From positions 616,854 through 680,853 of the forward strand of contig NZ_PCQA01000002.1 of NCBI RefSeq assembly GCF_002979915.1: a DNA stretch of 64,000 nucleotides, read 5' to 3'. The stretch comes from Arthrobacter sp. MYb213 (lineage in GTDB: Bacteria; Actinomycetota; Actinomycetes; Actinomycetales; Micrococcaceae). Below are positions 1 to 64,000 of the stretch, in pieces; the stretch's first letter is position 1, and every line of letters begins with the position of its first letter. The notes beneath the pieces were generated by a model that saw nothing but the letters and a program-made list of their open reading frames with translations, ran no database searches and was not told the origin of the DNA. A program made the position numbers and the translations under genes.

Positions 1-407
1 GTCAGCGTCAGTTGCGTCAGCGTCTACTGCATCGGTCGCGTCAGCGTCAGTTGCATCAGCATCAGTTGCGTCAGCGTCTACTGCATCGGTCGCGTCAGCG
101 TCAGTTGCATCAGCATCAGTTGCGTCAGCGTCTACTGCATCGGTCGCGTCAGCGTCAGTTGCATCAGCATCAGTTGCGTCAGCGTCTACTGCATCGGTCG
201 CGTCAGCGTCAGTTGCGTCAGCATCTACAGCGTCAGTTGCATCAGCATCTACAGCGTCAGTTGCATCAGCATCTACAGCGTCAGTTGCATCAGCATCTAC
301 AGCGTCAGTTGCATCAGCATCTACAGCGTCAGTTGCATCAGCATCTACAGCGTCAGTTGCATCAGCATCTACAGCGTCAGTTGCATCAGCATCTACAGCG
401 TCGGTAG
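1..407. repeat. In-frame coding tandem repeats (54-bp and 24-bp units)
   Basis: Two tandem arrays lie inside the surface-protein gene. From about 15 to 215 a 54-bp unit (18 codons) occurs three times in full plus a partial copy, and it continues past the left edge. From about 216 to 407 a 24-bp unit occurs about eight times. Read on the minus strand, the 24-bp unit encodes TDAVDADA. Unit lengths are multiples of three, so copy-number changes would keep the frame. Confidence 0.9.
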
Positions 408-2352
408 CTTCAGTGTCGACATCAGTTGCCTCAGCATCAGCGGCCGGATCAACGACAACGAAGTTCACAACGTCAGTTGAATCGTTCTCGTCCGTTGCAG
501 TGGCTGTATGGTCACCAGCCGGTACGTCAGGGAACGTAACAGTCCAGGTTCCGTCTTCGCCAACATTGGTCACCTGATCAGCTTGTCCCGGGATCGAGAC
601 AGTTACTTCAGTACCTGGCTCGCCGGTACCCGTCACGTCAACGTCGCCAACAGGAACTTCTTCACCCTCAGCAGGAGTCAAAATATCGACAACGGCCACT
701 GCTGGTGCTTCAGCTGCTGCACGAACAGCCGAGGTACCCAGGTCAACGCCAACAGCTCCCGCTCCGAGCACTGGCAGAACATCGATTGCCAAAGCGGTAA
801 CGTAGTTCAATTCACCTTCGGGAGCTGGAGCTACAATCTGCGCAGCAGCCGGAGCAGCGGCACCAGTCGCAGGAACTGTCACATCAGTTGATGCGACGGT
901 GCCCTGCTCGTTCAGGGTGACGCTCAGAGCACTTTGCAGCACCGGCTCAATGCCGGTGTCGATTAGTGGTCCGGCTACTTCAGTTACGAGCGCCTGGATT
1001 GCTTCTGGGTAACCATCGAGCAGTGCGTTCACACCCTGGAAGGCAGGACCAGTCACGCCAAGAACAAGTTCAAGAACACTGTCGAGCAGCGATCCAACGT
1101 TGATGCCGCCGAGACCTGGCAAGAGCTCTAGGGTATTTGCCAAAGTGAAGGCTTCAGTGTTGCCGTTGAGTAGATCGGCCAAGGAGCCACTGATATTGAC
1201 ACCACCGTCGACGAGGTCGCCGGCGAGTACTACTTCAGCGTTGACGTCAGCAGTCAGCGTGAAGGTTGCTTCCGCAAGGATCTCATTGACTGCATCAGTG
1301 AGGTTGGTGGTGACTTCATCGAGGAGACTGGTAATTTCCGCAGAAATTTTCGCTACAGTAGCGTCGTCCAGCAACTCAGTGTTTGCAGGCTGGTCGTTTA
1401 GGCCACCGGTAATGATCTTGGACAGATCAATGTTTACGGTCCCTTCGCCCAAGTTCAGCGAAACCGCGCCGGTGTCGGAAACCAGTTCTTGAGCAAGTAC
1501 GGTGCTCAGGGTGCCGGTAACATCATCTAGGCCGTTGACAACCAGGTTGGAGTTCGACAGGCCAATTTCTGCAAGGAGCAGATCAACGTTGACAGCGTTC
1601 AGCGAGCTACTGATCGTATCGGTCAGGCCGCCATCTCCAACAATCCCGTTTAGCGCAGCGCCGAGCTCGGTGGTAGTGGTGGTCAGGCCGGTGCTCAGCT
1701 GGGAAATCAGCGGGCTACGCAGGTCAACGGTTGCCGAAGCGATCTTGTATTCGTGTGACGGGTCTGCGCCATCGGTGCGCTCGGTGGTGGATCCGAGTGC
1801 GCCCAGCTGGAGTTCAGCCTGGTCGAGGATGTCGTCGGTCACGCCTTCGAGTCCAGTCTGGCCGAACAGCTTGGTCAGGTCGATGGAAGCAAGGTCAGAG
1901 GTATTGCCGTCCACAGCCAACGCACCGTCGCCACCAAGTACACCAGCAGATGCCTTGGCGTGAGTTGCGGTGTCAGCAATTGCGTACGAGGACAAGGCAC
2001 CAGCCTGACCCAGCTGGATAAGACCAGTTCCGTCATCACCGATGACTGGCAACGTAATAGCGCCTACCTCAACGCCAAGCAGTCCGTTAAGTGCGGAAAG
2101 GTTTAGTGGGTTCTCCTGAGCTGCAGGGGAGCTCGGGTTGGCTGAGTAGGAGTAGCCTGCGTCAGCTACATCCAGACCCAGGCCGTCGACGTTAATGACC
2201 TGGCCGAATGCTTCCGAGTGGTCTGTAGGAGCTGCAAAAGCCGCAGTAACAGTTGGCGCAGTAAAAAGAGCCGTAACAACTGCGCCGGCAAGTACCCGGC
2301 GAGCCGCGCGCGGGCCTGATCTCTGCTTAGTAGGGGTTTGATTCGCTTGCAC
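1..2352 (-). CDS. Choice-of-anchor G family secreted repeat protein (C-terminus outside window)
   Basis: A continuous minus-strand frame of 784 codons runs off the left edge. It starts at a GTG preceded by GGAGG (2359-2363) with a 6-nt gap. Residues 1-40 form a long signal peptide: a basic n-region with Arg pairs, a hydrophobic stretch and a likely cut after Ala-Phe-Ala. Residues about 41-540 resemble the actinobacterial choice-of-anchor G surface proteins, rich in Gly, Leu, Asp, Thr and Val, with phrases such as INVDGLGLDVADAGYSYSA. Residues about 550-640 read like a bacterial Ig-like domain (TGTGEPGTEVTVSIPG). From about residue 648 to the edge the protein is a low-complexity Asp/Ala/Thr repeat, probably an extended stalk. 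The cell-wall or membrane anchor expected at the C-terminus lies outside the window. Role as adhesin or surface-layer component is inferred from architecture. Confidence 0.85.
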   Translation of the reverse strand, partial: MQANQTPTKQRSGPRAARRVLAGAVVTALFTAPTVTAAFAAPTDHSEAFGQVINVDGLGLDVADAGYSYSANPSSPAAQENPLNLSALNGLLGVEVGAITLPVIGDDGTGLIQLGQAGALSSYAIADTATHAKASAGVLGGDGALAVDGNTSDLASIDLTKLFGQTGLEGVTDDILDQAELQLGALGSTTERTDGADPSHEYKIASATVDLRSPLISQLSTGLTTTTTELGAALNGIVGDGGLTDTISSSLNAVNVDLLLAEIGLSNSNLVVNGLDDVTGTLSTVLAQELVSDTGAVSLNLGEGTVNIDLSKIITGGLNDQPANTELLDDATVAKISAEITSLLDEVTTNLTDAVNEILAEATFTLTADVNAEVVLAGDLVDGGVNISGSLADLLNGNTEAFTLANTLELLPGLGGINVGSLLDSVLELVLGVTGPAFQGVNALLDGYPEAIQALVTEVAGPLIDTGIEPVLQSALSVTLNEQGTVASTDVTVPATGAAAPAAAQIVAPAPEGELNYVTALAIDVLPVLGAGAVGVDLGTSAVRAAAEAPAVAVVDILTPAEGEEVPVGDVDVTGTGEPGTEVTVSIPGQADQVTNVGEDGTWTVTFPDVPAGDHTATATDENDSTDVVNFVVVDPAADAEATDVDTEATDAVDADATDAVDADATDAVDADATDAVDADATDAVDADATDAVDADATDAVDADATDAVDADATDADATDAVDADATDADATDADATDAVDADATDADATDADATDAVDADATDADATDADATDAVDADATDAD

Positions 2353-2767
2353 CGATGTCCTCCAAGATTGGCTAAGTGATCCGGGCGAGACTAAATATGC
2401 CCAACTTTGACCCTACGATCGATAAACAAGAACTCACAGGTTATGTTCAGCCATTTCTGGGCAAATTCAGGTCAAACTTATGAGCCGAATGGTTATGAAA
2501 AATGAGCTACTAGGCGAACCAGCCAGTAACTTAGCTCATACACATGCCTGTATTCTCGGTATTTTTGCACAATGCTTCGCTCCAAAATAGCGAAAATAGG
2601 AAATCTTATTAGCTTGCAAGTTGATCGATTATGACCTTGTCGGTTAGAAACAATGTCCAGATGGCCATATGATAAAGCCAGCTGACGAAATGAAATGCAC
2701 GTGGGGACGTGTTGGGGTCGTTCCACGCTGTCGTATTCGTTGCATTTTGAGGCAAAGGTGGTCCCCA
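2353..2767. promoter_or_regulatory. Divergent intergenic region of the surface protein and LuxR-type regulator
   Basis: About 415 bp, visibly more AT-rich than its neighbours, separate the two divergent starts. Short overlapping minus-strand frames at 2493-2806 lack a plausible ribosome site and any family resemblance, so I do not call them. I see no convincing -35/-10 pair; the region presumably holds both promoters and a binding site for the adjacent regulator. Confidence 0.45.
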
Positions 2768-3433
2768 TTGAGCAAGATTCGGGTTCATTTGGCAGATAGC
2801 GATCATTTTTCGCGAGCCGGAATTTCAGGCGTTTTGGCTATGGCAGACGATATTGTGATTGAAAAAATTACGGATTCAATGGCCGGCGCGGTATCCGCGT
2901 CTTCGGAGCACCGCCCCGACATTGTCCTTCTTGAAGCGTCATTAAACGGTAATGATATCTATCGGGCGATCCATTCGATCGTCACCGAATCACCCAATAC
3001 CAGGGTCGCTGTCTTGGCAACTAAATATGACCGCAACGAAGCCCTGCTCACTTATTCTGCAGGTAGTTCGGCCTTGATTTCCAAAAGCTCGATCAGTGAA
3101 GAATTACCCAGCACTCTGCGTCTGATCGCAACCGGGTACAAGATTTTCGCAGCACCAGATGACGGCTGGGAAATTGTTTCGCTTTCCCCTCACCGGACTC
3201 AGAATCAGAGCATCATCGAGGCGCTCAATGACCGGGACCGACGATTGATCTATTCCGTGGCGGCCGGCCTCACCAATACACAGATTTCTCGTACCCTGCA
3301 TATTTCTGAAGGCTCTGTAAAACTTCACTTAGCGCGTTTAATGGACGAGCTACATGTCAGCAACAGGGTTCAGCTTGCCGTGATCGCCACGGAAAATGGT
3401 CTGATCACTTCCGCTGATCTCAAAACGGCCTAA
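2768..3433 (+). CDS. LuxR/NarL-type response regulator with degenerate receiver domain
   Basis: 221 residues from a TTG start chosen because AAAGGTGG (2754-2761) lies 6 nt upstream and the receiver fold begins right there; an upstream frame to 2669 exists but has no domain content. Residues 1-125 have the receiver pattern: acidic pair region (Asp10, Asp12) and conserved Lys106. The phosphoacceptor position is Glu56 (LLEASLNG instead of the usual MDxxMPG), and the switch Thr/Ser position is Ala84. Residues about 155-215 are a LuxR-type helix-turn-helix (LNDRDRRLIYSVAAGLTNTQ). Glu at the phosphosite often mimics the phosphorylated state, so it may act without a kinase; no kinase gene is adjacent. 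It faces the large surface-protein gene and may control it. Its stop overlaps that of the convergent SH3 gene. Confidence 0.8.
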   Translation: MSKIRVHLADSDHFSRAGISGVLAMADDIVIEKITDSMAGAVSASSEHRPDIVLLEASLNGNDIYRAIHSIVTESPNTRVAVLATKYDRNEALLTYSAGSSALISKSSISEELPSTLRLIATGYKIFAAPDDGWEIVSLSPHRTQNQSIIEALNDRDRRLIYSVAAGLTNTQISRTLHISEGSVKLHLARLMDELHVSNRVQLAVIATENGLITSADLKTA

Positions 3434-4152
3434 TAAACGGTTCGTAGCTGCGTGGCTGGGATCCACATCTCTTCACCATCACGTTCAATTTGTCGCCACG
3501 CGCCTTGACGCGCCACGATAATCACCGCGGTATCGGACTGCAAAATGCGCGCTAATGAATGGTGGTCCCCAGGGCCACGACGCGCGTTGAGCCGGATGGT
3601 GGTTAATGCGCGCTGATTCGGTACAGCAATCAACCCACCCTTGGCAGGGCGTGAGGGCAGAGTCTGCAAATACATACTCGGCACCCAGCCCAACAGCTGA
3701 CCGAATTGTACTTGTGACCAAAGCCCTTGTTGCAGAACCATGCGCACCTTGCTCGCCTGCTCAATCACTTTGAGCACTGGATATCCGGTGCCGCTTCCTT
3801 TGCGAAGGTTTAGTGTAGCGGTGGTGACATGGGTAGCTTCGATTAACGAATAACGCGAAAGCACCCGTGGGCTTTGCTCATCTTCGCCCTGGCCTTCAAT
3901 TTTTTCGTCAAACGCTGACGGAATCGGCTCTAGATAAATATTTGGTAGCCAGCCATAGATGCGGTGAACATATACGTGAGCCCAGGATCCTCGCACTTCA
4001 ACGAGTGCAATTTCAGTTCCGGTGCTCAGATTGCTCTGAACAAGGTAGTGTCGCCCGGCACCCTTACGTAGTTTCAGCTCTGCCGTCGTGCGGTGCGTAT
4101 GCGTCGGTGACGACGTCCGAGCCGAAGGATGCGGATAACCCAATTGGTTCAC
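3430..4152 (-). CDS. Protein with three bacterial SH3-like domains
   Basis: About 240 residues with three SH3b units, each showing the TxLNLRKGxGxxYxV...GxW pattern: near the N-terminus (AELKLRKGAGRHYLV), in the middle (TATLNLRKGSGTGYPVL) and at the C-terminus (IRLNARRGPGDHHSL). SH3b domains usually bind peptidoglycan or wall peptides. No signal peptide or transmembrane helix is visible and no catalytic domain is attached, so location and role are open. I prefer the GTG at 4152 because GAGG lies 5 nt upstream; a GTG at 4158 is the alternative. The stop overlaps the stop of the convergent regulator gene. Confidence 0.72.
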   Translation of the reverse strand: MNQLGYPHPSARTSSPTHTHRTTAELKLRKGAGRHYLVQSNLSTGTEIALVEVRGSWAHVYVHRIYGWLPNIYLEPIPSAFDEKIEGQGEDEQSPRVLSRYSLIEATHVTTATLNLRKGSGTGYPVLKVIEQASKVRMVLQQGLWSQVQFGQLLGWVPSMYLQTLPSRPAKGGLIAVPNQRALTTIRLNARRGPGDHHSLARILQSDTAVIIVARQGAWRQIERDGEEMWIPATQLRTVY

Positions 4153-4168
4153 AACCACCTCGATATAG

Positions 4169-4209
4169 AAAAACTTAAGGAACCAGCAAGTAGCTGATTC
4201 CCTAAGTTT
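4169..4209 (-). terminator. Rho-independent terminator of the ferritin gene
   Basis: On the minus strand a 12-bp outer stem (4171-4182 with 4198-4209, one mismatch) continues into CAGC/GCTG (4184-4187, 4193-4196) with a short loop, followed by five T (4173-4169). It lies 37 nt past the ferritin stop. Confidence 0.8.
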
Positions 4210-4245
4210 ATTTCATGTTTGAAGAGTTTTTCTCTTCTTGTGGTT

Positions 4246-4749
4246 TTATTCGCCTGCCGACTGACGTGATCCTAGCTCACGGTCTAGTCGTAGGATGCCG
4301 CTTCCGTCATCTCCGACAAGCTTCAGGCGGTCCAAGATCTCGGATACGGTGGCCTCTTCTTCGACCTGTTCCTCGATAAACCAGTTCAGCATTGGGATCG
4401 AATCGATGTCACCCTCGGTCTGCGCCAGTCGGTACAGTTCACGGATTGCTTCCGATACTTTCCGTTCGTGTGCCAAAGACACTGCGAAGGCGTCTGCAAC
4501 GGTTTTGACGTTCATCTGTGGTGCTGGCTGCTCACCGATGGTTGGGTGTGCGTCACGGTCAGTCATATGAGTCATGAACTTTTCCGCGTGCACGATTTCT
4601 TCGGCTGCCTGCGCACGGAACCAACCGGCAATGCCGGAAAGGCTCATGACATCCATCTCCACTGCCAGCTGCCGGTAAACGGTCGCAGCGGTCAATTCGA
4701 GAGTTAACTGAGTATTGAAGGCTTCTGCAAGTTTTCCTGTAAGTTCCAT
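4246..4749 (-). CDS. Ferritin
   Basis: 167 residues, usual length for a bacterial ferritin; stores iron as ferric mineral in a 24-subunit shell in the cytoplasm. Ferroxidase ligands are visible in the four-helix order: Glu18 (helix A), Glu51 and His54 (AAEEIVHAEKF, helix B), Glu95 (SLAHERKVSE, helix C) and Glu127/Gln128 (FIEEQVEEE, helix D). No Met for bacterioferritin-type heme is evident. It is monocistronic: a terminator follows, and 148 bp of promoter region precede it. Confidence 0.93.
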   Translation of the reverse strand: MELTGKLAEAFNTQLTLELTAATVYRQLAVEMDVMSLSGIAGWFRAQAAEEIVHAEKFMTHMTDRDAHPTIGEQPAPQMNVKTVADAFAVSLAHERKVSEAIRELYRLAQTEGDIDSIPMLNWFIEEQVEEEATVSEILDRLKLVGDDGSGILRLDRELGSRQSAGE

Positions 4750-4800
4750 GACTAAAGACTACGACTCATTTCCCTACTTGTCATCGAAGTTCGGACACAC

Positions 4801-4873
4801 TAATTAGCAGAGTAATTAGCGAACACTTTTGAGTTGACCAGTAGTTAATTGAGCCGATGCTAACCAAGGTTAG
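4801..4873. promoter_or_regulatory. Possible operator elements upstream of ferritin
   Basis: TAATTAGC occurs twice in direct orientation (4801-4808 and 4813-4820), 12 bp apart, and a perfect palindrome CTAACC-AA-GGTTAG lies at 4860-4873. The palindrome arms are those of a DtxR/IdeR iron box but in the reverse (everted) order, so I do not call an iron box. The site sits between the tex 3' end and the ferritin start. Confidence 0.35.
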
Positions 4874-4897
4874 GGCAACCGAACTGATTCGCTAGGC

Positions 4898-7282
4898 TTA
4901 CTTTCCCAGCCCCGCACGTCGCAACGCTTCCGCCATCGCGGTGTTTCCGCTCGGCGCCGGAGCTGGCTGACGGTTCGCCTTTGGGGCGCGGTCCCCGCGA
5001 GTCTTCGCTCCAGCATTGGGACGTTGTCCGGTACGAGCCTTTGGCTGCTCCGAAACAGTTTTCTCTCCGGGCAATTCATCATCTAAACGCAGGGTCAAAG
5101 AAATTCGCTTACGAGCAGCATCAACTTCAAGGACCTTCACCTTAACTATCTGCCCCGAGCTGACCACTTCGCGCGGATCCGAAATGAACTTAGTGCTCAT
5201 TGCCGAGACATGGATCAGTCCGTCCTGATGCACACCCAAATCAACAAAGGCGCCGAAGGCCGCCACGTTGGAAACAGTACCTTCCATGATCATTCCCGGC
5301 AGCACATCGGAGAGTTTCTCCACGCCCTCACGCAACGCAGCGGTCACAAATTCGCCACGCGGGTCACGCGCGGGACGGCGTAGTTCTGCAATCACATCGC
5401 GAATGGTTGGTTCACCGAATTGTTCGGTGGTAAATTCCGCTGGATCTAATTCTTCTAAACGCCGTCCACGACTTTCTGCCGCTTGTTGCAAACTCTTGGC
5501 TAGTGCATAAGCTTCCGGGTGCACCGAGGACGCATCCAGCTTTTCCTTGCCACCGGTGATGCGCAAGAACCCGGCACACTGCTCATAGGCTTTGGCGCCC
5601 AAGCGCGGAACCTTGAGCAGCTCGCGGCGCGTAGCAAAGGCACCGTTAGCATTTCGGTGGTCCACAATGTTCCTGCTCAATAGTGGACCTACACCGGCAA
5701 CACGTGAAAGCAGTGCCGGGGAGGCGGTATTAACATCCACGCCTACCGCGTTCACACAGTCTTCAACCACAGCGTCCAGTGCCCGGTCAAGCTTTGTCGC
5801 ACTGACATCGTGTTGGTACTGGCCCACTCCAATGGATTTTGGATCAATTTTCACTAGCTCCGCGAGAGGGTCCTGCAAACGGCGGGCGATAGACACCGCT
5901 CCACGGATTGAGACATCTAGATCTGGCAATTCTTGGCTAGCAAGTTCTGAAGCCGAGTACACCGAGGCACCTGCCTCGGAAACGATGACCTTAGAGAGCT
6001 CTTGACCGCCCAGGGCCTTGATCACTTCTGCCGCCAGACGATCTGTTTCACGACCGGCCGTGCCATTACCCACGGCAATCAGCGAGGTGCCATGTTTCTG
6101 TGCCAGCTTGGTGAGCGTCTTAACCGATTCATCCCATTTGTTGGCAGGCGCATGCGGGTAAATCGTGGCAATGTCCACGACCTTGCCGGTCAGGTCCACC
6201 ACTGCCACCTTCACCCCGGTACGCAGTCCCGGGTCAAGGCCAAGGACTGCCTTGTTTCCGGCTGGCGCAGCCAACAGGACATCGCGAAGATTAGCGGCAA
6301 AGATTTTGACCGATTCATCTTCGGCAGCATCAAAGAGACGAGCCCGAAGATCTGATTCAAAACGAGTTAATAAGCGGGCTTTCCAGGCCAGACGTACCGT
6401 CTGCTGTAGCCAGCTTGCTGCCGGTGTATCGCCACCGGTGCTGATGCCCAAGGACGCTGCAATAGCGTTCTCGTAGCCCGAACGAGCGTGTGCTAGAGCT
6501 TGGTCATCGCGCGGGTCTGCCTCGGCAAACTGAAGCTTCAGCACCCCATCACGTTCACCACGTAGTAGCGCGAGCACCCGATGTGAAGGCAAGGAATCTA
6601 GCGTCGCCACGTAGTCCAAGTAGTCCTTGTACTTTCCTTGAGCCTCCGCGGTCGCAGTAGCTGCGGGGCTGGCCCCGATCCTGCCGGTTTTCCACAGGCG
6701 CTCACGCAACTCGGATGCCAGCACGATATCTTGCGAGACTCGTTCGGTCACAATCGAGCGCGCACCGGAGAGCGCATCTAGCTCGGTAGCAAAACCTGCC
6801 TCGGCGTTCAGGTACGCACCCGCTGCAACCTGCGGATCAGTGTTGGGATTGGCTAAGAGTAGATCTGCCAACGGTTCCAGGCCCGCTTCTCGCGCAATCT
6901 GAGCCTTGGTGCGACGCTTGGATTTGAATGGAAGATAGATGTCTTCCAACTCGGCTTTAGTCGCCGCAGCGGTAATGGCTGAATCGAGTTCGTCGGTGAG
7001 TTTCCCGACTTCGTTAATTGCTTCGCGGACCGTCACGCGGCGTTCTTCGAGTTCACGCAGGTAGCGCAGTCGCTCTTCGAGAAGGCGCAGTTGAGTATCG
7101 GAGAGCATGCCAGTGACTTCTTTACGGTATCTGGCGATGAACGGAACGGTGGATCCGGAGTCCAAAAGTTCAACGGCGGCTTTGACCTGCCAGATGGCTA
7201 CTTTGCTGTCGCCAGATAGTTCGATGGCCAGCTGTTCAAGGATTCTCTGCTCTGTGCTACTCACCGAACCATTGTGCCTCAC
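4898..7282 (-). CDS. tex: Tex-type S1 RNA-binding transcription accessory protein
   Basis: 794 residues, full length for the Tex family. The N-terminal part has the helical Tex signature (TVPFIARYRKEVTGMLSDTQ, about 50-70), then the YqgF/RNase-H-like domain (VLGLDPGLRTGVKVAVVD, about 345-365), helix-hairpin-helix motifs (NTASPALLSRVAGVGPLL) and a C-terminal S1 domain (GMIMEGTVSNVAAFGAFVDL, about 655-730), followed by a basic, Pro/Ala-rich tail. Tex binds nucleic acid and affects transcription or RNA turnover. The GTG at 7282 is used; a GTG at 7264 is equally possible, since neither has a strong ribosome site. Confidence 0.93.
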   Translation of the reverse strand: MRHNGSVSSTEQRILEQLAIELSGDSKVAIWQVKAAVELLDSGSTVPFIARYRKEVTGMLSDTQLRLLEERLRYLRELEERRVTVREAINEVGKLTDELDSAITAAATKAELEDIYLPFKSKRRTKAQIAREAGLEPLADLLLANPNTDPQVAAGAYLNAEAGFATELDALSGARSIVTERVSQDIVLASELRERLWKTGRIGASPAATATAEAQGKYKDYLDYVATLDSLPSHRVLALLRGERDGVLKLQFAEADPRDDQALAHARSGYENAIAASLGISTGGDTPAASWLQQTVRLAWKARLLTRFESDLRARLFDAAEDESVKIFAANLRDVLLAAPAGNKAVLGLDPGLRTGVKVAVVDLTGKVVDIATIYPHAPANKWDESVKTLTKLAQKHGTSLIAVGNGTAGRETDRLAAEVIKALGGQELSKVIVSEAGASVYSASELASQELPDLDVSIRGAVSIARRLQDPLAELVKIDPKSIGVGQYQHDVSATKLDRALDAVVEDCVNAVGVDVNTASPALLSRVAGVGPLLSRNIVDHRNANGAFATRRELLKVPRLGAKAYEQCAGFLRITGGKEKLDASSVHPEAYALAKSLQQAAESRGRRLEELDPAEFTTEQFGEPTIRDVIAELRRPARDPRGEFVTAALREGVEKLSDVLPGMIMEGTVSNVAAFGAFVDLGVHQDGLIHVSAMSTKFISDPREVVSSGQIVKVKVLEVDAARKRISLTLRLDDELPGEKTVSEQPKARTGQRPNAGAKTRGDRAPKANRQPAPAPSGNTAMAEALRRAGLGK

Positions 7283-7343
7283 ACAGCTTATTCTTCAGAT
7301 GATCGACTCGGTTGACACCCAGCTGATCCTAAAACTTGGACGT

Positions 7344-7349
7344 TAGACT
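7344..7349 (+). promoter_or_regulatory. -10 element close to a start codon (possible leaderless mRNA)
   Basis: TAGACT lies 8 nt before the ATG at 7358, which would place transcription start on or beside the start codon. No Shine-Dalgarno sequence is present and no good -35 is visible. Confidence 0.45.
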
Positions 7350-7357
7350 TGCTAACT

Positions 7358-7714
7358 ATGGGGAGTGTAACTATTCGAAAAACTGCTGCGATACTTGCCG
7401 TATCGTCGCTCGTCGTGTTGACCGCAGGTTGTTCAGTTTTAGAGGACACCGCATCGTCAGCCGCAACACAGCTAACCGATGCTGCTGCGAAGGAAATGGT
7501 GCGCCAAGCGTGCGCTCCAGTTCAGGACGGCACCATTGACGCCGGAGAGTTACGCGTGCTGGGTTCCATCATTACTTCGGTCGAGGGTGGCGGGTTGCCA
7601 CAATCCATGATTGATATTCTCAACGAGCTAGCGAACGCCGGGGATCAGGCCCCGCGTGCCCTGCAGGATCGGCTAGTTAAAGCCTGCGAGGATTCCAACG
7701 CGGCAGGTAACTAA
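7358..7714 (+). CDS. Small predicted lipoprotein of unknown function
   Basis: 118 residues. The N-terminus has a short basic region (TIRKT), a hydrophobic core and a lipobox ending in LTAGC (Cys near residue 25), so it should be lipid-anchored on the outer face of the membrane. The mature part is helical, acidic and ends DSNAAGN; it contains two further Cys (RQACAPVQ, VKACEDSN) that could form a disulfide. I do not recognise the family. The ATG at 7358 is preferred over an in-frame TTG at 7349. The next gene starts 27 nt downstream but seems to have its own promoter. Confidence 0.75.
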   Translation: MGSVTIRKTAAILAVSSLVVLTAGCSVLEDTASSAATQLTDAAAKEMVRQACAPVQDGTIDAGELRVLGSIITSVEGGGLPQSMIDILNELANAGDQAPRALQDRLVKACEDSNAAGN

Positions 7715-7727
7715 CCCCGCGGTGATC

Positions 7728-7733
7728 TAGACT
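7728..7733 (+). promoter_or_regulatory. -10 element close to the S4-protein start (possible leaderless mRNA)
   Basis: TAGACT lies 8 nt before the ATG at 7742, the same geometry and hexamer as in front of the preceding lipoprotein gene. No Shine-Dalgarno is visible. Confidence 0.4.
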
Positions 7734-7741
7734 TTTGAATC

Positions 7742-8137
7742 ATGGTCGAAATTCCCACTCGCGGTAAGGTCCGTCTCGATGCGTGGCTGTGGGCCGTGCG
7801 TATCTATAAAACGCGTTCGGCCGCAACGACTGCCTGCCGCGCTGGACACGTTCGGCTTAATGGGGACCCGGTCAAAGCCTCTCAAATTGTTGTTCCTGGA
7901 GATCGCATCCGTGTACGCAAAGACGGTTGGGACCGGGAGCTGGAAGTCACCGCGCTTATTTCCAAACGTGTCGGTGCCCCGGTAGCGGTTAAATGCTATC
8001 TAGACCATACTCCGCCGCGTGAAAAGGTCGTCGTCCCGCAAGTTCCCATCCGGGACAGAGGAGCCGGACGCCCCACCAAGAAGGACCGCCGCGAAATGGA
8101 TCGCCTGCGCTCCTCTTGGTTGGACACCGAGGACTAG
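7742..8137 (+). CDS. S4-domain RNA-binding protein, Hsp15-like
   Basis: 131 residues. Residues about 10-65 form an S4 RNA-binding domain (VRLDAWLWAVRIYKTRSAAT, then AGHVRLNGDPVKAS and PGDRIRV), followed by a basic tail ending in a Lys/Arg/Asp-rich stretch. In Escherichia coli, Hsp15 (HslR) binds stalled 50S subunits carrying peptidyl-tRNA; a similar ribosome-rescue role is inferred. Its stop overlaps that of the convergent peptidase gene by 4 bp. Confidence 0.85.
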   Translation: MVEIPTRGKVRLDAWLWAVRIYKTRSAATTACRAGHVRLNGDPVKASQIVVPGDRIRVRKDGWDRELEVTALISKRVGAPVAVKCYLDHTPPREKVVVPQVPIRDRGAGRPTKKDRREMDRLRSSWLDTED

Positions 8138-10086
8138 CTCAGCGTAATCGCGGGAACATCGGTCTCAAATTCGAAAATTTGCGCGTAGAACGCTAATGAA
8201 CTTTCCAAGGCCTTGATGATATTTGCCGACTGCCGGAAGCCATGCTGTTCACCAGCAAACAGGATGTAGGCATGCGGAATTCCACGCTTTGCTAATGCGT
8301 CGGCGACCACTTGTGATTGTGCCGGCGGTACCACCTTGTCCTCGTCACCTTGCAAGAGCAACACCGGGCAGGAAATCTTCTCCACATGGTTGATCGGAGC
8401 CCGCTTTTCATAAAGATCAGCTGCCTCCGGATACGGGCCGACAAGCGAGAACATGTACTGGGACTCGAAGTCATGGGTATCTTGAACCAGTCCCACTAAG
8501 TCCGAGACACCATAACGACTGATCCCAGCGGTAAACACGTCGGAGAACGTCAGAGCACACAGCACGGTCCACCCACCAGCGCTTCCGCCTTCAATGCCGA
8601 TCCGCTGGGGATCTGCCAGTCCCCGGTTGATGAGCGCCTTGATCACCGTGACGGTATCGGCAACGTCAACAACACCCCATGCGCCGCGTAGTCGATTACG
8701 GTAGTTGCGTCCGTATCCGGTGGAGCCACCGTAGTTCACATCCACCACCCCAATACCGCGTGATGTGTAGTAGGCAATGGAGGTGCTCAATGTAGCCACG
8801 GCCTGACTGGTAGGTCCACCGTGAACGAAGGTTACATACGGTGGAAGTTCCCCTTCAAGCCCGGCGTAGCCACCTTGGCGAGGTTTGTAGAGCAGTGCGT
8901 GCACCGCTTGTCCTGCCTCATTAACACACTCAAATTCTTCGACTTCCGGAAGCATTTGCGGGTCTGGCAACTGCTCGATAGAACGGGTCACACAGCTGTG
9001 CTCTAGAGTTTCGACATTGATCAAGGAGATTTCTTCTCCATTGGTCAACGAGGATGTTCGGGCCAGTAGCCAGTCGCCGTCAAGATCCAGCGGGCGCACC
9101 CTGGCGAAAGGCAAATCTAGATCCTCTAATCCCCCGGTGGTGGTGTGAACTCGTGCGAGCTTAGTAGTTCCGGTTCCATAGGAGCACAGTAGTGTCTGTG
9201 GGTTTTGACGTAGGTACCATCCGGTACCTACCTGCCATAGCGGGCCGGCAAATTCTGCGGCGCGGTCCACCAGTCGCACGGTTCGTCCCGAGCTGAGCTG
9301 GTAGGTGTAAGGATTCCACCACCCAGAGGAGTCTGAGATAAATGCCAGCCGGTCATCATCAGCCCATTCGGGCTGCAGTACCGATATTTCTGGTCCTCCG
9401 GCAATGACCGTGTCTTTCAAGAACCCTTGCGTGGAATATTCTGCGAGGTGAAGTTCGGTGCTGTCCCATGGCATATTCGGGTGTTCCCAGCTAATCCAAG
9501 TCAGCTGTTCACCGTTCGGGCTCAGCCGTGGACCGGCAACAAAGCGCGCAGGAGAACTGAGCAGTCGGATTGCTGCTAGATCTTCGCTAGCACTGCCATC
9601 AAGAGGAATTTCCACGATATGGCGGACTGGTTCACCGCGTAAATCTTCCATAATCGCCAAGACGTGCCCTGCCGGGCCGGGAACAAATTCGGCGAAACGC
9701 AGCGTGGGGTCCGAGTCGACCATGCTCTGCGGGGTCAAGGCAATCGGGGTTTGGTCTGCCAACAGCTGCAAATACACTCGCTGATCGCTGAAGTTCGCGA
9801 AGACTACCGCAGGAACATCGCCCGCTAACAGCAGCCAGCTAGCGCCGCCGTATTCGTGCACTCTCGAACGCACGTTATAGGGAGCATCAATAAGAGTTCG
9901 TCCCGCTTCAGGGCTGTGACGGTCATACTCCACCAGGGTCATCCGGCCGCCCTCGGAAGGCAGGCCTTCTTGCACAATGAGTTTGTCGCCGAAGAACGAG
10001 GCGGCACCCAAAGGTTTAGTGCCGGCCGCTACTTGCTCGGCTGAGATAGTTGACGGCCAGGATCCATAAGGCATGTGCTGAGGCAT
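8134..10086 (-). CDS. S9 (prolyl oligopeptidase) family serine peptidase
   Basis: 650 residues: an N-terminal beta-propeller region (about 1-390) and a C-terminal alpha/beta-hydrolase domain. The catalytic triad is readable: Ser502 in GIEGGSAGGW, Asp583 in LLQGDEDKVVPP and His615 in GEQHGF. It resembles dipeptidyl aminopeptidase/acylaminoacyl peptidases and probably trims short peptides in the cytoplasm, since no signal peptide is seen. A TAGTAT element 7 nt before the ATG suggests a leaderless transcript. A second in-frame ATG lies 12 nt downstream. Confidence 0.9.
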   Translation of the reverse strand: MPQHMPYGSWPSTISAEQVAAGTKPLGAASFFGDKLIVQEGLPSEGGRMTLVEYDRHSPEAGRTLIDAPYNVRSRVHEYGGASWLLLAGDVPAVVFANFSDQRVYLQLLADQTPIALTPQSMVDSDPTLRFAEFVPGPAGHVLAIMEDLRGEPVRHIVEIPLDGSASEDLAAIRLLSSPARFVAGPRLSPNGEQLTWISWEHPNMPWDSTELHLAEYSTQGFLKDTVIAGGPEISVLQPEWADDDRLAFISDSSGWWNPYTYQLSSGRTVRLVDRAAEFAGPLWQVGTGWYLRQNPQTLLCSYGTGTTKLARVHTTTGGLEDLDLPFARVRPLDLDGDWLLARTSSLTNGEEISLINVETLEHSCVTRSIEQLPDPQMLPEVEEFECVNEAGQAVHALLYKPRQGGYAGLEGELPPYVTFVHGGPTSQAVATLSTSIAYYTSRGIGVVDVNYGGSTGYGRNYRNRLRGAWGVVDVADTVTVIKALINRGLADPQRIGIEGGSAGGWTVLCALTFSDVFTAGISRYGVSDLVGLVQDTHDFESQYMFSLVGPYPEAADLYEKRAPINHVEKISCPVLLLQGDEDKVVPPAQSQVVADALAKRGIPHAYILFAGEQHGFRQSANIIKALESSLAFYAQIFEFETDVPAITLS

Positions 10087-10093
10087 GTGTTAG

Positions 10094-10099
10094 ATACTA
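10094..10099 (-). promoter_or_regulatory. -10 element of the S9 peptidase gene
   Basis: On the minus strand TAGTAT is followed by 7 nt and then the ATG at 10086, consistent with leaderless transcription; the -35 region is poor. Confidence 0.45.
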
Positions 10100-10161
10100 G
10101 TCACATATTCTGCTCGGAACGACCCTCGACAAGCCATAACACGGTGCGCTTGGATGGAGTT

Positions 10162-10707
10162 ATGGCTAAATTTGTGCTGTTTTTACGCGGAGTAAACGTC
10201 GGTGGGGTCAAGATTCTGATGAAAGATCTTACTGAGCTACTTAGCGATGCCGGATACAGCCAGGTAAAAACGGTGCTCGCCAGTGGCAATGCTGTCCTTG
10301 AGGCCCCACACGACAACGCGTCGGTGCTTCGTGAGCACTGCGAAGCACTATTGGCTCAACATTATTCTCGTGCGATTCCCTGCCTGGTCTTCACCGCGCA
10401 AGAGGTCCATGAGCTTTCTGAGGACTTCCCGGTGCAACTACCGGATACCCATCACGAGTATCACCGGTACCTTAGCCTGTGCGCCAGTCAGGAGGATGCC
10501 CAGCAACTTCAGCTTGGCGCGACGGCGCTGGATTCGACACAGCAGACGGCCCTTCGCGGCCGAGCACTGTGCTGGGTGAGTCCGAAAGGGCAAAGTCTGG
10601 AGAGTCCGGTAGCGAAATTGGTGGCCGCTCAGTCTCGCAGGTACCTGATCACCACGCGGAACCTAAATACCTTAGTAAAACTTTCGACAATTATTCGAGC
10701 GCAGTAG
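10162..10707 (+). CDS. DUF1697 family protein
   Basis: 181 residues starting MAKFVLFLRGVNVGG, the hallmark DUF1697 N-terminus, then LASGNAVLEAP. The ATG at 10162 is chosen because GGATGGAG (10152-10159) lies just upstream; an open frame further upstream has no family content. Function is unknown; the family is a small cytosolic alpha/beta protein common in actinobacteria. The gene is divergent from the S9 peptidase. Confidence 0.88.
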   Translation: MAKFVLFLRGVNVGGVKILMKDLTELLSDAGYSQVKTVLASGNAVLEAPHDNASVLREHCEALLAQHYSRAIPCLVFTAQEVHELSEDFPVQLPDTHHEYHRYLSLCASQEDAQQLQLGATALDSTQQTALRGRALCWVSPKGQSLESPVAKLVAAQSRRYLITTRNLNTLVKLSTIIRAQ

Positions 10708-10762
10708 TTCCGAGCATAATTAGCTCTGCTGTTTCCATTTCAACTCGCTGAGGGCCACGTCC

Positions 10763-11419
10763 ATGCTCATTGTCTTCGAACTCGTTGGCATCTTCTTTTT
10801 TGCGGTCGCCGGGTCGCTGATGGCTGCGCGTCGCGGTTTCGACATCCTCGGTTCGTTGTTCTTAGGTGGCGTCACTGGCTTAGGAGGCGGCGTGGTGCGC
10901 GATTTGATCCTTAATGAATCCCCCGCAACCTTTGCGCACCCCATATATTTTGCGCCCCCGGTACTCGCCGCATTATTGGTCTACGGTTTTACTCCGGCTA
11001 TTCAAAAACTTCACCGTTTGGTGCTGGTCTTTGACGCGGCCGGGTTAGCGCTGTTCTGTGTCACCGGCACCATGAAGGCGCTACAGCATAACTTCAACCC
11101 GGTAACCGCGGTACTGCTAGGAGTCATCTCCGGAGTCGGTGGCGGTCTCTTACGTGACGTGATTTCCAACGTCACCCCGGATTTGTTCAACCCGCGCGAT
11201 ATCTATGCGATTGCCGCGATGTTCGGTGGCACGCTCACCGCAGTGTTCTGGAGCTTGGAGCTATTCAACCCGGTAGTTGTGGTGGCTATTGCTGCGCTCA
11301 CCTTTGCCATTCGTCTGGCCTCGTTGAAGTTTGGCTGGCGGATTCCGCTGGCTGCCGGACATTGGTATCGTCCTAGCCCGAGCGCTCCGCCGCATGATGG
11401 GCCACAGCGACATTTCTAG
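10763..11419 (+). CDS. TRIC/UPF0126-type small membrane channel protein
   Basis: 218 residues with about seven hydrophobic segments and two internal repeats carrying the family motif GxxxGxGGGxxRD: TGLGGGVVRDLILNE near residue 35 and SGVGGGLLRDVISN near residue 130. Prokaryotic TRIC proteins are trimeric cation channels; a relative (YadS) has been linked to glycine transport, so the substrate is uncertain. GAGGG upstream supports the ATG at 10763. The C-terminal 25 residues are Pro/His-rich and hydrophilic. Confidence 0.88.
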   Translation: MLIVFELVGIFFFAVAGSLMAARRGFDILGSLFLGGVTGLGGGVVRDLILNESPATFAHPIYFAPPVLAALLVYGFTPAIQKLHRLVLVFDAAGLALFCVTGTMKALQHNFNPVTAVLLGVISGVGGGLLRDVISNVTPDLFNPRDIYAIAAMFGGTLTAVFWSLELFNPVVVVAIAALTFAIRLASLKFGWRIPLAAGHWYRPSPSAPPHDGPQRHF

Positions 11420-11425
11420 GCGTTG

Positions 11426-12679
11426 CTACTGAACGCGTTCGAGCCTGCCCTCGCCCTCGGCGCCGGGAGCCGTGTCTTCGATGGTGCGTGGTGGGTTGAT
11501 GATAATTGCTCCCACCAACATCACCACGATGCATACGCCCAGCATCGAGAAAGCCACTCCCCAGGAGCCGCTGGCCTGCTGGACTATGCCAAATAGCATC
11601 GGTACAACCGCTGCACCGGCGTAGCCTAAACCTTGAGCAAAACCGGAGAGCACTCCGGAGCCGTAGGTGGTGCGTGAGCGCAGATTCATCATCAACAAGG
11701 CGATGGCAAAGGTTCCCTGCCCGAGCCCTGCCATGGAAACCCAGATCCAGGTCCCAGAGGTTGGTGAAAGGTAAATCCCTAGGTGGCCCACGATCCAGCA
11801 GGCAGTAAAAACACCCACTGCGATGATCGGGTTTTTTAAGCGTGGAACCCATAGCGGAACCAACAAGCTCACCGGAAGTCCAAGGATCGCGAACAGTGCC
11901 AGCATATTGCCACTGCTCGCTTCGCTGAGCCCCTGGGCGTGAAGATACGGCGGGAGCCAGGTGAAGTAGACGTAGGTCTGTGCGGAGTTGCCGGCAAGGA
12001 AGATCGCCAGTCCCCAGGCCACCTTGGATTTCCAGGGGTTGATTCGCACAATTTCATGCCCACCCACCGCTGGTAGCTGAGTTTCGGGACGCTGCACACG
12101 GCGGTCAGCAAATAGCTGCACCATCCAGGGAATCAGCACGATGGAAGATAGTAGCGCCCAAGAACCAATGGAGGTTTTCCAGTTGCCGATATTGGCGAAA
12201 GGAACCGAAAACTGCGGGGCCAGCCAGGTACCGATGGCAATCATCGTGACATATCCGCTGGTGACCACGCCGATACGGTCCGGGAAGTATTTTTTGACCA
12301 GCGGCGGAAGTACCACGTTGCCCATGCCGTAACCGGCCAGCGTGACGATGGAAAGCGCCAAGAATGGGTAAACATTTGGCATAAATGGACGTGCCAACTG
12401 ACCAACCACGGCTAAGGCCACGGAGACGATGAGGGTTCGTTCTAAGCCCCACAGCCGAATCAGCCGCGGAGTGAGCAGTCCAAAAACTGCAAATGAAATG
12501 GGGGCCAGCATAGCCAGTAGGCCAGTGGTGAATTCGGTGAATTCGATATCTTGTTGGATCCGAGCCAATAATGGTGGCACCGAGACAACCGCCGCGCGTA
12601 GCGACAAAGCCATCAGCAGGATGCCAAGTAGCGCTCCGATACGACCCTTGAGTCGTTTATTTGCACCATCTGTGGCCAT
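11426..12679 (-). CDS. MFS transporter, CynX/NimT-like
   Basis: 417 residues, 12 predicted membrane segments. The N-terminal pattern (LMALSLRAAVVSVPPLLARI, then LLTPRLIRLWGLERTL) is typical of the CynX/NimT cyanate and nitroimidazole permease group of the major facilitator superfamily. Substrate cannot be read from sequence. AGGGA lies 8 nt before the ATG. It is followed upstream on the same strand by a TetR regulator 31 nt away, so the two may be co-transcribed (TetR first). Confidence 0.85.
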   Translation of the reverse strand: MATDGANKRLKGRIGALLGILLMALSLRAAVVSVPPLLARIQQDIEFTEFTTGLLAMLAPISFAVFGLLTPRLIRLWGLERTLIVSVALAVVGQLARPFMPNVYPFLALSIVTLAGYGMGNVVLPPLVKKYFPDRIGVVTSGYVTMIAIGTWLAPQFSVPFANIGNWKTSIGSWALLSSIVLIPWMVQLFADRRVQRPETQLPAVGGHEIVRINPWKSKVAWGLAIFLAGNSAQTYVYFTWLPPYLHAQGLSEASSGNMLALFAILGLPVSLLVPLWVPRLKNPIIAVGVFTACWIVGHLGIYLSPTSGTWIWVSMAGLGQGTFAIALLMMNLRSRTTYGSGVLSGFAQGLGYAGAAVVPMLFGIVQQASGSWGVAFSMLGVCIVVMLVGAIIINPPRTIEDTAPGAEGEGRLERVQ

Positions 12680-12710
12680 GTGACACGTCCCTGCGAGATT
12701 ATTCGTTGAG

Positions 12711-13253
12711 TTACTTCAACTTTTTGAGTTGCGGAACTAAGTCTAGTAATTCTTGGAGCCGACCATCAAAAGTACTCTGATACCAGGAACCCGGCGTCGC
12801 TAAATGAGCATAGAGTCCTTCACCAATCAGGATCACTAAATGAGCTATGGATTGGTCACCTACCTCGTCCAAGATCAGCTGGAACCACCGCGAGTGCACG
12901 TCTTTTAACATCTCCGAGGCGCTTACAACACCGGCTTGGGCCAGACGTTGCACCGCCACTAAATGCCGGTCCAATTCGGTATCAACTTCTGCGGAGGTCT
13001 GCACGTAATAAACCGACGCACCCTCTGGCACTTCGCTCATGCGGGTCAGATCCAATTGCACGTGCTCTTCGGTAGATTCGATCACCCCGTCGGCTAGCGC
13101 CTCCTTTGAAGCGAAGTGATAAAGCAGTCCCCCTTTGGAGACTCCTGCTCGGCTCGCCGTGGCTTCCAAGGTTGCGGCGCGTTCGCCTTCTTCGCAGAGT
13201 AGCGAAATATAGGCATCGAGGCATTTGTTGCGTGCCGCTGGTGGGCGAGCCAT
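12711..13253 (-). CDS. TetR/AcrR family repressor
   Basis: 180 residues. The N-terminal helix-turn-helix is standard TetR (TLEATASRAGVSKGGLLYHF, residues about 28-47), with a C-terminal ligand-binding domain ending in a Leu/Lys-rich stretch. AAGGAG lies 4 nt before the ATG. The 28-bp operator at 13301-13328 sits between it and the divergent DHA2 pump, so it probably represses both itself and the pump, and perhaps the CynX-like MFS co-directional with it. Confidence 0.9.
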   Translation of the reverse strand: MARPPAARNKCLDAYISLLCEEGERAATLEATASRAGVSKGGLLYHFASKEALADGVIESTEEHVQLDLTRMSEVPEGASVYYVQTSAEVDTELDRHLVAVQRLAQAGVVSASEMLKDVHSRWFQLILDEVGDQSIAHLVILIGEGLYAHLATPGSWYQSTFDGRLQELLDLVPQLKKLK

Positions 13254-13300
13254 TGAACTCCTTCGTAGGACGGTGACGGATTTAACCTTACATTCGATGG

Positions 13301-13328
13301 TAACTATACCAACCGGACGGTATAGTTA
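13301..13328. promoter_or_regulatory. TetR operator (10-bp arms, 8-bp spacer)
   Basis: TAACTATACC at 13301-13310 and its exact reverse complement GGTATAGTTA at 13319-13328 flank AACCGGAC. It lies in the divergent region between the TetR gene and the drug-efflux gene, the usual place for an autoregulating TetR site. Confidence 0.85.
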
Positions 13329-13382
13329 TGAACGAGGAACAATTCCTCCTCACTCAATACGCAATTTTTGAAGGCCAATCCC

Positions 13383-14900
13383 ATGAGCTCACAGATTACC
13401 GAACGCACCTTGACTCTGAGTCGTTCGCGCCGCTGGGCCGCTCTAGCAGTACTACTATTTCCAGTACTCCTAATCTCAGTGGACAACACCGTACTGTCAT
13501 TCGCAGTTCCCGCTATCTCGGCTGCCTTGTCCCCGAGCGGGGCGCAGCTGTTGTGGATCATTGATATTTATCCTTTGATCCTCGCGGGACTGCTAGTACC
13601 CATGGGATTTTTAGGTGACCGGATTGGCCGACGAAAAGTCCTTTTGATTGGTGCCACCGGCTTTGCACTCATCTCCGCGCTAGCCGCCTTTGCTACCGAC
13701 GCGATCCAACTCGTGTTGGCACGCGCACTTCTGGGCGTCTTCGGCGCCATGCTCATGCCTGCCACACTGTCGCTGATCCGCAATATCTTTCCTGACGCGA
13801 AGGAGCGCCGCACCGCGATTGCCATCTGGGCGAGCGCTTTTTCCGGCGGCGCCGTGCTCGGTCCTATCGTTGGCGGGATCTTACTGGAGCACTTCTGGTG
13901 GGGTTCGGTCTTCTTGCTAGCCGTCCCGATGCTACTTCCGCTGCTCGTTGGTGGACTTTTGCTCCTGCCCGAATCCAAGGACCCAAACCCCGGGCGTGTT
14001 GATCCCTGGTCGATTGTCTTAGTGATTTTCACGCTGCTGCCATTTGTTTACGCGGTTAAATCCTTCACTACCGAACCTGTGTACATCGCGGTCGGTGCGT
14101 TGTCGTTGGCAATCGTCAGTGGAATCACCTTTGTACGCAGGCAATTAGTCTTAGCAAACCCGATGATTGACGTGCGACTCTTTTCAAATGGTGTGTTCTC
14201 CGGTGCGTTGACGGTGAACCTTATCGGAGTTTTCTCCTTGGTCGGCTTCATTTACTTCGTTTCCCAGCATCTGCAGCTGATCGCCGGATACAGTCCGCTC
14301 GAGGCGGGCCTGCTGATGACTCCCGGGCTCGTTCTGACCATGGCCTTCGGTTTACTCTCGGTGCCGCTGGCCTCCCGCTTCGGCGCGCCGGGCATTATGG
14401 TCGGAGGTCTGCTGCTCTCCGCGCTTGCCTACGCTTTAGTGGTCTTTGCAGGATCTTCTGGCGATGTCTTCTGGCTCATGGTGGCGTTCTGCATCTTGGG
14501 CATCGGTGTCGGCATGTCCGAGACCCTGTCTAACGACATGGTGCTCAGTGCGGTGCCCGCGGCGAAGTCCGGAGCCGCCTCGGCCATCTCCGAGACCGCA
14601 TATGAGGTTGGTGCGGTGCTCGGCGTGGCAGTGCTCGGAACGATCCTGAACACCGTGTATGCGGCTCAATTGCGGGTTCCCGAGATACTCACTGAGACGC
14701 AAGTCCAGTTAGCTGGCGAAACTTTGAGTGGCGCGCATCAAATTGCTCAAGGCTTACCAACCAACCAAGCACAAGATCTTTTGGCCTCTGCAGCCCACGC
14801 TTTTGACAATGGTGTGCTCATTACCTCGAGCATCGCCGCGGTCCTAGCGCTGGTCGCGGCAATCGTGGTAGCGCGAATCATCAAACCCGCTACTCGGTGA
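13383..14900 (+). CDS. MFS drug:H+ antiporter, DHA2 (14-TM) family
   Basis: 505 residues, about 14 hydrophobic segments. Motif A is visible after TM2 (MGFLGDRIGRRKVLLIGA), and VDNTVLSFAVPAI in TM1 matches the QacA/SmvA-like group. The ATG at 13383 is chosen over an in-frame TTG at 13368 because GAAGG lies 8 nt upstream. Pairing with a divergent TetR and an operator points to efflux of a toxic compound that is the TetR ligand. Confidence 0.9.
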   Translation: MSSQITERTLTLSRSRRWAALAVLLFPVLLISVDNTVLSFAVPAISAALSPSGAQLLWIIDIYPLILAGLLVPMGFLGDRIGRRKVLLIGATGFALISALAAFATDAIQLVLARALLGVFGAMLMPATLSLIRNIFPDAKERRTAIAIWASAFSGGAVLGPIVGGILLEHFWWGSVFLLAVPMLLPLLVGGLLLLPESKDPNPGRVDPWSIVLVIFTLLPFVYAVKSFTTEPVYIAVGALSLAIVSGITFVRRQLVLANPMIDVRLFSNGVFSGALTVNLIGVFSLVGFIYFVSQHLQLIAGYSPLEAGLLMTPGLVLTMAFGLLSVPLASRFGAPGIMVGGLLLSALAYALVVFAGSSGDVFWLMVAFCILGIGVGMSETLSNDMVLSAVPAAKSGAASAISETAYEVGAVLGVAVLGTILNTVYAAQLRVPEILTETQVQLAGETLSGAHQIAQGLPTNQAQDLLASAAHAFDNGVLITSSIAAVLALVAAIVVARIIKPATR

Positions 14901-15189
14901 ACGAATTAAGACACTTTTTGAAAATCTTGATTAATTAGGTCAAAGATATTCAAAAGTTGCGAAACTCGACGTAGGCTAGGCAGTGTAGTTCCAAAGTAAT
15001 TCGCGAAGAACCCTTTAGAAGTTTGTGAATGTCGATCCGCATGGTTGGCGCGAACCCCTTCTAGACGTGAAGTGAATGACTTGGCTGCTTCGTTAGATGG
15101 AGAAATTTCGGTTTCAAAGTCTCACGTGGATTACAACCAAGCTCACCGATAAGAACGGTGAGGAACGTCTGAAAGGACCAAATAATATA
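14901..15189 (+). promoter_or_regulatory. Long leader region of the cold-shock gene with hairpin
   Basis: 289 bp without a gene. A perfect 7-bp stem CTCACCG/CGGTGAG (15142-15148 with 15156-15162, 7-nt loop) lies 28 nt before the start codon and just ahead of the GAAAGGA ribosome site. Long structured leaders are known thermosensors in cspA mRNAs; its action here is inferred. Confidence 0.5.
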
Positions 15190-15393
15190 ATGGCAACCGG
15201 TATCGTCAAATGGTTTAACGCTGAAAAAGGCTTCGGATTCATCGCTCCAGACAGCGGAGATCCAGACGTCTTTGCTCACTTCTCCGCCATCCAGACCGAG
15301 GGATTCCGTTCCTTGGAAGAGGGCCAGAAGGTTGAGTTCGAAGTAGTTGAGGGCCCTAAGGGTCTTCAGGCAGCGGACATCCGCGGACTCTAA
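15190..15393 (+). CDS. Cold-shock protein, CspA family
   Basis: 67 residues, usual length for the family. RNP1 (KGFGFIAP, residues about 15-22) and RNP2 (DVFAHFSAI, about 27-35) are intact, so it should bind single-stranded RNA/DNA as an RNA chaperone. The true start is MATGIVKWF at 15190; an upstream frame to 15097 is leader sequence. The gene is followed by a very strong terminator. Confidence 0.96.
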
Positions 15394-15428
15394 AGTTCTA
15401 CGGCGAATAGCCTACAGACTTGAGCGAT

Positions 15429-15470
15429 AACGTCGCCTTCCCAGAATCATCTGGGAAGGCGACGTTTTCA
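15429..15470 (+). terminator. Rho-independent terminator of the cold-shock gene
   Basis: A perfect 17-bp stem (15429-15445 with 15450-15466) with a 4-nt loop, followed by TT and C; the arms read AACGTCGCCTTCCCAGA and its complement. Confidence 0.92.
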
Positions 15471-15522
15471 CGTTAAACTCCATTCCCGGAATACTCCCGC
15501 GCTTAGGTGGGTTGTACCGGGT

Positions 15523-16515
15523 GTGAAGCTTTCGATTCTTGATCTTGCCCCGGTTGCTCCTAACAGCACCATCTCCGACTCATTTAAATCATCGGTACGA
15601 CTTGCGCAGCTTGCCGAACGCACCGGTTATGAACGTGTTTGGTACGCCGAACACCACAACATGCCAACCATCGCCTCCAGCGCGACCTCGCTACTGATCA
15701 GCCATGTAGCCCACCACACCGAGAAAATTCGTTTGGGTTCTGGTGGTGTGATGCTCCCGAACCACTCCCCCTTGGTGATCGCCGAACAATTTGGCACCTT
15801 GGCCGAGATCTTCGGAGATCGCATTGACCTAGGTCTGGGCCGTGCCCCGGGGACGGATATGACCACCTTGCGTGCGCTGCGCCGCGAACCGTCGGCCTCC
15901 GATTCATTCCCACACGATGTGCTCGAGCTTCAGGCCTATCTGGCTGGCGAATCACGGGTGCCAACGGTACAGGCAGTCCCTGGCGCCGGAACTAACGTTC
16001 CGCTCTACATTTTGGGCTCATCCTTATTTGGCGCTCAGCTCGCCGCGCAGTTTGGTCTGCCATATTCCTTCGCCTCGCACTTCGCCCCGGCGGCACTGCA
16101 TCAGGCAATCAAGACCTACCGCGAACAGTTCAAGCCGTCGGCTCAGCTGGCCGAACCATATGTGATCGCCGGAGTGGGTGTTATCGCTGCGGATAGTGCA
16201 GCGCAAGCTCACGAATTGAAGGTGCAGGCTGAACGCCAACGCGTGTCATCCTTCTTGGGCCGAAATGCCAAGAAGGAATTCACCGAGGCAGAGCTCGATA
16301 TGGTGATGACTACCCCACAGGCCGAGCAGATCTTGGATATGATGCGCTACACCGCCATCGGTACCGGCGAACAGGTCGCCGAATACCTGCAGGAATTTGC
16401 GCTCAATGCTCAGGCTGATGAACTGATCACCGTGCATAGCCCATTGCATGAAGAGGATCGCTTGAAGTCGGTCCAGCTGACCGCGGACGCCTGCCAGCTG
16501 GTTAGCGTGGGCTAA
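15523..16515 (+). CDS. LLM-class (bacterial luciferase-like) flavin-dependent oxidoreductase
   Basis: 330 residues starting at GTG. The N-terminus (LSILDLAPV), the block [18 protein letters not shown] and [10 protein letters not shown] are typical of the YhbW-like branch of luciferase-like monooxygenases, which use F420 or FMN in a TIM barrel. Substrate is unknown. The 3' end overlaps the convergent membrane-protein gene by 14 bp. Confidence 0.9.
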
Positions 16516-16984
16516 TACTGACCCACCGCTTGCACGCAAGCACCAACGCGATCACCAGCGTTACGGTAAGTACCCCTTCTACGCCGATATAGGCGTAGTG
16601 CCACAGTGATCCGCCATCGGAATTTCCGGCCAGCACCGCATCGGTGCGAACCGAGAGTCCGGGGCGGATCACTGCCGCTTTAAGCAGCAACAAGAATCCA
16701 GCGATTCCCACGATCCACCACCAGGCACGGTCCATGTGGCGTTTAAAGCTTCCTGCGAACCAGCAGACAAAGAGCACTATTTCTACCGCGTTCATGGCGG
16801 TGAAGACTAAGCGGCCAATCCCTAAGCCCAAGGCGATAGTGATCCCCGGCGCGGTGAACTTCAGGGGTGCTTCGATGAAGGAAATTCCAATGATCATTCC
16901 CAGCCATATTGCGGGAATGAGAATTCGGGCGGCAACTGCCCACGTAGCGGCCCGTGAGGCCACCAAGGCTGTGGATGTACTCAT
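16502..16984 (-). CDS. Four-helix integral membrane protein of unknown function
   Basis: 160 residues with about four hydrophobic segments ([64 protein letters not shown]). [13 protein letters not shown] between TM1 and TM2 recurs in small uncharacterised membrane proteins, but I cannot name the family. It lies 10 nt downstream of the MFS gene on the same strand, so the two are probably one transcript. Confidence 0.72.
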
Positions 16985-16994
16985 ACTTTCTAGG

Positions 16995-18245
16995 CTACGC
17001 CGAAATTTTTCGCTCGCGGACTAGTGAGGTGATTGACCAGCAGGTCAGCAAGAGGGACAGTAATGCGCAGAGAATGCTGAAGACCAAAATGCTTAGCTCT
17101 TGGCCGTAGACTCCCACGGCCCAACCCAATGCAATCACCGGCAGCGCGCTACCTAAGTAGGTCACCAGGTAGATCGTGGAGACGGTCTGGGCGTGTAGTG
17201 ACGCCGAGACGGCGTTGACCGCACCGCTAAATGCGGTTCTAAAAGCCATCCCCTGGCCTAGCCCAATGAGCACTAACGCGACAATAGCTGACCACAATGA
17301 ACCATGTTCGGCGGCGATCACTAGCCCGATGGTGCTGGCAGCCAGAATCACTAACCCGACGGGCAATAGGTATTTTCCGCCGCGAATAACCACCTGTGAG
17401 AGGGCCGAAACGCCTAGGGGTAGGCCTGCAATAAGTCCGATCACCGGGAGGAATTCCAGCTCGAAGACCTGGGCGAAGTAGCCCGGTGCCAGCGACAAGG
17501 CAAAACCAAATACCGCGAAACTCAAGAATCCGACCAGTGCGCCCATCCAGAATTTTGCGCGTGCCTCGGCCGGGATGCCTAATCGGCGCGGAGCTAAGGC
17601 CCGATGGCGGTCGCCTCGTTCGGCCATCGCGATTGCCGGGCGTGCCTTCAACGCGACCAATGGGATCAGGGTTGCTAAGAGCAGTATTGCTTGGATAGTA
17701 AACACGGTGTTGCGCCCGCCCGGCAGTAGCGCAAGCACACCACCAAGGACCGGACCGAAGGCCACACCACCAGAGGAGGCAAGCAACGTGAAGCGTGAGG
17801 CCCATTCGGGCTTATGCGGCAGCAACTCACGCAAGGCGGCGGCGCTGGCTCCGGTGGCTAGGGCCACGCCTGCTCCTTGCAGTCCACGGCCCAAGCACAG
17901 TTCCCACAGGCTTGAGGCACTACCGAAGCTGATGGTTCCCACCAGCGAGACGATAATGGCGAGCACCAATGCGGCGCGGCGTCCGATGTGATCTGACCAG
18001 TGGCCCACGATGTAGAGGAAAAACATCAGCGAACAGACGTAGCTGGCGAAGGCAATGGTGGTGCCCATGGCACCAAGTGCTAGGTCCTGCTGTAGCTGGG
18101 GGTACAGCGGCGTGGCAAGGTTTGCCCCGACCAGCAGGGTGAAACTGACCAGCACCGTGATGCCTAGCCGGGTATTGATCCCGGGATTCCATGAGCGCAC
18201 GGTGGTTCGGGTCGGTTGCATGCGTAGTTCACTGATTACCGACAT
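16995..18245 (-). CDS. MFS transporter
   Basis: 416 residues, 12 predicted membrane segments, with motif A (VGHWSDHIGRRAALVLA) between TM2 and TM3. The ATG at 18245 is chosen because GGAG lies 5 nt upstream; the frame extends in-frame to an ATG at 18296, but those 17 residues are hydrophilic and lack homology to MFS termini. It is divergent from an Lrp/AsnC regulator, which suggests export or import of an amino acid-like effector. A strong hairpin lies in the leader (18311-18340). Confidence 0.85.
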   Translation of the reverse strand: MSVISELRMQPTRTTVRSWNPGINTRLGITVLVSFTLLVGANLATPLYPQLQQDLALGAMGTTIAFASYVCSLMFFLYIVGHWSDHIGRRAALVLAIIVSLVGTISFGSASSLWELCLGRGLQGAGVALATGASAAALRELLPHKPEWASRFTLLASSGGVAFGPVLGGVLALLPGGRNTVFTIQAILLLATLIPLVALKARPAIAMAERGDRHRALAPRRLGIPAEARAKFWMGALVGFLSFAVFGFALSLAPGYFAQVFELEFLPVIGLIAGLPLGVSALSQVVIRGGKYLLPVGLVILAASTIGLVIAAEHGSLWSAIVALVLIGLGQGMAFRTAFSGAVNAVSASLHAQTVSTIYLVTYLGSALPVIALGWAVGVYGQELSILVFSILCALLSLLLTCWSITSLVRERKISA

Positions 18246-18310
18246 GTTTTCTCCGAAGCGGCGCGTGGTCCAAGGGATCTCGCCAGGTTGTTGCATTAGA
18301 AAGTTTTTTT

Positions 18311-18340
18311 GCCGGTGGGGTTACTCGTTACCCCACCGGC
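18311..18340 (-). promoter_or_regulatory. Strong stem-loop in the leader of the MFS gene
   Basis: Perfect 11-bp stem (18311-18321 with 18330-18340), 8-nt loop. On the minus strand it is followed by seven A, not T, so it is not a standard terminator for the leftward transcript. On the plus strand it lies upstream of the regulator gene. It may be an mRNA-stabilising or attenuating leader element of the MFS transcript. Confidence 0.45.
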
Positions 18341-18488
18341 TAGTTGAGCGATCTGTAAGAAAATGTCTACTGATCTAGACCGTTCACTCACAAATATCCG
18401 GCAAAGCGGGACATCGGGTCTAAAAAGTTGTTAGCGTTTGAGCAAAATAGTCAAAATATTGACCCACAGGGGTCTAAGGAGTGAGCAA

Positions 18489-18965
18489 ATGGTGCGTTTG
18501 GATGACGTCGATCTGAAAATTCTGCTGGCGTTAATCCGTGACCCCAGAATTCAAATATCCGAGCTCGCGGACGAAGTTGCGGTGGCACGAAACACCGCGC
18601 AATCGCGTTTACGTCGGCTCCAGCGTGCAGAGGTCTTGCGTGCCGGCGGCAGAGACGTAGATTTGTCCACACTCGGCTATGACGTGCTGGCCTTTGTCAC
18701 CTTGGAAGTTCTTCACCGCGAACTAGATACCGTGGTGACCTCGCTGCGGCAGATCCCTAATGTGCTAGAAATCCACGAAACCTCGGGCCGCGGTGACGTC
18801 TGGGTCAGACTCATTGCCACCGACACCCATCAGCTGCAATCGGGGTTACGACAGATTCTGCGGATCAAGGGAGTGACCCGTTCGGAGACAACCTTCGCGC
18901 TGCACACGCACTTGGCTTATCGCACCTCTCCGCTGCTGGAGCACTATGGCGAACACAATCACTGA
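18489..18965 (+). CDS. Lrp/AsnC family transcriptional regulator
   Basis: 158 residues. Helix-turn-helix at about 20-45 (ISELADEVAVARNTAQSRLR), then an AsnC ligand/oligomerisation domain (ETSGRGDVWVRLIATDTHQL). The ATG at 18489 is chosen because AAGGAG lies 7 nt upstream. Divergent from the MFS gene, which it likely controls in response to an amino acid. Confidence 0.9.
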   Translation: MVRLDDVDLKILLALIRDPRIQISELADEVAVARNTAQSRLRRLQRAEVLRAGGRDVDLSTLGYDVLAFVTLEVLHRELDTVVTSLRQIPNVLEIHETSGRGDVWVRLIATDTHQLQSGLRQILRIKGVTRSETTFALHTHLAYRTSPLLEHYGEHNH

Positions 18966-19031
18966 AAGTGCTAAAAATACAAGTCTTTCCTTGAAACGGT
19001 TACCGGCCTAGGCTGTGATTACGAGATGTCA

Positions 19032-19065
19032 CGAGGGATAACCCCGACTCTCGTCGGGTCCCTCG
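19032..19065 (+). promoter_or_regulatory. Bulged hairpin in front of the small acidic gene
   Basis: CGAGGGA/TCCCTCG (7 bp) and CCCGAC/GTCGGG (6 bp) stack with a 4-nt bulge (TAAC) on the left arm and a TCTC loop. It ends 8 nt before the GTGGAGGAG ribosome site of the next gene. It could be the terminator of the Lrp gene (no U-tract) or a leader structure. Confidence 0.5.
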
Positions 19066-19086
19066 CAATTTGTGGAGGAGTACGCG

Positions 19087-19323
19087 ATGACTAAGGATTT
19101 TGAACCAACCGACTTCAATCCGGAATATGGAAACGATATCTACGAGCCGGATGACGGACGTGATTCCCAGGCCTACGAAGGCTCCAGCGATGCTCCCGAA
19201 ACCATGCGCAACATCGATCCGCTCGCGACTCGCAGCTACCTGCTTGATGACGATCTGGAAACCGAATCACAGCTGGATAATGAATTCACCGAGGAATCCA
19301 ATGACGACGAAGATGAGGACTAG
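19087..19323 (+). CDS. Small, very acidic protein of unknown function
   Basis: 78 residues from the ATG at 19087, supported by GTGGAGGAG (19073-19081). It is soluble and strongly acidic, ending in a run of Asp/Glu. Only Tyr- and Pro-containing motifs stand out (DFNPEYGND; IYEPDDGRD; ATRSYLLDDD). No family recognised. Confidence 0.72.
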   Translation: MTKDFEPTDFNPEYGNDIYEPDDGRDSQAYEGSSDAPETMRNIDPLATRSYLLDDDLETESQLDNEFTEESNDDEDED

Positions 19324-19357
19324 CTCACTGACTAAGCATCCCTTAGGCTTCTGCGTT

Positions 19358-19363
19358 TAGAAT
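19358..19363 (+). promoter_or_regulatory. -10 element of the LysR gene (possible leaderless mRNA)
   Basis: TAGAAT lies 6 nt before the GTG at 19370, so transcription would begin at the start codon; no ribosome site is present. Confidence 0.45.
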
Positions 19364-19369
19364 TTAGAA

Positions 19370-20275
19370 GTGATCAATCCAGTCCATCTGCGTACCCTGC
19401 TCGAAGTGGTGGCGCATCGTTCCTTTGCCACGGCCGCAACCCGGCTGGGCTATACCGCCAGCGCCGTCTCCCAACAAATGACAGCCCTAGAACGCAGCAC
19501 CGGAACAACATTGTTCTTACGCGGTGCCCGTTCAATTACGCCTACTCCCGGTGCGATGCGGATGGTGCGCCATGCCAAGCGCGTGTTGACGGACCTCGAC
19601 GCGCTGATGGCAGACGTTGCCACCATCTCCACGGACTCCAGCGAGCGTGAGGAAATCAAGCTAGGGATCTTCCCCTCGCTGGCCACTTACGCCCTACCGA
19701 AGTTACTGACCTCCGAGGACTGGAACGCGCTAGGAATTAACCTGCGCCTGTGGATCGGCGAACCCCAGCAGACCGTCGCCGGACTTGGCAATGGTGGGGA
19801 TCTAGATCTCGCACTGATTTTCCAGGTGGGCCCCGGAGGGCTTAGCTGGCCCGCCTCCTTAGAGCGCGCATGGCTTGGCGATGATCAGTTCCGTGTGGTC
19901 ATTCCGGCCTCGTGGCCTATCGCCGACGACGCACAACTTACCGTGGACCAGTTGGCCGAATGGCCGTGGATTTTCCACCACCCAGGCACCTCCGATGCCA
20001 CACTGATTTCTCGGCTCTTCGCCTCATACAATATTCACCCGCAGGTAGCTGCATACTGCGATGACTTTAACGCCTCGCTGAGTTTAGTTTCCTCCGGTCT
20101 GGGTGCCGCGCTGGTCCCAGACCTGGCAATGACTCAAGCTCCCGAAGGTCTGCGCATTGTCGATGCTCCGGAAATTAGGTTGGCACGCTCTATTTTTGCG
20201 CTTAAGCCAGAGAATTCGAAGAAGCCTAAGGTCGCCCTCGTTTTGGACCGACTCACGCAGATCCTTTCCGACTAG
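19370..20275 (+). CDS. LysR family transcriptional regulator
   Basis: 301 residues. N-terminal winged helix-turn-helix (TLLEVVAHRSFATAATRLGY, then ASAVSQQMTALERSTG), C-terminal periplasmic-binding-like effector domain. It precedes and is co-directional with a 3-hydroxyisobutyryl-CoA hydrolase gene 42 nt away and may regulate it. Confidence 0.9.
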   Translation: MINPVHLRTLLEVVAHRSFATAATRLGYTASAVSQQMTALERSTGTTLFLRGARSITPTPGAMRMVRHAKRVLTDLDALMADVATISTDSSEREEIKLGIFPSLATYALPKLLTSEDWNALGINLRLWIGEPQQTVAGLGNGGDLDLALIFQVGPGGLSWPASLERAWLGDDQFRVVIPASWPIADDAQLTVDQLAEWPWIFHHPGTSDATLISRLFASYNIHPQVAAYCDDFNASLSLVSSGLGAALVPDLAMTQAPEGLRIVDAPEIRLARSIFALKPENSKKPKVALVLDRLTQILSD

Positions 20276-20317
20276 GGTAGAAAGCGATCATTGCCGACTG
20301 TCAAGGAAAGGGCGGTC

Positions 20318-21346
20318 ATGGAAGAACTTGTCATCGCGAAAGTGCATGGACCGGTAGGGCATCTACAGCTAAACCGTCCAGCGAAGATTAATGCCCTGAA
20401 TCTGCAGATGCTGCAAGAACTTCTCCGGGTCTTGCATCTGTGGGCCGAAGATCCAAAAATCCAGTTGGTCTTGCTCACCGGTACCGGCGAGCGTGGATTC
20501 TGTGCCGGCGGCGATATCGCAAACTTCCATACGGCGCTCACCACCGGTGCGCACAAAGACTTTTTGGCGTTACTTTCCCTAGAGTTCGACACCGACCATT
20601 TGATCTCGGTTTATCCCAAACCCTTGATCACCGTGGCCCATGGGGTCACCATGGGTGGGGGCATTGGTCTAGCAAGCCACGCACCGGTCCGTCTTGTGAC
20701 CGCACAGGCCACCATGGGCATGCCCGAGGCACGAATTGGATACACCCCGGATGTTGGCGGAACTCATCTGCTCGCGGGCGCACCAGGCCATTTTGGCGAA
20801 TACTTCGCCATGACTGCCGCCTCGTTTAGCGGTGAGGATGCGGTGTTCCTGGGCTTCGCCGATGCGGTTATCTCTACCGAGTTTGCCGAATCCATCTTTG
20901 ACGAACTCGATGACCTCGTGGGGCTGGGCTCGGCAGATATTGCCTCGGCCATTGAGGTGCTGCATTCGGTTCCCGAATCGCACAAGCTCGAACTTGAACA
21001 AGGCTGGGTCGACTACGCTTTTGGAGCTCCCACGCTGGCTGAAGTTTTGCAGCGACTGACCGAGATGGTGCACCCCGCAGCCCGCAAGGCTGCCGCCAGC
21101 ATCGCGGGGAATTCACCGACCAGTGTGGCCGCCGCGTTCCATAGTGTGCGTGCAGCCCGCGCGGAGCAAAACCTTCGTGGCGCCTTAGACCGCGAACTAC
21201 GGCTGGCTGATTACCTGATGCATCTGCCAGATCTTGCCGAAGGGATCCGCGCACAGATCATCGACAAGGACCGCAACCCGCAGTGGAAACCAAACAGCCC
21301 GGCCGCGGTGAACGAGGCCGAGCTGCTGGCATTATTGGAGGGCTAA
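20318..21346 (+). CDS. 3-hydroxyisobutyryl-CoA hydrolase (enoyl-CoA hydratase superfamily)
   Basis: 342 residues, longer than a normal enoyl-CoA hydratase and right for the hydrolase subgroup (valine degradation: 3-hydroxyisobutyryl-CoA to 3-hydroxyisobutyrate). The oxyanion-hole region TGERGFCAGGDIANF and the subgroup block MGGGIGLASH...MPEARIGYTPDVGGTHLLA are present. The ATG at 20318 has AAGGAAAGG upstream. The next gene is convergent, separated by 10 bp with a small inverted repeat over the stop codon. A general crotonase activity is the alternative. Confidence 0.85.
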   Translation: MEELVIAKVHGPVGHLQLNRPAKINALNLQMLQELLRVLHLWAEDPKIQLVLLTGTGERGFCAGGDIANFHTALTTGAHKDFLALLSLEFDTDHLISVYPKPLITVAHGVTMGGGIGLASHAPVRLVTAQATMGMPEARIGYTPDVGGTHLLAGAPGHFGEYFAMTAASFSGEDAVFLGFADAVISTEFAESIFDELDDLVGLGSADIASAIEVLHSVPESHKLELEQGWVDYAFGAPTLAEVLQRLTEMVHPAARKAAASIAGNSPTSVAAAFHSVRAARAEQNLRGALDRELRLADYLMHLPDLAEGIRAQIIDKDRNPQWKPNSPAAVNEAELLALLEG

Positions 21347-21352
21347 GCCCTC
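21338..21352. terminator. Small inverted repeat between convergent genes
   Basis: GAGGGC-TAA-GCCCTC spans the stop codon of the hydrolase gene and abuts the stop of the convergent gene; short, without a U-tract, so only a weak terminator candidate. Confidence 0.3.
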
Positions 21353-21356
21353 TGTA

Positions 21357-23108
21357 CTAGATTCCAGGTTTACCTTCGGGCCTTGTGACGTCGTGTGGAA
21401 GTGGCACAACTTTCAGCGAATTCGTCGCATCAATGCGCGGCGCTTTCGTCTCGCTGGCCCGAGTCTGGTGCTTCAACGCAACAGTCCTCGGCCGCCCATA
21501 GGACACTGCAACATGCTCGCCGAAGTGGTCTGCGTCTGCCTCTTCCCAGTCTTCTTTCCAAGACGGCGGAGCATCGTGCAACAGTTCTCCGGGCTTCAGC
21601 CAGTGGAACAGCGAGGCGTAGGAACGTGTGGACTGTAAGTTCACCCGACGGCGCAGCATTCGAGTGTTGAGCTGATCCGGACTTTCTAGGCCCATGGAGG
21701 CCATAATCTGTCCGGCTTCGGTGACCGTCAACCGGTGGTAGTTGTAAACGCGGTGGCCTTTATCTTCCACATCGATGGCGCGTTGCAGACGCTTGCTCTG
21801 CGTGGCCACACCGACCGGGCAATGATTCGTGTGACATTTTTGCGCTTGAATGCAGCCGGTAGCCATCATCATGGAACGCGCTGCAAAGGTGAAGTCTGCG
21901 CCTTGGATCAGTCGTTTGACGATATCCGAGCCGTTGGCCACCTTGCCGGCAGCCGCTATCCGAATTTCTTCGCGTAGCCCTGAGCCCACCAAGACGTTGT
22001 GTACCAGCAGTAGCCCCTCGGTCAACGGGGTGCCCACATGATCTTCGTATTCTAGCGGGGCAGCACCGGTACCGCCTTCGGCGCCATCCACGGTAATGAA
22101 GTCGACGAGCACGCCTGTTTCGATCATGGCTTTACAGATGGCCATCACATCGGTGCGTGAACCGACACAGAATTTGATGCCAATGGGCTTGCCCTGAGCC
22201 AGGTCACGTAGCTGCGCAACAAAGGCCATCAGTTCCCGAGGAGTGGAGAATTCTGGGTGGCTTGCCGGAGAGATGCAGTCCTCCCCCATGGGGACCTGCC
22301 TAGCCTCGGAAATTTCTTCGGTGACTTTCGCCGCCGGCAGCACGCCGCCCAGTCCGGGTTTTGCGCCCTGGGACATCTTGATGGTGATGCCTTTGACCTG
22401 TGGAAGGTTTGCTTTGTGTGCGAAAGATTCTGGGTCAAAACGCCCCTCGGGGGTGCGACACCCGAAGTAGCCCGAGCCAATTTCCCAGAAGAGATCTGCC
22501 CCGAATTCCAGGTGGTACTTAGTCAATCCACCCTCACCGGTCTCATGGACAAATTCGCCCATCGCCGCTCCCTTATTCATGGAACGTACCGCATTTGCGG
22601 ACAATGATCCGAAACTCATGGAGGAGATATTGAGCAAGGAGATCTCATAGGGCTGGGTGCACTGGCTGGAGCCGATGCTAACCCTATGTTGTTCGGTGGC
22701 TGGGGCTACCGGTGCGCTGGAGTGCAGCAGGTATTCGTGGCCAACCTCATTTACCTGAAGTTCGGTGCCAAAAGCCTTGTGGCTGTCCACGCCCTTAGCG
22801 CGGGCGTAGATCATCGAACGGGTATCCCTATTGAAGGGGGTGCCATCGGTATTTCGCTCAATGAAGTACTGCTGGATTTCGGGGCGAATGAATTCAAAGA
22901 GATACCTTGCGTGACCCAGAATTGGGAAGTTGCGTAGGATCGAGTGTCGCTTCTGCGTAACGTCTCTGATCCCCACCGCCAACAGCGCCGCGGCCAGCAC
23001 CACCAGGATCCACCACACCCAGTTGCCCGATGTCCCTGCAAAGAGCGCGGTGAGCACAAACCCGGCCGCCAGCACGAACAAAAACAGGATCACGACTATT
23101 CGCATCAT
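21357..23108 (-). CDS. FMN-binding glutamate synthase-like (GltB domain) membrane-anchored protein
   Basis: 583 residues. Residues 1-48 hold two transmembrane helices (RIVVILFLFVLAAGFVLTAL; NWVWWILVVLAAALLAVGI). The rest is the central/FMN domain of glutamate synthase: ISSMSFGSLSANAVRSMNKG, GEGGLTKYH, SQGAKPGLGGVLPA, FITVDGAEGGTGAAPLEY and the Fe-S-type segment CIQAQKCHTNHCPVGVATQ. No glutaminase domain is present, so it is not a complete GltB; the family is annotated as FMN-binding glutamate synthase family and its reaction is not established. Confidence 0.88.
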   Translation of the reverse strand: MMRIVVILFLFVLAAGFVLTALFAGTSGNWVWWILVVLAAALLAVGIRDVTQKRHSILRNFPILGHARYLFEFIRPEIQQYFIERNTDGTPFNRDTRSMIYARAKGVDSHKAFGTELQVNEVGHEYLLHSSAPVAPATEQHRVSIGSSQCTQPYEISLLNISSMSFGSLSANAVRSMNKGAAMGEFVHETGEGGLTKYHLEFGADLFWEIGSGYFGCRTPEGRFDPESFAHKANLPQVKGITIKMSQGAKPGLGGVLPAAKVTEEISEARQVPMGEDCISPASHPEFSTPRELMAFVAQLRDLAQGKPIGIKFCVGSRTDVMAICKAMIETGVLVDFITVDGAEGGTGAAPLEYEDHVGTPLTEGLLLVHNVLVGSGLREEIRIAAAGKVANGSDIVKRLIQGADFTFAARSMMMATGCIQAQKCHTNHCPVGVATQSKRLQRAIDVEDKGHRVYNYHRLTVTEAGQIMASMGLESPDQLNTRMLRRRVNLQSTRSYASLFHWLKPGELLHDAPPSWKEDWEEADADHFGEHVAVSYGRPRTVALKHQTRASETKAPRIDATNSLKVVPLPHDVTRPEGKPGI

Positions 23109-23115
23109 GTACTCG

Positions 23116-23144
23116 ACACTAGTACGTGAACGGAAAGCTGTCAG
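23116..23144 (-). promoter_or_regulatory. Leaderless promoter of the GltB-like gene
   Basis: On the minus strand CTGACA (23144-23139), a 17-nt spacer and TAGTGT (23121-23116) are followed by 7 nt and the ATG at 23108. The -35 overlaps the stop codon of the upstream cydC-type gene, so the GltB-like gene is independently transcribed and probably leaderless. Confidence 0.65.
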
Positions 23145-24907
23145 GGTGACTCGGCAGTAATCCGATCGTTTTCTCGCACCACCATTGAATAGAACACCCC
23201 GCCAGTATTGGCAAGTAGCGCCTGGGGCGTCCCGGCCTCGACAGCTTTCCCCGCATCAAGCACCATCACCGCGCTGGCCTCCCGGACGGTGGCTAACCGG
23301 TGACTAATCATGAGCACACCCATCCCGTATCCGCGCCGCTCGTTAATGGCCTTGAGCACCAGTTGCTCGCTGTCCGCATCCAGTGCGCTGGTCGATTCGT
23401 CCATGATCAATATGGCCGGGTGGCGCACCAGCGCACGGACCAGAGCTAAACGTTGACGTTGTCCCCCGGACAGACTGGTAGAACGGTCAGCTAGCCGGGT
23501 GTCTAGCCCATCGCGTTGGGCTCTGAGCCATGGACCTAAACCTAGTTCGTTGATGACCGAGCGCAGTTCTTCATCGGTAATTCCCTCGGCTCCCAGAACA
23601 AGATTTTCACGGATACTCCCGCGAATCATCATTGCTTCCTGCGAGACCAAGACAATGCGTGAGCGAAGTTCCGCTAGCGGAACCATATCCAGCTGTACCT
23701 CGCCTAAAGTCAACGTTCCGTCGCTTTTCAGTGCGCGGACCAAAGCTGCGGCAATTGAAGACTTCCCCGAGCCCGAGGCTCCGACAACTGTCAGCAGCTC
23801 GCCCGGTGAAATGCTGAAATCAACGTCCGCCACGACCTGACGTTGCCCGTGGGACACGCTCAGATTTTGCACGTTCAGTGTTCCGGTATGTGGCAGTGGC
23901 ACGGTGCCCGCCTGCTCGGCCACCACCGGTGGGGCGCTGGCGGTCGCGAACAGTCGGCGAGCGCTAGCTAGAGAATCTTGGAGTCCGAGGACAAAACCGT
24001 CAACCGCACGCACTGAATCATAGGAGGGCACCGCGATGACCACTAAAATGATGGTGGCTGACAGTGTGGCTTCGGATGCGAGCACCAGCATCAGGGCACT
24101 GCCCCAGATGACTATTTGGCTCAGTGCCGCACGTAGTCCGGTAACCCAGCTTGCTCTCTTGCCCTGCGCCGCGTCGGCGCTAGCGGTGGTCCCCAATCGT
24201 TTAAGCATCTGTTCCCCGGCACCGAAGGCGTGAAGCACCTCGATGCCTGCCAGAGACTCCAGCACAAGCTGATTTTGTTTGCCACGTGAGGCGGCCGCCG
24301 AGCTGGCGGCGCTTCGCAGGGTCGGCACTCCGATCATTGGTAGGAGAACTCCAACGATCACATACCCGCCCAGCAAGATCAGCGCTGGGGTGCTACCAAA
24401 GTTGAGGTAAGTCCACCAACTCACCGCGGCACTCACCACCACTGCTGCCACCGCAGGTGGCAGGGTATGAGCGAAGAACACCTCGACCTTGTCGATATCT
24501 CGGGTGGCTTTGGCCAGCAACGATCCAGAACTCTTAGTAGCCGCGGTGAAGGGTGCTTGCTTTGCGAAGGCCTCATACATCGTTGAACGCAGCCGGGAGA
24601 GCGCAAGGAAGGCGACCTTATGCCCGACATATTGTTCCGCGTAGCGTAGCCCGCCTTTTAATAGGCCAGCAAAGATGATGGACACAATAAGTAGCCCAAA
24701 GTGTATTCGTGGCAGCTGCCCGGGAAGTTCAAGGCCAATCACTTGGACCAGTCCCACCGCAGCGAGCAAGTAAATGCCTAAGGCGACCAAACGATTAAGA
24801 CAGGCGAGCAGGCTGGCGAGCGCCAACGGTGGCAACAGGTCTAAGGTGTGGGAGATCAGCCAACGGGAACTGGCTAGGGAGCCAGGAAGAGTTTGTGGCT
24901 TGCTCAT
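23141..24907 (-). CDS. cydC: ABC exporter subunit, CydC-like (fused permease-ATPase)
   Basis: 588 residues: six membrane segments (about 1-310) and an ATPase domain with Walker A GASGSGKSSI, signature LSGGQRQRLALVR, Walker B ILIMDESTSALD and H-loop MISHRL, all intact. It overlaps the start of its partner gene by 4 bp, as expected for a heterodimer. CydDC exports thiols (cysteine/glutathione) needed for cytochrome bd assembly. No cydAB lies in the window, so a different heterodimeric exporter remains possible. Confidence 0.72.
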   Translation of the reverse strand: MSKPQTLPGSLASSRWLISHTLDLLPPLALASLLACLNRLVALGIYLLAAVGLVQVIGLELPGQLPRIHFGLLIVSIIFAGLLKGGLRYAEQYVGHKVAFLALSRLRSTMYEAFAKQAPFTAATKSSGSLLAKATRDIDKVEVFFAHTLPPAVAAVVVSAAVSWWTYLNFGSTPALILLGGYVIVGVLLPMIGVPTLRSAASSAAASRGKQNQLVLESLAGIEVLHAFGAGEQMLKRLGTTASADAAQGKRASWVTGLRAALSQIVIWGSALMLVLASEATLSATIILVVIAVPSYDSVRAVDGFVLGLQDSLASARRLFATASAPPVVAEQAGTVPLPHTGTLNVQNLSVSHGQRQVVADVDFSISPGELLTVVGASGSGKSSIAAALVRALKSDGTLTLGEVQLDMVPLAELRSRIVLVSQEAMMIRGSIRENLVLGAEGITDEELRSVINELGLGPWLRAQRDGLDTRLADRSTSLSGGQRQRLALVRALVRHPAILIMDESTSALDADSEQLVLKAINERRGYGMGVLMISHRLATVREASAVMVLDAGKAVEAGTPQALLANTGGVFYSMVVRENDRITAESP

Positions 24908-26637
24908 GATTGTTCCCCCGGTCCTTGTCCTCCGCCAAGTGAGTGCACACGGTCGGTGAAATTCTCCATGGCCCGTTTTAGATATCCCTCGCGGTCTAAC
25001 AGTTCGGTGCGCGACCCGGCCTGCATGATCCGTCCCTGATCTAGAACCAGCACCTGATCATAATCGGCGAGCAAGCCCAACCGGTGGGTGACGGTAATAA
25101 CCGTCAGATCCGCTGCTACCTCGCGCAAGGTGGCCAACACCTGCTCCTCGGTTTTGACGTCTAACGAACTGGTCGGCTCATCCAATAAGAGAATCGGACG
25201 TTCAGCCAGCAAGGCCCGGGCAATCGCCAATCGTTGTGCCTGGCCTCCGGATAGCGTGGCCCCGCCCTCGCCGAGTACCGTGTCCAGCCCCGCAGGCAAC
25301 TGCTCAAACCAATCTGTCAGTCCCACGCGTTCGATAAGTTCAGTCAGCTTTTTGTCTTTCGCCTGTTGATCTGCGAACAGCAGGTTCGCCCGCACGCTGA
25401 GCCCAAAGAGTGTCGCACCTTGTTCAACTACCGCAGTATTAGACCGCAAGGTGGCGGGGCCGAGCGCTTGATGACCTTCGTGGATAATCCCTGCGCTGGT
25501 CTCCAACTGGCCTTGCAATACTCGCAGTAACGTGGTCTTGCCACTGCCCGAGGCTCCAATGACCGCGGTCTTCGATCCGGGTGGGAAACTAAAGTTCATT
25601 TGATGTAGCGCTTCGGGATAGCCTTCATACCCGGCACTCAAGTCTTCTAGCTGAAGGGTGTCCTCGCGCAGGTTGACACTCAGTGGGTTAGCCGAAGAGC
25701 GGTGCCATGGGGTTTCCATGACGGACTCGATTTTTTCTTCCGCCGCGCGACCGGTCATCCCGATATAGAAGAAACTACCCACGTAGTTAACCGGGGCCAG
25801 CATCAGGAAGCTGAGCAGAATCAGTGAGACTCCCTCGCCAGCGGTGATCGCCTGAGCACCAACTCGCCACCAGGCCAGCAATGCCGCGGTAGCCAATAAG
25901 AGCACCGCGAAGCTCGCGTCGATGACCAGTAGCACCAGCTGGTTTCGGGCCAGCAACTTCATCACCTGTAGGCGTACTTTTTCGCTGGCCACACCAATAC
26001 GTTTGCCCATCCAGGCGGCGCCGCCGTTGAGTTTGAGCATGTTCAGTGAACGTAGGGCATCGATAAAAGTCGCCGAGAGAAGTCCTTGGGCCCGGCGGTA
26101 TTCTCCTGACGAGCCACGGAACAGCTTTTGAAATCCAAGGACAATCGGCGGTACCAGCGCGGTGGGAATCAACAGTAGTCCGGCGCTGAGCGGGTCAATA
26201 AACAACATAATAGAAATGAGCACCAACACCGGGGTGGCTACCGCGCAGATAGCTGGGCCAATGAACCCGGTACGGAATCGTACCGAACGGTCTACCGCGT
26301 CCATCGCGGCATCTACTAGTTCGCCCTCCCCTAAACGGCGTACCGCCAGCGGGCCAATGTCCATGTAGTGACGAACCAAGCGGTGACGTTCTAAAGCGGT
26401 GAGCTTACGCGCAGACCGTGCAATGAGCACCGGAGTCAATAACGTGGCCAGCGCTACCAGTAACAATTCATGGACCGCAGCCAGGTACCAGCCCAGGTCT
26501 AATTGCTGCCCGGCGTGAAACAAATCGATGGCGCGACCAATGAGCACCGTCAGTCCCACGGTGCCAACGGCCGAGAGCAACCCCAGGCAGACCACCGCCG
26601 CTGTGGATGCCGAAAAAATTCCAAAGACCCTACGCAC
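24904..26637 (-). CDS. cydD: ABC exporter subunit, CydD-like (fused permease-ATPase)
   Basis: 577 residues: six membrane segments and an ATPase domain with Walker A GASGSGKTTLL, signature LSGGQAQRLAIAR, Walker B LLLDEPTSSLD and H-loop VTHRL. First gene of a two-gene operon with 4-bp overlap. The GTG at 26637 has GGAGG almost touching it and TAGGAT 6 nt upstream, so the mRNA may be leaderless or the start slightly wrong. Pairing and length fit CydD; substrate not determinable here. Confidence 0.7.
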   Translation of the reverse strand: MRRVFGIFSASTAAVVCLGLLSAVGTVGLTVLIGRAIDLFHAGQQLDLGWYLAAVHELLLVALATLLTPVLIARSARKLTALERHRLVRHYMDIGPLAVRRLGEGELVDAAMDAVDRSVRFRTGFIGPAICAVATPVLVLISIMLFIDPLSAGLLLIPTALVPPIVLGFQKLFRGSSGEYRRAQGLLSATFIDALRSLNMLKLNGGAAWMGKRIGVASEKVRLQVMKLLARNQLVLLVIDASFAVLLLATAALLAWWRVGAQAITAGEGVSLILLSFLMLAPVNYVGSFFYIGMTGRAAEEKIESVMETPWHRSSANPLSVNLREDTLQLEDLSAGYEGYPEALHQMNFSFPPGSKTAVIGASGSGKTTLLRVLQGQLETSAGIIHEGHQALGPATLRSNTAVVEQGATLFGLSVRANLLFADQQAKDKKLTELIERVGLTDWFEQLPAGLDTVLGEGGATLSGGQAQRLAIARALLAERPILLLDEPTSSLDVKTEEQVLATLREVAADLTVITVTHRLGLLADYDQVLVLDQGRIMQAGSRTELLDREGYLKRAMENFTDRVHSLGGGQGPGEQS

Positions 26638-26708
26638 CCCTCCATCCTAGGACGAAAGCCACGCGTCATAGGTTGGCAACCACCGCCCAGAGAGGGGAAA
26701 CTAGCTAA

Positions 26709-27710
26709 ATGACTACTCCGCCAACGGCCAACCACCCGCATTCTGTCACCTTGCGTTTCCTCGCAGCCCCCACAGATGTCGGTATCACCGGGACCGTGGC
26801 TGCCGGAACCGTGCTGGAATGGGTCGATAAGGCGGCCTACGCCGCCGCGGTGGGCTGGTCCGCAAATTACTGTGTGACCGCCTATGTCGGTAACATCCAC
26901 TTCGCTGACCCGATTCACTCCGGAGATCTGGTGGAGGTGACCGCCTCGGTGGTGTACACCGGGCGCAGCTCCATGCACATTCGTACCGAGGTCTCCTTCT
27001 CGGATCCACGCGAGCTCAAACCCGTCACCTCCTCCACCTGCTTGGTGATCTTCGTGGCGGTTGACGAGCATGGAAAACCCACACCGGTACCTTCCTTTAC
27101 CCCGGGTACCGCACGTGAACTTGAATTGCGTGAGCATGCCCTAGCGCGTATTGAAATTCGTGAGCGCATCGTCGCCTCGATGAACAACCAGTCCTACACC
27201 GATGCGGGCACCGCCGAACGAGTAGTACTGCGCTTTATGGCAGCCCCCACGGATGTGAACTGGGGCGGCAAGGTGCACGGCGGCATCGTGATGAAATGGA
27301 TCGATGAGGCAGCGGATTTGTGTGCCAGCCGCTACAGCGGATTAGACGCCGTCGCGGTCTTCTCCGGCGGGGTGCGCTTTTACCGTCCGCTACACATTGG
27401 TGATCTGGTCGAGGTTGAAGCCCGGCTGGTCTACACGGGCACCAAGGGGATGCACATCGCGGTGCATGTGCGCTCCGGGGATCCAAAAACAAATCAGTTG
27501 GAGTTGACCACCTACTGTCTGACGGTGATGGTGGCCCGCGATGAATCCGGCACCGCCGTACCGGTGAAGGCTTGGGAACCGGTCAGTGAGGAAGACTCCC
27601 GGCTCTGGCACCACGCCCGTGAACTACTTGAAATCCGTGCCAACGCCCCGGGCGGGTATACCCCCACCCATCTGAGCCAGGAACACCCCACCGCGAAGGT
27701 TTCCCGATGA
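26709..27710 (+). CDS. Double-hotdog acyl-CoA thioesterase
   Basis: 333 residues made of two hotdog domains (about 10-150 and 168-310), the layout of ACOT7/BACH acyl-CoA hydrolases. Domain 2 keeps the usual residues: Asn184 and His190 (PTDVNWGGKVHGG) and Asp199 (KWIDEAAD). In domain 1 the same block reads PTDVGITGTVAAG with Lys after the Asp (WVDKAAY), so the Asn and His are lost; only one half should be catalytic. Its last 4 bp overlap trpF. Confidence 0.85.
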   Translation: MTTPPTANHPHSVTLRFLAAPTDVGITGTVAAGTVLEWVDKAAYAAAVGWSANYCVTAYVGNIHFADPIHSGDLVEVTASVVYTGRSSMHIRTEVSFSDPRELKPVTSSTCLVIFVAVDEHGKPTPVPSFTPGTARELELREHALARIEIRERIVASMNNQSYTDAGTAERVVLRFMAAPTDVNWGGKVHGGIVMKWIDEAADLCASRYSGLDAVAVFSGGVRFYRPLHIGDLVEVEARLVYTGTKGMHIAVHVRSGDPKTNQLELTTYCLTVMVARDESGTAVPVKAWEPVSEEDSRLWHHARELLEIRANAPGGYTPTHLSQEHPTAKVSR

Positions 27711-28318
27711 ATACCCACGCCTTTGTCAAGATCTGCGGACTAGCTACCGCCGAGGATGTCACCGTGGCAGTAGCCGGTGGCGCCGACGCACTCGGTTTTG
27801 TGTTGACCAGTTCCGCCCGGGAGATTACCCCCGCACATGCTGCCACCCTGACCGCATTAGTTCCCCAGGGTGTCGCCACAGTAGCGGTATTTCGTAGCGA
27901 AGACACCGCTACCGCAATCACTCGGGCTCGCGAAGCCGGCGTTGGCTGGATCCAGTTGCACGGAACACGTACCCCCGCGGAGGTGGCCGGGGTGCTCGAG
28001 GCAGGATTCAAGGTCATCCGTGCGGTCCGCATGGACGCACCAACAGAGCAATTTGAGCACTGGGGTGAAGACTTTTTGCTGATTGACGCCGCGGTGCCCG
28101 GCAGCGGCGAAAGCTGGGACTATGCCAAGGTACGCACCCTTGCCGCCGGCCGTAATTGGTTAGTGGCCGGCGGGCTCAGCACAGCAAACGTTGCGGCGGC
28201 GCTCGCCGAGTCCGGTGCCAGTGGCGCGGATGTTTCCTCCGGAGTGGAGTCCTCTCGCGGAGTGAAAGATCCGGCACTGATCACCGCGTTTTTGAAGGCC
28301 GCACACCAGCAGCCTTAA
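27707..28318 (+). CDS. trpF: Phosphoribosylanthranilate isomerase
   Basis: 203 residues, a TIM barrel catalysing PRA to CdRP in tryptophan synthesis. Catalytic Cys10 (FVKICGL) and Asp127 (LLIDAAVPGSGESW) are present, and the phosphate-binding end AGGLSTANV...SSGVESSRGVKD is intact. It is translationally coupled (ATGA) to a thioesterase gene and not to other trp genes; a lone trpF is common in actinobacteria, many of which rely on PriA instead. Confidence 0.92.
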   Translation: MNTHAFVKICGLATAEDVTVAVAGGADALGFVLTSSAREITPAHAATLTALVPQGVATVAVFRSEDTATAITRAREAGVGWIQLHGTRTPAEVAGVLEAGFKVIRAVRMDAPTEQFEHWGEDFLLIDAAVPGSGESWDYAKVRTLAAGRNWLVAGGLSTANVAAALAESGASGADVSSGVESSRGVKDPALITAFLKAAHQQP

Positions 28319-28321
28319 GCC

Positions 28322-28873
28322 CTAACGGATGAGGGCGAACGGTGCTGGCTTGCGAGCTCCAGGCAAAGAGCTTGCTTCACGCCATGCGGTGATCCATTCG
28401 GGGACTAACCGGTCTTCGGGCATGGTGGTTCCAATAGCGGCGAGGATTTCCTCATTCGAAACCGGACCCTTTTTGCCGGTCATCCGAGTGGCGATGTACC
28501 CGCGAGCATAAATCTCGCCATTGACTACGATGTGCTGTTCAAAGTAGATGCAACGCTCGTCCATGCCCAACACTCGGGTCTCTTGGGTGAATTTCGCGCC
28601 CAGTTTCACCGATTTTCTAAAGGTCATGGTTTCGGCTTGCACCACCGGGATCCACTTATTTTTTCGAAGGACGTCCCAAGCGCCGGAGCGGAACATCAGA
28701 TCGAAGCGGCCCAGATCAAAGATCGAGAAGTACATTCCGTTATTAATATGACCGGCAAAGTCGATATCCGTAAGGGTGGCACGCATCGGCACCGACCCGG
28801 AATCAAACATGGAGATCTTGGAAGCCTTCTTGCTTCGGACTAGCATCAGCAGGATGCGAAAAATCATGTGCAT
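28322..28873 (-). CDS. Acyl-CoA thioesterase, THEM6-like
   Basis: 183 residues. A short hydrophobic N-terminus (MIFRILLMLV) precedes a hotdog domain with the family signature MRATLTDIDFAGHINNGMYF (Asp and His/Asn of the active-site loop) and DLGRFDLMFRSG. Similar proteins are annotated as acyl-CoA or 4-hydroxybenzoyl-CoA-type thioesterases. The ATG at 28867 is a possible alternative start. A perfect palindrome sits 10 bp upstream. Its stop lies 3 bp from the convergent trpF stop. Confidence 0.78.
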   Translation of the reverse strand: MHMIFRILLMLVRSKKASKISMFDSGSVPMRATLTDIDFAGHINNGMYFSIFDLGRFDLMFRSGAWDVLRKNKWIPVVQAETMTFRKSVKLGAKFTQETRVLGMDERCIYFEQHIVVNGEIYARGYIATRMTGKKGPVSNEEILAAIGTTMPEDRLVPEWITAWREASSLPGARKPAPFALIR

Positions 28874-28882
28874 GCCATCACA

Positions 28883-28896
28883 TTACCGTCCGGTAA
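28883..28896. promoter_or_regulatory. Palindromic operator candidate TTACCG-TC-CGGTAA
   Basis: Perfect 6-bp arms with a 2-bp centre, 10 bp upstream of the thioesterase start and about 140 bp upstream of the divergent kinase gene. The form resembles sites of TetR-type regulators of fatty-acid genes. Confidence 0.5.
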
Positions 28897-29034
28897 CTTG
28901 TTTGACCATGTTCTATGACGCCTACCGCGACGAACGATGTAATCCGCAAGACTCATTCGTTGGACACCGTAGGGCAGGTAAAGTCCAGTGCGGACGATAA
29001 TTCTCGCCAGCTAAAACCGAAAGAGGAAGAGACC

Positions 29035-30399
29035 ATGCTCCGCCTCTCGCAGCTCCTGCACCGTCGTGTCCCCTCGTTGCCGCCGCCCGATTGGGAACGC
29101 GAGATGCCCACCCCGGTGGCGCTTCGCCGCGATATCTTCTCGGCATTGGGCTTCTTCGTTCTTGCCTTGCTGATGCAGGAATTGGTGCTTTCGATGACCG
29201 AGGCCGGTAAAAGTGCGGATCGCCCGCTGGCCTTCGCACTACTCGCGGCACTGATTTTGCCGCTGATGTTCCGCAGACGCTGGCCGATCACCATGATGCT
29301 CATCGGTTCGGCCGCATTTTTGATTGGCGGCTCCACCGCCACCGCCACGGTGGCCATGCAATTCTGCGCCCAACTAGGCTACTTCCTAGGCCTCTACACC
29401 GCGGTCGCCTGGGCGCGCAACCGCCGCGGGCTATGGACCGCAATGGGCTTGGTACTGCTGAACATGGCGGTGTGGCTGATCATTTCTTTCTTCGCCAGCG
29501 ACCTTTACGAGGCCACTGGCACGCTGATGGTCGAAAACCCGATGGGATCCATTCCCGAAAATGTGGCTATCCCGCTCTACACCTTCGTGATCAATGTGCT
29601 CTACTTTGGCGGCGCCATCTTCCTGGGGTTGACCAGCTGGTCAAACTCTTATTCCAAGTCGGTAGTGCTCAGCCAGGCGGCCCGCATCGCCGCACAGGCA
29701 GAAGAACTCGCGGCCCGTGCGGTCAACGAGGAACGCTTGCGTATCGCCCGTGAACTGCACGACGTCATCGCCCACCACATCGCTTCCGTCGGAGTGCAAG
29801 CTTCCGCTGCACGGTTGGTGCAACCGCGCGATCCAGACAAAGCCATAGATTTGATGCGCGGCATCGAATCTTCCGCGCGTAGTGCGGTGGCCGAAACCCG
29901 TTCGTTGCTCGGCGTGCTGCGCGAGCAGTCGGCCGGCAATCCCGATACCAATATGGTGTCCGGCCGTGACCCGGAACCTTCCATTGCCCAAATTTCCCAG
30001 CTTCTCCAGGACAACGCCGCGCAAGGATTACAGGTGAGCCTCTCGCGCGATGAACACCGCGATGACTTCTTTGACTCGCTTGCCCCCGGACTCTCATTGG
30101 CCTTGTACCGAATTAGCGGCGAGGCCCTAGCCAATGTGCGCCGCCATTCCACTGCACGAACCGCCATCCTCGCATTGCGCTCTGGAATCGACGAGCAAGG
30201 TACCTGGGTAGAAATTGAAGTCACCGACCAGGGCTCCCCACGGCCAGACACCGCGGGCAGCGGTTTTGGTTTACGCGGCATCCGCGAACGTGCTGCACTA
30301 CATCATGGTCTCGTAGAAATCGGTCCGCGCGTCCCACGTGGTTGGCGCACTCGCGCGCGACTACGTCTGCCAGAGACCACCGATAGGATTGAATCATGA
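29035..30399 (+). CDS. Sensor histidine kinase, NarL-partner (HisKA_3) type
   Basis: 454 residues from the ATG at 29035 (GAGGAAGAG upstream). The N-terminal half has about five to six membrane segments; then HisKA_3 with phospho-acceptor His242 in RIARELHDVIAHHIASV, and HATPase_c with the N-box EALANVRRHS and G-box GSGFGLRGIRERA. No extracellular sensor domain is obvious, so it probably senses within the membrane (LiaS/DesK-like). Overlaps the response regulator by 4 bp. Confidence 0.9.
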   Translation: MLRLSQLLHRRVPSLPPPDWEREMPTPVALRRDIFSALGFFVLALLMQELVLSMTEAGKSADRPLAFALLAALILPLMFRRRWPITMMLIGSAAFLIGGSTATATVAMQFCAQLGYFLGLYTAVAWARNRRGLWTAMGLVLLNMAVWLIISFFASDLYEATGTLMVENPMGSIPENVAIPLYTFVINVLYFGGAIFLGLTSWSNSYSKSVVLSQAARIAAQAEELAARAVNEERLRIARELHDVIAHHIASVGVQASAARLVQPRDPDKAIDLMRGIESSARSAVAETRSLLGVLREQSAGNPDTNMVSGRDPEPSIAQISQLLQDNAAQGLQVSLSRDEHRDDFFDSLAPGLSLALYRISGEALANVRRHSTARTAILALRSGIDEQGTWVEIEVTDQGSPRPDTAGSGFGLRGIRERAALHHGLVEIGPRVPRGWRTRARLRLPETTDRIES

Positions 30400-31055
30400 G
30401 CAAAATTTCGGTGGTGATCTGTGATGATCAACCGTTGATCCGTTCTTCACTGAAGCTCATCCTGGAAACAGATCCGGGCCTTGAAGTCATCGGCACTGCC
30501 AGTAACGGGGCCGAGGCGGTAGCGCTGATCACCGAACTCACCCCAGATGTGGCGCTGATGGATATTCAAATGCCCCAGCTGGACGGTATCGGAGCCACCA
30601 CCCAGCTTTCTGGGACTACACGCACCAAAATCATTGTGCTGACCACCTTTGACCGCGAAGATTACCTTTTTGATGCACTTGATGCCGGCGCCAGCGGATT
30701 CCTGCTGAAAAATGCCGAACCCGAACTACTGATCACCGCAGTCCACCAAATCCACGCCGGTTATGGGTTGCTCTCCCCCGAGGTCACGCTTAAACTCATC
30801 AAACGCCAGACCGGTACGAGCCTCCCCACCGGTACCGAACAGTCGCGCCTCACGCCCTTGCGCGCGCTGACCACCCGCGAACTGCAGGTGCTCACCGAAC
30901 TGGCCACAGGTAAAAATAACCAAGAAATCTCCGAGGTGCTATCACTGTCCGAAGCGACGGTGAAAACCCACCTGTCCAATCTTTTAGCCAAACTGCACCT
31001 GCGCGACCGAGTGCAAGCGGCACTTTACGCCCACCGTGCCGGGCTCATCCAATAG
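30396..31055 (+). CDS. NarL/LuxR family response regulator
   Basis: 219 residues. Receiver domain with acidic pair Asp10-Asp11, phospho-acceptor Asp56 (ALMDIQMP) and conserved Lys (GFLLKNA); C-terminal LuxR HTH (LTTRELQVLTELATGKNNQE). Translationally coupled to the kinase gene. The ABC transporter downstream is the likely target. Confidence 0.93.
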   Translation: MSKISVVICDDQPLIRSSLKLILETDPGLEVIGTASNGAEAVALITELTPDVALMDIQMPQLDGIGATTQLSGTTRTKIIVLTTFDREDYLFDALDAGASGFLLKNAEPELLITAVHQIHAGYGLLSPEVTLKLIKRQTGTSLPTGTEQSRLTPLRALTTRELQVLTELATGKNNQEISEVLSLSEATVKTHLSNLLAKLHLRDRVQAALYAHRAGLIQ

Positions 31056-31141
31056 TTTCATCCCACCGGCTCACGTAGACGAACAACGACCTGCCTAAGC
31101 TGGAAGTAAAGTGACCACACGCCAGAAAGACGGCCCCGCCC

Positions 31142-32023
31142 ATGCTCGAACTCCACCAGATTAGCCGCTCCTTTTCTGGCACCAAGGTGTTAGATGAGGT
31201 CAGCTTCGCGGTGCCGCGCGGCGCTCTGACCGGATTTGTTGGCGCCAATGGGGCCGGGAAAACCACCACCATGCGCATCATCATGGGACTCCTCACGGCG
31301 AATTCCGGTCATGTGTCTTTAGACGGTAAAACACTATCGGCGCCCACCCGGCCAAGCTTTGGCTACATGCCCGAAGAACGCGGGCTTTACCCCAAACAAC
31401 CAATCATCGACCAGCTGATTTATCTGGGTCAATTGCACTCCTTATCTCGGGCTACCGCCCGCGAGCGCGCCATGGAACTGCTCTCCCGCTTCGGATTGGA
31501 ACACCGCGCCAAGTCAAAACTTGAGTCGCTCTCGCTGGGAAACCAGCAACGTGTCCAGGTGGCCGCCGCGCTACTGCACGAACCCGACGTACTAGTGCTC
31601 GATGAACCTTTCAGTGGTTTAGACCCCTTGGCTGTGGACGCAATGAGCTCAATTCTGGCCGATTACGCGGCCCGCGGTGTCCCGGTGCTTTTCTCTTCAC
31701 ATCAACTAGATCTGTTGGACACCTTGGTTGATCATTTGGTGATTATCCAAGATGGCAAAATCCGCGCCAACGCCTCGGCCGAAGAACTACGAGCAGCCCA
31801 CACCTCCCGTTACCAACTTTCTTTAGGCGCAGATGCCGGCTGGCTGCGTACCGAACCCGGAGTTGAAGTGATCGACTTGTCAGGCTCCAACGCGCTGGTC
31901 AGCTTCGCCACCGTTGCCGATTCCCAACGCGTACTCACCCACGCGCTGTCCCGCGGCAACGTCACCGAATTTGCCGTGCACCGTCCTGCACTGGCAGATA
32001 TCTACCGGGAGATCATCGCATGA
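31142..32023 (+). CDS. ABC transporter ATP-binding protein, NatA-like
   Basis: 293 residues. Walker A GANGAGKTTT, signature LSLGNQQRVQVAA (degenerate first residues, LSLGN), Walker B VLVLDEPFSGLD, H-loop FSSHQ, and a C-terminal extension as in NatA-type exporters. Overlaps the permease gene by 4 bp. Likely drives export of sodium or an antimicrobial compound under control of the adjacent two-component system. Confidence 0.88.
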   Translation: MLELHQISRSFSGTKVLDEVSFAVPRGALTGFVGANGAGKTTTMRIIMGLLTANSGHVSLDGKTLSAPTRPSFGYMPEERGLYPKQPIIDQLIYLGQLHSLSRATARERAMELLSRFGLEHRAKSKLESLSLGNQQRVQVAAALLHEPDVLVLDEPFSGLDPLAVDAMSSILADYAARGVPVLFSSHQLDLLDTLVDHLVIIQDGKIRANASAEELRAAHTSRYQLSLGADAGWLRTEPGVEVIDLSGSNALVSFATVADSQRVLTHALSRGNVTEFAVHRPALADIYREIIA

Positions 32024-33192
32024 GCACCCAAATCACTCACCCCTGGCTGATCGTCACCCTGCGCGAGGTGGAAACCAAACTTCGCGACAAGGCCTTCATC
32101 ATTTCCACCCTGATCACGCTGTTGCTGATCATCGGTTCGATCGCCGTAACCGGTTTTCTCGCCACACGCACCACGCAGTTTTCGGTGGCCGCCACCGACC
32201 AGGCCAGTTTCAGCGTGCTCAATCAAGCAGCGTCAGATGCCGAAGAACAGTTGAAAATCAGCGTTGAACAGTTGCCCGCCGATGACGCCGCCGCGCAATT
32301 GGATGCGGGTCAGCTTGATGCCACGATGAGCCAGAATTCAGCAAATAAATTCACGCTCACCGGATCCGATGAAGTGCCGGCAAAACTCCACGGGGCGCTA
32401 CGTGACGCCACCGAAAAGGTGTTGACCGCGCAATTGCTCACTTCGGCCGGGCTGAACGTAGATCAGCTGCCGGACGATAACGCGCTAGAGATCAGCCAAA
32501 TGCACGGGGATGCCGAACGTTCCTCAATGATCCAGGCCATGGCGTTTCTCTTTTCCTTCTTGTTCTACATGTCCGCAATTATCTTCGGCATGCCCATTGC
32601 CAACTCGGTGATCGAAGAAAAACAAAACCGAGTAGTGGAGATCCTTGCCTCGGCGATCAATCTTCGTCAACTACTCGCCGGCAAAATTTTGGGCAACGTG
32701 ATTCTCGCACTCGCCCAACTGTTGCTCTTCCTGGCCGTCGGCCTGCTCGCCGCCTATCTCTCACCAGTCCAGATCCCCTTCCTTGGAGTCGTCTCGCAAG
32801 TAGCTGGCTGGTTTGTGGTCTTCTTCCTCGGCGGATTCCTGGTGCTCGCTGGCATCTGGGCGACACTCGGCGCACTAGCCAGCCGCACCGAAGACCTCCA
32901 ACAATCTTCTGGGCCGGTAGTCGGGGTGCTGATGGCGGTGCTCTTTATTGGGATGTACGCCAAGGGCGGCTTCCTAGTGATCGCCTCCTATGTGCCAATA
33001 GTTTCCTCCGTGGCGATGCCAATCCGTCTGCTCGGCGGAGAAGTCTCGCTTGTCGAACCAATCATCTCGCTCGCCATCACGCTGGCTACCTGCTGGTTCA
33101 CCATTTTGTTCGCCGAACGTATCTACCGCCGAGCGGTGATGCACACCGGTGGGGCATTAACCTTGCGCAAGGCGCTGAAGCTGGAACTCTAA
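32020..33192 (+). CDS. ABC-2 type permease, NatB-like
   Basis: 390 residues. One N-terminal membrane helix, a large extracellular domain (about 55-170), then five to six C-terminal helices: the NatB/ABC-2 layout. The motif NSVIEEKQNRVVEILASAIN before TM2 is typical. Partner of the preceding ATPase; the pair likely forms a drug, peptide or Na+ exporter. Confidence 0.87.
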   Translation: MSTQITHPWLIVTLREVETKLRDKAFIISTLITLLLIIGSIAVTGFLATRTTQFSVAATDQASFSVLNQAASDAEEQLKISVEQLPADDAAAQLDAGQLDATMSQNSANKFTLTGSDEVPAKLHGALRDATEKVLTAQLLTSAGLNVDQLPDDNALEISQMHGDAERSSMIQAMAFLFSFLFYMSAIIFGMPIANSVIEEKQNRVVEILASAINLRQLLAGKILGNVILALAQLLLFLAVGLLAAYLSPVQIPFLGVVSQVAGWFVVFFLGGFLVLAGIWATLGALASRTEDLQQSSGPVVGVLMAVLFIGMYAKGGFLVIASYVPIVSSVAMPIRLLGGEVSLVEPIISLAITLATCWFTILFAERIYRRAVMHTGGALTLRKALKLEL

Positions 33193-33226
33193 GCTGCCAA
33201 TATAGCTAGTACACAGCCACGCTGAC

Positions 33227-33232
33227 TACACT
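33227..33232 (+). promoter_or_regulatory. -10 element before the 33240 gene (possible leaderless mRNA)
   Basis: TACACT lies 7 nt before the GTG start; no Shine-Dalgarno and no clear -35. Confidence 0.35.
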
Positions 33233-33239
33233 TGATTCG

Positions 33240-33854
33240 GTGACCGAGAACAAACCAAGCATGCAGCTTTCAGCCCTGTCCATCTTCATCTGGTTCGCGG
33301 TGCTCCTAGGATTAGCCGGCAACACGGCGCTAGCCATGACCCATTTGGTCTTAGGTTCGAACGCCCTGGTAGTCGTCAGCCTCTGGGTGCTGCGCTGCCT
33401 GGTACTGGCCGCTTTTTGGCTATTGCCGATCACTCGTGCGGCAAAAATATTTGGCATGGGGATCATCATGCTTAGCTTGCTGCTCGATGTGCTGCTCAAA
33501 CTTCCGGTGCTCGGCACCATTGAATACGGCGACTGGTTCTTCGTCTCTGCGCTGGATCTCACCGGAGCCTATACCGGCTATTTCCACGCTCTTGGCCTAA
33601 TCCTTCCGTTACTCACACTCACCGGTTGGTTCATTCTGCGTTCACGTCGCTTGGCCGGCTGGATTACCGGTTTGGTGACCGGGCTGGGTCTGGGCTTTCT
33701 CGCACTGAACACCGCTCAAGCATCAGACGGTTCGCTGACTACTTTTATGCTCGCCACTATGGCGCGCTATATTCTGCCCGCATGGTTTGCGGTCGCCGCC
33801 GATGCGATAGCAGCCCGCTACTCCGGTCCAAAGAAATTGCTTTCAAAGTCCTGA
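33240..33854 (+). CDS. Multi-helix membrane protein of unknown function
   Basis: 204 residues with about six hydrophobic segments and short loops, ending in a basic tail (SGPKKLLSKS). No family recognised. It follows the two-component/ABC genes by 47 bp on the same strand and may belong to that module. GTG start, perhaps leaderless. Confidence 0.7.
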   Translation: MTENKPSMQLSALSIFIWFAVLLGLAGNTALAMTHLVLGSNALVVVSLWVLRCLVLAAFWLLPITRAAKIFGMGIIMLSLLLDVLLKLPVLGTIEYGDWFFVSALDLTGAYTGYFHALGLILPLLTLTGWFILRSRRLAGWITGLVTGLGLGFLALNTAQASDGSLTTFMLATMARYILPAWFAVAADAIAARYSGPKKLLSKS

Positions 33855-34133
33855 TCGCGGATCCACGCATCTCTCCTTGTGCAACGCGGACGGGCTTATA
33901 ACTGAGCCGACGAGAACGGTAAAAGCCATCCGGCCAATGCTCCGCGGTTGCGGCGTAATTCGTGACTGGCCCCCGCTCAATTGTATTTACACCGGCGCTG
34001 ATATCTCCGTCGAGGGAAGTATCGTCTTGCTCGGCCCTAACTGCACAAGAGTGGACGAATAAATCAGTGTCTCCCGGTCCCATCCTCGGTGTTGTTTTCG
34101 AACAAGCCGGGGACGAAAACGCTGCGCTGAGGC

Positions 34134-35024
34134 TTACCGCATTTCGGCTCGGTCAGTCTCTGCAGAGGGTGCAATCCTTGTACGTAGCGGGCACGCTGGG
34201 ACAACAAACCAGCACAGGACCAATGCCACGGCGATTACGGAGGCCACGAGACCGAGGATGAGATTAGCTGGGGAGGGAAGTTCCTGAACGAGCACAAAGA
34301 CACCCATCACGAGCACGAAGTAGCCAAAGCCCTGACGCAGTGCGGCTTCGGGGATTCGCCCACTGAGACGGGCGCCCAGGAAAGAACCGAAGATCGCGGC
34401 GATAGTTACGGCTCCGACCAACACCCAATCCAGAGATACTGTGGTGAGGTAGCCACCAAGTCCCGCGAAAGACTTCATGGCAATAACTACCAGCGAAGTG
34501 CCAACCGCAACCGGCATCGACAAGCCGCCGAGCAACGCAAGCGCCGGGACCACAAGGAAGCCGCCACCGGCACCAACCAACCCGGTAACCAGACCCACAA
34601 CCAGCCCCTCGAAGATGACCTTGAGTACCGGGAGTTCTCCTTCGTGGGTGACGGTATGGTTCTTACGACCACGGATCATCGCCAGTGAGGTAGCGACCAT
34701 CATCAGAGCGAACGCGATCATGAGAATGGTTCCGGGGATATGCCCGCCCAATAGACCACCGCCAAAGGCCCCGGCCATGCCCGCTGCTCCGAAAAGAAGT
34801 CCGGTACGCCACTTCACACGTTTCTTGCGGGCATGGGTCACAGCGCTGACCGCTGAGGTAGCACCCACCACGAAGAGCGAGGCGGCGATGGCCTCTTTGG
34901 GGTTCATGCCTGCGACATAAGTGAGGATCGGGACGGTGAGGATGGATCCGCCTCCTCCGAGCAGCCCGAGCGAAAGCCCGATCAGCACTGAAAGTAGCAC
35001 GGTGAGTGCGAGGGTGAGGGTCAT
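34134..35024 (-). CDS. TauE/SafE (TSUP) family anion exporter
   Basis: 296 residues, about eight membrane segments. The two internal repeats show the TSUP motifs GLSLGLLGGGGSILTVPIL (TM1) and GLVGAGGGFLVVPALALLG (TM5). The family moves sulfite, thiosulfate or organosulfonates. It is the last gene of a leftward operon of rhodaneses and a persulfide-dioxygenase-like protein, so export of sulfite or thiosulfate made from persulfide is the likely job. Confidence 0.9.
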   Translation of the reverse strand: MTLTLALTVLLSVLIGLSLGLLGGGGSILTVPILTYVAGMNPKEAIAASLFVVGATSAVSAVTHARKKRVKWRTGLLFGAAGMAGAFGGGLLGGHIPGTILMIAFALMMVATSLAMIRGRKNHTVTHEGELPVLKVIFEGLVVGLVTGLVGAGGGFLVVPALALLGGLSMPVAVGTSLVVIAMKSFAGLGGYLTTVSLDWVLVGAVTIAAIFGSFLGARLSGRIPEAALRQGFGYFVLVMGVFVLVQELPSPANLILGLVASVIAVALVLCWFVVPACPLRTRIAPSAETDRAEMR

Positions 35025-35097
35025 GGGGAGAATTCCTTGCCGGTAGGGGTCAGCGTCAGCCGATGTGGGTGGAGCGGGTAATCGTCACGGCTTTTGG

Positions 35098-35394
35098 TTA
35101 GTTGATGGGCAGTCCGGCCTGCTGCCAGGCGACCATGCCGCCGCCCATGGTGTCGGCGCTGAATCCGGCAGCCGTCAGTGCGTCGGCGGCGCGGGCGCTT
35201 CGGTTGCCGCTGCGGCAGACCACGATGACTGGGCGCGCCCGGTCGATCTCGTTCAGTCGGCTGCTCAGCTCTCCCATGGGGATGTGGATCGCATTTGGGA
35301 TCATGCCGTCGGTGACTTCGAAGTCTTCGCGGACATCGAGGATCTGGTCCTTGGCACGTCGTTGGTCGGTGTCGGTGATGGTTATTTCGGGCAT
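35098..35394 (-). CDS. Single-domain rhodanese
   Basis: 98 residues, one rhodanese domain with the active-site loop VVVCRSGNRSARAA (catalytic Cys). Likely moves sulfane sulfur to or from small thiols or protein partners. Situated between the TSUP exporter and the rhodanese-membrane protein in the sulfur operon. Confidence 0.92.
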   Translation of the reverse strand: MPEITITDTDQRRAKDQILDVREDFEVTDGMIPNAIHIPMGELSSRLNEIDRARPVIVVCRSGNRSARAADALTAAGFSADTMGGGMVAWQQAGLPIN

Positions 35395-35431
35395 GGTCTG
35401 CTCCTGATAGGACGGTGCGGGTGTGGGTGGT

Positions 35432-35468
35432 TTTCGGGCCCGGAGGGGGGTTGGGTCCGGGCCCGAAA
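35432..35468 (-). promoter_or_regulatory. Intergenic stem-loop within the sulfur operon
   Basis: Perfect 13-bp stem (35432-35444 with 35456-35468), 11-nt loop, located between two co-directional rhodanese genes. No T-tract follows on the minus strand, so it may be a processing/stability element or a partial terminator. Confidence 0.6.
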
Positions 35469-35508
35469 GTCGGCTGGAAGAGCTGGTCGGGCCTGCCGTA
35501 GCGGGGTG

Positions 35509-36093
35509 TTAGGACCTTCCCACCGGTAGCTGCGCGATCACCGATTCACGGGTCGGGTCATTGCCGGTCTTGTTCCATGGCATCATGGACAAGGCCTTAC
35601 CCATGGCGCAGGTGTTGGTGGCAGCTGAGAAGGTCAAGCCAGCGCCGATCACGCCAGCGACGGTACGCAGCTGCGGGGAAAGAAATTTGCCCCCAGCCAG
35701 TCCCGCAACGACTAATGAACCGGCCACCATGCGCACCTGGCGTTCCAGGGCCCAGCGCTTTGATCCTTCGATAGTTTCCCCGCCTGCCTGATGGTAAGCG
35801 GGGACTCCGCCGTCAAGGACGTGGGCTTCGCTGAATCCAGCTGACGCGAGTTTGGTCTTGGCCTCCGTGGCCCGGACTCCGGACTGGCAGACCAGCACTA
35901 CCTTGGTGTCGAGTTTCGAAGCAAGTTCCTCGGTATGTTCAGCGAGCAACGGCAAGGGAACGTTGTAGGACCCCTTGATGTGTAGGGTTTCGAATTCGGC
36001 GGCTGAGCGCACATCAAGTACGACGATCTGGGCACCGGACGCAATCCAGTCTTTGAGTTCTTCAGGACTGGTGTTCTGAGGGTTGGTATTCAT
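35509..36093 (-). CDS. Rhodanese fused to a two-helix membrane domain (YgaP-like)
   Basis: 194 residues. N-terminal rhodanese (about 5-110) with active-site loop VLVCQSGVRATEA, then a C-terminal DUF2892-like part with two membrane helices (MVAGSLVVAGLAGGKF; VIGAGLTFSAATNTCAMG), as in YgaP. It should sit at the membrane with the rhodanese domain in the cytoplasm. Part of the CstR-controlled leftward operon by context. Confidence 0.9.
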   Translation of the reverse strand: MNTNPQNTSPEELKDWIASGAQIVVLDVRSAAEFETLHIKGSYNVPLPLLAEHTEELASKLDTKVVLVCQSGVRATEAKTKLASAGFSEAHVLDGGVPAYHQAGGETIEGSKRWALERQVRMVAGSLVVAGLAGGKFLSPQLRTVAGVIGAGLTFSAATNTCAMGKALSMMPWNKTGNDPTRESVIAQLPVGRS

Positions 36094-36130
36094 GGGTGTG
36101 CGTCTTTCTGCCGGATTTTTGCGCCCGGCC

Positions 36131-36162
36131 GGTCCCGCTTCCGAATCTGGGGAGGCGGGACC
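36131..36162 (-). promoter_or_regulatory. Second intergenic stem-loop within the sulfur operon
   Basis: 12-bp stem with one G-U pair (36131-36142 with 36151-36162), 8-nt loop, between the MBL-rhodanese gene and the YgaP-like gene; no T-tract on the minus strand. Confidence 0.5.
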
Positions 36163-36213
36163 ACGAACAATAGTTGGAATTAGTAAGGTGTCGGAGATTT
36201 GGAGGCGCAGAAC

Positions 36214-37611
36214 CTAGACGTTCTGCGTTTGCTTCCAGTCAGCCCAGCCTGCATAGCTGCCCTCTAGTTCAACGACGTCGAACCCTGCCCGGCGCAGAGC
36301 CGAAGCCGCCACCGAGTTACGGACTCCCGACTGGCAGTAACTCACGATCACCCCGTCCTTCGGTAGCTTTTCGGTGTGCCACAACACGCGCCCTGCATTG
36401 AGTTGCTCGGAGCCCGGGATGTGCCCGGCGGTGTGTTCGGATTTATTGCGCACATCCAGAACCAGGGCAGCATCGAACCCGGCCAGACCGGCGGGTGCCA
36501 AAGTCTTAGGAATGTAGACCGGCAGACCGTCAAAGGACGTGATGTATCCAGCGACATTATCGATGCCCACGCGGATGAGGTGGTCCCACATCTCGGTGGC
36601 GGTTTCGCTGCTCGGTGCCAACAGCACCAGCGGGCGGTGGTCGGTTTCCGGGTCCACGGCCCAACCGCCGTAGCTTGCCGCCTTATTGCCCGCCGGAATA
36701 TTCAAGGCGCCGGTCACGGTGCCGGCCTGCACCTGACTGTGGTGCCGGGTATCGACGACACCGAATTTGTCGGCGGCCAGGGCCACAGCGACGTCGTTTG
36801 TTGCCAGCTCGGTCAATGGTGTGCGTTCGCCCAGGATCGCTGGTCCCTGGCGGTTTTGGCGCTTCATGCGGCCGAAGTAGGCGTGGGCGTCTGGCTGGCC
36901 GTCGAGCAGTGCCTCGACGAATCCGGCTTCGTCGTCGGCGGCCAAGTAGGGGCCCCACCAGGCGAAGTTGCGTTCGTAACCGACGGTGGAAGAGGGGATT
37001 GACCCTAGCGCCTTACCGCAGGCACTGCCGGCTCCGTGGCCCGGGTAGACCTGAATGTAGTCCGGCAAGGTCAGAAACTTCTCCTTGAGGGAAACGAACA
37101 GGTCGTGGGCTCCAGCAAAACGGGTGTCGATGCCACCGGCGGCCTCGTCGAGCAGGTCCGGGCGGCCCAAGTCTCCGGAGAACACGAAGTCCCCGGAGAG
37201 TAGAAAGCCCGGCTTGTCGCTGAAGGCGCCATCGGTGACCAAGAAGGACAGATGCTCGGGGGTGTGCCCCGGGGTATGCAGGGCCTTGATGCTGATATTT
37301 CCCAGCGTAATGGCGTCCTGATCGAAGAGGCGTTCGCCTTCGAATTCGTACTGCCAGTCTTCTCCGCCTTCGCCCGAAACGTAAATGGTTGCATCGGTGG
37401 CGGCGGCTAGTTCCCGAGTGCCTGAGAGATAGTCGGCGTGGATGTGAGTCTCGGTAACGGCCACGATTTTCATACCGTTTTTCGCCGCAAGGTCTTGGTA
37501 TACCTGAATGTCGCGGCGGGCGTCGACCACTACGGCTTCTCCCTTGGCTTGGCAGCCAATGAAGTAGCTGGCCTGGGCGAGGTCCTCGTCATAAATGCGT
37601 TCGAGAAGCAT
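36214..37611 (-). CDS. MBL-fold persulfide dioxygenase-like protein with rhodanese domains (CstB/ETHE1-like)
   Basis: 465 residues. Residues 1-245 are a metallo-beta-lactamase fold with metal ligands His56, His58, Asp60 (ETHIHADYLSG), HTPGHTPEHLSF and SGDFVFSGDLGRPDL. The position after Asp60 is Tyr rather than the His of the classic HxHxDH; I believe aromatic residues there are common in this branch, which binds one iron. Residues 260-350 look like an inactive rhodanese (no Cys), and 370-462 a full rhodanese with YCQSGVRNSV. Oxidises persulfides to sulfite/thiosulfate by analogy with CstB. First gene of the leftward operon, starting just after the CstR operator region. Confidence 0.9.
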   Translation of the reverse strand: MLLERIYDEDLAQASYFIGCQAKGEAVVVDARRDIQVYQDLAAKNGMKIVAVTETHIHADYLSGTRELAAATDATIYVSGEGGEDWQYEFEGERLFDQDAITLGNISIKALHTPGHTPEHLSFLVTDGAFSDKPGFLLSGDFVFSGDLGRPDLLDEAAGGIDTRFAGAHDLFVSLKEKFLTLPDYIQVYPGHGAGSACGKALGSIPSSTVGYERNFAWWGPYLAADDEAGFVEALLDGQPDAHAYFGRMKRQNRQGPAILGERTPLTELATNDVAVALAADKFGVVDTRHHSQVQAGTVTGALNIPAGNKAASYGGWAVDPETDHRPLVLLAPSSETATEMWDHLIRVGIDNVAGYITSFDGLPVYIPKTLAPAGLAGFDAALVLDVRNKSEHTAGHIPGSEQLNAGRVLWHTEKLPKDGVIVSYCQSGVRNSVAASALRRAGFDVVELEGSYAGWADWKQTQNV

Positions 37612-37643
37612 GCTCTATCCTTTGTTTGCGTGAACGTCCCCAA

Positions 37644-37659
37644 ATACCCCTAGGGGTAT
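37644..37659. promoter_or_regulatory. CstR/CsoR operator, site A
   Basis: ATACCCCTAGGGGTAT, a perfect 16-bp palindrome, lying between the leftward promoter and the start of the MBL-rhodanese gene. Confidence 0.88.
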
Positions 37660-37673
37660 GAGGTTTAGATACG

Positions 37674-37702
37674 ACAATAATACCCCTAGGGGTATGTGTC
37701 AA
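37674..37702 (-). promoter_or_regulatory. Leftward sulfur-operon promoter with operator site B in its spacer
   Basis: On the minus strand TTGACA (37702-37697) and TATTGT (37679-37674) are separated by exactly 17 bp, and those 17 bp contain the complete palindrome ATACCCCTAGGGGTAT (37680-37695). A regulator bound there would block RNA polymerase directly. Confidence 0.88.
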
Positions 37703-37891
37703 ATCTTTTTTCAGTCACTCTTTGAGCGGCAGGGGCCGCAGGAGACCGCGCTCGGACTGCCATCAGTAGTGCTTATCTACGCCTCGCTCGAAGCGGGCAA
37801 GGTTATCGACGGTGCTCAGAAAGGCCGCTCGCACGCGTGCGCTGGACATACCCCGCAGGGTATTACGATTCATTACCTTCGCGGCGCCCAT

Positions 37892-37907
37892 AAACCCCTA
37901 GGGGTAT
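37892..37907. promoter_or_regulatory. CstR/CsoR operator, site C (autoregulation)
   Basis: AAACCCCTAGGGGTAT, one mismatch from the other two sites, 37 bp upstream of the regulator start and overlapping a possible -10 (TACAAT, 37907-37912). The 195 bp between sites B and C show no convincing gene. Confidence 0.82.
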
Positions 37908-37943
37908 ACAATGATTGGAACTAACAGCCAGAAAGGACCCACC

Positions 37944-38201
37944 ATGAAACTTGAAGTGGACACCATGAAACCCGCCATCAACAGACTCAAACGAGCTCAA
38001 GGCCAGTTGAACGCGGTGATTCGCATGCTGGAGGAAGGCAGTGACTGCCGCGCGGTTGTTACCCAACTTTCCGCTGCGTCCAAGGCCATTGACCGCGCAG
38101 GGTTTTCAATCATTGCCACCGGGCTAGAAGAATGCCTGAAGAGCGAGGACCCCACGGCCGACCGCGCCGATATGGAAAAGCTCTTCCTCTCTTTGGCTTA
38201 A
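37944..38201 (+). CDS. cstR: CstR-type persulfide-sensing repressor (CsoR family)
   Basis: 85 residues, all-helical CsoR/FrmR family. Cys35 (GSDCRAVV) and Cys64 (LEECLK) are present, but the His of copper-binding CsoR is replaced (GLEEC), the pattern of CstR, which senses persulfide or polysulfide by linking its two Cys. The ATG at 37944 has GAAAGGA upstream. Context (rhodaneses, persulfide dioxygenase-like protein, TSUP exporter) and the three GC-centred palindromes fit this role. Confidence 0.88.
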   Translation: MKLEVDTMKPAINRLKRAQGQLNAVIRMLEEGSDCRAVVTQLSAASKAIDRAGFSIIATGLEECLKSEDPTADRADMEKLFLSLA

Positions 38202-38287
38202 TCCACGGCCAGCTCGCGGTCGCGCCCACGTTGGCTCGCACCTACGCAGCATCTCGTAAATGAGTCACTCTCAACGAAGGGCATCGA

Positions 38288-38635
38288 ATGAGCCACCATC
38301 TTCTACTACACCTCGCCGGCCCTGAGGAATCCTCGTTCCCAGACCTCGCAACAGCCGCACGAATTGCACGCAATGCCCGTGCCGAACTACCGGTTTACAC
38401 TATCGAGATCGTCGTCCAGGGACCGAAGGTGAAAAGCCTATTAAATGATGGCGATTCTGCCCCAATAGTGACTTCCCTATTAGAAGCAGGATTCATCATT
38501 AGCGCTTGCGCCAACAGCCTTCGATCAACTGGCATCGAGCGCAAACAACTCATTGAGGGCGTACTCATTGTCAGCGCCGCGGTAGCCCACCTAGCCAAGA
38601 AGCAAATCGAAGGCGCCGCATATATACGCCTATAA
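38288..38635 (+). CDS. DsrE-like sulfur-relay family protein
   Basis: 115 residues. The pattern IEIVVQGPKVKSLL, then FIISACANSLRSTGIERKQL and VSAAVAHLAKKQIEGAAYI matches the DsrE/DsrF-like family; the Cys in ACANSL is the probable persulfide carrier. It follows cstR by 86 bp, so it should be in the same regulon. Confidence 0.82.
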   Translation: MSHHLLLHLAGPEESSFPDLATAARIARNARAELPVYTIEIVVQGPKVKSLLNDGDSAPIVTSLLEAGFIISACANSLRSTGIERKQLIEGVLIVSAAVAHLAKKQIEGAAYIRL

Positions 38636-39060
38636 CCGATTCGGAAAAGGCCAGACGAACCAGACGACGGACGCACCTTGCAGACGGAAAATGGGAGCGA
38701 GAAAGAGCCCTCGACGTCTTTTCATGCGCATCATATGGTTCCCAGCACGCAACGCGGTCGTCATCGACCGCACGCTGGCCAATCTCGAAACCCACATGAC
38801 CACTCGGATCTAAGCCGTCACTTTAGGTCGATACTGGTGGCTTCCAGACATGGAGTGGACCGTCTGATTGTCCGCCAGTACCCAAGGTAAGTGGGGCGTT
38901 CTTTAGCGGCGAGGGCACGCCGGGCCTCGGCTAAATCGGCGCTGGCCTGTAAGTCTCTCTGACGTGGGACCACTAGCTCTGGCCTTGCTCTTGGCACCAT
39001 TGTTTCCAATGGCATGACTTACTATCCCTATGAATCTATTCCTGCACAGAAGGGTGTTCC
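38636..39060. other. Gene-poor stretch
   Basis: About 425 bp. The only sizeable frames (38678-38890 plus, 38818-39015 minus) lack a convincing ribosome site and any recognisable family. No IS ends, tRNA or strong hairpins seen. Possibly a decayed gene. Confidence 0.4.
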
Positions 39061-39522
39061 ATGCCGTCTCTCAGCAACATCCTGACAAAACTCAAGAGTC
39101 ACCTTGGGTCCAAGTTCTCAGATGAACCGATGGTCTACGTTGTTTACGGTAAACTACCCAGCCCGTTTCCGGATTTAGAATTCATAGAGCCAATAATTGC
39201 GGTTGCGGCCAGTGAGCAGGAATGCTTTGCGATTCAGGAAAAGTATCCAGAGACTGAAGTTAGTTGGGAAGCCCGAAAGGTTGAGGGTGCTGCAGGCAGC
39301 GGTAGCGCAGGAGGCAGCGTTCTGTATCTCGCCCACACCACTTTGTTACCGTACGACGAGGACACCATTGGGAATCCAGTCTTCGGAATCATGGAGTCGC
39401 CGCGGCCCACTGCCCTATATTGCAGTCGAGCTACTGCTGAACTAGAAGCGCCGGATCAATATCTGCACATAGTCAATATCGGTGACGTAAACCTTCGCGG
39501 CGTCGGAGAGCTTTTGGAATAA
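39061..39522 (+). CDS. Hypothetical protein
   Basis: 153 residues, soluble, slightly acidic. The start has GAAGGGTGT shortly upstream. It contains a Gly/Ser-rich linker (EGAAGSGSAGGS) in the middle separating two short alpha/beta-like halves (VYVVYGKLPSPFPDLEF; YLHIVNIGDVNLRGVGELLE). I recognise no family and its neighbours (sulfur locus, putA scar) give no clue. Confidence 0.6.
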   Translation: MPSLSNILTKLKSHLGSKFSDEPMVYVVYGKLPSPFPDLEFIEPIIAVAASEQECFAIQEKYPETEVSWEARKVEGAAGSGSAGGSVLYLAHTTLLPYDEDTIGNPVFGIMESPRPTALYCSRATAELEAPDQYLHIVNIGDVNLRGVGELLE

Positions 39523-39674
39523 GCATTCGTCATCTTTAGCCTATATCTGACCTGCCAGACCCGAAGAAGTTCGCACCCAAAGCCATAGTCACGCGCTACG
39601 TTGCAGGCGATGAAACCGGTTCAGATGCCACTTTGACCTGCTCTACGTTGTCTCAATTACCCATCGTTAAAGCC

Positions 39675-39720
39675 CCGTGGGCCGGTCCGACTTCAATAAG
39701 AGGTGCAGACCGGCCCACGG
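39675..39720 (-). terminator. Terminator downstream of the truncated putA copy (probably the original putA terminator)
   Basis: Perfect 13-bp stem CCGTGGGCCGGTC/GACCGGCCCACGG (39675-39687 with 39708-39720), 20-nt loop, followed on the minus strand by GGGCTTT. It lies 27 bp beyond the stop of the putA fragment and has no other gene to serve. Confidence 0.75.
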
Positions 39721-39746
39721 TCTATGCGTTACAAACTAGCGGGTGA

Positions 39747-39983
39747 TTAGATCAATTCATCAGTGAGGTGATTCGGTGTACCGAAGCGGTGCGCGGTAAT
39801 CGACACAGCCTGCTCGTGCAGGAATGGCAACATTTCCACGCGTCCGGCACCGGTGACCGACGAGGCGTAGATGGCGACATCCGGCTTACCATTGGTAGCC
39901 TCGGCCAGAGCCTTCACCGAACCACCGATCAAATGGATTCGTGATGAAGAATTCGGTCCGGTCTTCGCAGCTAGGCGAGCAGC
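39747..39983 (-). pseudogene. 3'-terminal fragment of putA
   Basis: 79 codons (with stop) matching the last 79 codons of the intact putA at 45354-45590 without indels; 12 of 236 bases differ, giving about 95% identity. The frame is open but ends upstream at an in-frame TAG just past the homology boundary (39983/39984), and no start exists. It is a leftover of a recombination that placed the 39984-45354 cassette behind putA. Confidence 0.9.
39748..39983. repeat. Direct repeat, left copy of the putA 3' end
   Basis: 236-bp direct repeat partner of 45355-45590, same orientation, about 95% identical, no indels. Together they bracket a 5.4-kb cassette. Confidence 0.9.
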
Positions 39984-40026
39984 ATTGTCAAACCTCTATT
40001 GGATCCCGTAGGCCCAATGGCAAACT

Positions 40027-41499
40027 CTATGCTTTGATGGCTCCCACCGCATCAGTCATCACTGCCCGTTCTCTGAATGCAATGACCTGTTCCAGCGCAG
40101 CGGCAACACCAAAGGTGGTAGTTTCATCCCAACTTTGACCAACGACCTGCATTCCCACAGGTACGTTATCGGCGCCTACTCCGCATGGAAGGCTAAACAC
40201 AGGCCGCTGATTAGCGACGTTGAAAGGACTGGTCATATGTCCTTCCCAATAATGGGTCAGTTTCCGGCTACCCACTTGCAACCCATCGAGATAGTCGCCG
40301 TCTGCAAGCAACCAGTCCATCGCGTTAGTCGGGCACAACAGCACGTCCACATCCGTGGTCGCTTCGGTTAGTTGTGCGTTCATGATCGCGTCCAACTGCA
40401 GCGATTCGATGAGCGAGACCGTTTCAGCCTGGTCCAAGGCATCTTTCATGAATTGGTCCGTATACGCCGCTCGTGGTTCGGAGGAGTCTCCAATAATTTC
40501 GGCCATCGCCGGAGCGAGAATATGTCCGAAGTGGGCGAAAGTCGTCTTACGAACTTGCTCCGTGGTCCACGGAATCTTGATCTCGCGGATATCGGCACCG
40601 GCGGCACGGAATTTGTTAATTGCGTTTCCTATACAACGCATCACCTCGCTGGTGACCGGGTAGTCTCCCAAGTCAAAACTGACACCGATACGTAATTGCG
40701 CAAGTTGCTTTTCCTCGCGGAACAACGCTGTACCGGTTTCACCCCACGAGTTCGTGTCCGCGGGATGCTTGCCGCTGATGATCGAGGACATAAGCGCAAC
40801 ATCGGCAACCGTTCGTCCCATAGGTCCGTCGCCACGGTACCAGTCCACAGATAAGTAACCTGCGCCGGGAATTCGGCCATAGGGTGCTTTATACCCCACA
40901 TTTCCGGTGAAGGCTGCCGGGATGCGTGTTGAACCGGCGATATCCGACGCCGTCGCTAGGGTGCAAAATCCGGCTGCCAAGGCTGCACCTGCCCCGCCTG
41001 AAGAGCCACCGGGAGACATTTGCAGGTTCCACGGATTCCGAGTGGTTCCCCACATTGGTGAATGCGTTACCGTTGCACAACTAAATTCGGGACTCGTCGT
41101 CCGAGCGTGGATGATCGCTCCAGCCGCACGCAGCCTGGCTACGATTGGATGGTCCGACTCGGCGATCTTTCCGCTCAGTGCGCGAAGCCCCTGGGAATGT
41201 GTTTTCCCCGCCAACGCGTGCTTTTCCTTCGTTGCAACGGTGATTCCGAGCAAATCTGGAAGCACTCGCTTGCTACTGCGCCTGTGGCGGGCATATTCAT
41301 CGCTGGCCGCGCTGGCCGCGGTACGCGCTTGCTCATGCATAACCTCGGTGAGGGCATTCACGCCCGTTCCTTCGCCATAGTTATATATTTCGATCCTGCT
41401 AAGTTGAGCTTCTAGGACATCTCTGGGTGAAAGCTCCCCCTCGATGAACGACTGTCGCTGGTGTAGTGCAGAAAGAAAGGCGATGTCTTCGGCATTCAT
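40027..41499 (-). CDS. Amidase (amidase-signature family)
   Basis: 490 residues from the ATG at 41499, which overlaps the M20 gene by 4 bp (ATGA); a longer frame to 41577 would run into that gene. The Lys-cisSer-Ser triad is clear: Lys91 (ITVATKEKHALAG), Ser166 (SPGGSSGGAGAALA) and Ser190 (ASDIAGSTRIPAA). It hydrolyses an amide or a carbamoylated compound in the cytoplasm. As last gene of a LysR-MHS-M20-amidase operon it probably completes breakdown of an imported amide or ureide. Confidence 0.92.
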   Translation of the reverse strand: MNAEDIAFLSALHQRQSFIEGELSPRDVLEAQLSRIEIYNYGEGTGVNALTEVMHEQARTAASAASDEYARHRRSSKRVLPDLLGITVATKEKHALAGKTHSQGLRALSGKIAESDHPIVARLRAAGAIIHARTTSPEFSCATVTHSPMWGTTRNPWNLQMSPGGSSGGAGAALAAGFCTLATASDIAGSTRIPAAFTGNVGYKAPYGRIPGAGYLSVDWYRGDGPMGRTVADVALMSSIISGKHPADTNSWGETGTALFREEKQLAQLRIGVSFDLGDYPVTSEVMRCIGNAINKFRAAGADIREIKIPWTTEQVRKTTFAHFGHILAPAMAEIIGDSSEPRAAYTDQFMKDALDQAETVSLIESLQLDAIMNAQLTEATTDVDVLLCPTNAMDWLLADGDYLDGLQVGSRKLTHYWEGHMTSPFNVANQRPVFSLPCGVGADNVPVGMQVVGQSWDETTTFGVAAALEQVIAFRERAVMTDAVGAIKA

Positions 41500-42779
41500 G
41501 AGATCTGCACGGCCGAGTCGAATAGGAATTCGTCTTGCCCGGTCTCGGCCGCCAACGCGCCAAAGATCATCTGCCAACCTGTTTCTGCCAGCACCTCAAG
41601 ACCGTCAAGCATATGTTCGTCGGTCGAAAATTCGCGTTCACAATGGCTGACGCCATCGATTGATGGAATGAACATCATGACTGTCGGCACGATCTTATTC
41701 ATCGCCACCGAGTCATGCCCCGCCATTGTGCGAATCCTTCGCACGGACTTGCCAAGGTTTGCAGTAACTTTTTCGACCAATTGCAGCCCTGACTCCGGGT
41801 AGTACTGAATATCGCGGATGTCGAAGTCGTTGACGTTAATTTTGATATCGTGCTCTTTGGCGATCGTGGCGATGTCCTCCAGCATTATCCGCCGTGCTTC
41901 GGCCACCGTTGGCTGGTCGACCGCACGCAAGTCGGCCACCAAGCTAACGCGCCTGGCCACAACAATCGGCGAATTCGGTTCCAGCGTCATCCTGCCCACG
42001 GAAGACACAATGTTGCCCTTTTCAAACCGCTCAACCACCTCGTGGACTTTGAGAATCACCTTGCTCGCAGCAACCAGCGCGTCATGCCGATCTGCCATTG
42101 CGGTGGCACCGGTGTGCGATTGTTCGCCTAATACTTCGACATCAAGCTTCTGTGTATGCCAAGAGTAGTCAACGGCTCCGATGGACACTGATTCCCGCTC
42201 CAAGATCCGTCCCTGCTCAATATGAATTTCGGCATATCCGGCTACTTCAGGACGAAGATCATTCCCGAGATACCCGATTGCTTCCAGCGCCTGAGCCACG
42301 TTAATTCCTTCAAGATCGCTCACGCTGAGCATCTCATGTTGGTCCATTGAACCCACAAAGACCGACGAGCCCATGATCGACGGAGCAAAACGTCCGCCTT
42401 CTTCGTTGAACCAGTTCACGACGCCTAAGTTGAACCGCGGTGACACGTTTTCTAATCGCAGTCGTGCCTCGATATGTTTAGCTGCATGCAGACCTGCGAT
42501 GACACCGTAAGCACCGTCAAAGCGACCGCCCAGAGGCTGCGAGTCTAAGTGCGAACCCAGCAGGATGTAGGGTGCGCCAGGAGTAAATTCGATCAGTGCA
42601 AACATATTGCCGATTGCATCCACCCGCAGTTCCCAACCCTTGTCTTGCGTAAACTGCGCGAACCAATCTCGGCTCAGTTTGTCTTCTGCGGTTGCCGCCT
42701 GGCGATCCACACCATGGTTAGGGGTAGCGCCAAAGGTGGCAACGTGGTGGAAATCGGTAAGAAAATCGTGGGACATCAT
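41496..42779 (-). CDS. M20 family hydantoinase/carbamoylase-type amidohydrolase
   Basis: 427 residues. Zinc ligands of the N-carbamoyl-L-amino-acid hydrolase/allantoate amidohydrolase branch are visible: His77 (LLGSHLDSQP), Asp88 (GRFDGAYG), Glu126/127 (NWFNEEGGRF), His in AEIHIEQGRILE and His in GVSHCEREF. It cleaves the carbamoyl or related amide group of a small substrate. GAAAGGA lies 4 nt before the ATG. Allantoate or N-carbamoyl-beta-alanine are alternatives to N-carbamoyl amino acids. Confidence 0.9.
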   Translation of the reverse strand: MMSHDFLTDFHHVATFGATPNHGVDRQAATAEDKLSRDWFAQFTQDKGWELRVDAIGNMFALIEFTPGAPYILLGSHLDSQPLGGRFDGAYGVIAGLHAAKHIEARLRLENVSPRFNLGVVNWFNEEGGRFAPSIMGSSVFVGSMDQHEMLSVSDLEGINVAQALEAIGYLGNDLRPEVAGYAEIHIEQGRILERESVSIGAVDYSWHTQKLDVEVLGEQSHTGATAMADRHDALVAASKVILKVHEVVERFEKGNIVSSVGRMTLEPNSPIVVARRVSLVADLRAVDQPTVAEARRIMLEDIATIAKEHDIKINVNDFDIRDIQYYPESGLQLVEKVTANLGKSVRRIRTMAGHDSVAMNKIVPTVMMFIPSIDGVSHCEREFSTDEHMLDGLEVLAETGWQMIFGALAAETGQDEFLFDSAVQIS

Positions 42780-42813
42780 GTGGTCCTTTCAAAAAGACGG
42801 TTTGCTGGCCTGG

Positions 42814-44160
42814 CTACTTGGCTGCGGTGGCTTCTTGTTTCTTAAACAACGGGTGAGTTTCTGGAACCGGGGTGAAAACCAACAGGCAGAGTACGATCAG
42901 CGCGGCCGCTGCCATATAAACGCCTGGGATCATCGAGATGCCGGTCGTCGAAACGAGCCATGTGCCAATAAATGGTGCAGTGCCACCAAACAACGCGTAG
43001 GCGATGTTGTAGCTGATTGCCGCGGAGGTAAATCGAGTTTTGGTGGTGAAAATTTCAACGAAAAAGGTATAGCAACCGCCGCCATAAATACACATTGGAA
43101 TCACGAAGAGCAGCTGTCCGGCGATAGCCAGCGGCAATGATCCGCTAGTTACTAGCCAGAAACACGGAATACTCAGGATGAGCAACGCGGCAGACCCTGC
43201 AATCAGCATCGGTTTGCGTCCAAATTTATCGCCCAGTAGGCCGCCGATTGGCAGCAATAGAGCGTAGGCGGCCATGGCCACGGCGTTGGCAAGCAACGAC
43301 ATTTCCAAGCTGAGGTTTCCTGATACCTGCACGTAGGAGACAAAATATCCGGAGAGGAAGTAGAAGCCCATAGCCGTCAGCGCCATTACAAAAGCAACCT
43401 GGAGCATACGGAGTTTATTTTCGGCGAATGCCTGACGCAGCGGACTGTATTCCTTATGTTGATTCTTCAGTATCACCGCTTTGAATTCTTCTGATTCCTC
43501 GGTTTTTGCCCTAATCCACAGCCCAAAGAGCGCCAGCGGAAGTGCCAACAGGAATGGAATACGCCATCCGTACGCTTCGAAGTTAGCTGGATCCATCGTC
43601 GTTGATAACACTAGAATTAACGTTCCGCCGACGACCGAAGGTAACGCCGTTGCCGCGAGGGTAATGGTCAGCCAGAATCCGCGCCGGTTCAAGGGCGCAT
43701 GCTCAAAAACGAATGCTGGCGCACCGACTGATTCACCACCTGCGGAGAACCCTTGGACCAGGCGGCAAAGGACCAATAGTGCCGGAGCCAACGCACCGAT
43801 CTGAGCAAAAGTTGGGAGTAATCCGATTCCGAAGGTAGCGAGACCGATAGTCAGCAAGGTAATGAAGAGGACTTTTCGTCGGCCGATCTTATCGCCCAGC
43901 GCACCAAAGAATAGGCCGCCGATTGGACGTACCAAGAACGCCACGCCGAATGCAGCGAAGGTTGCTAGCAATCCCGCTAGGGCACTCTGCGAAGGGAAGA
44001 ACAAAGCTGAGAGGGTGACCGCAGAAAGTCCATAAAGCGTGAAGTCATAGAATTCGATGAACTGACCGATACTACCGCCAGCGAGAACACGGTGTTTCAT
44101 CTTCTTTTCTTGTTGCTTCTCTGACGCGTCAACATCAGATTTGAGGGTACTCACAGTCAC
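42814..44160 (-). CDS. MFS permease, MHS (metabolite:H+ symporter) family
   Basis: 448 residues from the GTG at 44160 (AGGAAG upstream); the frame extends to 44250 but adds only a polar tail. 12 membrane segments with the MHS signatures IGQFIEFYDFTLYG in TM1, VRPIGGLFFGALGDKIGRRK (motif A) and RLVQGFSAGGESVGAPAF. MHS members import organic acids, betaines or amino acid-like solutes with protons. It should import the substrate of the amidohydrolase and amidase. Confidence 0.9.
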   Translation of the reverse strand: MTVSTLKSDVDASEKQQEKKMKHRVLAGGSIGQFIEFYDFTLYGLSAVTLSALFFPSQSALAGLLATFAAFGVAFLVRPIGGLFFGALGDKIGRRKVLFITLLTIGLATFGIGLLPTFAQIGALAPALLVLCRLVQGFSAGGESVGAPAFVFEHAPLNRRGFWLTITLAATALPSVVGGTLILVLSTTMDPANFEAYGWRIPFLLALPLALFGLWIRAKTEESEEFKAVILKNQHKEYSPLRQAFAENKLRMLQVAFVMALTAMGFYFLSGYFVSYVQVSGNLSLEMSLLANAVAMAAYALLLPIGGLLGDKFGRKPMLIAGSAALLILSIPCFWLVTSGSLPLAIAGQLLFVIPMCIYGGGCYTFFVEIFTTKTRFTSAAISYNIAYALFGGTAPFIGTWLVSTTGISMIPGVYMAAAALIVLCLLVFTPVPETHPLFKKQEATAAK

Positions 44161-44326
44161 GGATCTTCCTTCTTTCGGTCCCTGCCCTATTACTTCAGGC
44201 TGGTGCTCTTGGGGAAGGACGGGCTTTGTTGCTCGTTCTCTTGTACTCAAGAATCTGTGAGTTCAAACACATAGTCCAACGGGAAAGATTCGTTAGGCTA
44301 ATCGTTAAAAACGATCAGACTAAGCG

Positions 44327-45247
44327 CTAGCCATCGCTTCCCCCCGCAAATGTTGCAAAGACTCTGGCCTTTCGACTTACCGGGAGATCCTTCGGATAGA
44401 CGACAACAACGGTTATCGGAAGCACCGGATCGGCGATAATGATTGGCACCACTGTCTTCCCCGTGTAAGTCTGATCGTGTGGCAAGCGACGGTTTAAGAT
44501 TGAATACCCCAGACCCATGGCCACGTACGATCGAACGGTTTCATAGCCGGACACCCAATAACCAATTTTTGGTTCGAGATTGAGTACCGAGAATAACCTC
44601 AGAAAGTATTCCCTCGAATGCTCCTGATCAAGTAGGACTAGTGGTTCGTCAACAAGTTGAGCGAGCTGGACAGGCAGCTCTTGCTTTGCCAGCCAATGGT
44701 CCTGACTGACAATCACGTGCGCGCCAAGCCGTTCTACCGGCTCCATGGCAAATTCAGCACCTACGCCAAGGTCATACATCATGGCGATTTCACATTCCCC
44801 GTTCCGTAGAGCCTGAAGAATTTGACTCTGGTCCCCTTCGATGAAATTTACCGTCATGTTCGGGTATTTGGTACTAAATTCCTTGAGTAGTTTTGGGGCA
44901 ATGAATGCGGCCAGAGGCGCAAACAGTCCCACACGCAGTACACCGCTCAGGCTCTGACTCTCACCGCTAATCGACAGACTAAGCGAATCAGCATCTTCAA
45001 GTAGCAATCTGGCGCCAGAGGCCATGCGCTTTCCGTCTTGGGTGATGCGCAGTGCGCGATTCGGTAGTCGCTGAAATAACTGCACACCCAAATCATGCTC
45101 AAGCTGGCTGAGCGAAGCGGACAGCGTCGACTGCGTTACATTCAATTCTTGAGCGGCTGCACGCATGTTTTCTAACCGTGCAATTTCCATGAAGTAACGA
45201 AGCTGAATAAGGGTAAATGAACGAGCCATACCTCGAATACTAGTCAT
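44327..45247 (-). CDS. LysR family regulator of the amidase cassette
   Basis: About 306 residues. Winged HTH (LRYFMEIARLENMRAAAQEL, then TQSTLSASLSQLEHDLGVQL) and effector domain. Start is uncertain: ATG 45247 used, with ATG 45229 and TTG 45268 as alternatives, none with a good ribosome site. It is co-directional with and upstream of the MHS permease gene, so it may lead the operon. Base composition is lower in GC than putA: lines 44521-44580 and 44581-44640 hold 28 and 26 G/C of 60, against 36 of 60 in 47281-47340. Confidence 0.85.
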   Translation of the reverse strand: MTSIRGMARSFTLIQLRYFMEIARLENMRAAAQELNVTQSTLSASLSQLEHDLGVQLFQRLPNRALRITQDGKRMASGARLLLEDADSLSLSISGESQSLSGVLRVGLFAPLAAFIAPKLLKEFSTKYPNMTVNFIEGDQSQILQALRNGECEIAMMYDLGVGAEFAMEPVERLGAHVIVSQDHWLAKQELPVQLAQLVDEPLVLLDQEHSREYFLRLFSVLNLEPKIGYWVSGYETVRSYVAMGLGYSILNRRLPHDQTYTGKTVVPIIIADPVLPITVVVVYPKDLPVSRKARVFATFAGGSDG

Positions 45248-45288
45248 GTCCGTTATAAGCAACGACAAAATTCGAGCTTAAAGCAGGA

Positions 45289-45326
45289 CAAGCGCTGGAT
45301 ACTACGAATGTAATATCCAGCGCTTG
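45289..45326 (-). terminator. Stem-loop downstream of intact putA
   Basis: Perfect 13-bp stem (45289-45301 with 45314-45326), 12-nt loop, 28 bp beyond the putA stop and before the LysR gene; the T-tract is weak. It differs entirely from the terminator behind the truncated putA copy. Confidence 0.65.
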
Positions 45327-45353
45327 CACCAGCATCTAACTGCTCGCAGTGAA

Positions 45354-48300
45354 CTAGATCAATTCATCACTTAGGTGATTCGGCGTACCGAAGCGGTGCG
45401 CGGTAATCGACACTGCCTGCTCGTGCAGGAATGGCAACATTTCCACGCGTCCGGCACCGGTGACCGGCGAGGCGTAGATCGCCACATCCGGCTTACCATC
45501 GGTAGCCTCGGCCAGAGCCTTCACCGAACCACCGATCAAACGGATTCGTGATGAAGAAGTCGGACCGGTCTTCGCAGCCAGGCGAGCAGCCCGAGCGGCG
45601 AAAGCATTCGCATCCTCATCAACCACGATCACCGAGTGTTCGGCGAACAGGTTGCGTACCCCACGAGGCAGTTCCAGCTCGCTGGAAAGTAGCACGCGAG
45701 ATCCTGCGGTGACGCCGGCAGCGACTACACGCAATGCCTCGGCCACACCGTGTTCGCTGGTTGCAGCCTCGAAGCGGACGGTGACATCTACCGGCTTGTA
45801 GCGGAAGATATTTCGTTCGGCGACCAGACCCGAGCGGTCCTTAGCCTGGTTGAATTCCTGATTCCACCACAGCTTGTCACTACCCAGTGCGCCGCGCAGC
45901 CAGGCCGAATCGGTTTCGGATAGCTCCGCTGCGTTCAGCAGTCGTTCGTCAAAGACGGACAGTGCGGCGGTTTCGCGCACCGGCGCGTCAACCCAGCTAC
46001 CCATGCCGACCAGGTAGTTCGGGCCGCCAGCCTTGGTGCCTGCACCAATGGCCGACTTCTTCCAACCACCAAATGGCTGGCGCTGCACGATAGCGCCGGT
46101 GATGCCACGGTTCACGTAGATGTTTCCGGCCTGGATGTTTTCCATCCAGTAAGCCAGCTCATCGCGGTCCAGCGAGTGCAAGCCTGAAGTCAACCCGAAG
46201 TCGACCTCGTTGACCAGCTCAACTGCTTCTTCCAGGGTCGGCGCGGTCATCACGCCAAGGATCGGGCCGAAGTATTCGGTCAGGTGATATTCGCTGCCAC
46301 GCTTGACTCCGTAACGTACGCCTGGCGAGTAGAGCTTGCCCGACTCGTCAAGTTGCTTCGGTTCCACGGCCCAACGCTCACCGGCACCGAGGGTGGTCAA
46401 ACCACGCTTCAGCTTTTCGCCTGGCTCATCGATCAATGGGCCCATCTGAGATTCTGGGTTCCATGGGTAACCGACCTTCAGCGACTTCACCGCGTCGATC
46501 AGCTGGCTGTTGAAGCGCCGTGACTCTGCCACGGAGCCAACGAGTACTACCAGTGAGGCGGCGGAGCATTTCTGTCCGGCGTGCCCGAAGGCCGAGGCAA
46601 CCACGTCGCGAGCAGCCAGGTCCAGGTCCGCGTGCGGGGTGACGATGATGGCGTTCTTGCCCGAGGTTTCGGCCAGCAGCGGCAGGTCCTTGCGGAAGGA
46701 ACGGAAGAGTTCAGCGGTCTCGTAACCACCGGTGAGGATCAAACGATCCACCCGCTCATCGGATACCAACTGGGTACCCAGGTCACGGTTGCCGGCGAAG
46801 ACCAGCTGCAGGACGTCCTTAGGCACTCCGGCGTCCCAGAGGGTCTGCACCATCACCGAGCCAATACGTGAGGCCAAGGTGGCAGGCTTGATGATCACCG
46901 CGGAGCCGGCGGCCAGTGCGGACATGGTCGAACCGGCAGGGATTGCCATCGGGAAGTTCCACGGCGGGGTGACCACCGTCAGCTTCGAAGGCACAAAGGT
47001 TGCGCCATCAACGGTGTCTAGTTCCAGTCCACGCTGTGCGTAGTAGTGCGCGAAGTCGATCGCCTCGGAGATTTCCACATCACCCTGGTCGATGTTCTTT
47101 CCGCATTCCGAACCGAGTACCTCTAGCAGCATCGCACGGCGCTCTTCGAAGAGCAGTCCGGCGCGGTGCAGAATTTCTGCGCGGGCCGTAGCGCCCAAGG
47201 CCTGCCAATCAGCGGAGGCGTCAACGCCCATGGCGATGGCCTCATCCATTTCGCTTGCCGAGTGCAGGGTGTTGGCCGCAACCAGGTCCTTGCCGAGCTT
47301 CGACTCCTGCATCTTGGAGAGGATTTCGCGTCCCCAGCTGCGGTTTACGTCTAGATCCGGGTCGGTATCTGGGGTGTTGAAGAAGCTGGTGGATCCGTCG
47401 GCGAACCCAGCGACTACCTCGGTCAGCGCCGGGTCCGACTCCTGACGGTTCTGTACGCGGTGCGAAGCCGGAACCACATCGGCCAAGTTTTCTAGTGAGG
47501 CGAGGAAGCGGTTCTTCTCGCGCTCAAAGAGTTCTTCGTTCTTCTCTAGTTCGAAGACCGCGGACATGAAGTTTTCCTGGCTGGCGCCTTCTTCGAGGCG
47601 GCGGATCAGGTAGGCGATGGCCACGTCGAATTCAGCCGGGTGTACTACCGGGGTGTACAACAACAGTTCGCCCACGTCGCGGCGTACCGCTTCGGCCTGA
47701 CCGGTGGCCATGCCCAACAGCATTTCAAACTCGATGCCGTGCTTGACGTCGCGTGCCTTGGCCAATAGCCAAGCTAGTGCGATGTCGAACAGGTTGTGTC
47801 CTGCAATGCCGATGCGCACGTTCTCCACGTGGCCTGGGCGCAGTGCGTATTCGAGCACCGACTTGTAGCTGGTGTCGGTGTCCTGCTTGGAGTGCCAGGT
47901 GGCTAGTGGCCAGCCGTGGATGTCTGCCTCCATGATTTCCATGGGCAGGTTAGCGCCCTTAACTACGCGCACCTTAATAGGTGCTCCGCCCTGCGCCACG
48001 CGGGCTGCGGAGAACTCTTGGAGTTCAATCATCGCGCCCAGTGCGTCGGGTAGGTAAGCCTGCAAGACGATGCCGGCAGATAGTTCCTTGAATTCAGGTA
48101 GGGCCAGGATCTTGGTGAAGACCGCGATGGTCAGCTCCAGGTCCTTGAACTCTTCCATGTCCAGGTTGATGAACTTCTTCTTTGTTGCCTTATTTGCCAG
48201 CTCATACAGTGGGCGCAGCTTCTCGACAATGTGCTCCACCGCTTCGTCGAAGGCCCAGTGGTTATGTGGGGCGACGGTGGAAGAGACCTTGATCGAGACG

Positions 48301-48875
48301 TAGTCCACGTCATCGCGGCTCAAAAGCTTGGTGGTGCCATCTAGGCGACGGGTTGCTTCGCCCTGGCCGAGGATTGCCTCGCCGAGTAGGTTGACGTTCA
48401 GGTTAACGCCGTCGCGCTTGATCTTGGAGATCGCGCCGCCTAGCTTGTGATCCGAGGCGTCAATGATCAGGTGTCCCACCATTTCGCGCAGCACACGGCG
48501 CGCGATAGGGACAACGATCGATGGCAGTACCGGCGCCATGGCGCCGCCTAGCGCGACGGCCTTGCGCATGTACCAAGGCAGGAAGCTTGGCACCATCGGT
48601 GCCAGCTTCTTCAGGTTGCCCGCGGCGACCTTTAGATCTTCGGGGCGGATGACACCATCAACAAACCCGACGGTGAAGTCTAGTCCCTGAGGGTCCTTGA
48701 GTACTCCGGCCAGCCGGGCTGCGGAGGCATCGATAGGGAAGGTGGAGGCTTCGGTCAGCCAGTGACGGACTAGTTTAATAGTCTCGTCTGCAAGTTCTGC
48801 CGGAAGGGTCAGGGGGTTGCCTGCCGAGTCGACCGCCGGTGCGACGGTTCGTGCGGTGGTGATAGAGGATGACAT
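45354..48875 (-). CDS. putA: Bifunctional proline dehydrogenase / L-glutamate-gamma-semialdehyde dehydrogenase
   Basis: 1173 residues. The N-terminal part (about 70-460) is the FAD-dependent proline dehydrogenase barrel (KRDGVNLNVNLLGEAILG, VRVVKGANLPMEIMEA, GIAGHNLFDIALAWLL). The middle (about 540-1000) is the NAD+ aldehyde dehydrogenase with Glu in LLAETSGKNAI and catalytic Cys in GHAGQKCSAASL. A further C-terminal domain (about 1000-1173) follows, and no DNA-binding ribbon-helix-helix is present, so it does not self-regulate. It oxidises proline to glutamate at the membrane. Its last 79 codons are duplicated at 39747-39983. Confidence 0.96.
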   Translation of the reverse strand: MSSSITTARTVAPAVDSAGNPLTLPAELADETIKLVRHWLTEASTFPIDASAARLAGVLKDPQGLDFTVGFVDGVIRPEDLKVAAGNLKKLAPMVPSFLPWYMRKAVALGGAMAPVLPSIVVPIARRVLREMVGHLIIDASDHKLGGAISKIKRDGVNLNVNLLGEAILGQGEATRRLDGTTKLLSRDDVDYVSIKVSSTVAPHNHWAFDEAVEHIVEKLRPLYELANKATKKKFINLDMEEFKDLELTIAVFTKILALPEFKELSAGIVLQAYLPDALGAMIELQEFSAARVAQGGAPIKVRVVKGANLPMEIMEADIHGWPLATWHSKQDTDTSYKSVLEYALRPGHVENVRIGIAGHNLFDIALAWLLAKARDVKHGIEFEMLLGMATGQAEAVRRDVGELLLYTPVVHPAEFDVAIAYLIRRLEEGASQENFMSAVFELEKNEELFEREKNRFLASLENLADVVPASHRVQNRQESDPALTEVVAGFADGSTSFFNTPDTDPDLDVNRSWGREILSKMQESKLGKDLVAANTLHSASEMDEAIAMGVDASADWQALGATARAEILHRAGLLFEERRAMLLEVLGSECGKNIDQGDVEISEAIDFAHYYAQRGLELDTVDGATFVPSKLTVVTPPWNFPMAIPAGSTMSALAAGSAVIIKPATLASRIGSVMVQTLWDAGVPKDVLQLVFAGNRDLGTQLVSDERVDRLILTGGYETAELFRSFRKDLPLLAETSGKNAIIVTPHADLDLAARDVVASAFGHAGQKCSAASLVVLVGSVAESRRFNSQLIDAVKSLKVGYPWNPESQMGPLIDEPGEKLKRGLTTLGAGERWAVEPKQLDESGKLYSPGVRYGVKRGSEYHLTEYFGPILGVMTAPTLEEAVELVNEVDFGLTSGLHSLDRDELAYWMENIQAGNIYVNRGITGAIVQRQPFGGWKKSAIGAGTKAGGPNYLVGMGSWVDAPVRETAALSVFDERLLNAAELSETDSAWLRGALGSDKLWWNQEFNQAKDRSGLVAERNIFRYKPVDVTVRFEAATSEHGVAEALRVVAAGVTAGSRVLLSSELELPRGVRNLFAEHSVIVVDEDANAFAARAARLAAKTGPTSSSRIRLIGGSVKALAEATDGKPDVAIYASPVTGAGRVEMLPFLHEQAVSITAHRFGTPNHLSDELI
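45355..45590. repeat. Direct repeat, right copy (3' end of intact putA)
   Basis: Partner of 39748-39983; homology ends abruptly inside putA at 45590, where the intact gene continues but the left copy meets cassette sequence. Confidence 0.9.
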
Positions 48876-49013
48876 GTTGTGTCGGTCCCTTCGATGCGAT
48901 GCGTACTTGGATTAGATACACCGAACGCGAATTTCGTGATGGCTGACGAGCTTACGGAATCACCGGATAGTTGGCCGCGAAAATGCTGTGTGCAATTCGA
49001 GTATGACCCTAAC

Positions 49014-49027
49014 TTTGCTTAAGCAAA
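49014..49027. promoter_or_regulatory. Palindrome in the putA/LysR divergent region
   Basis: TTTGCTT-AAGCAAA is a perfect 14-bp palindrome with the T-N11-A form typical of LysR sites, 139 bp upstream of putA and 109 bp upstream of the divergent LysR gene. Confidence 0.6.
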
Positions 49028-49135
49028 AGTGAACAAAACCGAACGTTTCACTTCGGGTTTGCTAATGTATTGACAGGTGCCTAAATCACCCCTTTTGCAC
49101 CCTCAAAGTACCGCGTAGAGACCGGAGTTGAACCC

Positions 49136-50050
49136 ATGCTTGAACTGCGAAGATTACGTCTACTTAGGGAGCTAAGTATTCGCGGAACGATAGCCGAGGT
49201 GGCGGACGTACTGAGCTACTCTCCTTCGTCGGTTTCCCAGCAATTGAGTCAGCTTGAAGAAGAGGCCGGAGTCGAGCTCTTGCGCCGCAATGGACGCAAG
49301 CTGGCACTCACCCCACAGGCCCAAGTTCTGGTGGCGCACACCGAAGAATTATTGGGTTCTATGGAACGCGCCGAAGCAGATCTGGCAGCGACCATGTCCA
49401 GTGTCTCGGGGACCGTGCGACTGGCAGTATTCCAGACCGCAATGCTCGCGGTCATGCCTCCGGTATTGCGCAAACTTCATGATCTGCACCCACATCTGCG
49501 CGTGGAAATGACCCAGCATGAGCCGGAGGAAGCACTGCATGAAACCAGTGCGCGGAACTTTGATCTAGTGATTGCCGAACAGTATCAAGGTCACGCCGCC
49601 CCGATCTTTGAGTCCTTAGATCGCCGTCATCTAGCCCATGATCCGATTCGTTTAGCTCTTCCACTGCTCGGCGGTGAGGGCAATACCGATTTTGATCGCG
49701 TCACTTCGCTAACCGAGGCGGCCACCCTTCCCTGGGTGATGGAACCCCCGGGAGCCGCGAGTCGTCACTGGGCGGAACAGTCCTGCCGAATGGCCGGTTT
49801 TGAACCCGACGTGCGTTACGAAACGGCAGATCTTCAGGCACATGTCACCCTGGTGGAAACCGGCACCGCGGTGGCCTTGCTGCCCGATTTGGTCTGGACA
49901 CAGTTCGAGCGACAGCTGCGCTTCGTAGATCTAGACAACGCCCCGGTGCGCACTATTTTTACCGCCATGCGCCACTCTTCAGCGCGCTCCCCCTCCATTG
50001 CGGCGGTGCGTACTTTGGTGCACGAACAGCTAAAAAATCAGTCTGCCTAA
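49136..50050 (+). CDS. LysR family regulator of proline utilisation
   Basis: 304 residues. Winged HTH at the very N-terminus (LRRLRLLRELSIRGTIAEVA, then SPSSVSQQLSQLEEEAG). Lies between divergent putA and co-directional putP, so it probably activates both in response to proline; the effector is not readable from sequence. Confidence 0.88.
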   Translation: MLELRRLRLLRELSIRGTIAEVADVLSYSPSSVSQQLSQLEEEAGVELLRRNGRKLALTPQAQVLVAHTEELLGSMERAEADLAATMSSVSGTVRLAVFQTAMLAVMPPVLRKLHDLHPHLRVEMTQHEPEEALHETSARNFDLVIAEQYQGHAAPIFESLDRRHLAHDPIRLALPLLGGEGNTDFDRVTSLTEAATLPWVMEPPGAASRHWAEQSCRMAGFEPDVRYETADLQAHVTLVETGTAVALLPDLVWTQFERQLRFVDLDNAPVRTIFTAMRHSSARSPSIAAVRTLVHEQLKNQSA

Positions 50051-50237
50051 GAAAACTCGATTCTGCTTCTGCCGGGTAGTTCGGTAGTGTTCCTAAGGTC
50101 ACAAAACGATCACGAGCGAAGTAGGTCACCGAGACAAACGGGAATTTAAGTGCAATAGTGGTGACTCGCACCACAAGATCCGCTGTCTACTCGGGTGACC
50201 ACTCGCTCCGACGGACAATAAACGGCAATGAGGGAAA

Positions 50238-51743
50238 ATGTCTGACCAGACTTATCAGATCATCGCGATCGTCATCTATATGGGCGCGATGCTCGGCATC
50301 GGCTACGTAGCCTTTAGACGAACGAACGACATCGACGACTACATGCTTGCAGGCCGTGGCTTGAAGCCCGGGGTAGCAGCCCTGTCCGCAGGTGCAAGTG
50401 ACATGTCCGGCTGGCTGCTCATGGGCTTGCCCGGCGCAATCTACCTTGGCGGCATGCACGAGGCCTGGATCGGTATCGGTCTATTGATCGGCGCCTGGCT
50501 GAACTGGAAGTACGTGGCTCCTCGCCTACGTTCCTACACCGCAATCTCGCAGAACGCCATCACCATCCCAAGCTTCTTCGAAAAGCGCCTGAAGGACAAT
50601 AAGCACCTGCTGCGCATCGGTAGCGCGGTCATCATCTTGGTGTTCTTCACCTTCTATGTCTCTTCGGGCATGGTCGCCGCTGGCAAATTCTTTGATGCCT
50701 CCTTCGGCTGGCCTTACCTGAGTGGCATGATCTTCGTTGCTGTCATCACCTTGCTCTACACCCTGTTTGGCGGATTCCTTGGTGCATCGCTAACCGACGT
50801 GGCTCAGGGCCTACTGATGTTCGCCGCACTCATTGCCGTACCAATCGTCGCGGTCATTAAGATCGGCGACTTCGAAACTTTGGGCTCGCGCATCACCACG
50901 GCAAACCCCGAAGCGTTCAACCTGTTCTCCTCGTTCTCCGACAACGCCTGGTGGGTCGCGGTCATCGCGATCTTCTCCACCGCTGCATGGGGCTTGGGTT
51001 ACTTCGGTCAGCCGCACATCCTGGTCCGCTTCATGGCGCTGCGCACCCCAGCCGAGGCAAAGACTGCACGTCGCATCGGCGTGGGTTGGATGTTCCTGAC
51101 CTCCGTAGGCGCGGTCGCTACCTCGCTGATCGGTATCGCGTACTTTGCGAAGGATCCGCTGAGCGAGACAAACAGCGAAACCGTGTTCTTGCTGCTCAGC
51201 CAAGTCTTCTTCCACCCATTCGTCGCCGGCCTAGTGCTCGCGGCCGTGTTGGCGGCAATTATGTCGACGATGTCCTCACAGATGATCGTTTGCTCCTCGG
51301 CATTGGTCGAAGACCTCTACAACATCACCGGTCGCAAGGCTTCGCCGAAGGCGCTAGTGATGCTCGGACGCACCGGCGTGCTGGTCATCGCGGTCGTCGC
51401 AGCACTGCTGGCACTGAACCCGAACTCCTCGATCCTGGACCTGGTGGCTTTCGCTTGGGCCGGCTTCGGCGGCGCCTTCGGTCCAATCGTGCTATTGGCT
51501 CTGTACTGGCGTAAGCTCACCGCGATTGGTGCCTTCGCTGGCATGATCTCCGGTGCAGCCGTTGTCTTCATCTGGGGCAACGTCGACGTACTGACCGGCA
51601 ACATGTACGAGATCGTGCCAGGCTTCCTGGTCTGCCTCGTGGTTGCATGGCTCGTCTCGCGTGCAACGTTCAAGCCAAGCACTGAAATCGAGGCTGAATT
51701 CACCTCGATGGAAGAAGAGATTGGCGCAAAGGTTACCGCCTAA
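50238..51743 (+). CDS. putP: Sodium/proline symporter
   Basis: 501 residues, about 13 membrane segments of the solute:sodium symporter family. PutP-type blocks are clear: MLAGRGLKPGVAALSAGASDMSGWLLMG (split here at the loop), FTFYVSSGMVAAGKFFD, FGQPHILVRFMAL and MSSQMIVCSSALVEDLY. GAGGG lies just before the ATG. With putA and the LysR gene it forms a complete proline uptake and oxidation locus. Confidence 0.95.
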   Translation: MSDQTYQIIAIVIYMGAMLGIGYVAFRRTNDIDDYMLAGRGLKPGVAALSAGASDMSGWLLMGLPGAIYLGGMHEAWIGIGLLIGAWLNWKYVAPRLRSYTAISQNAITIPSFFEKRLKDNKHLLRIGSAVIILVFFTFYVSSGMVAAGKFFDASFGWPYLSGMIFVAVITLLYTLFGGFLGASLTDVAQGLLMFAALIAVPIVAVIKIGDFETLGSRITTANPEAFNLFSSFSDNAWWVAVIAIFSTAAWGLGYFGQPHILVRFMALRTPAEAKTARRIGVGWMFLTSVGAVATSLIGIAYFAKDPLSETNSETVFLLLSQVFFHPFVAGLVLAAVLAAIMSTMSSQMIVCSSALVEDLYNITGRKASPKALVMLGRTGVLVIAVVAALLALNPNSSILDLVAFAWAGFGGAFGPIVLLALYWRKLTAIGAFAGMISGAAVVFIWGNVDVLTGNMYEIVPGFLVCLVVAWLVSRATFKPSTEIEAEFTSMEEEIGAKVTA

Positions 51744-51771
51744 GGCGTACCGCGCGAATAACGCTCAAGGT

Positions 51772-51813
51772 ACCGGCGTTGTGCAAAGCTTCACAGCTTT
51801 GCACAACGCCGGT
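51772..51813 (+). terminator. Terminator of putP
   Basis: Perfect 19-bp stem (51772-51790 with 51795-51813), 4-nt loop TCAC, followed by a short T stretch. Confidence 0.9.
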
Positions 51814-51953
51814 TTCTGCGTTTAACCACGCCTCTGCCGACGGCCTGCGCTCACCCAGAGCGCAATCGGCGCGTACCGGGTGCCGGTGACACCCGGCGCA
51901 CAGTAACCTAGAGGTGTCCGAAGTTTCGTTTCACGTCGAAGGATGATCTAGCC

Positions 51954-53369
51954 ATGGCGCAAAAGCTCACTAAGTTCACTCGCTGGCAGCGCACCGAATC
52001 GCAATACCTCGCCGCAGATCCCGAGGCCGTGTATTCGATCGTCGGCAATCTGTCGCAGACCGGCAGCTGGATGAAGAGCTTCGACGGTTTTGTGGTGCAC
52101 GATGACCAGCGCGGAGTGGGTACCAAGGTTGATCTCTTGGCCCCGGGCAAACTCTTCGGTCCACTACATCAAAAGACCGCGCCGGCAGGCTCAATCACTA
52201 GGCGCAACCCGGCTCAGCGCATGGTTGAGTTCACCCAGCCGCAACCCGGTGGCGAAATGGTATTGCGCTGGCAAGTAGATGCCGCCGATACCGGAGCGAT
52301 CCTTCGCTTCACCGTAATCCTGCGTGGCCCAGGCACCACGGCATTCAAATTTAGCGTCGCTAACACCCTCTGCGAGGACTTTGCACTAGCCTGCGCCAGG
52401 CTCTTCAAGGTCATACCCTCGGGAGCACACCGCACCGTTCCGGTGCGTGTGGTGATCTCCGGCGGACGCGGCTTCCTCGGACGCAATCTGGTAGCCGAGC
52501 TGGTCTGCCGCGGGTTGTCCGTGGCCGTGCTCACCCGACGCATTGAAGCAGACTTCCCCGCCGACCAGTACCCGTGGGATGGCCTTCACCTAGGCGCATG
52601 GACCAGTGCGTTAAGCCACGCCAAATTCCCGGTACACCTGATCAACTTGGCCGGCGAGCGCGTGGATAAGCGCAACACCGAAGAAAATATCGCAAAGCTC
52701 ACCGCCTCCCGGGTGCGCACCACACAAACTTTGGCCGAGGCCGCCGCCGGACTCGACACCCCGTTGGCCAGCTGGATTCAGTCCAGCACCACCGCGATCT
52801 TTGGTGATGGCGGTGAAGCAGAATTTACCGAAGACAGCCCAGTGCCTACCGGTGAGCGGGCACTTCCGGAAATGACCGGGGTCGCCTCCGCCTGGGAGCA
52901 GGCCTTCCATGATGCGAAGGTCAATGCCGAACGCAGTTATGTGCTGCGCAGCTCGCTAGTGATGCATCCCGATGCGCCACTGCTCAAACCACTGACCGCG
53001 CTGGTACACACCGGTCTGGGTGGGCCGATGGGTGATGGCAGGCAGTGGTTCAGCTGGATCGGTCTGGAAGATTGGTTGCATTTGGTGCGAATCTTGCTCG
53101 GCTTAGAAGAGACTTCGCTACCCGCGGGGTTGATCCATGCCGCGCATCCGGTGCCTTTGCGCAACGCCGAGGTGATGGCTGCGCTGCGTTCAAACGCTGG
53201 GTTGCCAGGACTTCCTACCGGCACGTTATTGCCCAAGCTTGGTGCGGCGGTGCTCGGCTCCAATGCTCGTGTGGCATTGACCGGACGCAAGGTCAGCTCC
53301 CGGGTGTTAGCGGATGCCGGATTCGAGTTTAGCCAAAACGACTTTGCGGCCACGCTAAACGGCGAATAA
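51954..53369 (+). CDS. SRPBCC domain fused to a TIGR01777/DUF1731-type SDR epimerase
   Basis: 471 residues. Residues 1-150 form a START/SRPBCC ligand-binding domain (AADPEAVYSIVGNLSQTGSW, VLRWQVDAADTGAILRF). Residues 162-470 are an atypical short-chain dehydrogenase with a Rossmann motif (VVISGGRGFLGRNLVAEL), LINLAGERVDKR and the DUF1731 tail. SDR members of this family occur as SulA/YfcH-like proteins, and fusions to SRPBCC occur in actinobacteria and cyanobacteria; the substrate is unknown. The 3' end overlaps the convergent Lrp gene by 15 bp. Confidence 0.88.
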   Translation: MAQKLTKFTRWQRTESQYLAADPEAVYSIVGNLSQTGSWMKSFDGFVVHDDQRGVGTKVDLLAPGKLFGPLHQKTAPAGSITRRNPAQRMVEFTQPQPGGEMVLRWQVDAADTGAILRFTVILRGPGTTAFKFSVANTLCEDFALACARLFKVIPSGAHRTVPVRVVISGGRGFLGRNLVAELVCRGLSVAVLTRRIEADFPADQYPWDGLHLGAWTSALSHAKFPVHLINLAGERVDKRNTEENIAKLTASRVRTTQTLAEAAAGLDTPLASWIQSSTTAIFGDGGEAEFTEDSPVPTGERALPEMTGVASAWEQAFHDAKVNAERSYVLRSSLVMHPDAPLLKPLTALVHTGLGGPMGDGRQWFSWIGLEDWLHLVRILLGLEETSLPAGLIHAAHPVPLRNAEVMAALRSNAGLPGLPTGTLLPKLGAAVLGSNARVALTGRKVSSRVLADAGFEFSQNDFAATLNGE

Positions 53370-54308
53370 TTTCCCGCCGCGTTTGCGTGCCGAAAGCACC
53401 ATCGCGGTCTTCAGCTGCACCATCTCACCCCACGGGGTGTCGGAAATGAATCGGTATAGGTCCTTTTGGGTGCGCACGGTGACATCAACGATGAGCTGTG
53501 CGTCCCCGGCCACCGCGGCCGCGTAACGCACCTCGGGCAGTAGCCGTAGCCGCTGCCCGAGCTGCTCAACGCTCTGCGGAGAGGTCTGTACCCAGAGCAG
53601 CGCCTCCACCGGGTAGCCCAGGAGCGCCGGTTCCACCAGTGTGCGGATCGAGATATGTTCCCCGCGCAGTAGCCAGTCCACCCGGCGGGCCACCGATGAT
53701 TCGCTCAGCTTCACCTGCCGAGAAATCGTGTCCACCGAGGCCCGCCCATCTTTACGCAGCACCTCGATGATCAGCTTGTCATTCTCTGTTAGCCCGGCCG
53801 CGGGGTTCCATTCGGTCAGTTCCCCACCGCTGACTGGCCGCAACGCGCGCTCCGCCGCTTCGGGTAGTGGCTCGGCACGCCAGGCACGGATGGTTTTGAA
53901 GTATTTCAGGATCGGATAGACCGCTAACGCATTAATTCCTGGAGTTGCCGGTAGCTGCATGGTGAGAATCTCGGCCAGGTCCCCGTCGTAGTGCAGCTCG
54001 GTGACCACGTCACTTTGCCCGGTGACCATATAGCTGAAGCTGGTGTCCCCGCGCTGAGCCAACGCCTCGCAGGCCACCCGCACGGTTCCCGGGGCGCAGG
54101 TAAACGCGGCGACCAATGATCCCGTGCGGTGTTGAATTGCCGCCACCGAAACTTTTGAACTAGCCAACAGTGCCTGCCCATAGCGTGCCACGGTGCGTTC
54201 GGGCTCGCCAAAAACCTGAGCGATCTTGCGCCAGGTAGCGCGCCCATCGGCCTGCAGCGCGATCACTATTTTCCGTTCAAGCTCGTTAAACTCGTCGTTT
54301 TGCTCCAT
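53355..54308 (-). CDS. Tandem Lrp/AsnC regulator (two HTH-AsnC units)
   Basis: 317 residues, twice the normal Lrp length: unit 1 about 8-150 (LERKIVIALQADGRATWRKI) and unit 2 about 172-315 (LTENDKLIIEVLRKDGRASV, SESSVARRVDWLL). AGGAG lies 6 nt before the ATG. Divergent from the DUF5058-M20D genes, which it probably controls. Two palindromes lie in the intergenic region. Confidence 0.9.
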   Translation of the reverse strand: MEQNDEFNELERKIVIALQADGRATWRKIAQVFGEPERTVARYGQALLASSKVSVAAIQHRTGSLVAAFTCAPGTVRVACEALAQRGDTSFSYMVTGQSDVVTELHYDGDLAEILTMQLPATPGINALAVYPILKYFKTIRAWRAEPLPEAAERALRPVSGGELTEWNPAAGLTENDKLIIEVLRKDGRASVDTISRQVKLSESSVARRVDWLLRGEHISIRTLVEPALLGYPVEALLWVQTSPQSVEQLGQRLRLLPEVRYAAAVAGDAQLIVDVTVRTQKDLYRFISDTPWGEMVQLKTAMVLSARKRGGKLFAV

Positions 54309-54460
54309 GCGGTACTCCTGTGAGGTGCTGGCCTGCGGTCATAGGCATTTTCCGGCTCGGTGTTTGCCTAGGCTGGTCACTTAGGACCCAATCTTCTCTG
54401 ACGATTTTTCGCTTTTTAGCCCAGTCAATCTTCATGTTTTGGTGGAAAACGACAGAAAAC

Positions 54461-54531
54461 TGGCAACATGTGCCAATTATTGTCGATATCTCAGCTTAGC
54501 GCCATGGTTGTAAGTAGATGCGATGCGCATC
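54461..54531. promoter_or_regulatory. Two palindromes in the Lrp/DUF5058 divergent region
   Basis: TGGCA-ACATG-TGCCA (54461-54475) and GATGCG-ATG-CGCATC (54517-54531) lie 152 bp and 209 bp upstream of the Lrp start, and about 96 and 40 bp upstream of the DUF5058 start. Dyad sites of about 15 bp are usual for Lrp-type regulators. Confidence 0.5.
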
Positions 54532-54570
54532 ACATCAGTTCACTTACTTACCTACTTTCAGGAGCCCACC

Positions 54571-55320
54571 GTGCAGCCACAGCTCATTCTGGCCGCTGGC
54601 GATCCCAGTTCAACAAACATCTGGGCCATCGCTAACACCCCCTTCCTGTGGTTCTGCGCCTTGGGCGTGTTCGCAGTCATCTTCATCCAGACGATCCTCT
54701 ATGCGCGGGCCGCAAAGGTTGCCGCACCGCACGTGAATATGCCGGCACGTGAGCTGAAGGAATCCTTCCGCGCCGGAGCCGTCGCCTCTATCGGTCCCTC
54801 GCTGGCGGTAGTCTTCGTCGCCATCGCGTTGCTGGCACTCTTTGGTACCCCAGCGGTGCTGGTACGTATCGGACTGATCGGCTCGGTCTCGGCAGAAACC
54901 GCCTCGGCGAATATCTCTGCGGTGTCCATGGGAGCCACCCTCGGCGGAGCCGACTACACCCAGCAGGTCTTCGCCGTCGCATTTATGGCGATGAGCCTGT
55001 CCGGAGCAATGTGGATGCTCTCCACGCTGATTTTGACCCCCATCATGAAAAAGGGCGGCAAGTCGCTCGCCAAGCGCAACCCCGCGGTAATGGCGCTGAT
55101 CCCTACCGCCGCGCTACTTGGAGCGTTCTCCGCGCTGACCTTCGCCGAGCTGCCAAAATCGTCGATTCACATGATTCTCGTGGCGGTCTCCGCGGCAAGC
55201 ATGGGCCTATGCCTGTTGCTGGCTAAGGTTTTGCACGCGAAATGGTTGAAGGAATGGGCGCTGGGCATCTCCATCGCCATTGCTATCACCGCCGGCTACT
55301 TCCTGCACACTGCAGCCTAA
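54571..55320 (+). CDS. DUF5058 family membrane protein (putative transporter subunit)
   Basis: 249 residues from the GTG at 54571 (CAGGAG 6 nt upstream; the frame reaches 54523 but without ribosome site). About six to seven membrane segments, with the DUF5058 pattern NTPFLWFCALGVFAVIFIQ, the charged cytoplasmic stretch ELKESFRAGAVASIGPSLAV and VLVRIGLIGSVSAETASANI. Function of the family is not established. Followed after 18 bp by a second membrane protein and then an M20D amidohydrolase, so the two membrane proteins probably form one transporter for its substrate. Confidence 0.8.
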   Translation: MQPQLILAAGDPSSTNIWAIANTPFLWFCALGVFAVIFIQTILYARAAKVAAPHVNMPARELKESFRAGAVASIGPSLAVVFVAIALLALFGTPAVLVRIGLIGSVSAETASANISAVSMGATLGGADYTQQVFAVAFMAMSLSGAMWMLSTLILTPIMKKGGKSLAKRNPAVMALIPTAALLGAFSALTFAELPKSSIHMILVAVSAASMGLCLLLAKVLHAKWLKEWALGISIAIAITAGYFLHTAA

Positions 55321-55338
55321 GACCAGGAGCAAAACCCC

Positions 55339-56064
55339 ATGAGCACTCCAACTATTACTCTGACAAGCGCCGACGCCTCGATGGCGCGTTTTGAAAAGCA
55401 GACCACCCGCTACGGCTCACTCACCATGACCGCGGGGCTGATCTTTTCGCTACTCGGCCCGATCTATCTAGTCTTCTTCTCCGACCTACAGATTGCCCCC
55501 TCGATGATCTGGGTGGCGTTCCTCGCCGTCGCGGCAACCTTTGGGGTGTTGTGGATCGTGGAGCCGGTGACCTACTTCCCTATTCTGGGTTCGGCTGCCA
55601 TGTACCAGGCATTTATGATCGGCAATATTTCTAACAAGCTACTGCCAGCTGCCATCGTGGCGCAGTCCTCCATTGGAGCGAAGCCCGGCACAAAGCGCGG
55701 GGATCTCGCCGCGGTGATGGCCATTTGTGGAGCCGCCACCGTGCACCTGACCAGTCTGTTGCTATTTGTCGGTGTGCTTGGCACCTGGCTAGTTTCTCAG
55801 GTGCCCGCCGAGGTCATCGACGTGGCCCGACTTTACATCTTGCCCTCGCTGATGGGTGCGGTGCTCGTGCAGTCGATCGTCGCGATGAAGTCGCTGCGTC
55901 CCACCATCATCGCTATCGCGCTTGCCTTGCTGATGAACTTCGTGGTGTTGCCGGCTATGCCGGCGGTGGCAATGTTTGCTACCGCACTGGTAGTCATCGC
56001 CTCGATCTTGGTTTCTTGGGTGTTGCGTGACCGCAAGGCCCTAGTGACAACCAGCGAAGACTAA
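55339..56064 (+). CDS. Membrane protein, partner of DUF5058
   Basis: 241 residues with about six to seven membrane segments (LTMTAGLIFSLLGPIYLVFF; MIWVAFLAVAATFGVLWIV; a hydrophilic loop KPGTKRGDLAAVMAICGA; later VQSIVAMKSLRPTIIAIAL). AGGAG lies 9 nt before the ATG. I do not recognise a named family. Tight spacing with DUF5058 suggests a two-subunit complex. Confidence 0.72.
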   Translation: MSTPTITLTSADASMARFEKQTTRYGSLTMTAGLIFSLLGPIYLVFFSDLQIAPSMIWVAFLAVAATFGVLWIVEPVTYFPILGSAAMYQAFMIGNISNKLLPAAIVAQSSIGAKPGTKRGDLAAVMAICGAATVHLTSLLLFVGVLGTWLVSQVPAEVIDVARLYILPSLMGAVLVQSIVAMKSLRPTIIAIALALLMNFVVLPAMPAVAMFATALVVIASILVSWVLRDRKALVTTSED

Positions 56065-56113
56065 ACCAGAGTATTTTTCACCTGAACATTTACCCCTCAA
56101 GATAAAGGACACC

Positions 56114-57325
56114 ATGCTGAGCACCGCGCTGACCGAGGACGAAACCCGCACGCTGCACGAAAATTATCTGCACTTGCACGCGCACCCCGAATTATCGATG
56201 GCCGAACACGCGACTGCGCAATACATTCAGGAACGACTGAACGAGCTGGGTATCGAGAACTTCATTTCTGGTGGCACCGGTGTGGTGGGTATTCAGCGTA
56301 ACGGCGACGGTCCGGTCATAGCCTTCCGCGCAGATTCCGATGGCCTGCCAATCAAGGAAGACACCGGCGCGGACTACGCCTCGGTGGACACCGGGGTCCT
56401 AGCCGACGGCACCGAGGTGCCGGTTATGCACGGTTGCGGCCATGACACCCACGTAGCCTCCGCGCTCAGCGCCGCACAGGTACTGGCCAGGAACACCGAG
56501 AACTGGTCCGGAACGGTGCTGTGGATCTTCCAGCCTGGAGAGGAAACTGCCGCCGGGGCGCGCGCTATGCTCGCAGACGGGTTGTGGGAGAAAGTCCCAC
56601 AACCGCAGGTAGTCCTCGGCCAGCATGTCTTCCCGTTCCAAACCGGATCCATCGCGGTCACCGAGGGCAGCGCGATGGCTTTAGCCGATTCGCTGAAGGT
56701 GACCTTGTACGGCAAGCAGTCCCACGGCTCACAGCCTCAGGATTCGGTTGACCCGATCGTGCTTGGCGCGCATATCATCACGCGTTTACAAACCATCGTC
56801 TCGCGCGAGCTGCATCCGCTGAGCCCGGCGGTGATCACCTGTGGAACCTTCCATGCGGGACTGAAGGAAAATATCATTCCGGACCGCGCAGAATTCACGC
56901 TGAACATTCGCACGCTCACCGAAGAGGTTCGCGCCCAAGTGCTGTCGGCCGTCACCCGCATCATCAATGCCGAAGCGGTGGCAGCTAACGCGCAAGCCCC
57001 ACTGATTGAGGAACTCTACAATTTCCCACGGCTCTACAATGATCCGGAACAGACCCAATCGCTAGCCGCAGCCTTCGGTCAAGAATTCGGGACAGACCAG
57101 GTTCACTTCTCTCCTCCGGCTATGGGTTCGGAAGACTTTGGGGCGCTGGCGGACGCGCTGGATGTGCCCAATGTGTTTTGGATGTTTGGCGGTTTTGACC
57201 TCAGTAATGGTCCTGCCCCGGTCAATCATTCGCCACACTTTTTGCCTGACTACATTCCGGCGCTAGATACCGGCGTTCGCGCGGCCTTGGCTGCTATCGA
57301 ATATTACGTCTCAAAGAAAAACTGA
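56114..57325 (+). CDS. M20D family amidohydrolase (HipO/AbgB-like)
   Basis: 403 residues. Metal-binding signature of M20D: HPELSMAEHATAQYI, VPVMHGCGHDTHVASAL (Cys/His ligands), IFQPGEETAAGARAML (catalytic Glu-Glu) and the late His in PVNHSPHFLPDYI. Such enzymes cleave N-acyl or N-aroyl amino acids (hippurate, p-aminobenzoyl-glutamate, N-acetyl amino acids). AAGGA lies 4 nt before the ATG. Works on what the DUF5058 pair is proposed to import. Confidence 0.92.
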   Translation: MLSTALTEDETRTLHENYLHLHAHPELSMAEHATAQYIQERLNELGIENFISGGTGVVGIQRNGDGPVIAFRADSDGLPIKEDTGADYASVDTGVLADGTEVPVMHGCGHDTHVASALSAAQVLARNTENWSGTVLWIFQPGEETAAGARAMLADGLWEKVPQPQVVLGQHVFPFQTGSIAVTEGSAMALADSLKVTLYGKQSHGSQPQDSVDPIVLGAHIITRLQTIVSRELHPLSPAVITCGTFHAGLKENIIPDRAEFTLNIRTLTEEVRAQVLSAVTRIINAEAVAANAQAPLIEELYNFPRLYNDPEQTQSLAAAFGQEFGTDQVHFSPPAMGSEDFGALADALDVPNVFWMFGGFDLSNGPAPVNHSPHFLPDYIPALDTGVRAALAAIEYYVSKKN

Positions 57326-57347
57326 CTAAGTCTTATGACGTCCAACA

Positions 57348-57377
57348 TCCTAACGTGTCATCTACTTCACGTTAGGA
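57348..57377 (+). terminator. Stem-loop after the M20D gene
   Basis: Perfect 10-bp stem TCCTAACGTG/CACGTTAGGA (57348-57357 with 57368-57377), 10-nt loop, 23 bp past the stop, followed by CTTT. Confidence 0.6.
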
Positions 57378-57458
57378 CTTTGGCGCGTCTAAGCTAATGC
57401 TCAACGCTAACGCGTCTACAAACTAAATATTCATTCCCGATTAACCTCCCAGCTTCAC

Positions 57459-57499
57459 CCGGCTTACTCTCACCGACCACCATGGAGTGAGTTAGCCGG
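57459..57499 (+). promoter_or_regulatory. Imperfect hairpin in the leader of the ATP-grasp gene
   Basis: CCGGCT/AGCCGG with a further ACTC/GAGT pairing after one mismatch (57459-57499), 70 bp before the start codon. May belong to the mRNA leader. Confidence 0.35.
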
Positions 57500-57568
57500 T
57501 CCAGATTGTGTCCAACGGCGGGCACAGAGCATCATCACTTAGGTCTACCAGTTTGAAGGAACGACACC

Positions 57569-59209
57569 ATGGCAAATTTTCTTGAGGCGAGCGAAGGTGC
57601 TGCACGACCGCAGATGCCTAAACCCAGCGATCTAGCTAAATTACGTAAACAGGCTGGTGCCGCACAAGCGCAGGAAACTGTGCTCGATGAAATGACCGCA
57701 AACGTTGCGGTTGATGCTGCTTACAACGATGTCGACTCCGACTTTGAGGTACCACGCGTGGTGAACTTTGGCCGCAAGCTGAAGAATATGAGCGAGGTGC
57801 GCCACTTCTTCCGCACAAATTCCACCCCGATTTACTTCGTCGGCGCCACCCCGGTGAACCTGTTGGGTCTTGACCGGTGGGTGCGTAAATTCAGCTACAT
57901 CAGCTACTACGACGGCTGGGATGGCCACCACCCGCGGGTCTTCACCCCGAGCGAGAAGCCACAAACTGATTTCCAGAGCGCCGAAGAAATTAACAACTGG
58001 TTGCTGGAAAATCCCGAGGTACGCGAGTACATCGACACCCATACCGCTCCGGGCGGACCCCGTCCGAAGATCGCCATGGTGTTCTTCGATGAGGAAACCG
58101 AAGCGATCTGTGAAGAGCTGGGCTACGACCTAATCCTGCCTTCTGCGGAACTGCGCAACCACCTGGATTCAAAGATTGTCACCACCGAACTGGGCAATGC
58201 CGCCGGCGCCCACTCGGTCCCGAACGTTTTGGGCACCGCCGATACGTACTCCGAGCTACAGAAGCTTTCGCGTGACGCGAAGCTCGGTGATGACCTGGTA
58301 GTGCAGACCCCGTATGGAGATTCGGGTAAAACCACCTTCTTCATCACTAACGAATCCGACTGGAATGAACATTCCAAGGACATCATCGGCGAACAGCTCA
58401 AGGTGATGAAGCGGATTAACAATCAGCCGGTGGCCGTAGAAGCGGTACTTACTCGCTGCGGTACCGTGGTCGGCCCGATCCTTACCGAACTGGCCGGTTA
58501 CAAGGAACTGACTCCTTACAAGGGCGGTTGGTGCGGTAACGAGATGCACCCAGATGTGGTCACCGATGGTCAGCGTGCGCGCGCCATTGAACTGGTCCGC
58601 AAGGTGGGCGCGGGACTGAAGTCCACCGGATACCGTGGCTTCTTCGAAGTCGACGTACTGGTAGACACCGATACCGACGAGGTGTACTTGGGCGAATTGA
58701 ACCCACGCATCTCCGGGGCCAGCGCGATCACCAATGTGACCGCCGGAGCCTACGCGGACGTTCCACTATTCCTCTTCCACCTGCTGGAGTACCTGGACGT
58801 GGAATTTGAGCTGGACGTAGATGAGATCAACGCGCGCTGGGAAGAACTCTCCGGAGCCGATGTGTGGAGCCATATGATCATCAAGGAAACTGATGACATC
58901 GTGCAGTACATCACCCACGCACCGCGCACCGGCAAGTACTTCCTGGACTCAAAGGGCAAGTTGCAGTTCTCGCGCAGCGCTTTGGACTGGCACCAGTTAC
59001 AGAACCATAAGGAAGCGTTCTTCCTACGCATCTATGGTGTTGAAGACTACCGCTGGAAGGGTGCTGACTTGGGTGTACTAGTGACCAAGTCGAAGCTGCA
59101 GTACGAGGGTAAGAAGAAGACCAAGCTGACCATTGACGCGAAGCACTTCATCTCTTCGATCCGTGCCCAGTACAAAGGCATCGACGTTCCACCAGCTACC
59201 GCGCAGTAG
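57569..59209 (+). CDS. ATP-grasp carboxylate-amine ligase-like protein (biotin-carboxylase-like fold)
   Basis: 546 residues. After a 60-residue Ala/Gln-rich start, the ATP-grasp core spans about 170-400: VVQTPYGDSGKTTFFI (phosphate loop), VEAVLTRCGTVVGPILTE and the metal site EVDVLVDTDTDEVYLGELNPRISGAS (Glu and Asn). No biotin-carrier or carboxyltransferase domain is present or adjacent, so despite the common biotin carboxylase label it more likely ligates a carboxylate to an amine. Its gene is followed 86 bp later by a serine amidohydrolase-like gene. Confidence 0.82.
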   Translation: MANFLEASEGAARPQMPKPSDLAKLRKQAGAAQAQETVLDEMTANVAVDAAYNDVDSDFEVPRVVNFGRKLKNMSEVRHFFRTNSTPIYFVGATPVNLLGLDRWVRKFSYISYYDGWDGHHPRVFTPSEKPQTDFQSAEEINNWLLENPEVREYIDTHTAPGGPRPKIAMVFFDEETEAICEELGYDLILPSAELRNHLDSKIVTTELGNAAGAHSVPNVLGTADTYSELQKLSRDAKLGDDLVVQTPYGDSGKTTFFITNESDWNEHSKDIIGEQLKVMKRINNQPVAVEAVLTRCGTVVGPILTELAGYKELTPYKGGWCGNEMHPDVVTDGQRARAIELVRKVGAGLKSTGYRGFFEVDVLVDTDTDEVYLGELNPRISGASAITNVTAGAYADVPLFLFHLLEYLDVEFELDVDEINARWEELSGADVWSHMIIKETDDIVQYITHAPRTGKYFLDSKGKLQFSRSALDWHQLQNHKEAFFLRIYGVEDYRWKGADLGVLVTKSKLQYEGKKKTKLTIDAKHFISSIRAQYKGIDVPPATAQ

Positions 59210-59295
59210 GCTAGTTCGTCAGCCCCGTTCAAGCGCTGGTGGTAGGCTCCAAAAGATAGAGTACACAGCGTTTCTAAGAGAAGAGCGACCACTAG

Positions 59296-60492
59296 ATGTC
59301 CAGCGGCCTCACGGTACCCGAGTTAACGATCGCTAACTGGCAGCACCCGGAAAACATCCAGGTATCCTTCCAGAATATCGCCGAGTTCCTACCTACCACC
59401 AAGGTCTCACGCGGCGACGAGTCGATCACCAAGCTGCCGTTCACCGAAATGGAGATTGGTGATCTCGAGGTTGCTAAGGGTAGCGCCACCGATCCCTCAC
59501 TGACCGTGCGTGGAGTCATCAACTCGACGAACACCGACGGTTTGCTGATCATGCGCAAGGGCAAGGTGATGGTGGAGAAGTACTACAACACCATGACCTC
59601 GCTGACCGACCACCTGCTGATGTCGATGAGTAAAACAGTCGTCGGCACGGTGGCAGCAGCGCTGGTGAGCGCGGAAAAGCTCGACGTGAACAAGCTGGTT
59701 ACCGACTATGTGCCAGCGCTTGAACGCTCCGGTTACGCCGGGGCAACGGTACGCCACCTGCTAGATATGCGTTCGGGAATTCAGTTCTCCGAAGAGTACC
59801 TAGATCCCAAGGCCGAGGTACGCATGCTGGAGGAAGCCATTGGCTGGACTCCGCCTAGCGGCGCCATTGGACCCATCGGCATGTATGACTACCTGCTGAC
59901 GCTGAAGGCTAAAACCTCCCATGGTGGCGCCTTTGAATACCGCTCCTGCGAGACCGACGTGCTCGGCTGGGTGTTGGAGGCCGCCGGTGGGGCGCGCATG
60001 CAACAGCTCATCTCCGAATATGTGTGGGCCAAGATTGGTGCGCAACAAGACCTTGTGATGGGTACCGACCAGTTCGGTACCGGCATGTTCGACGGCGGCT
60101 TTAATGCAACCCTGCGCGACCTCGCCCGCTTTGCTCACCTCTACATCAACGATGGGGTGTCGTTGAGTGGACAGCGGGTCTTTGACCCATCCTGGATCAC
60201 CGATACCTTCAACAGCACCGAGGATCAGCTCAAAGCCTTTGCGGACTCCTCTGGCGATAATATGATGCCCGGCGGACGCTACCGCAACCAGATCTGGTTC
60301 CCTTACCCGAATTCAAATGTCGCGCTGGCTCTTGGCATCCATGGGCAGATGATTTACATGAATCCGGCCACCAAGATGATTGGCGTGAAGCTTTCCAGCT
60401 GGCCTTACCCGCAGGATGCTTCCAAGCTGTTCCCCACCATTCGCGCCTTCGACGCAATTGCCAACCATTTAGCACAGCAAGACAGCATCTAA
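59296..60492 (+). CDS. Serine hydrolase, class C beta-lactamase/NylB-like
   Basis: 398 residues. The active-site Ser-x-x-Lys is seen in LMSMSKTVVG (SMSK), with the tyrosine motif FEYRSCETDVLGW (Tyr-x-Ser) downstream, the pattern of 6-aminohexanoate-dimer hydrolase (NylB) and EstB-type esterases. No signal peptide, so cytoplasmic, unlike true beta-lactamases. It likely cleaves an amide or ester; pairing with the ATP-grasp gene suggests it acts on the bond that enzyme makes. Ends 4 bp from the convergent HAD gene. Confidence 0.88.
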   Translation: MSSGLTVPELTIANWQHPENIQVSFQNIAEFLPTTKVSRGDESITKLPFTEMEIGDLEVAKGSATDPSLTVRGVINSTNTDGLLIMRKGKVMVEKYYNTMTSLTDHLLMSMSKTVVGTVAAALVSAEKLDVNKLVTDYVPALERSGYAGATVRHLLDMRSGIQFSEEYLDPKAEVRMLEEAIGWTPPSGAIGPIGMYDYLLTLKAKTSHGGAFEYRSCETDVLGWVLEAAGGARMQQLISEYVWAKIGAQQDLVMGTDQFGTGMFDGGFNATLRDLARFAHLYINDGVSLSGQRVFDPSWITDTFNSTEDQLKAFADSSGDNMMPGGRYRNQIWFPYPNSNVALALGIHGQMIYMNPATKMIGVKLSSWPYPQDASKLFPTIRAFDAIANHLAQQDSI

Positions 60493-60495
60493 CGC

Positions 60496-61311
60496 TTAGA
60501 GCTCGTTGCGTCCCTCTAGGTAGGCGCGCAAAACCTGCAGCACTCCATGCTCGGTGTTTGCTGGCGCGGTGAAGTTCGCCGCGGCCGCAACCACCGGGTG
60601 CGCGTTGGCCATGGCGAAGGAATAGGTAGCACCCTTGATCATTTCCAGATCATTGGGATAGTCCCCGAAGACCGCGGTTTCATCTTGGGTGACACCGAGC
60701 TTGTCTTGCAATGCCTTCAGCGCCAAACCCTTGTGCACCCCATGGTTCATCGCGTCCACCCAGTGGCTTCCAGAAACGACCACTTGCAAGGGGACATCTA
60801 GGGCTGCGGCCATCGCCTGCACCTGGCCGGTTGCGACGTTGACCGCCATTTTGATGATTTCATCCTCGACCTGGTCTAGATCTTCGACAACTTGCACCGC
60901 GCGGTAGTACGGGGCGATGGCTGCAAGAAAGACTTCGTCATCCCGCTCCACGTAGGCGGTACGCCGGCCACAAAGCACCAACCCGACATCCAGCGCCGAC
61001 TGCGCGCGGGTTGCTGCGATCACCGAGGTGACCGACGGTGCGTCGATGATGTTGGAATAGATTTCCTGCTCGCCGTGCATCACCACGGTGCCGTTTTCGG
61101 CGATGATCGCGATCTCTCCGAGTGCTGCAAACTGCTCACGCAGGGTGGCGAACTGCCGACCAGAGGCGGGAACAAAACTGATCCCCTTGGCCTGAAGTTC
61201 ATCAATGACCGCCCAAGCGGCTTCCGGGATCTGTCCGTCCCCATCTAAGAAGGTGCCGTCCATGTCCACTGCGACGAGTTTGATCGTAGCGTTCGGGTTA
61301 ATCGTGTGCAT
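60496..61311 (-). CDS. HAD-superfamily Cof-type phosphatase
   Basis: 271 residues. Motif I AVDMDGTFLDGDG, motif II VPASGRQF, and motifs III/IV ending in KALQDKLGVTQDETAVFGDYPNDLEMIKGA. Cof-type cap. Dephosphorylates sugar phosphates or flavin-type metabolites; substrate not readable. AGGA lies 5 nt before the ATG. Last gene of a leftward pair with ppgK, 7 bp gap. Confidence 0.93.
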   Translation of the reverse strand: MHTINPNATIKLVAVDMDGTFLDGDGQIPEAAWAVIDELQAKGISFVPASGRQFATLREQFAALGEIAIIAENGTVVMHGEQEIYSNIIDAPSVTSVIAATRAQSALDVGLVLCGRRTAYVERDDEVFLAAIAPYYRAVQVVEDLDQVEDEIIKMAVNVATGQVQAMAAALDVPLQVVVSGSHWVDAMNHGVHKGLALKALQDKLGVTQDETAVFGDYPNDLEMIKGATYSFAMANAHPVVAAAANFTAPANTEHGVLQVLRAYLEGRNEL

Positions 61312-61318
61312 TTAAATC

Positions 61319-62134
61319 CTAGGTGCTTAGGTGCATGGCGCGGTGTGCGGCACCAAGCACTCCGGCGGCGTTGTGGTATTTGGCGGGCACCAGTTTGGCC
61401 CGCAGTTTCAGCTTCGGTAAGAACTTCTCATGGTCCTCGGAGATGGCCCCACCGATGATAATCAGGTCCGGGCTACACAAGAATTCGACATGTGAGAGGT
61501 AGCGCTGCAACCGGGTGATGTACTGCTCCCAGCTGAGGTTTTCTTCACGCATCACCCGAGCAGCGGCTTTGCTTTCGGCGTTAAACCCGTCAATTTCCAG
61601 GTGCCCAAATTCAATGTTGGGGAACAGTACTCCGTCGCGGAAGAACGCCGAGCCGATGCCGGTGCCCAAGGTGAGCAGCATAGTGCTACCAAGAATCGGT
61701 TCACCATTTTTTGCTCCGGCTCCGGCATACACCTCGGCCATGCCTGCGGCGTCGGCATCGTTGAGGATCGCGACCTGGCGATCTAGTGTTTTGCTCAGCT
61801 GCGCCGCGGCGTCCAACCCGATCCAGGCTTCGTCGATATTAGCCGCCGAATGCACCACTCCGTCGATGACGATCCCGGGCACGGTAATTCCGGCAGGTAA
61901 CCCGGCGAGGTCTTCGCCGGTGAGTTCGGCAAGGTCGCGCAGGATCTGTGCCATGACCTCGGCCACGGCATCGGGGTGTGCGCCTTCCGGGGTAGTGGCC
62001 TGCCCAATGGTGCTCTGCACCAGTTCACCGGAGGTATCAACCAGCCCGTATTTGATCGATGAACCACCCAGGTCCAGTCCGATGGCCGCAAACTGCGCCG
62101 GTGTTTCGGCTGACGCCGAGTGTTTCGCTGCCAT
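61319..62134 (-). CDS. ppgK: Polyphosphate glucokinase
   Basis: 271 residues, ROK-fold sugar kinase phosphorylating glucose with polyphosphate (and ATP). Phosphate-binding LDLGGSSIKYG, catalytic Asp in AILNDADAAGMAE, LTLGTGIGSA, and FGHLEIDG of the actinobacterial PpgK branch. GGGGAG lies 6 nt before the ATG. Expected in the Micrococcaceae, and supports that assignment. Confidence 0.93.
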   Translation of the reverse strand: MAAKHSASAETPAQFAAIGLDLGGSSIKYGLVDTSGELVQSTIGQATTPEGAHPDAVAEVMAQILRDLAELTGEDLAGLPAGITVPGIVIDGVVHSAANIDEAWIGLDAAAQLSKTLDRQVAILNDADAAGMAEVYAGAGAKNGEPILGSTMLLTLGTGIGSAFFRDGVLFPNIEFGHLEIDGFNAESKAAARVMREENLSWEQYITRLQRYLSHVEFLCSPDLIIIGGAISEDHEKFLPKLKLRAKLVPAKYHNAAGVLGAAHRAMHLST

Positions 62135-62162
62135 CGGTTACTCCCCTGCGTGTGGTTCATGT

Positions 62163-62201
62163 AGTTGAGCAACTCAAATGAACAAACCAAAAACTATTAT
62201 A
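62163..62201 (-). promoter_or_regulatory. ppgK promoter with downstream palindrome
   Basis: A TATAAT -10 on the minus strand (62201-62196) lies about 62 bp before the ppgK start. The palindrome AGTTG-AG-CAACT (62163-62174) lies between it and the gene, a place for a repressor, possibly the upstream ROK regulator. The -35 is unclear. Confidence 0.5.
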
Positions 62202-62244
62202 AGGACTCTTTACAATAGCTACTGTCGGCGCATATCGTCAACGC

Positions 62245-63396
62245 CTACGCATCTTCGATGCGGTAGTTAGACCACAGTCGGCTCAGATACTGCGCGCGTG
62301 CCCCAAATAAGGCACCGCGCAAAGCCGCGTCCTCGCCTAACTCACTGACTTCAACAACGCTACTGTTAGATCCCATCCTACTGGCCAGTGCCTGATTAAG
62401 ACTGTGCGTAAAAGCCTCGAAGTGAGCCAACGGTCCACACAGCAACAAACGCTGTGGGTCAAAAAATGCCAGTAGATTACCCAGCACCTCGGCTAAGACC
62501 TGGGTAAAGCTCTCTACCAACGGATCGATGGGTCCAGCAGCGGCCAACAACTTAGCTAATCGGGGGTAGTCCACCTTCGAACTGCCATCGTCGGTGAGCC
62601 CGTCCGCGGCAAGCCGCTGCAGAAAAGTCTGCTCCGCCAGGCGCAGGCCATTGAGCTCACCAGCGGTGCCGCTGGCCCCACGATGCACCGTGCCATCGAT
62701 CACCAGCGCGGTACCAATGCCCGGACCCACGTAGAGCAACATCAACGATGAGGCGGTCGCCGGCTGATCGTGTCGCACCTGCGCCACAGCCATCCAGTTG
62801 ACATCGTTATCCAGCACCGCTGGTGCGCCGGTCAACTCTTGAACTACCGGCACCAGCGAGGCCGAAGAACCTGGATAAACCGGTGTGGGTAACGCGGTGG
62901 CGTCCACCCCTACGCGTAGCACCGGCGAACTCTGCGACAGCGCCGCACCGAGCGTGCTCCCTGAGCTGGCGGCAGTGAGTTCTTCAACCATGCTTCCTGC
63001 CAGCTTTTGCACCTGTTCGGCGCTTGCCTCGGCAGGTACCACCCGGTGCCCTTGCGCGAGGATGCAACCGGCAAGGTCGGTGGTGCGCCCAAGCAACGAA
63101 CCGGCTTCCAAACTCAACCCAAGCAGGTGCCCATAGCCCTGATTGATCCCGTAACTTTCCGGGGCACGGCCACGGCGCACTGCGGCATCGGCGCCGGGCA
63201 TTACCGCAACGGGGCTGACCAGCCCATTTTCTTGTAGTCGTGAAATGCCCTGTGAGGCGGTGGGTTTAGATAGCCCCAACGCGGTAGAGATCTGGGTGCG
63301 GGTGGCCGGCTGATTTATGCATAAATAGTCAAAGATCTGTCGGTCGGTCAACGTCGCTAGGGCCCTTGGCCCGGCCGTTGGCGCAGGAAGGTTCAT
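62245..63396 (-). CDS. ROK family transcriptional regulator
   Basis: 383 residues. Winged HTH (TRTQISTALGLSKPTASQGISRL, about 33-55) and a ROK sugar-kinase-like domain (LLYVGPGIGTALVIDG, GASGTAGELNGLRL). The catalytic Asp is in LDNDVNW, but the zinc-binding Cys cluster of active kinases is not evident, so it is probably a sugar-sensing repressor. Overlaps the phosphatase gene upstream by 4 bp and lies next to ppgK. Confidence 0.9.
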   Translation of the reverse strand: MNLPAPTAGPRALATLTDRQIFDYLCINQPATRTQISTALGLSKPTASQGISRLQENGLVSPVAVMPGADAAVRRGRAPESYGINQGYGHLLGLSLEAGSLLGRTTDLAGCILAQGHRVVPAEASAEQVQKLAGSMVEELTAASSGSTLGAALSQSSPVLRVGVDATALPTPVYPGSSASLVPVVQELTGAPAVLDNDVNWMAVAQVRHDQPATASSLMLLYVGPGIGTALVIDGTVHRGASGTAGELNGLRLAEQTFLQRLAADGLTDDGSSKVDYPRLAKLLAAAGPIDPLVESFTQVLAEVLGNLLAFFDPQRLLLCGPLAHFEAFTHSLNQALASRMGSNSSVVEVSELGEDAALRGALFGARAQYLSRLWSNYRIEDA

Positions 63397-64000
63397 GAGC
63401 TCTTCACCAACCGCTGCCCCAAGGCTTCAAATTCCTTAGCGGATAATCCGTGAGCCAGCAGGTAATCGGCGATAGAACCGTGCCCGGTAGCGGCTAGATC
63501 TAGGGCGCGCTCCAACCCAGTGATGCTCGTACCGACCATCAGGTTTTGCATTTTCTCGGTCATCGTAATGTCGTGAGTAGCGAGCATGGCACGCATGGAT
63601 TCAAGCCACGGACCAGACAGCGCGGCGGTAGATGCGGCATAGTCGGCCAGCACTGCATCACGATCAGCGCCCACGGCCAAGAGCAACAAGGCGACCGCGA
63701 CCCCGGTGCGATCCTTACCCGCGGTGCAATGCACTAGTGTGGCTTCGTTCGACTGTGCGACGGCACCGGCGATTTTGGCCCACACATCCCCGTGATTTGC
63801 CACCAACGGAAGGTAGAGCTCATCTAGTGATGGCATGGTGCTCGGTACTGCGAGCGCGCCTTCGAGCAGCGGTAGCCTAGTGCGGCTGGCGGATTGCAAG
63901 GTTTCTGGGAAACCTGGCAACCGGCTGGTCTCCATGGTGGAACGCAGATCAAAAATTTGAGTAATGTTTTCGGTACCCAACCATCCGGTCAGTGGTTCAT
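63393..64000 (-). CDS. Tyrosine-protein phosphatase (N-terminus outside window)
   Basis: 202 codons in the window plus more upstream, since the frame stays open to the right edge. The P-loop VHCTAGKDRTGVAVA and the upstream ITQIFDLRSTMET match the bacterial tyrosine phosphatase family (MptpB/LipA-like, DUF-type two-domain). The catalytic Cys is in HCTAGKDR. Translationally coupled to the ROK gene by 4 bp. Whether it acts on proteins or phosphoinositides cannot be told. Confidence 0.9.
   Translation of the reverse strand, partial: EPLTGWLGTENITQIFDLRSTMETSRLPGFPETLQSASRTRLPLLEGALAVPSTMPSLDELYLPLVANHGDVWAKIAGAVAQSNEATLVHCTAGKDRTGVAVALLLLAVGADRDAVLADYAASTAALSGPWLESMRAMLATHDITMTEKMQNLMVGTSITGLERALDLAATGHGSIADYLLAHGLSAKEFEALGQRLVKSS

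Follow-up and report, generated by a model that had tools for sequence, protein, structure and literature searches.

The stretch of DNA analysed here (the window, 64,000 nucleotides of Arthrobacter sp. MYb213) contains a four-gene cassette which lies between an intact putA gene and a second copy of the putA 3' end (Table 1). A repeat search found the two copies as a same-strand direct repeat of 236 nt with 95% identity and in one register, and a position-by-position comparison counted 12 mismatches in 236 positions without any indel, or 13 in 237 when the stop codons of the two tails (TAA left, TAG right) are counted. The repeat is not due to chance (E 1.8e-103), and no third place of this kind was found in the genome. 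The left copy lacks the 5' part of putA and leaves an open frame of 82 aa. The co-linear copies, their 12 differences and the missing head had been described in an earlier note on this DNA, and are confirmed here.

Table 1. Features of the putA region; positions refer to the window
Feature	Position	Strand	Remarks
Context block TauE/rhodanese/MBL-rhodanese/DsrE/orf153	34134..39522	.	behind putA only in MYb213 and G009, among the fetched stretches of 17 genus relatives
Native putA hairpin, terminator-like	39675..39720	-	common to window and G009
Left repeat copy, headless putA 3' end, decaying	39748..39983	-	stop codon TAA extends to 39747
Junction amidase end/headless putA piece	39984..40026	-	no similarity to putA upstream sequence
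Amidase-signature hydrolase, PF01425	40027..41499	-	Pfam family match
M20 hydrolase, hydantoinase/carbamoylase-allantoate amidohydrolase group, PF01546	41496..42779	-	TIGR01879, NF006772
MHS-family (metabolite:H+ symporter) permease, MFS	42814..44250	-	TIGR00883 match under cut-off
LysR-family regulator	44327..45268	-	start codon more likely near 45229 (comparison with G004)
Strong hairpin 3' of intact putA, within foreign flank	45288..45327	-	folding z -6.19; no similarity to native 3' flank
Intact putA (proline dehydrogenase/glutamate semialdehyde dehydrogenase, 1173 aa)	45354..48875	-	94% nucleotide identity to putA of G009
Right repeat copy, final 236 bp of intact putA	45355..45590	-	purifying selection; all 78 codons specify the same amino acids as in G009

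Cassette genes and flanks

Family matches bear out the reading of the cassette as a unit of LysR regulator, MHS permease, M20 hydrolase and amidase. The M20 hydrolase passes the curated cut-off of TIGR01879 (299 bits versus 204) and reaches 436 against NF006772 (cut-off 424). To judge from these families, the operon would import and hydrolyse some amide or N-carbamoyl compound. The GC content is 50.6% for the LysR gene, 52.5% for MHS, 54.0% for M20 and 55.8% for the amidase versus 60.4% for putA, so that the low GC which had been noticed for LysR also holds. Operons of this composition are common elsewhere, occurring in Arthrobacter, Paeniglutamicibacter, Mycolicibacterium, Leucobacter and Brevibacterium, and among the best 80 of 319 loci, all named, 67 have the four genes in identical order and strand; a putA match within the fetched stretch was found in only one of these 80, L088 from Arthrobacter sp. 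MYb229.

The flank beside the left copy is native, with an alignment score of 57 versus a shuffle mean of 9.4. The right flank, over its first 40 nt, resembles neither the left flank (P 0.94) nor the corresponding DNA of the relatives G009 (P 0.62) and G004 (P 0.12). At the left junction (positions 39984-40047), continued homology to the putA upstream sequence or to G004 was looked for and none was found. The earlier note had seen a strong terminator fitting putA behind the left copy, of which the hairpin stands, being common to G009, whereas a scan for the intrinsic-terminator consensus (hairpin plus T run) listed neither this hairpin nor the one behind the intact putA; as only folding shows both, "terminator" is an interpretation of that folding. 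Its statement that the intact gene has a different stem-loop proved correct.

Comparison with relatives

The closest sampled relative, G009 (= L033), has no cassette but a single putA, directly followed by the hairpin that is found 3' of the left copy in the window, which is the cassette-free arrangement that had been predicted. The window is co-linear with G009 from the left copy via the hairpin through orf153 (88%), and relative to G009 no native DNA is missing at the insertion site. The cassette has thus been added at a site which is empty in G009, with the native DNA intact on its far side. The headless copy bears the original downstream DNA, the intact putA is followed by a foreign, incoming flank, and the native 3' flank of putA is now displaced by 5.6 kb. 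As an ungapped alignment of the intact copy with G009 runs on for 8 nt beyond the stop codon, the outer edge of the repeat does not lie exactly at this codon.

An orthologous M20 gene was found in 2 of 18 genus genomes, MYb213 itself (G000) and G004 (84%; next best 47%), and in G004 the operon also lies within the interval between putA and c3. The pS values between these two genomes are near saturation for the cassette (0.71-0.87) and lower for five neighbouring core genes (0.37-0.61), suggesting separate acquisition in the two lineages; on these values, vertical inheritance from an ancestor shared with G004 appears unlikely. Among the 16 genus relatives that could be assessed (G017, in which a contig end cuts the interval, is excluded), the gap between putA and c3 measures 0.65-9.4 kb in six and 57-135 bp in ten. 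These six carry extra DNA behind putA, which makes the gap a spot for insertions.

The two repeat copies differ in their evolution, although the counts are small and based on G009 as the one close outgroup. At the 13 differences G009 sides with the intact copy 10 times, with the left copy twice and with neither once. Setting this three-state site aside, the private changes of the left copy are 5 synonymous (the stop codon among them) and 5 nonsynonymous, those of the intact copy plus G009 11 synonymous and 0 nonsynonymous (Fisher P 0.012), and the constraint acting on the intact copy appears to have been lost from the left one. The left copy looks like an unconstrained relic, with which the test against plain neutrality is compatible (at most 5 nonsynonymous of 10, P 0.10). 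Pair sums of 49 versus 62 and 63 cluster both copies together with G009 outside. The divergence of the left branch (0.044 per site) and of the right branch (0.040 per synonymous site) roughly suggest that the duplication occurred at about 0.4 of the time since the split from G009. At 7 of the 10 private positions, however, the base of the left copy also occurs in some of the other genus genomes (in all 13 compared at one of these positions), so that the differences of the left copy are not with certainty new mutations and a more diverged donor for this copy is possible. This single-position comparison covered G009, G004 and 13 of the remaining 15 genus relatives, all except L039 and L045.

Origin of the insertion

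We consider it somewhat probable (about 0.6) that a single-crossover (Campbell-type) insertion-duplication brought the four-gene operon behind putA after the split from G009. A small non-replicating circle, or a recircularised fragment, in which the operon was linked to a 3' part of putA (derived from this lineage or one close to it) would have recombined once with the chromosomal putA. This single crossover would have put the cargo between a complete putA and a headless copy that kept the original 3' flank and afterwards decayed in the absence of selection. The insert indeed lies between same-strand copies of resident sequence, the relative G009 has a single copy, no insert and nothing native lost, and the original downstream DNA stands on the truncated copy and the incoming flank on the intact one. 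The earlier note had already explained the layout by Campbell-type integration, which agrees with the geometry and with a precedent in E. coli; the chimeric putA that it also postulated is not supported. Sliding identity to G009 is 90-98% gene-wide without a step towards the 3' end (93-95% over the last 300 bp), and a diverged donor tract is not supported since the two copies cluster with G009 outside. In the intact copy, where one part would be expected to bear a donor signature, no diverged tract was seen; that of a very close donor would be invisible.

The precedent is insertion-duplication after conjugation in E. coli, where, in the available part of the report (Amarir-Bouhram et al., PMC3240628), foreign DNA likewise came to lie between direct repeats of a gene segment. 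There, the PCR product that marks this kind of duplication was obtained from 56 of 60 clones; sequencing of 14 showed duplications of 109-950 bp, which were explained by one crossover with a circle that had been trimmed. That case concerns an engineered plasmid in the laboratory, whereas the present event is natural and old, the copies having diverged by 5%, and none of the four insert genes is a plasmid gene. For the cassette, neither a circle nor a donor nor an excision product was observed; a close donor should already join putA to the operon, and none was found among the 17 genus relatives. A plasmid origin was also considered and dropped, as no similar cassette occurred among 72,556 plasmid records: in a DNA search 8 of them matched, over short stretches covering 2-4% of the query, and a protein search with M20 matched 1242 records, none of them at 60% identity or above.

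A linear fragment might instead have been joined without homology at one or both ends, by break-capture or homology-facilitated illegitimate recombination, the 236 bp being doubled because the ends joined different points of sister chromosomes. We regard this as possible but doubtful. The clustering of both copies makes a diverged donor putA unnecessary, the left junction is unlike the putA upstream sequence, a ComEC-family gene in the genome makes DNA uptake thinkable, and in E. coli three of four such junctions were without homology (PMC3240628). In most cases, recombination of this type would show 3-10 bp of micro-homology at the illegitimate junction. PMC3240628, however, describes recipient DNA as generally deleted in such events, whereas here nothing is missing relative to G009, and no Ku match was found in the genome. 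That the cassette already stood behind putA in the ancestor of MYb213, G009 and G004, and that G009 lost it via the repeats, is hardly credible in spite of the operon of G004 in the same interval: the M20 orthologue is missing in 16 of the 18 genus genomes, the two copies cluster to the exclusion of G009, and the cassette pS exceeds that of the core genes, for which faster change in low-GC genes would be another possible reason.

Very improbable, too, is site-specific integration, whereby an integrative element would have taken the putA 3' end for its attachment site and rebuilt the gene, the integrase disappearing afterwards. The insert adjoins a gene with an intact end, as after integrase action and as in genomic islands at gene ends (SGI1 at trmE, in the available part of PMC8409611), and G216, from another genus, has an insert and a displaced putA tail. 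Unlike those islands, the locus combines a long diverged repeat with a second case that has no shared boundary, the repeat of G216 measuring 75 bp, with its end about 25 bp short of the stop codon, versus 236 bp in MYb213. Moreover, no Pfam Phage_integrase match (PF00589) was found on the contig of the window (C7), three being located elsewhere (C13, C1, C14), the four insert genes belong to other Pfam families, and a clear second tail was seen in G216 alone among the 90 relatives whose downstream sequence was usable. The earlier note, too, had stated that no integrase is present. In that no tyrosine integrase was found at the site, and in the variable gene content between fixed core genes (here putA and c3/ABC), the locus resembles the integrase-free hotspots of Oliveira et al. 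(PMC5635113). For these, the available part of that paper invokes double recombination, with exchanges in the core genes on both sides; at the present locus, the duplication of one flank indicates one crossover or illegitimate joining.

The locus looks like the footprint of ordinary DNA recombination and horizontal transfer and not like a novel type of mobile element. It provides a clear example from nature of genes acquired with no recognisable mobile element, in which the empty site, the intact gene, the displaced native flank and the decaying tail are all visible, and recombination at a core gene would be one route by which catabolic operons may spread among environmental Actinobacteria. 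Our literature search brought up no paper on an insertion hotspot at the proline dehydrogenase gene of Arthrobacter, by which absence from print is not claimed.

Further putA tails

For the 90-relative scan, the 73 family genomes beyond the genus and G216 were the best-scoring ones and thus a non-random choice, and G216 was included because it had been flagged by its PutA C-terminus matches. L194 (G331) was dropped for too little downstream sequence, and G017 was kept with just 243 bp. The second tail of G216 (75 bp) reached E 6e-20. The other matches comprise weak same-strand ones of 19-45 bp in L040, L210, L222 and L231 (E 6e-7 to 3e-4, at least 168 bp before the stop codon), short opposite-strand ones in six relatives (L046, L182, L183, L193, L207 and L229) and weak protein matches in L043 and L185; all of these are read as chance.

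Second matches of the PutA C-terminus were examined in 23 genomes, where they mostly lie in long frames, as a second putA would give. Weak or unclear ones occurred in G355 (42% identity, frame 606) and G367 (44%, frame 270), and short frames in G140 (79 aa), G216 (41) and G267 (48, one stop). G267 was rejected as a further case, because its copies are 99.6% identical over 710 bp with the same genes at opposite ends of one contig, that is an overlapping contig end. It is conceivable, but unlikely, that the putA 3' end serves as a recurrent integrase-free entry point in Micrococcaceae, where tail-bearing cargo would leave headless tails, MYb213 and G216 then being independent events and G140 a third trace. 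In G140, the headless putA tail adjoins an M20/MHS unit.

The repeat and its empty counterpart

The cassette, whose LysR regulator, MHS permease, M20 hydrolase and amidase genes all lie on one strand, is placed between two same-strand copies of the putA 3' end of 236 nt each, with 12 differences and no indels, just as the earlier note had read from the sequence. The left copy lacks the 5' part and the right copy forms the end of the intact putA; a search of the own genome found this sequence at these two places only. Since the copies are 5% apart, we infer that the repeat is no assembly echo; a 684-kb contig encloses the window. The lower GC content noticed for LysR was borne out, the cassette genes having 50.6–55.8% versus 60.4% for putA.

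Among the 17 genus relatives compared, G009 is the closest (94% putA identity with the window). Its putA runs directly into the same hairpin as the window's left copy, as the note predicted for a relative without the cassette, and orf153, DsrE and an MBL-rhodanese gene come next. Therefore, the left copy and its hairpin mark where the locus originally ended, and the cassette together with one 236-bp copy is the addition. The adjoining window segment is co-linear with G009 (88% identity), and no native DNA was lost compared with G009. Judged by its sequence, the DNA that directly adjoins the end of the intact putA is foreign: apart from a short G009 resemblance in the first 8–11 nt, nothing in its first 40 nt resembles the native flank. 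Both hairpins fold strongly compared with shuffles (z -6.19 behind the intact putA; -4.44 for the native one, -7.88 in G009), and the left copy's is common to G009; however, a consensus terminator scan listed neither of the two in the window.

Coordinates of the features discussed
Feature	Stretch	Positions
Left putA copy	window	39748-39983
Right putA copy	window	45355-45590
End of intact putA	window	45354
Segment co-linear with G009	window	38665-39983
TauE/rhodanese/MBL-rhodanese/DsrE block	window	34134-39522
G004 cassette genes	L034	3022-8236
G216 insert	L171	7224-12620
G216 75-bp putA piece	L171	7459-7533
G140 headless putA piece	L168	9380-9592
G267 overlapping contig ends	L172; L173	12031-12737; near 16291-17000
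Plasmid putA relative	NZ_CP053547.1	63845-67399

Insertions behind putA in the genus and family

Of the 16 genus relatives that could be assessed, 10 have the end of the next conserved gene, c3, 57–135 bp behind putA (G017 was left out, as a contig end cuts the stretch), while six carry other DNA of 0.65–9.4 kb in this interval. The contents vary: a sulfur-related block in G009 and the window's genome, the cassette accompanied by a two-component pair in G004 (Arthrobacter sp. MYb229, Micrococcaceae in the NCBI lineage), and other open frames in G007, G002, G008 and G006. Integrase-free insertion spots between core genes are described in one study (PMC5635113). The TauE/rhodanese/MBL-rhodanese/DsrE block, located between putA and ABC genes and restricted to the window and G009 among the genus stretches examined, probably entered this spot in an earlier insertion of its own.

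An M20 orthologue was found only in the window's genome and G004 (84%) among 18 genus genomes including the own one; 12 of these have some M20 match, the others at no more than 47%. In G004 the four genes occupy the same interval, 3.9 kb from putA, with no putA duplication. At synonymous sites the two cassettes differ almost to saturation (pS 0.71–0.87), compared with 0.37–0.61 in five neighbouring core genes, which suggests that they were gained separately or from distant donors. The G004 cassette genes have a GC content of 52–55% amid core genes of 59–70%, a sign of foreign origin there as well. All four genes occur in the same order at 67 of the best 80 of 319 M20 relatives examined as loci, and a putA match was present in one of these 80 stretches (L088, MYb229); the operon is thus widespread and as a rule not linked with putA. 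Relatives of the M20 protein with solved structures include carbamoylases, beta-alanine synthases and hydrolases of allantoate or ureidoglycolate.

The PutA C-terminus was searched for in 295 family genomes; of the 23 with two matches, G140, G216 and G267 showed a short headless piece on re-examination. The second putA end of G267 was rejected as a contig-end overlap (99.6% identity). In G216, from another genus, comparison with its relative G111 (L181; 97% in DNA) reveals 5.4 kb inserted behind putA, near whose far edge lies a 75-bp piece 85% identical to the own putA end. Here the native flank still follows the intact putA over some 70 bp, and the piece is part of the insert; this displaced tail is a real case. 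The two open frames of the insert (1115 and 301 aa) gave no Pfam match. In G140 the headless piece lies beside a unit of M20 hydrolase, MHS permease and AsnC regulator and about 5 kb from an IS481-type transposase, with no DNA match to the own putA stretch. Of 91 relatives scanned, the window's genome left out, 90 offered usable sequence downstream of putA, and a clear second copy of the own putA tail occurs in G216 only.

Divergence of the two copies

Of the 13 positions at which the copies differ, counting the stop codon, G009 shares the base of the intact copy at 10, that of the left copy at two and neither at one, and the protein of the intact copy equals that of G009 over all 78 codons. 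The left copy has 10 private changes, five synonymous (the stop codon among them) and five non-synonymous, versus 11 and none for the intact copy and G009 pooled (Fisher P 0.012). Finding at least five non-synonymous changes of 10 has P 0.012 under whole-putA constraint, and at most five P 0.10 under neutrality; by these values the left copy appears to behave like a relic. This reading is complicated by seven of its 10 private positions, where at least one of 13 other genus genomes (at one position every one of them) has the left copy's base; some of the divergence of that copy may thus have arrived with donor DNA.

Pairwise distances (left–right 13, G009–G004 36; left–G009 20, right–G004 42; left–G004 51, right–G009 12) give sums of 49, 62 and 63, which groups both window copies together. 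From both branches a rough clock dates the insertion to about 0.36–0.41 of the time elapsed after the split from G009. The chimeric putA proposed in the note finds no support here, as regards a diverged-donor tract in the intact gene. All of these comparisons of the copies rest on 13 differences and a single close outgroup.

Routes of insertion

Ordinary horizontal transfer through recombination is the best reading of the insertion. This anatomy can arise by three routes: a single crossover with a circle, the illegitimate joining of a linear DNA piece, or an integrase. A circle carrying a putA tail would recombine by one crossover with the chromosomal putA, which agrees with everything seen; in E. 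coli a diagnostic PCR product of such terminal duplications was obtained in 56 of 60 clones, with lengths of 109–950 bp in 14 sequenced ones (PMC3240628). Illegitimate joining is possible, but according to the same study it generally deletes recipient DNA, whereas the putA locus shows no such deletion, and the own genome gave no Ku match. An integrase, the alternative in the earlier note, is the least likely route because no tyrosine integrase was found on the window's contig. The repeat boundaries differ between the window and G216, which favours recombination and speaks against a fixed attachment site. DNA uptake by the organism is thinkable, as its genome contains a ComEC-family gene.

A 73-kb Paenarthrobacter plasmid (NZ_CP053547.1) encodes a whole putA relative with 67% amino-acid identity; putA itself is therefore able to travel on plasmids in the Micrococcaceae.
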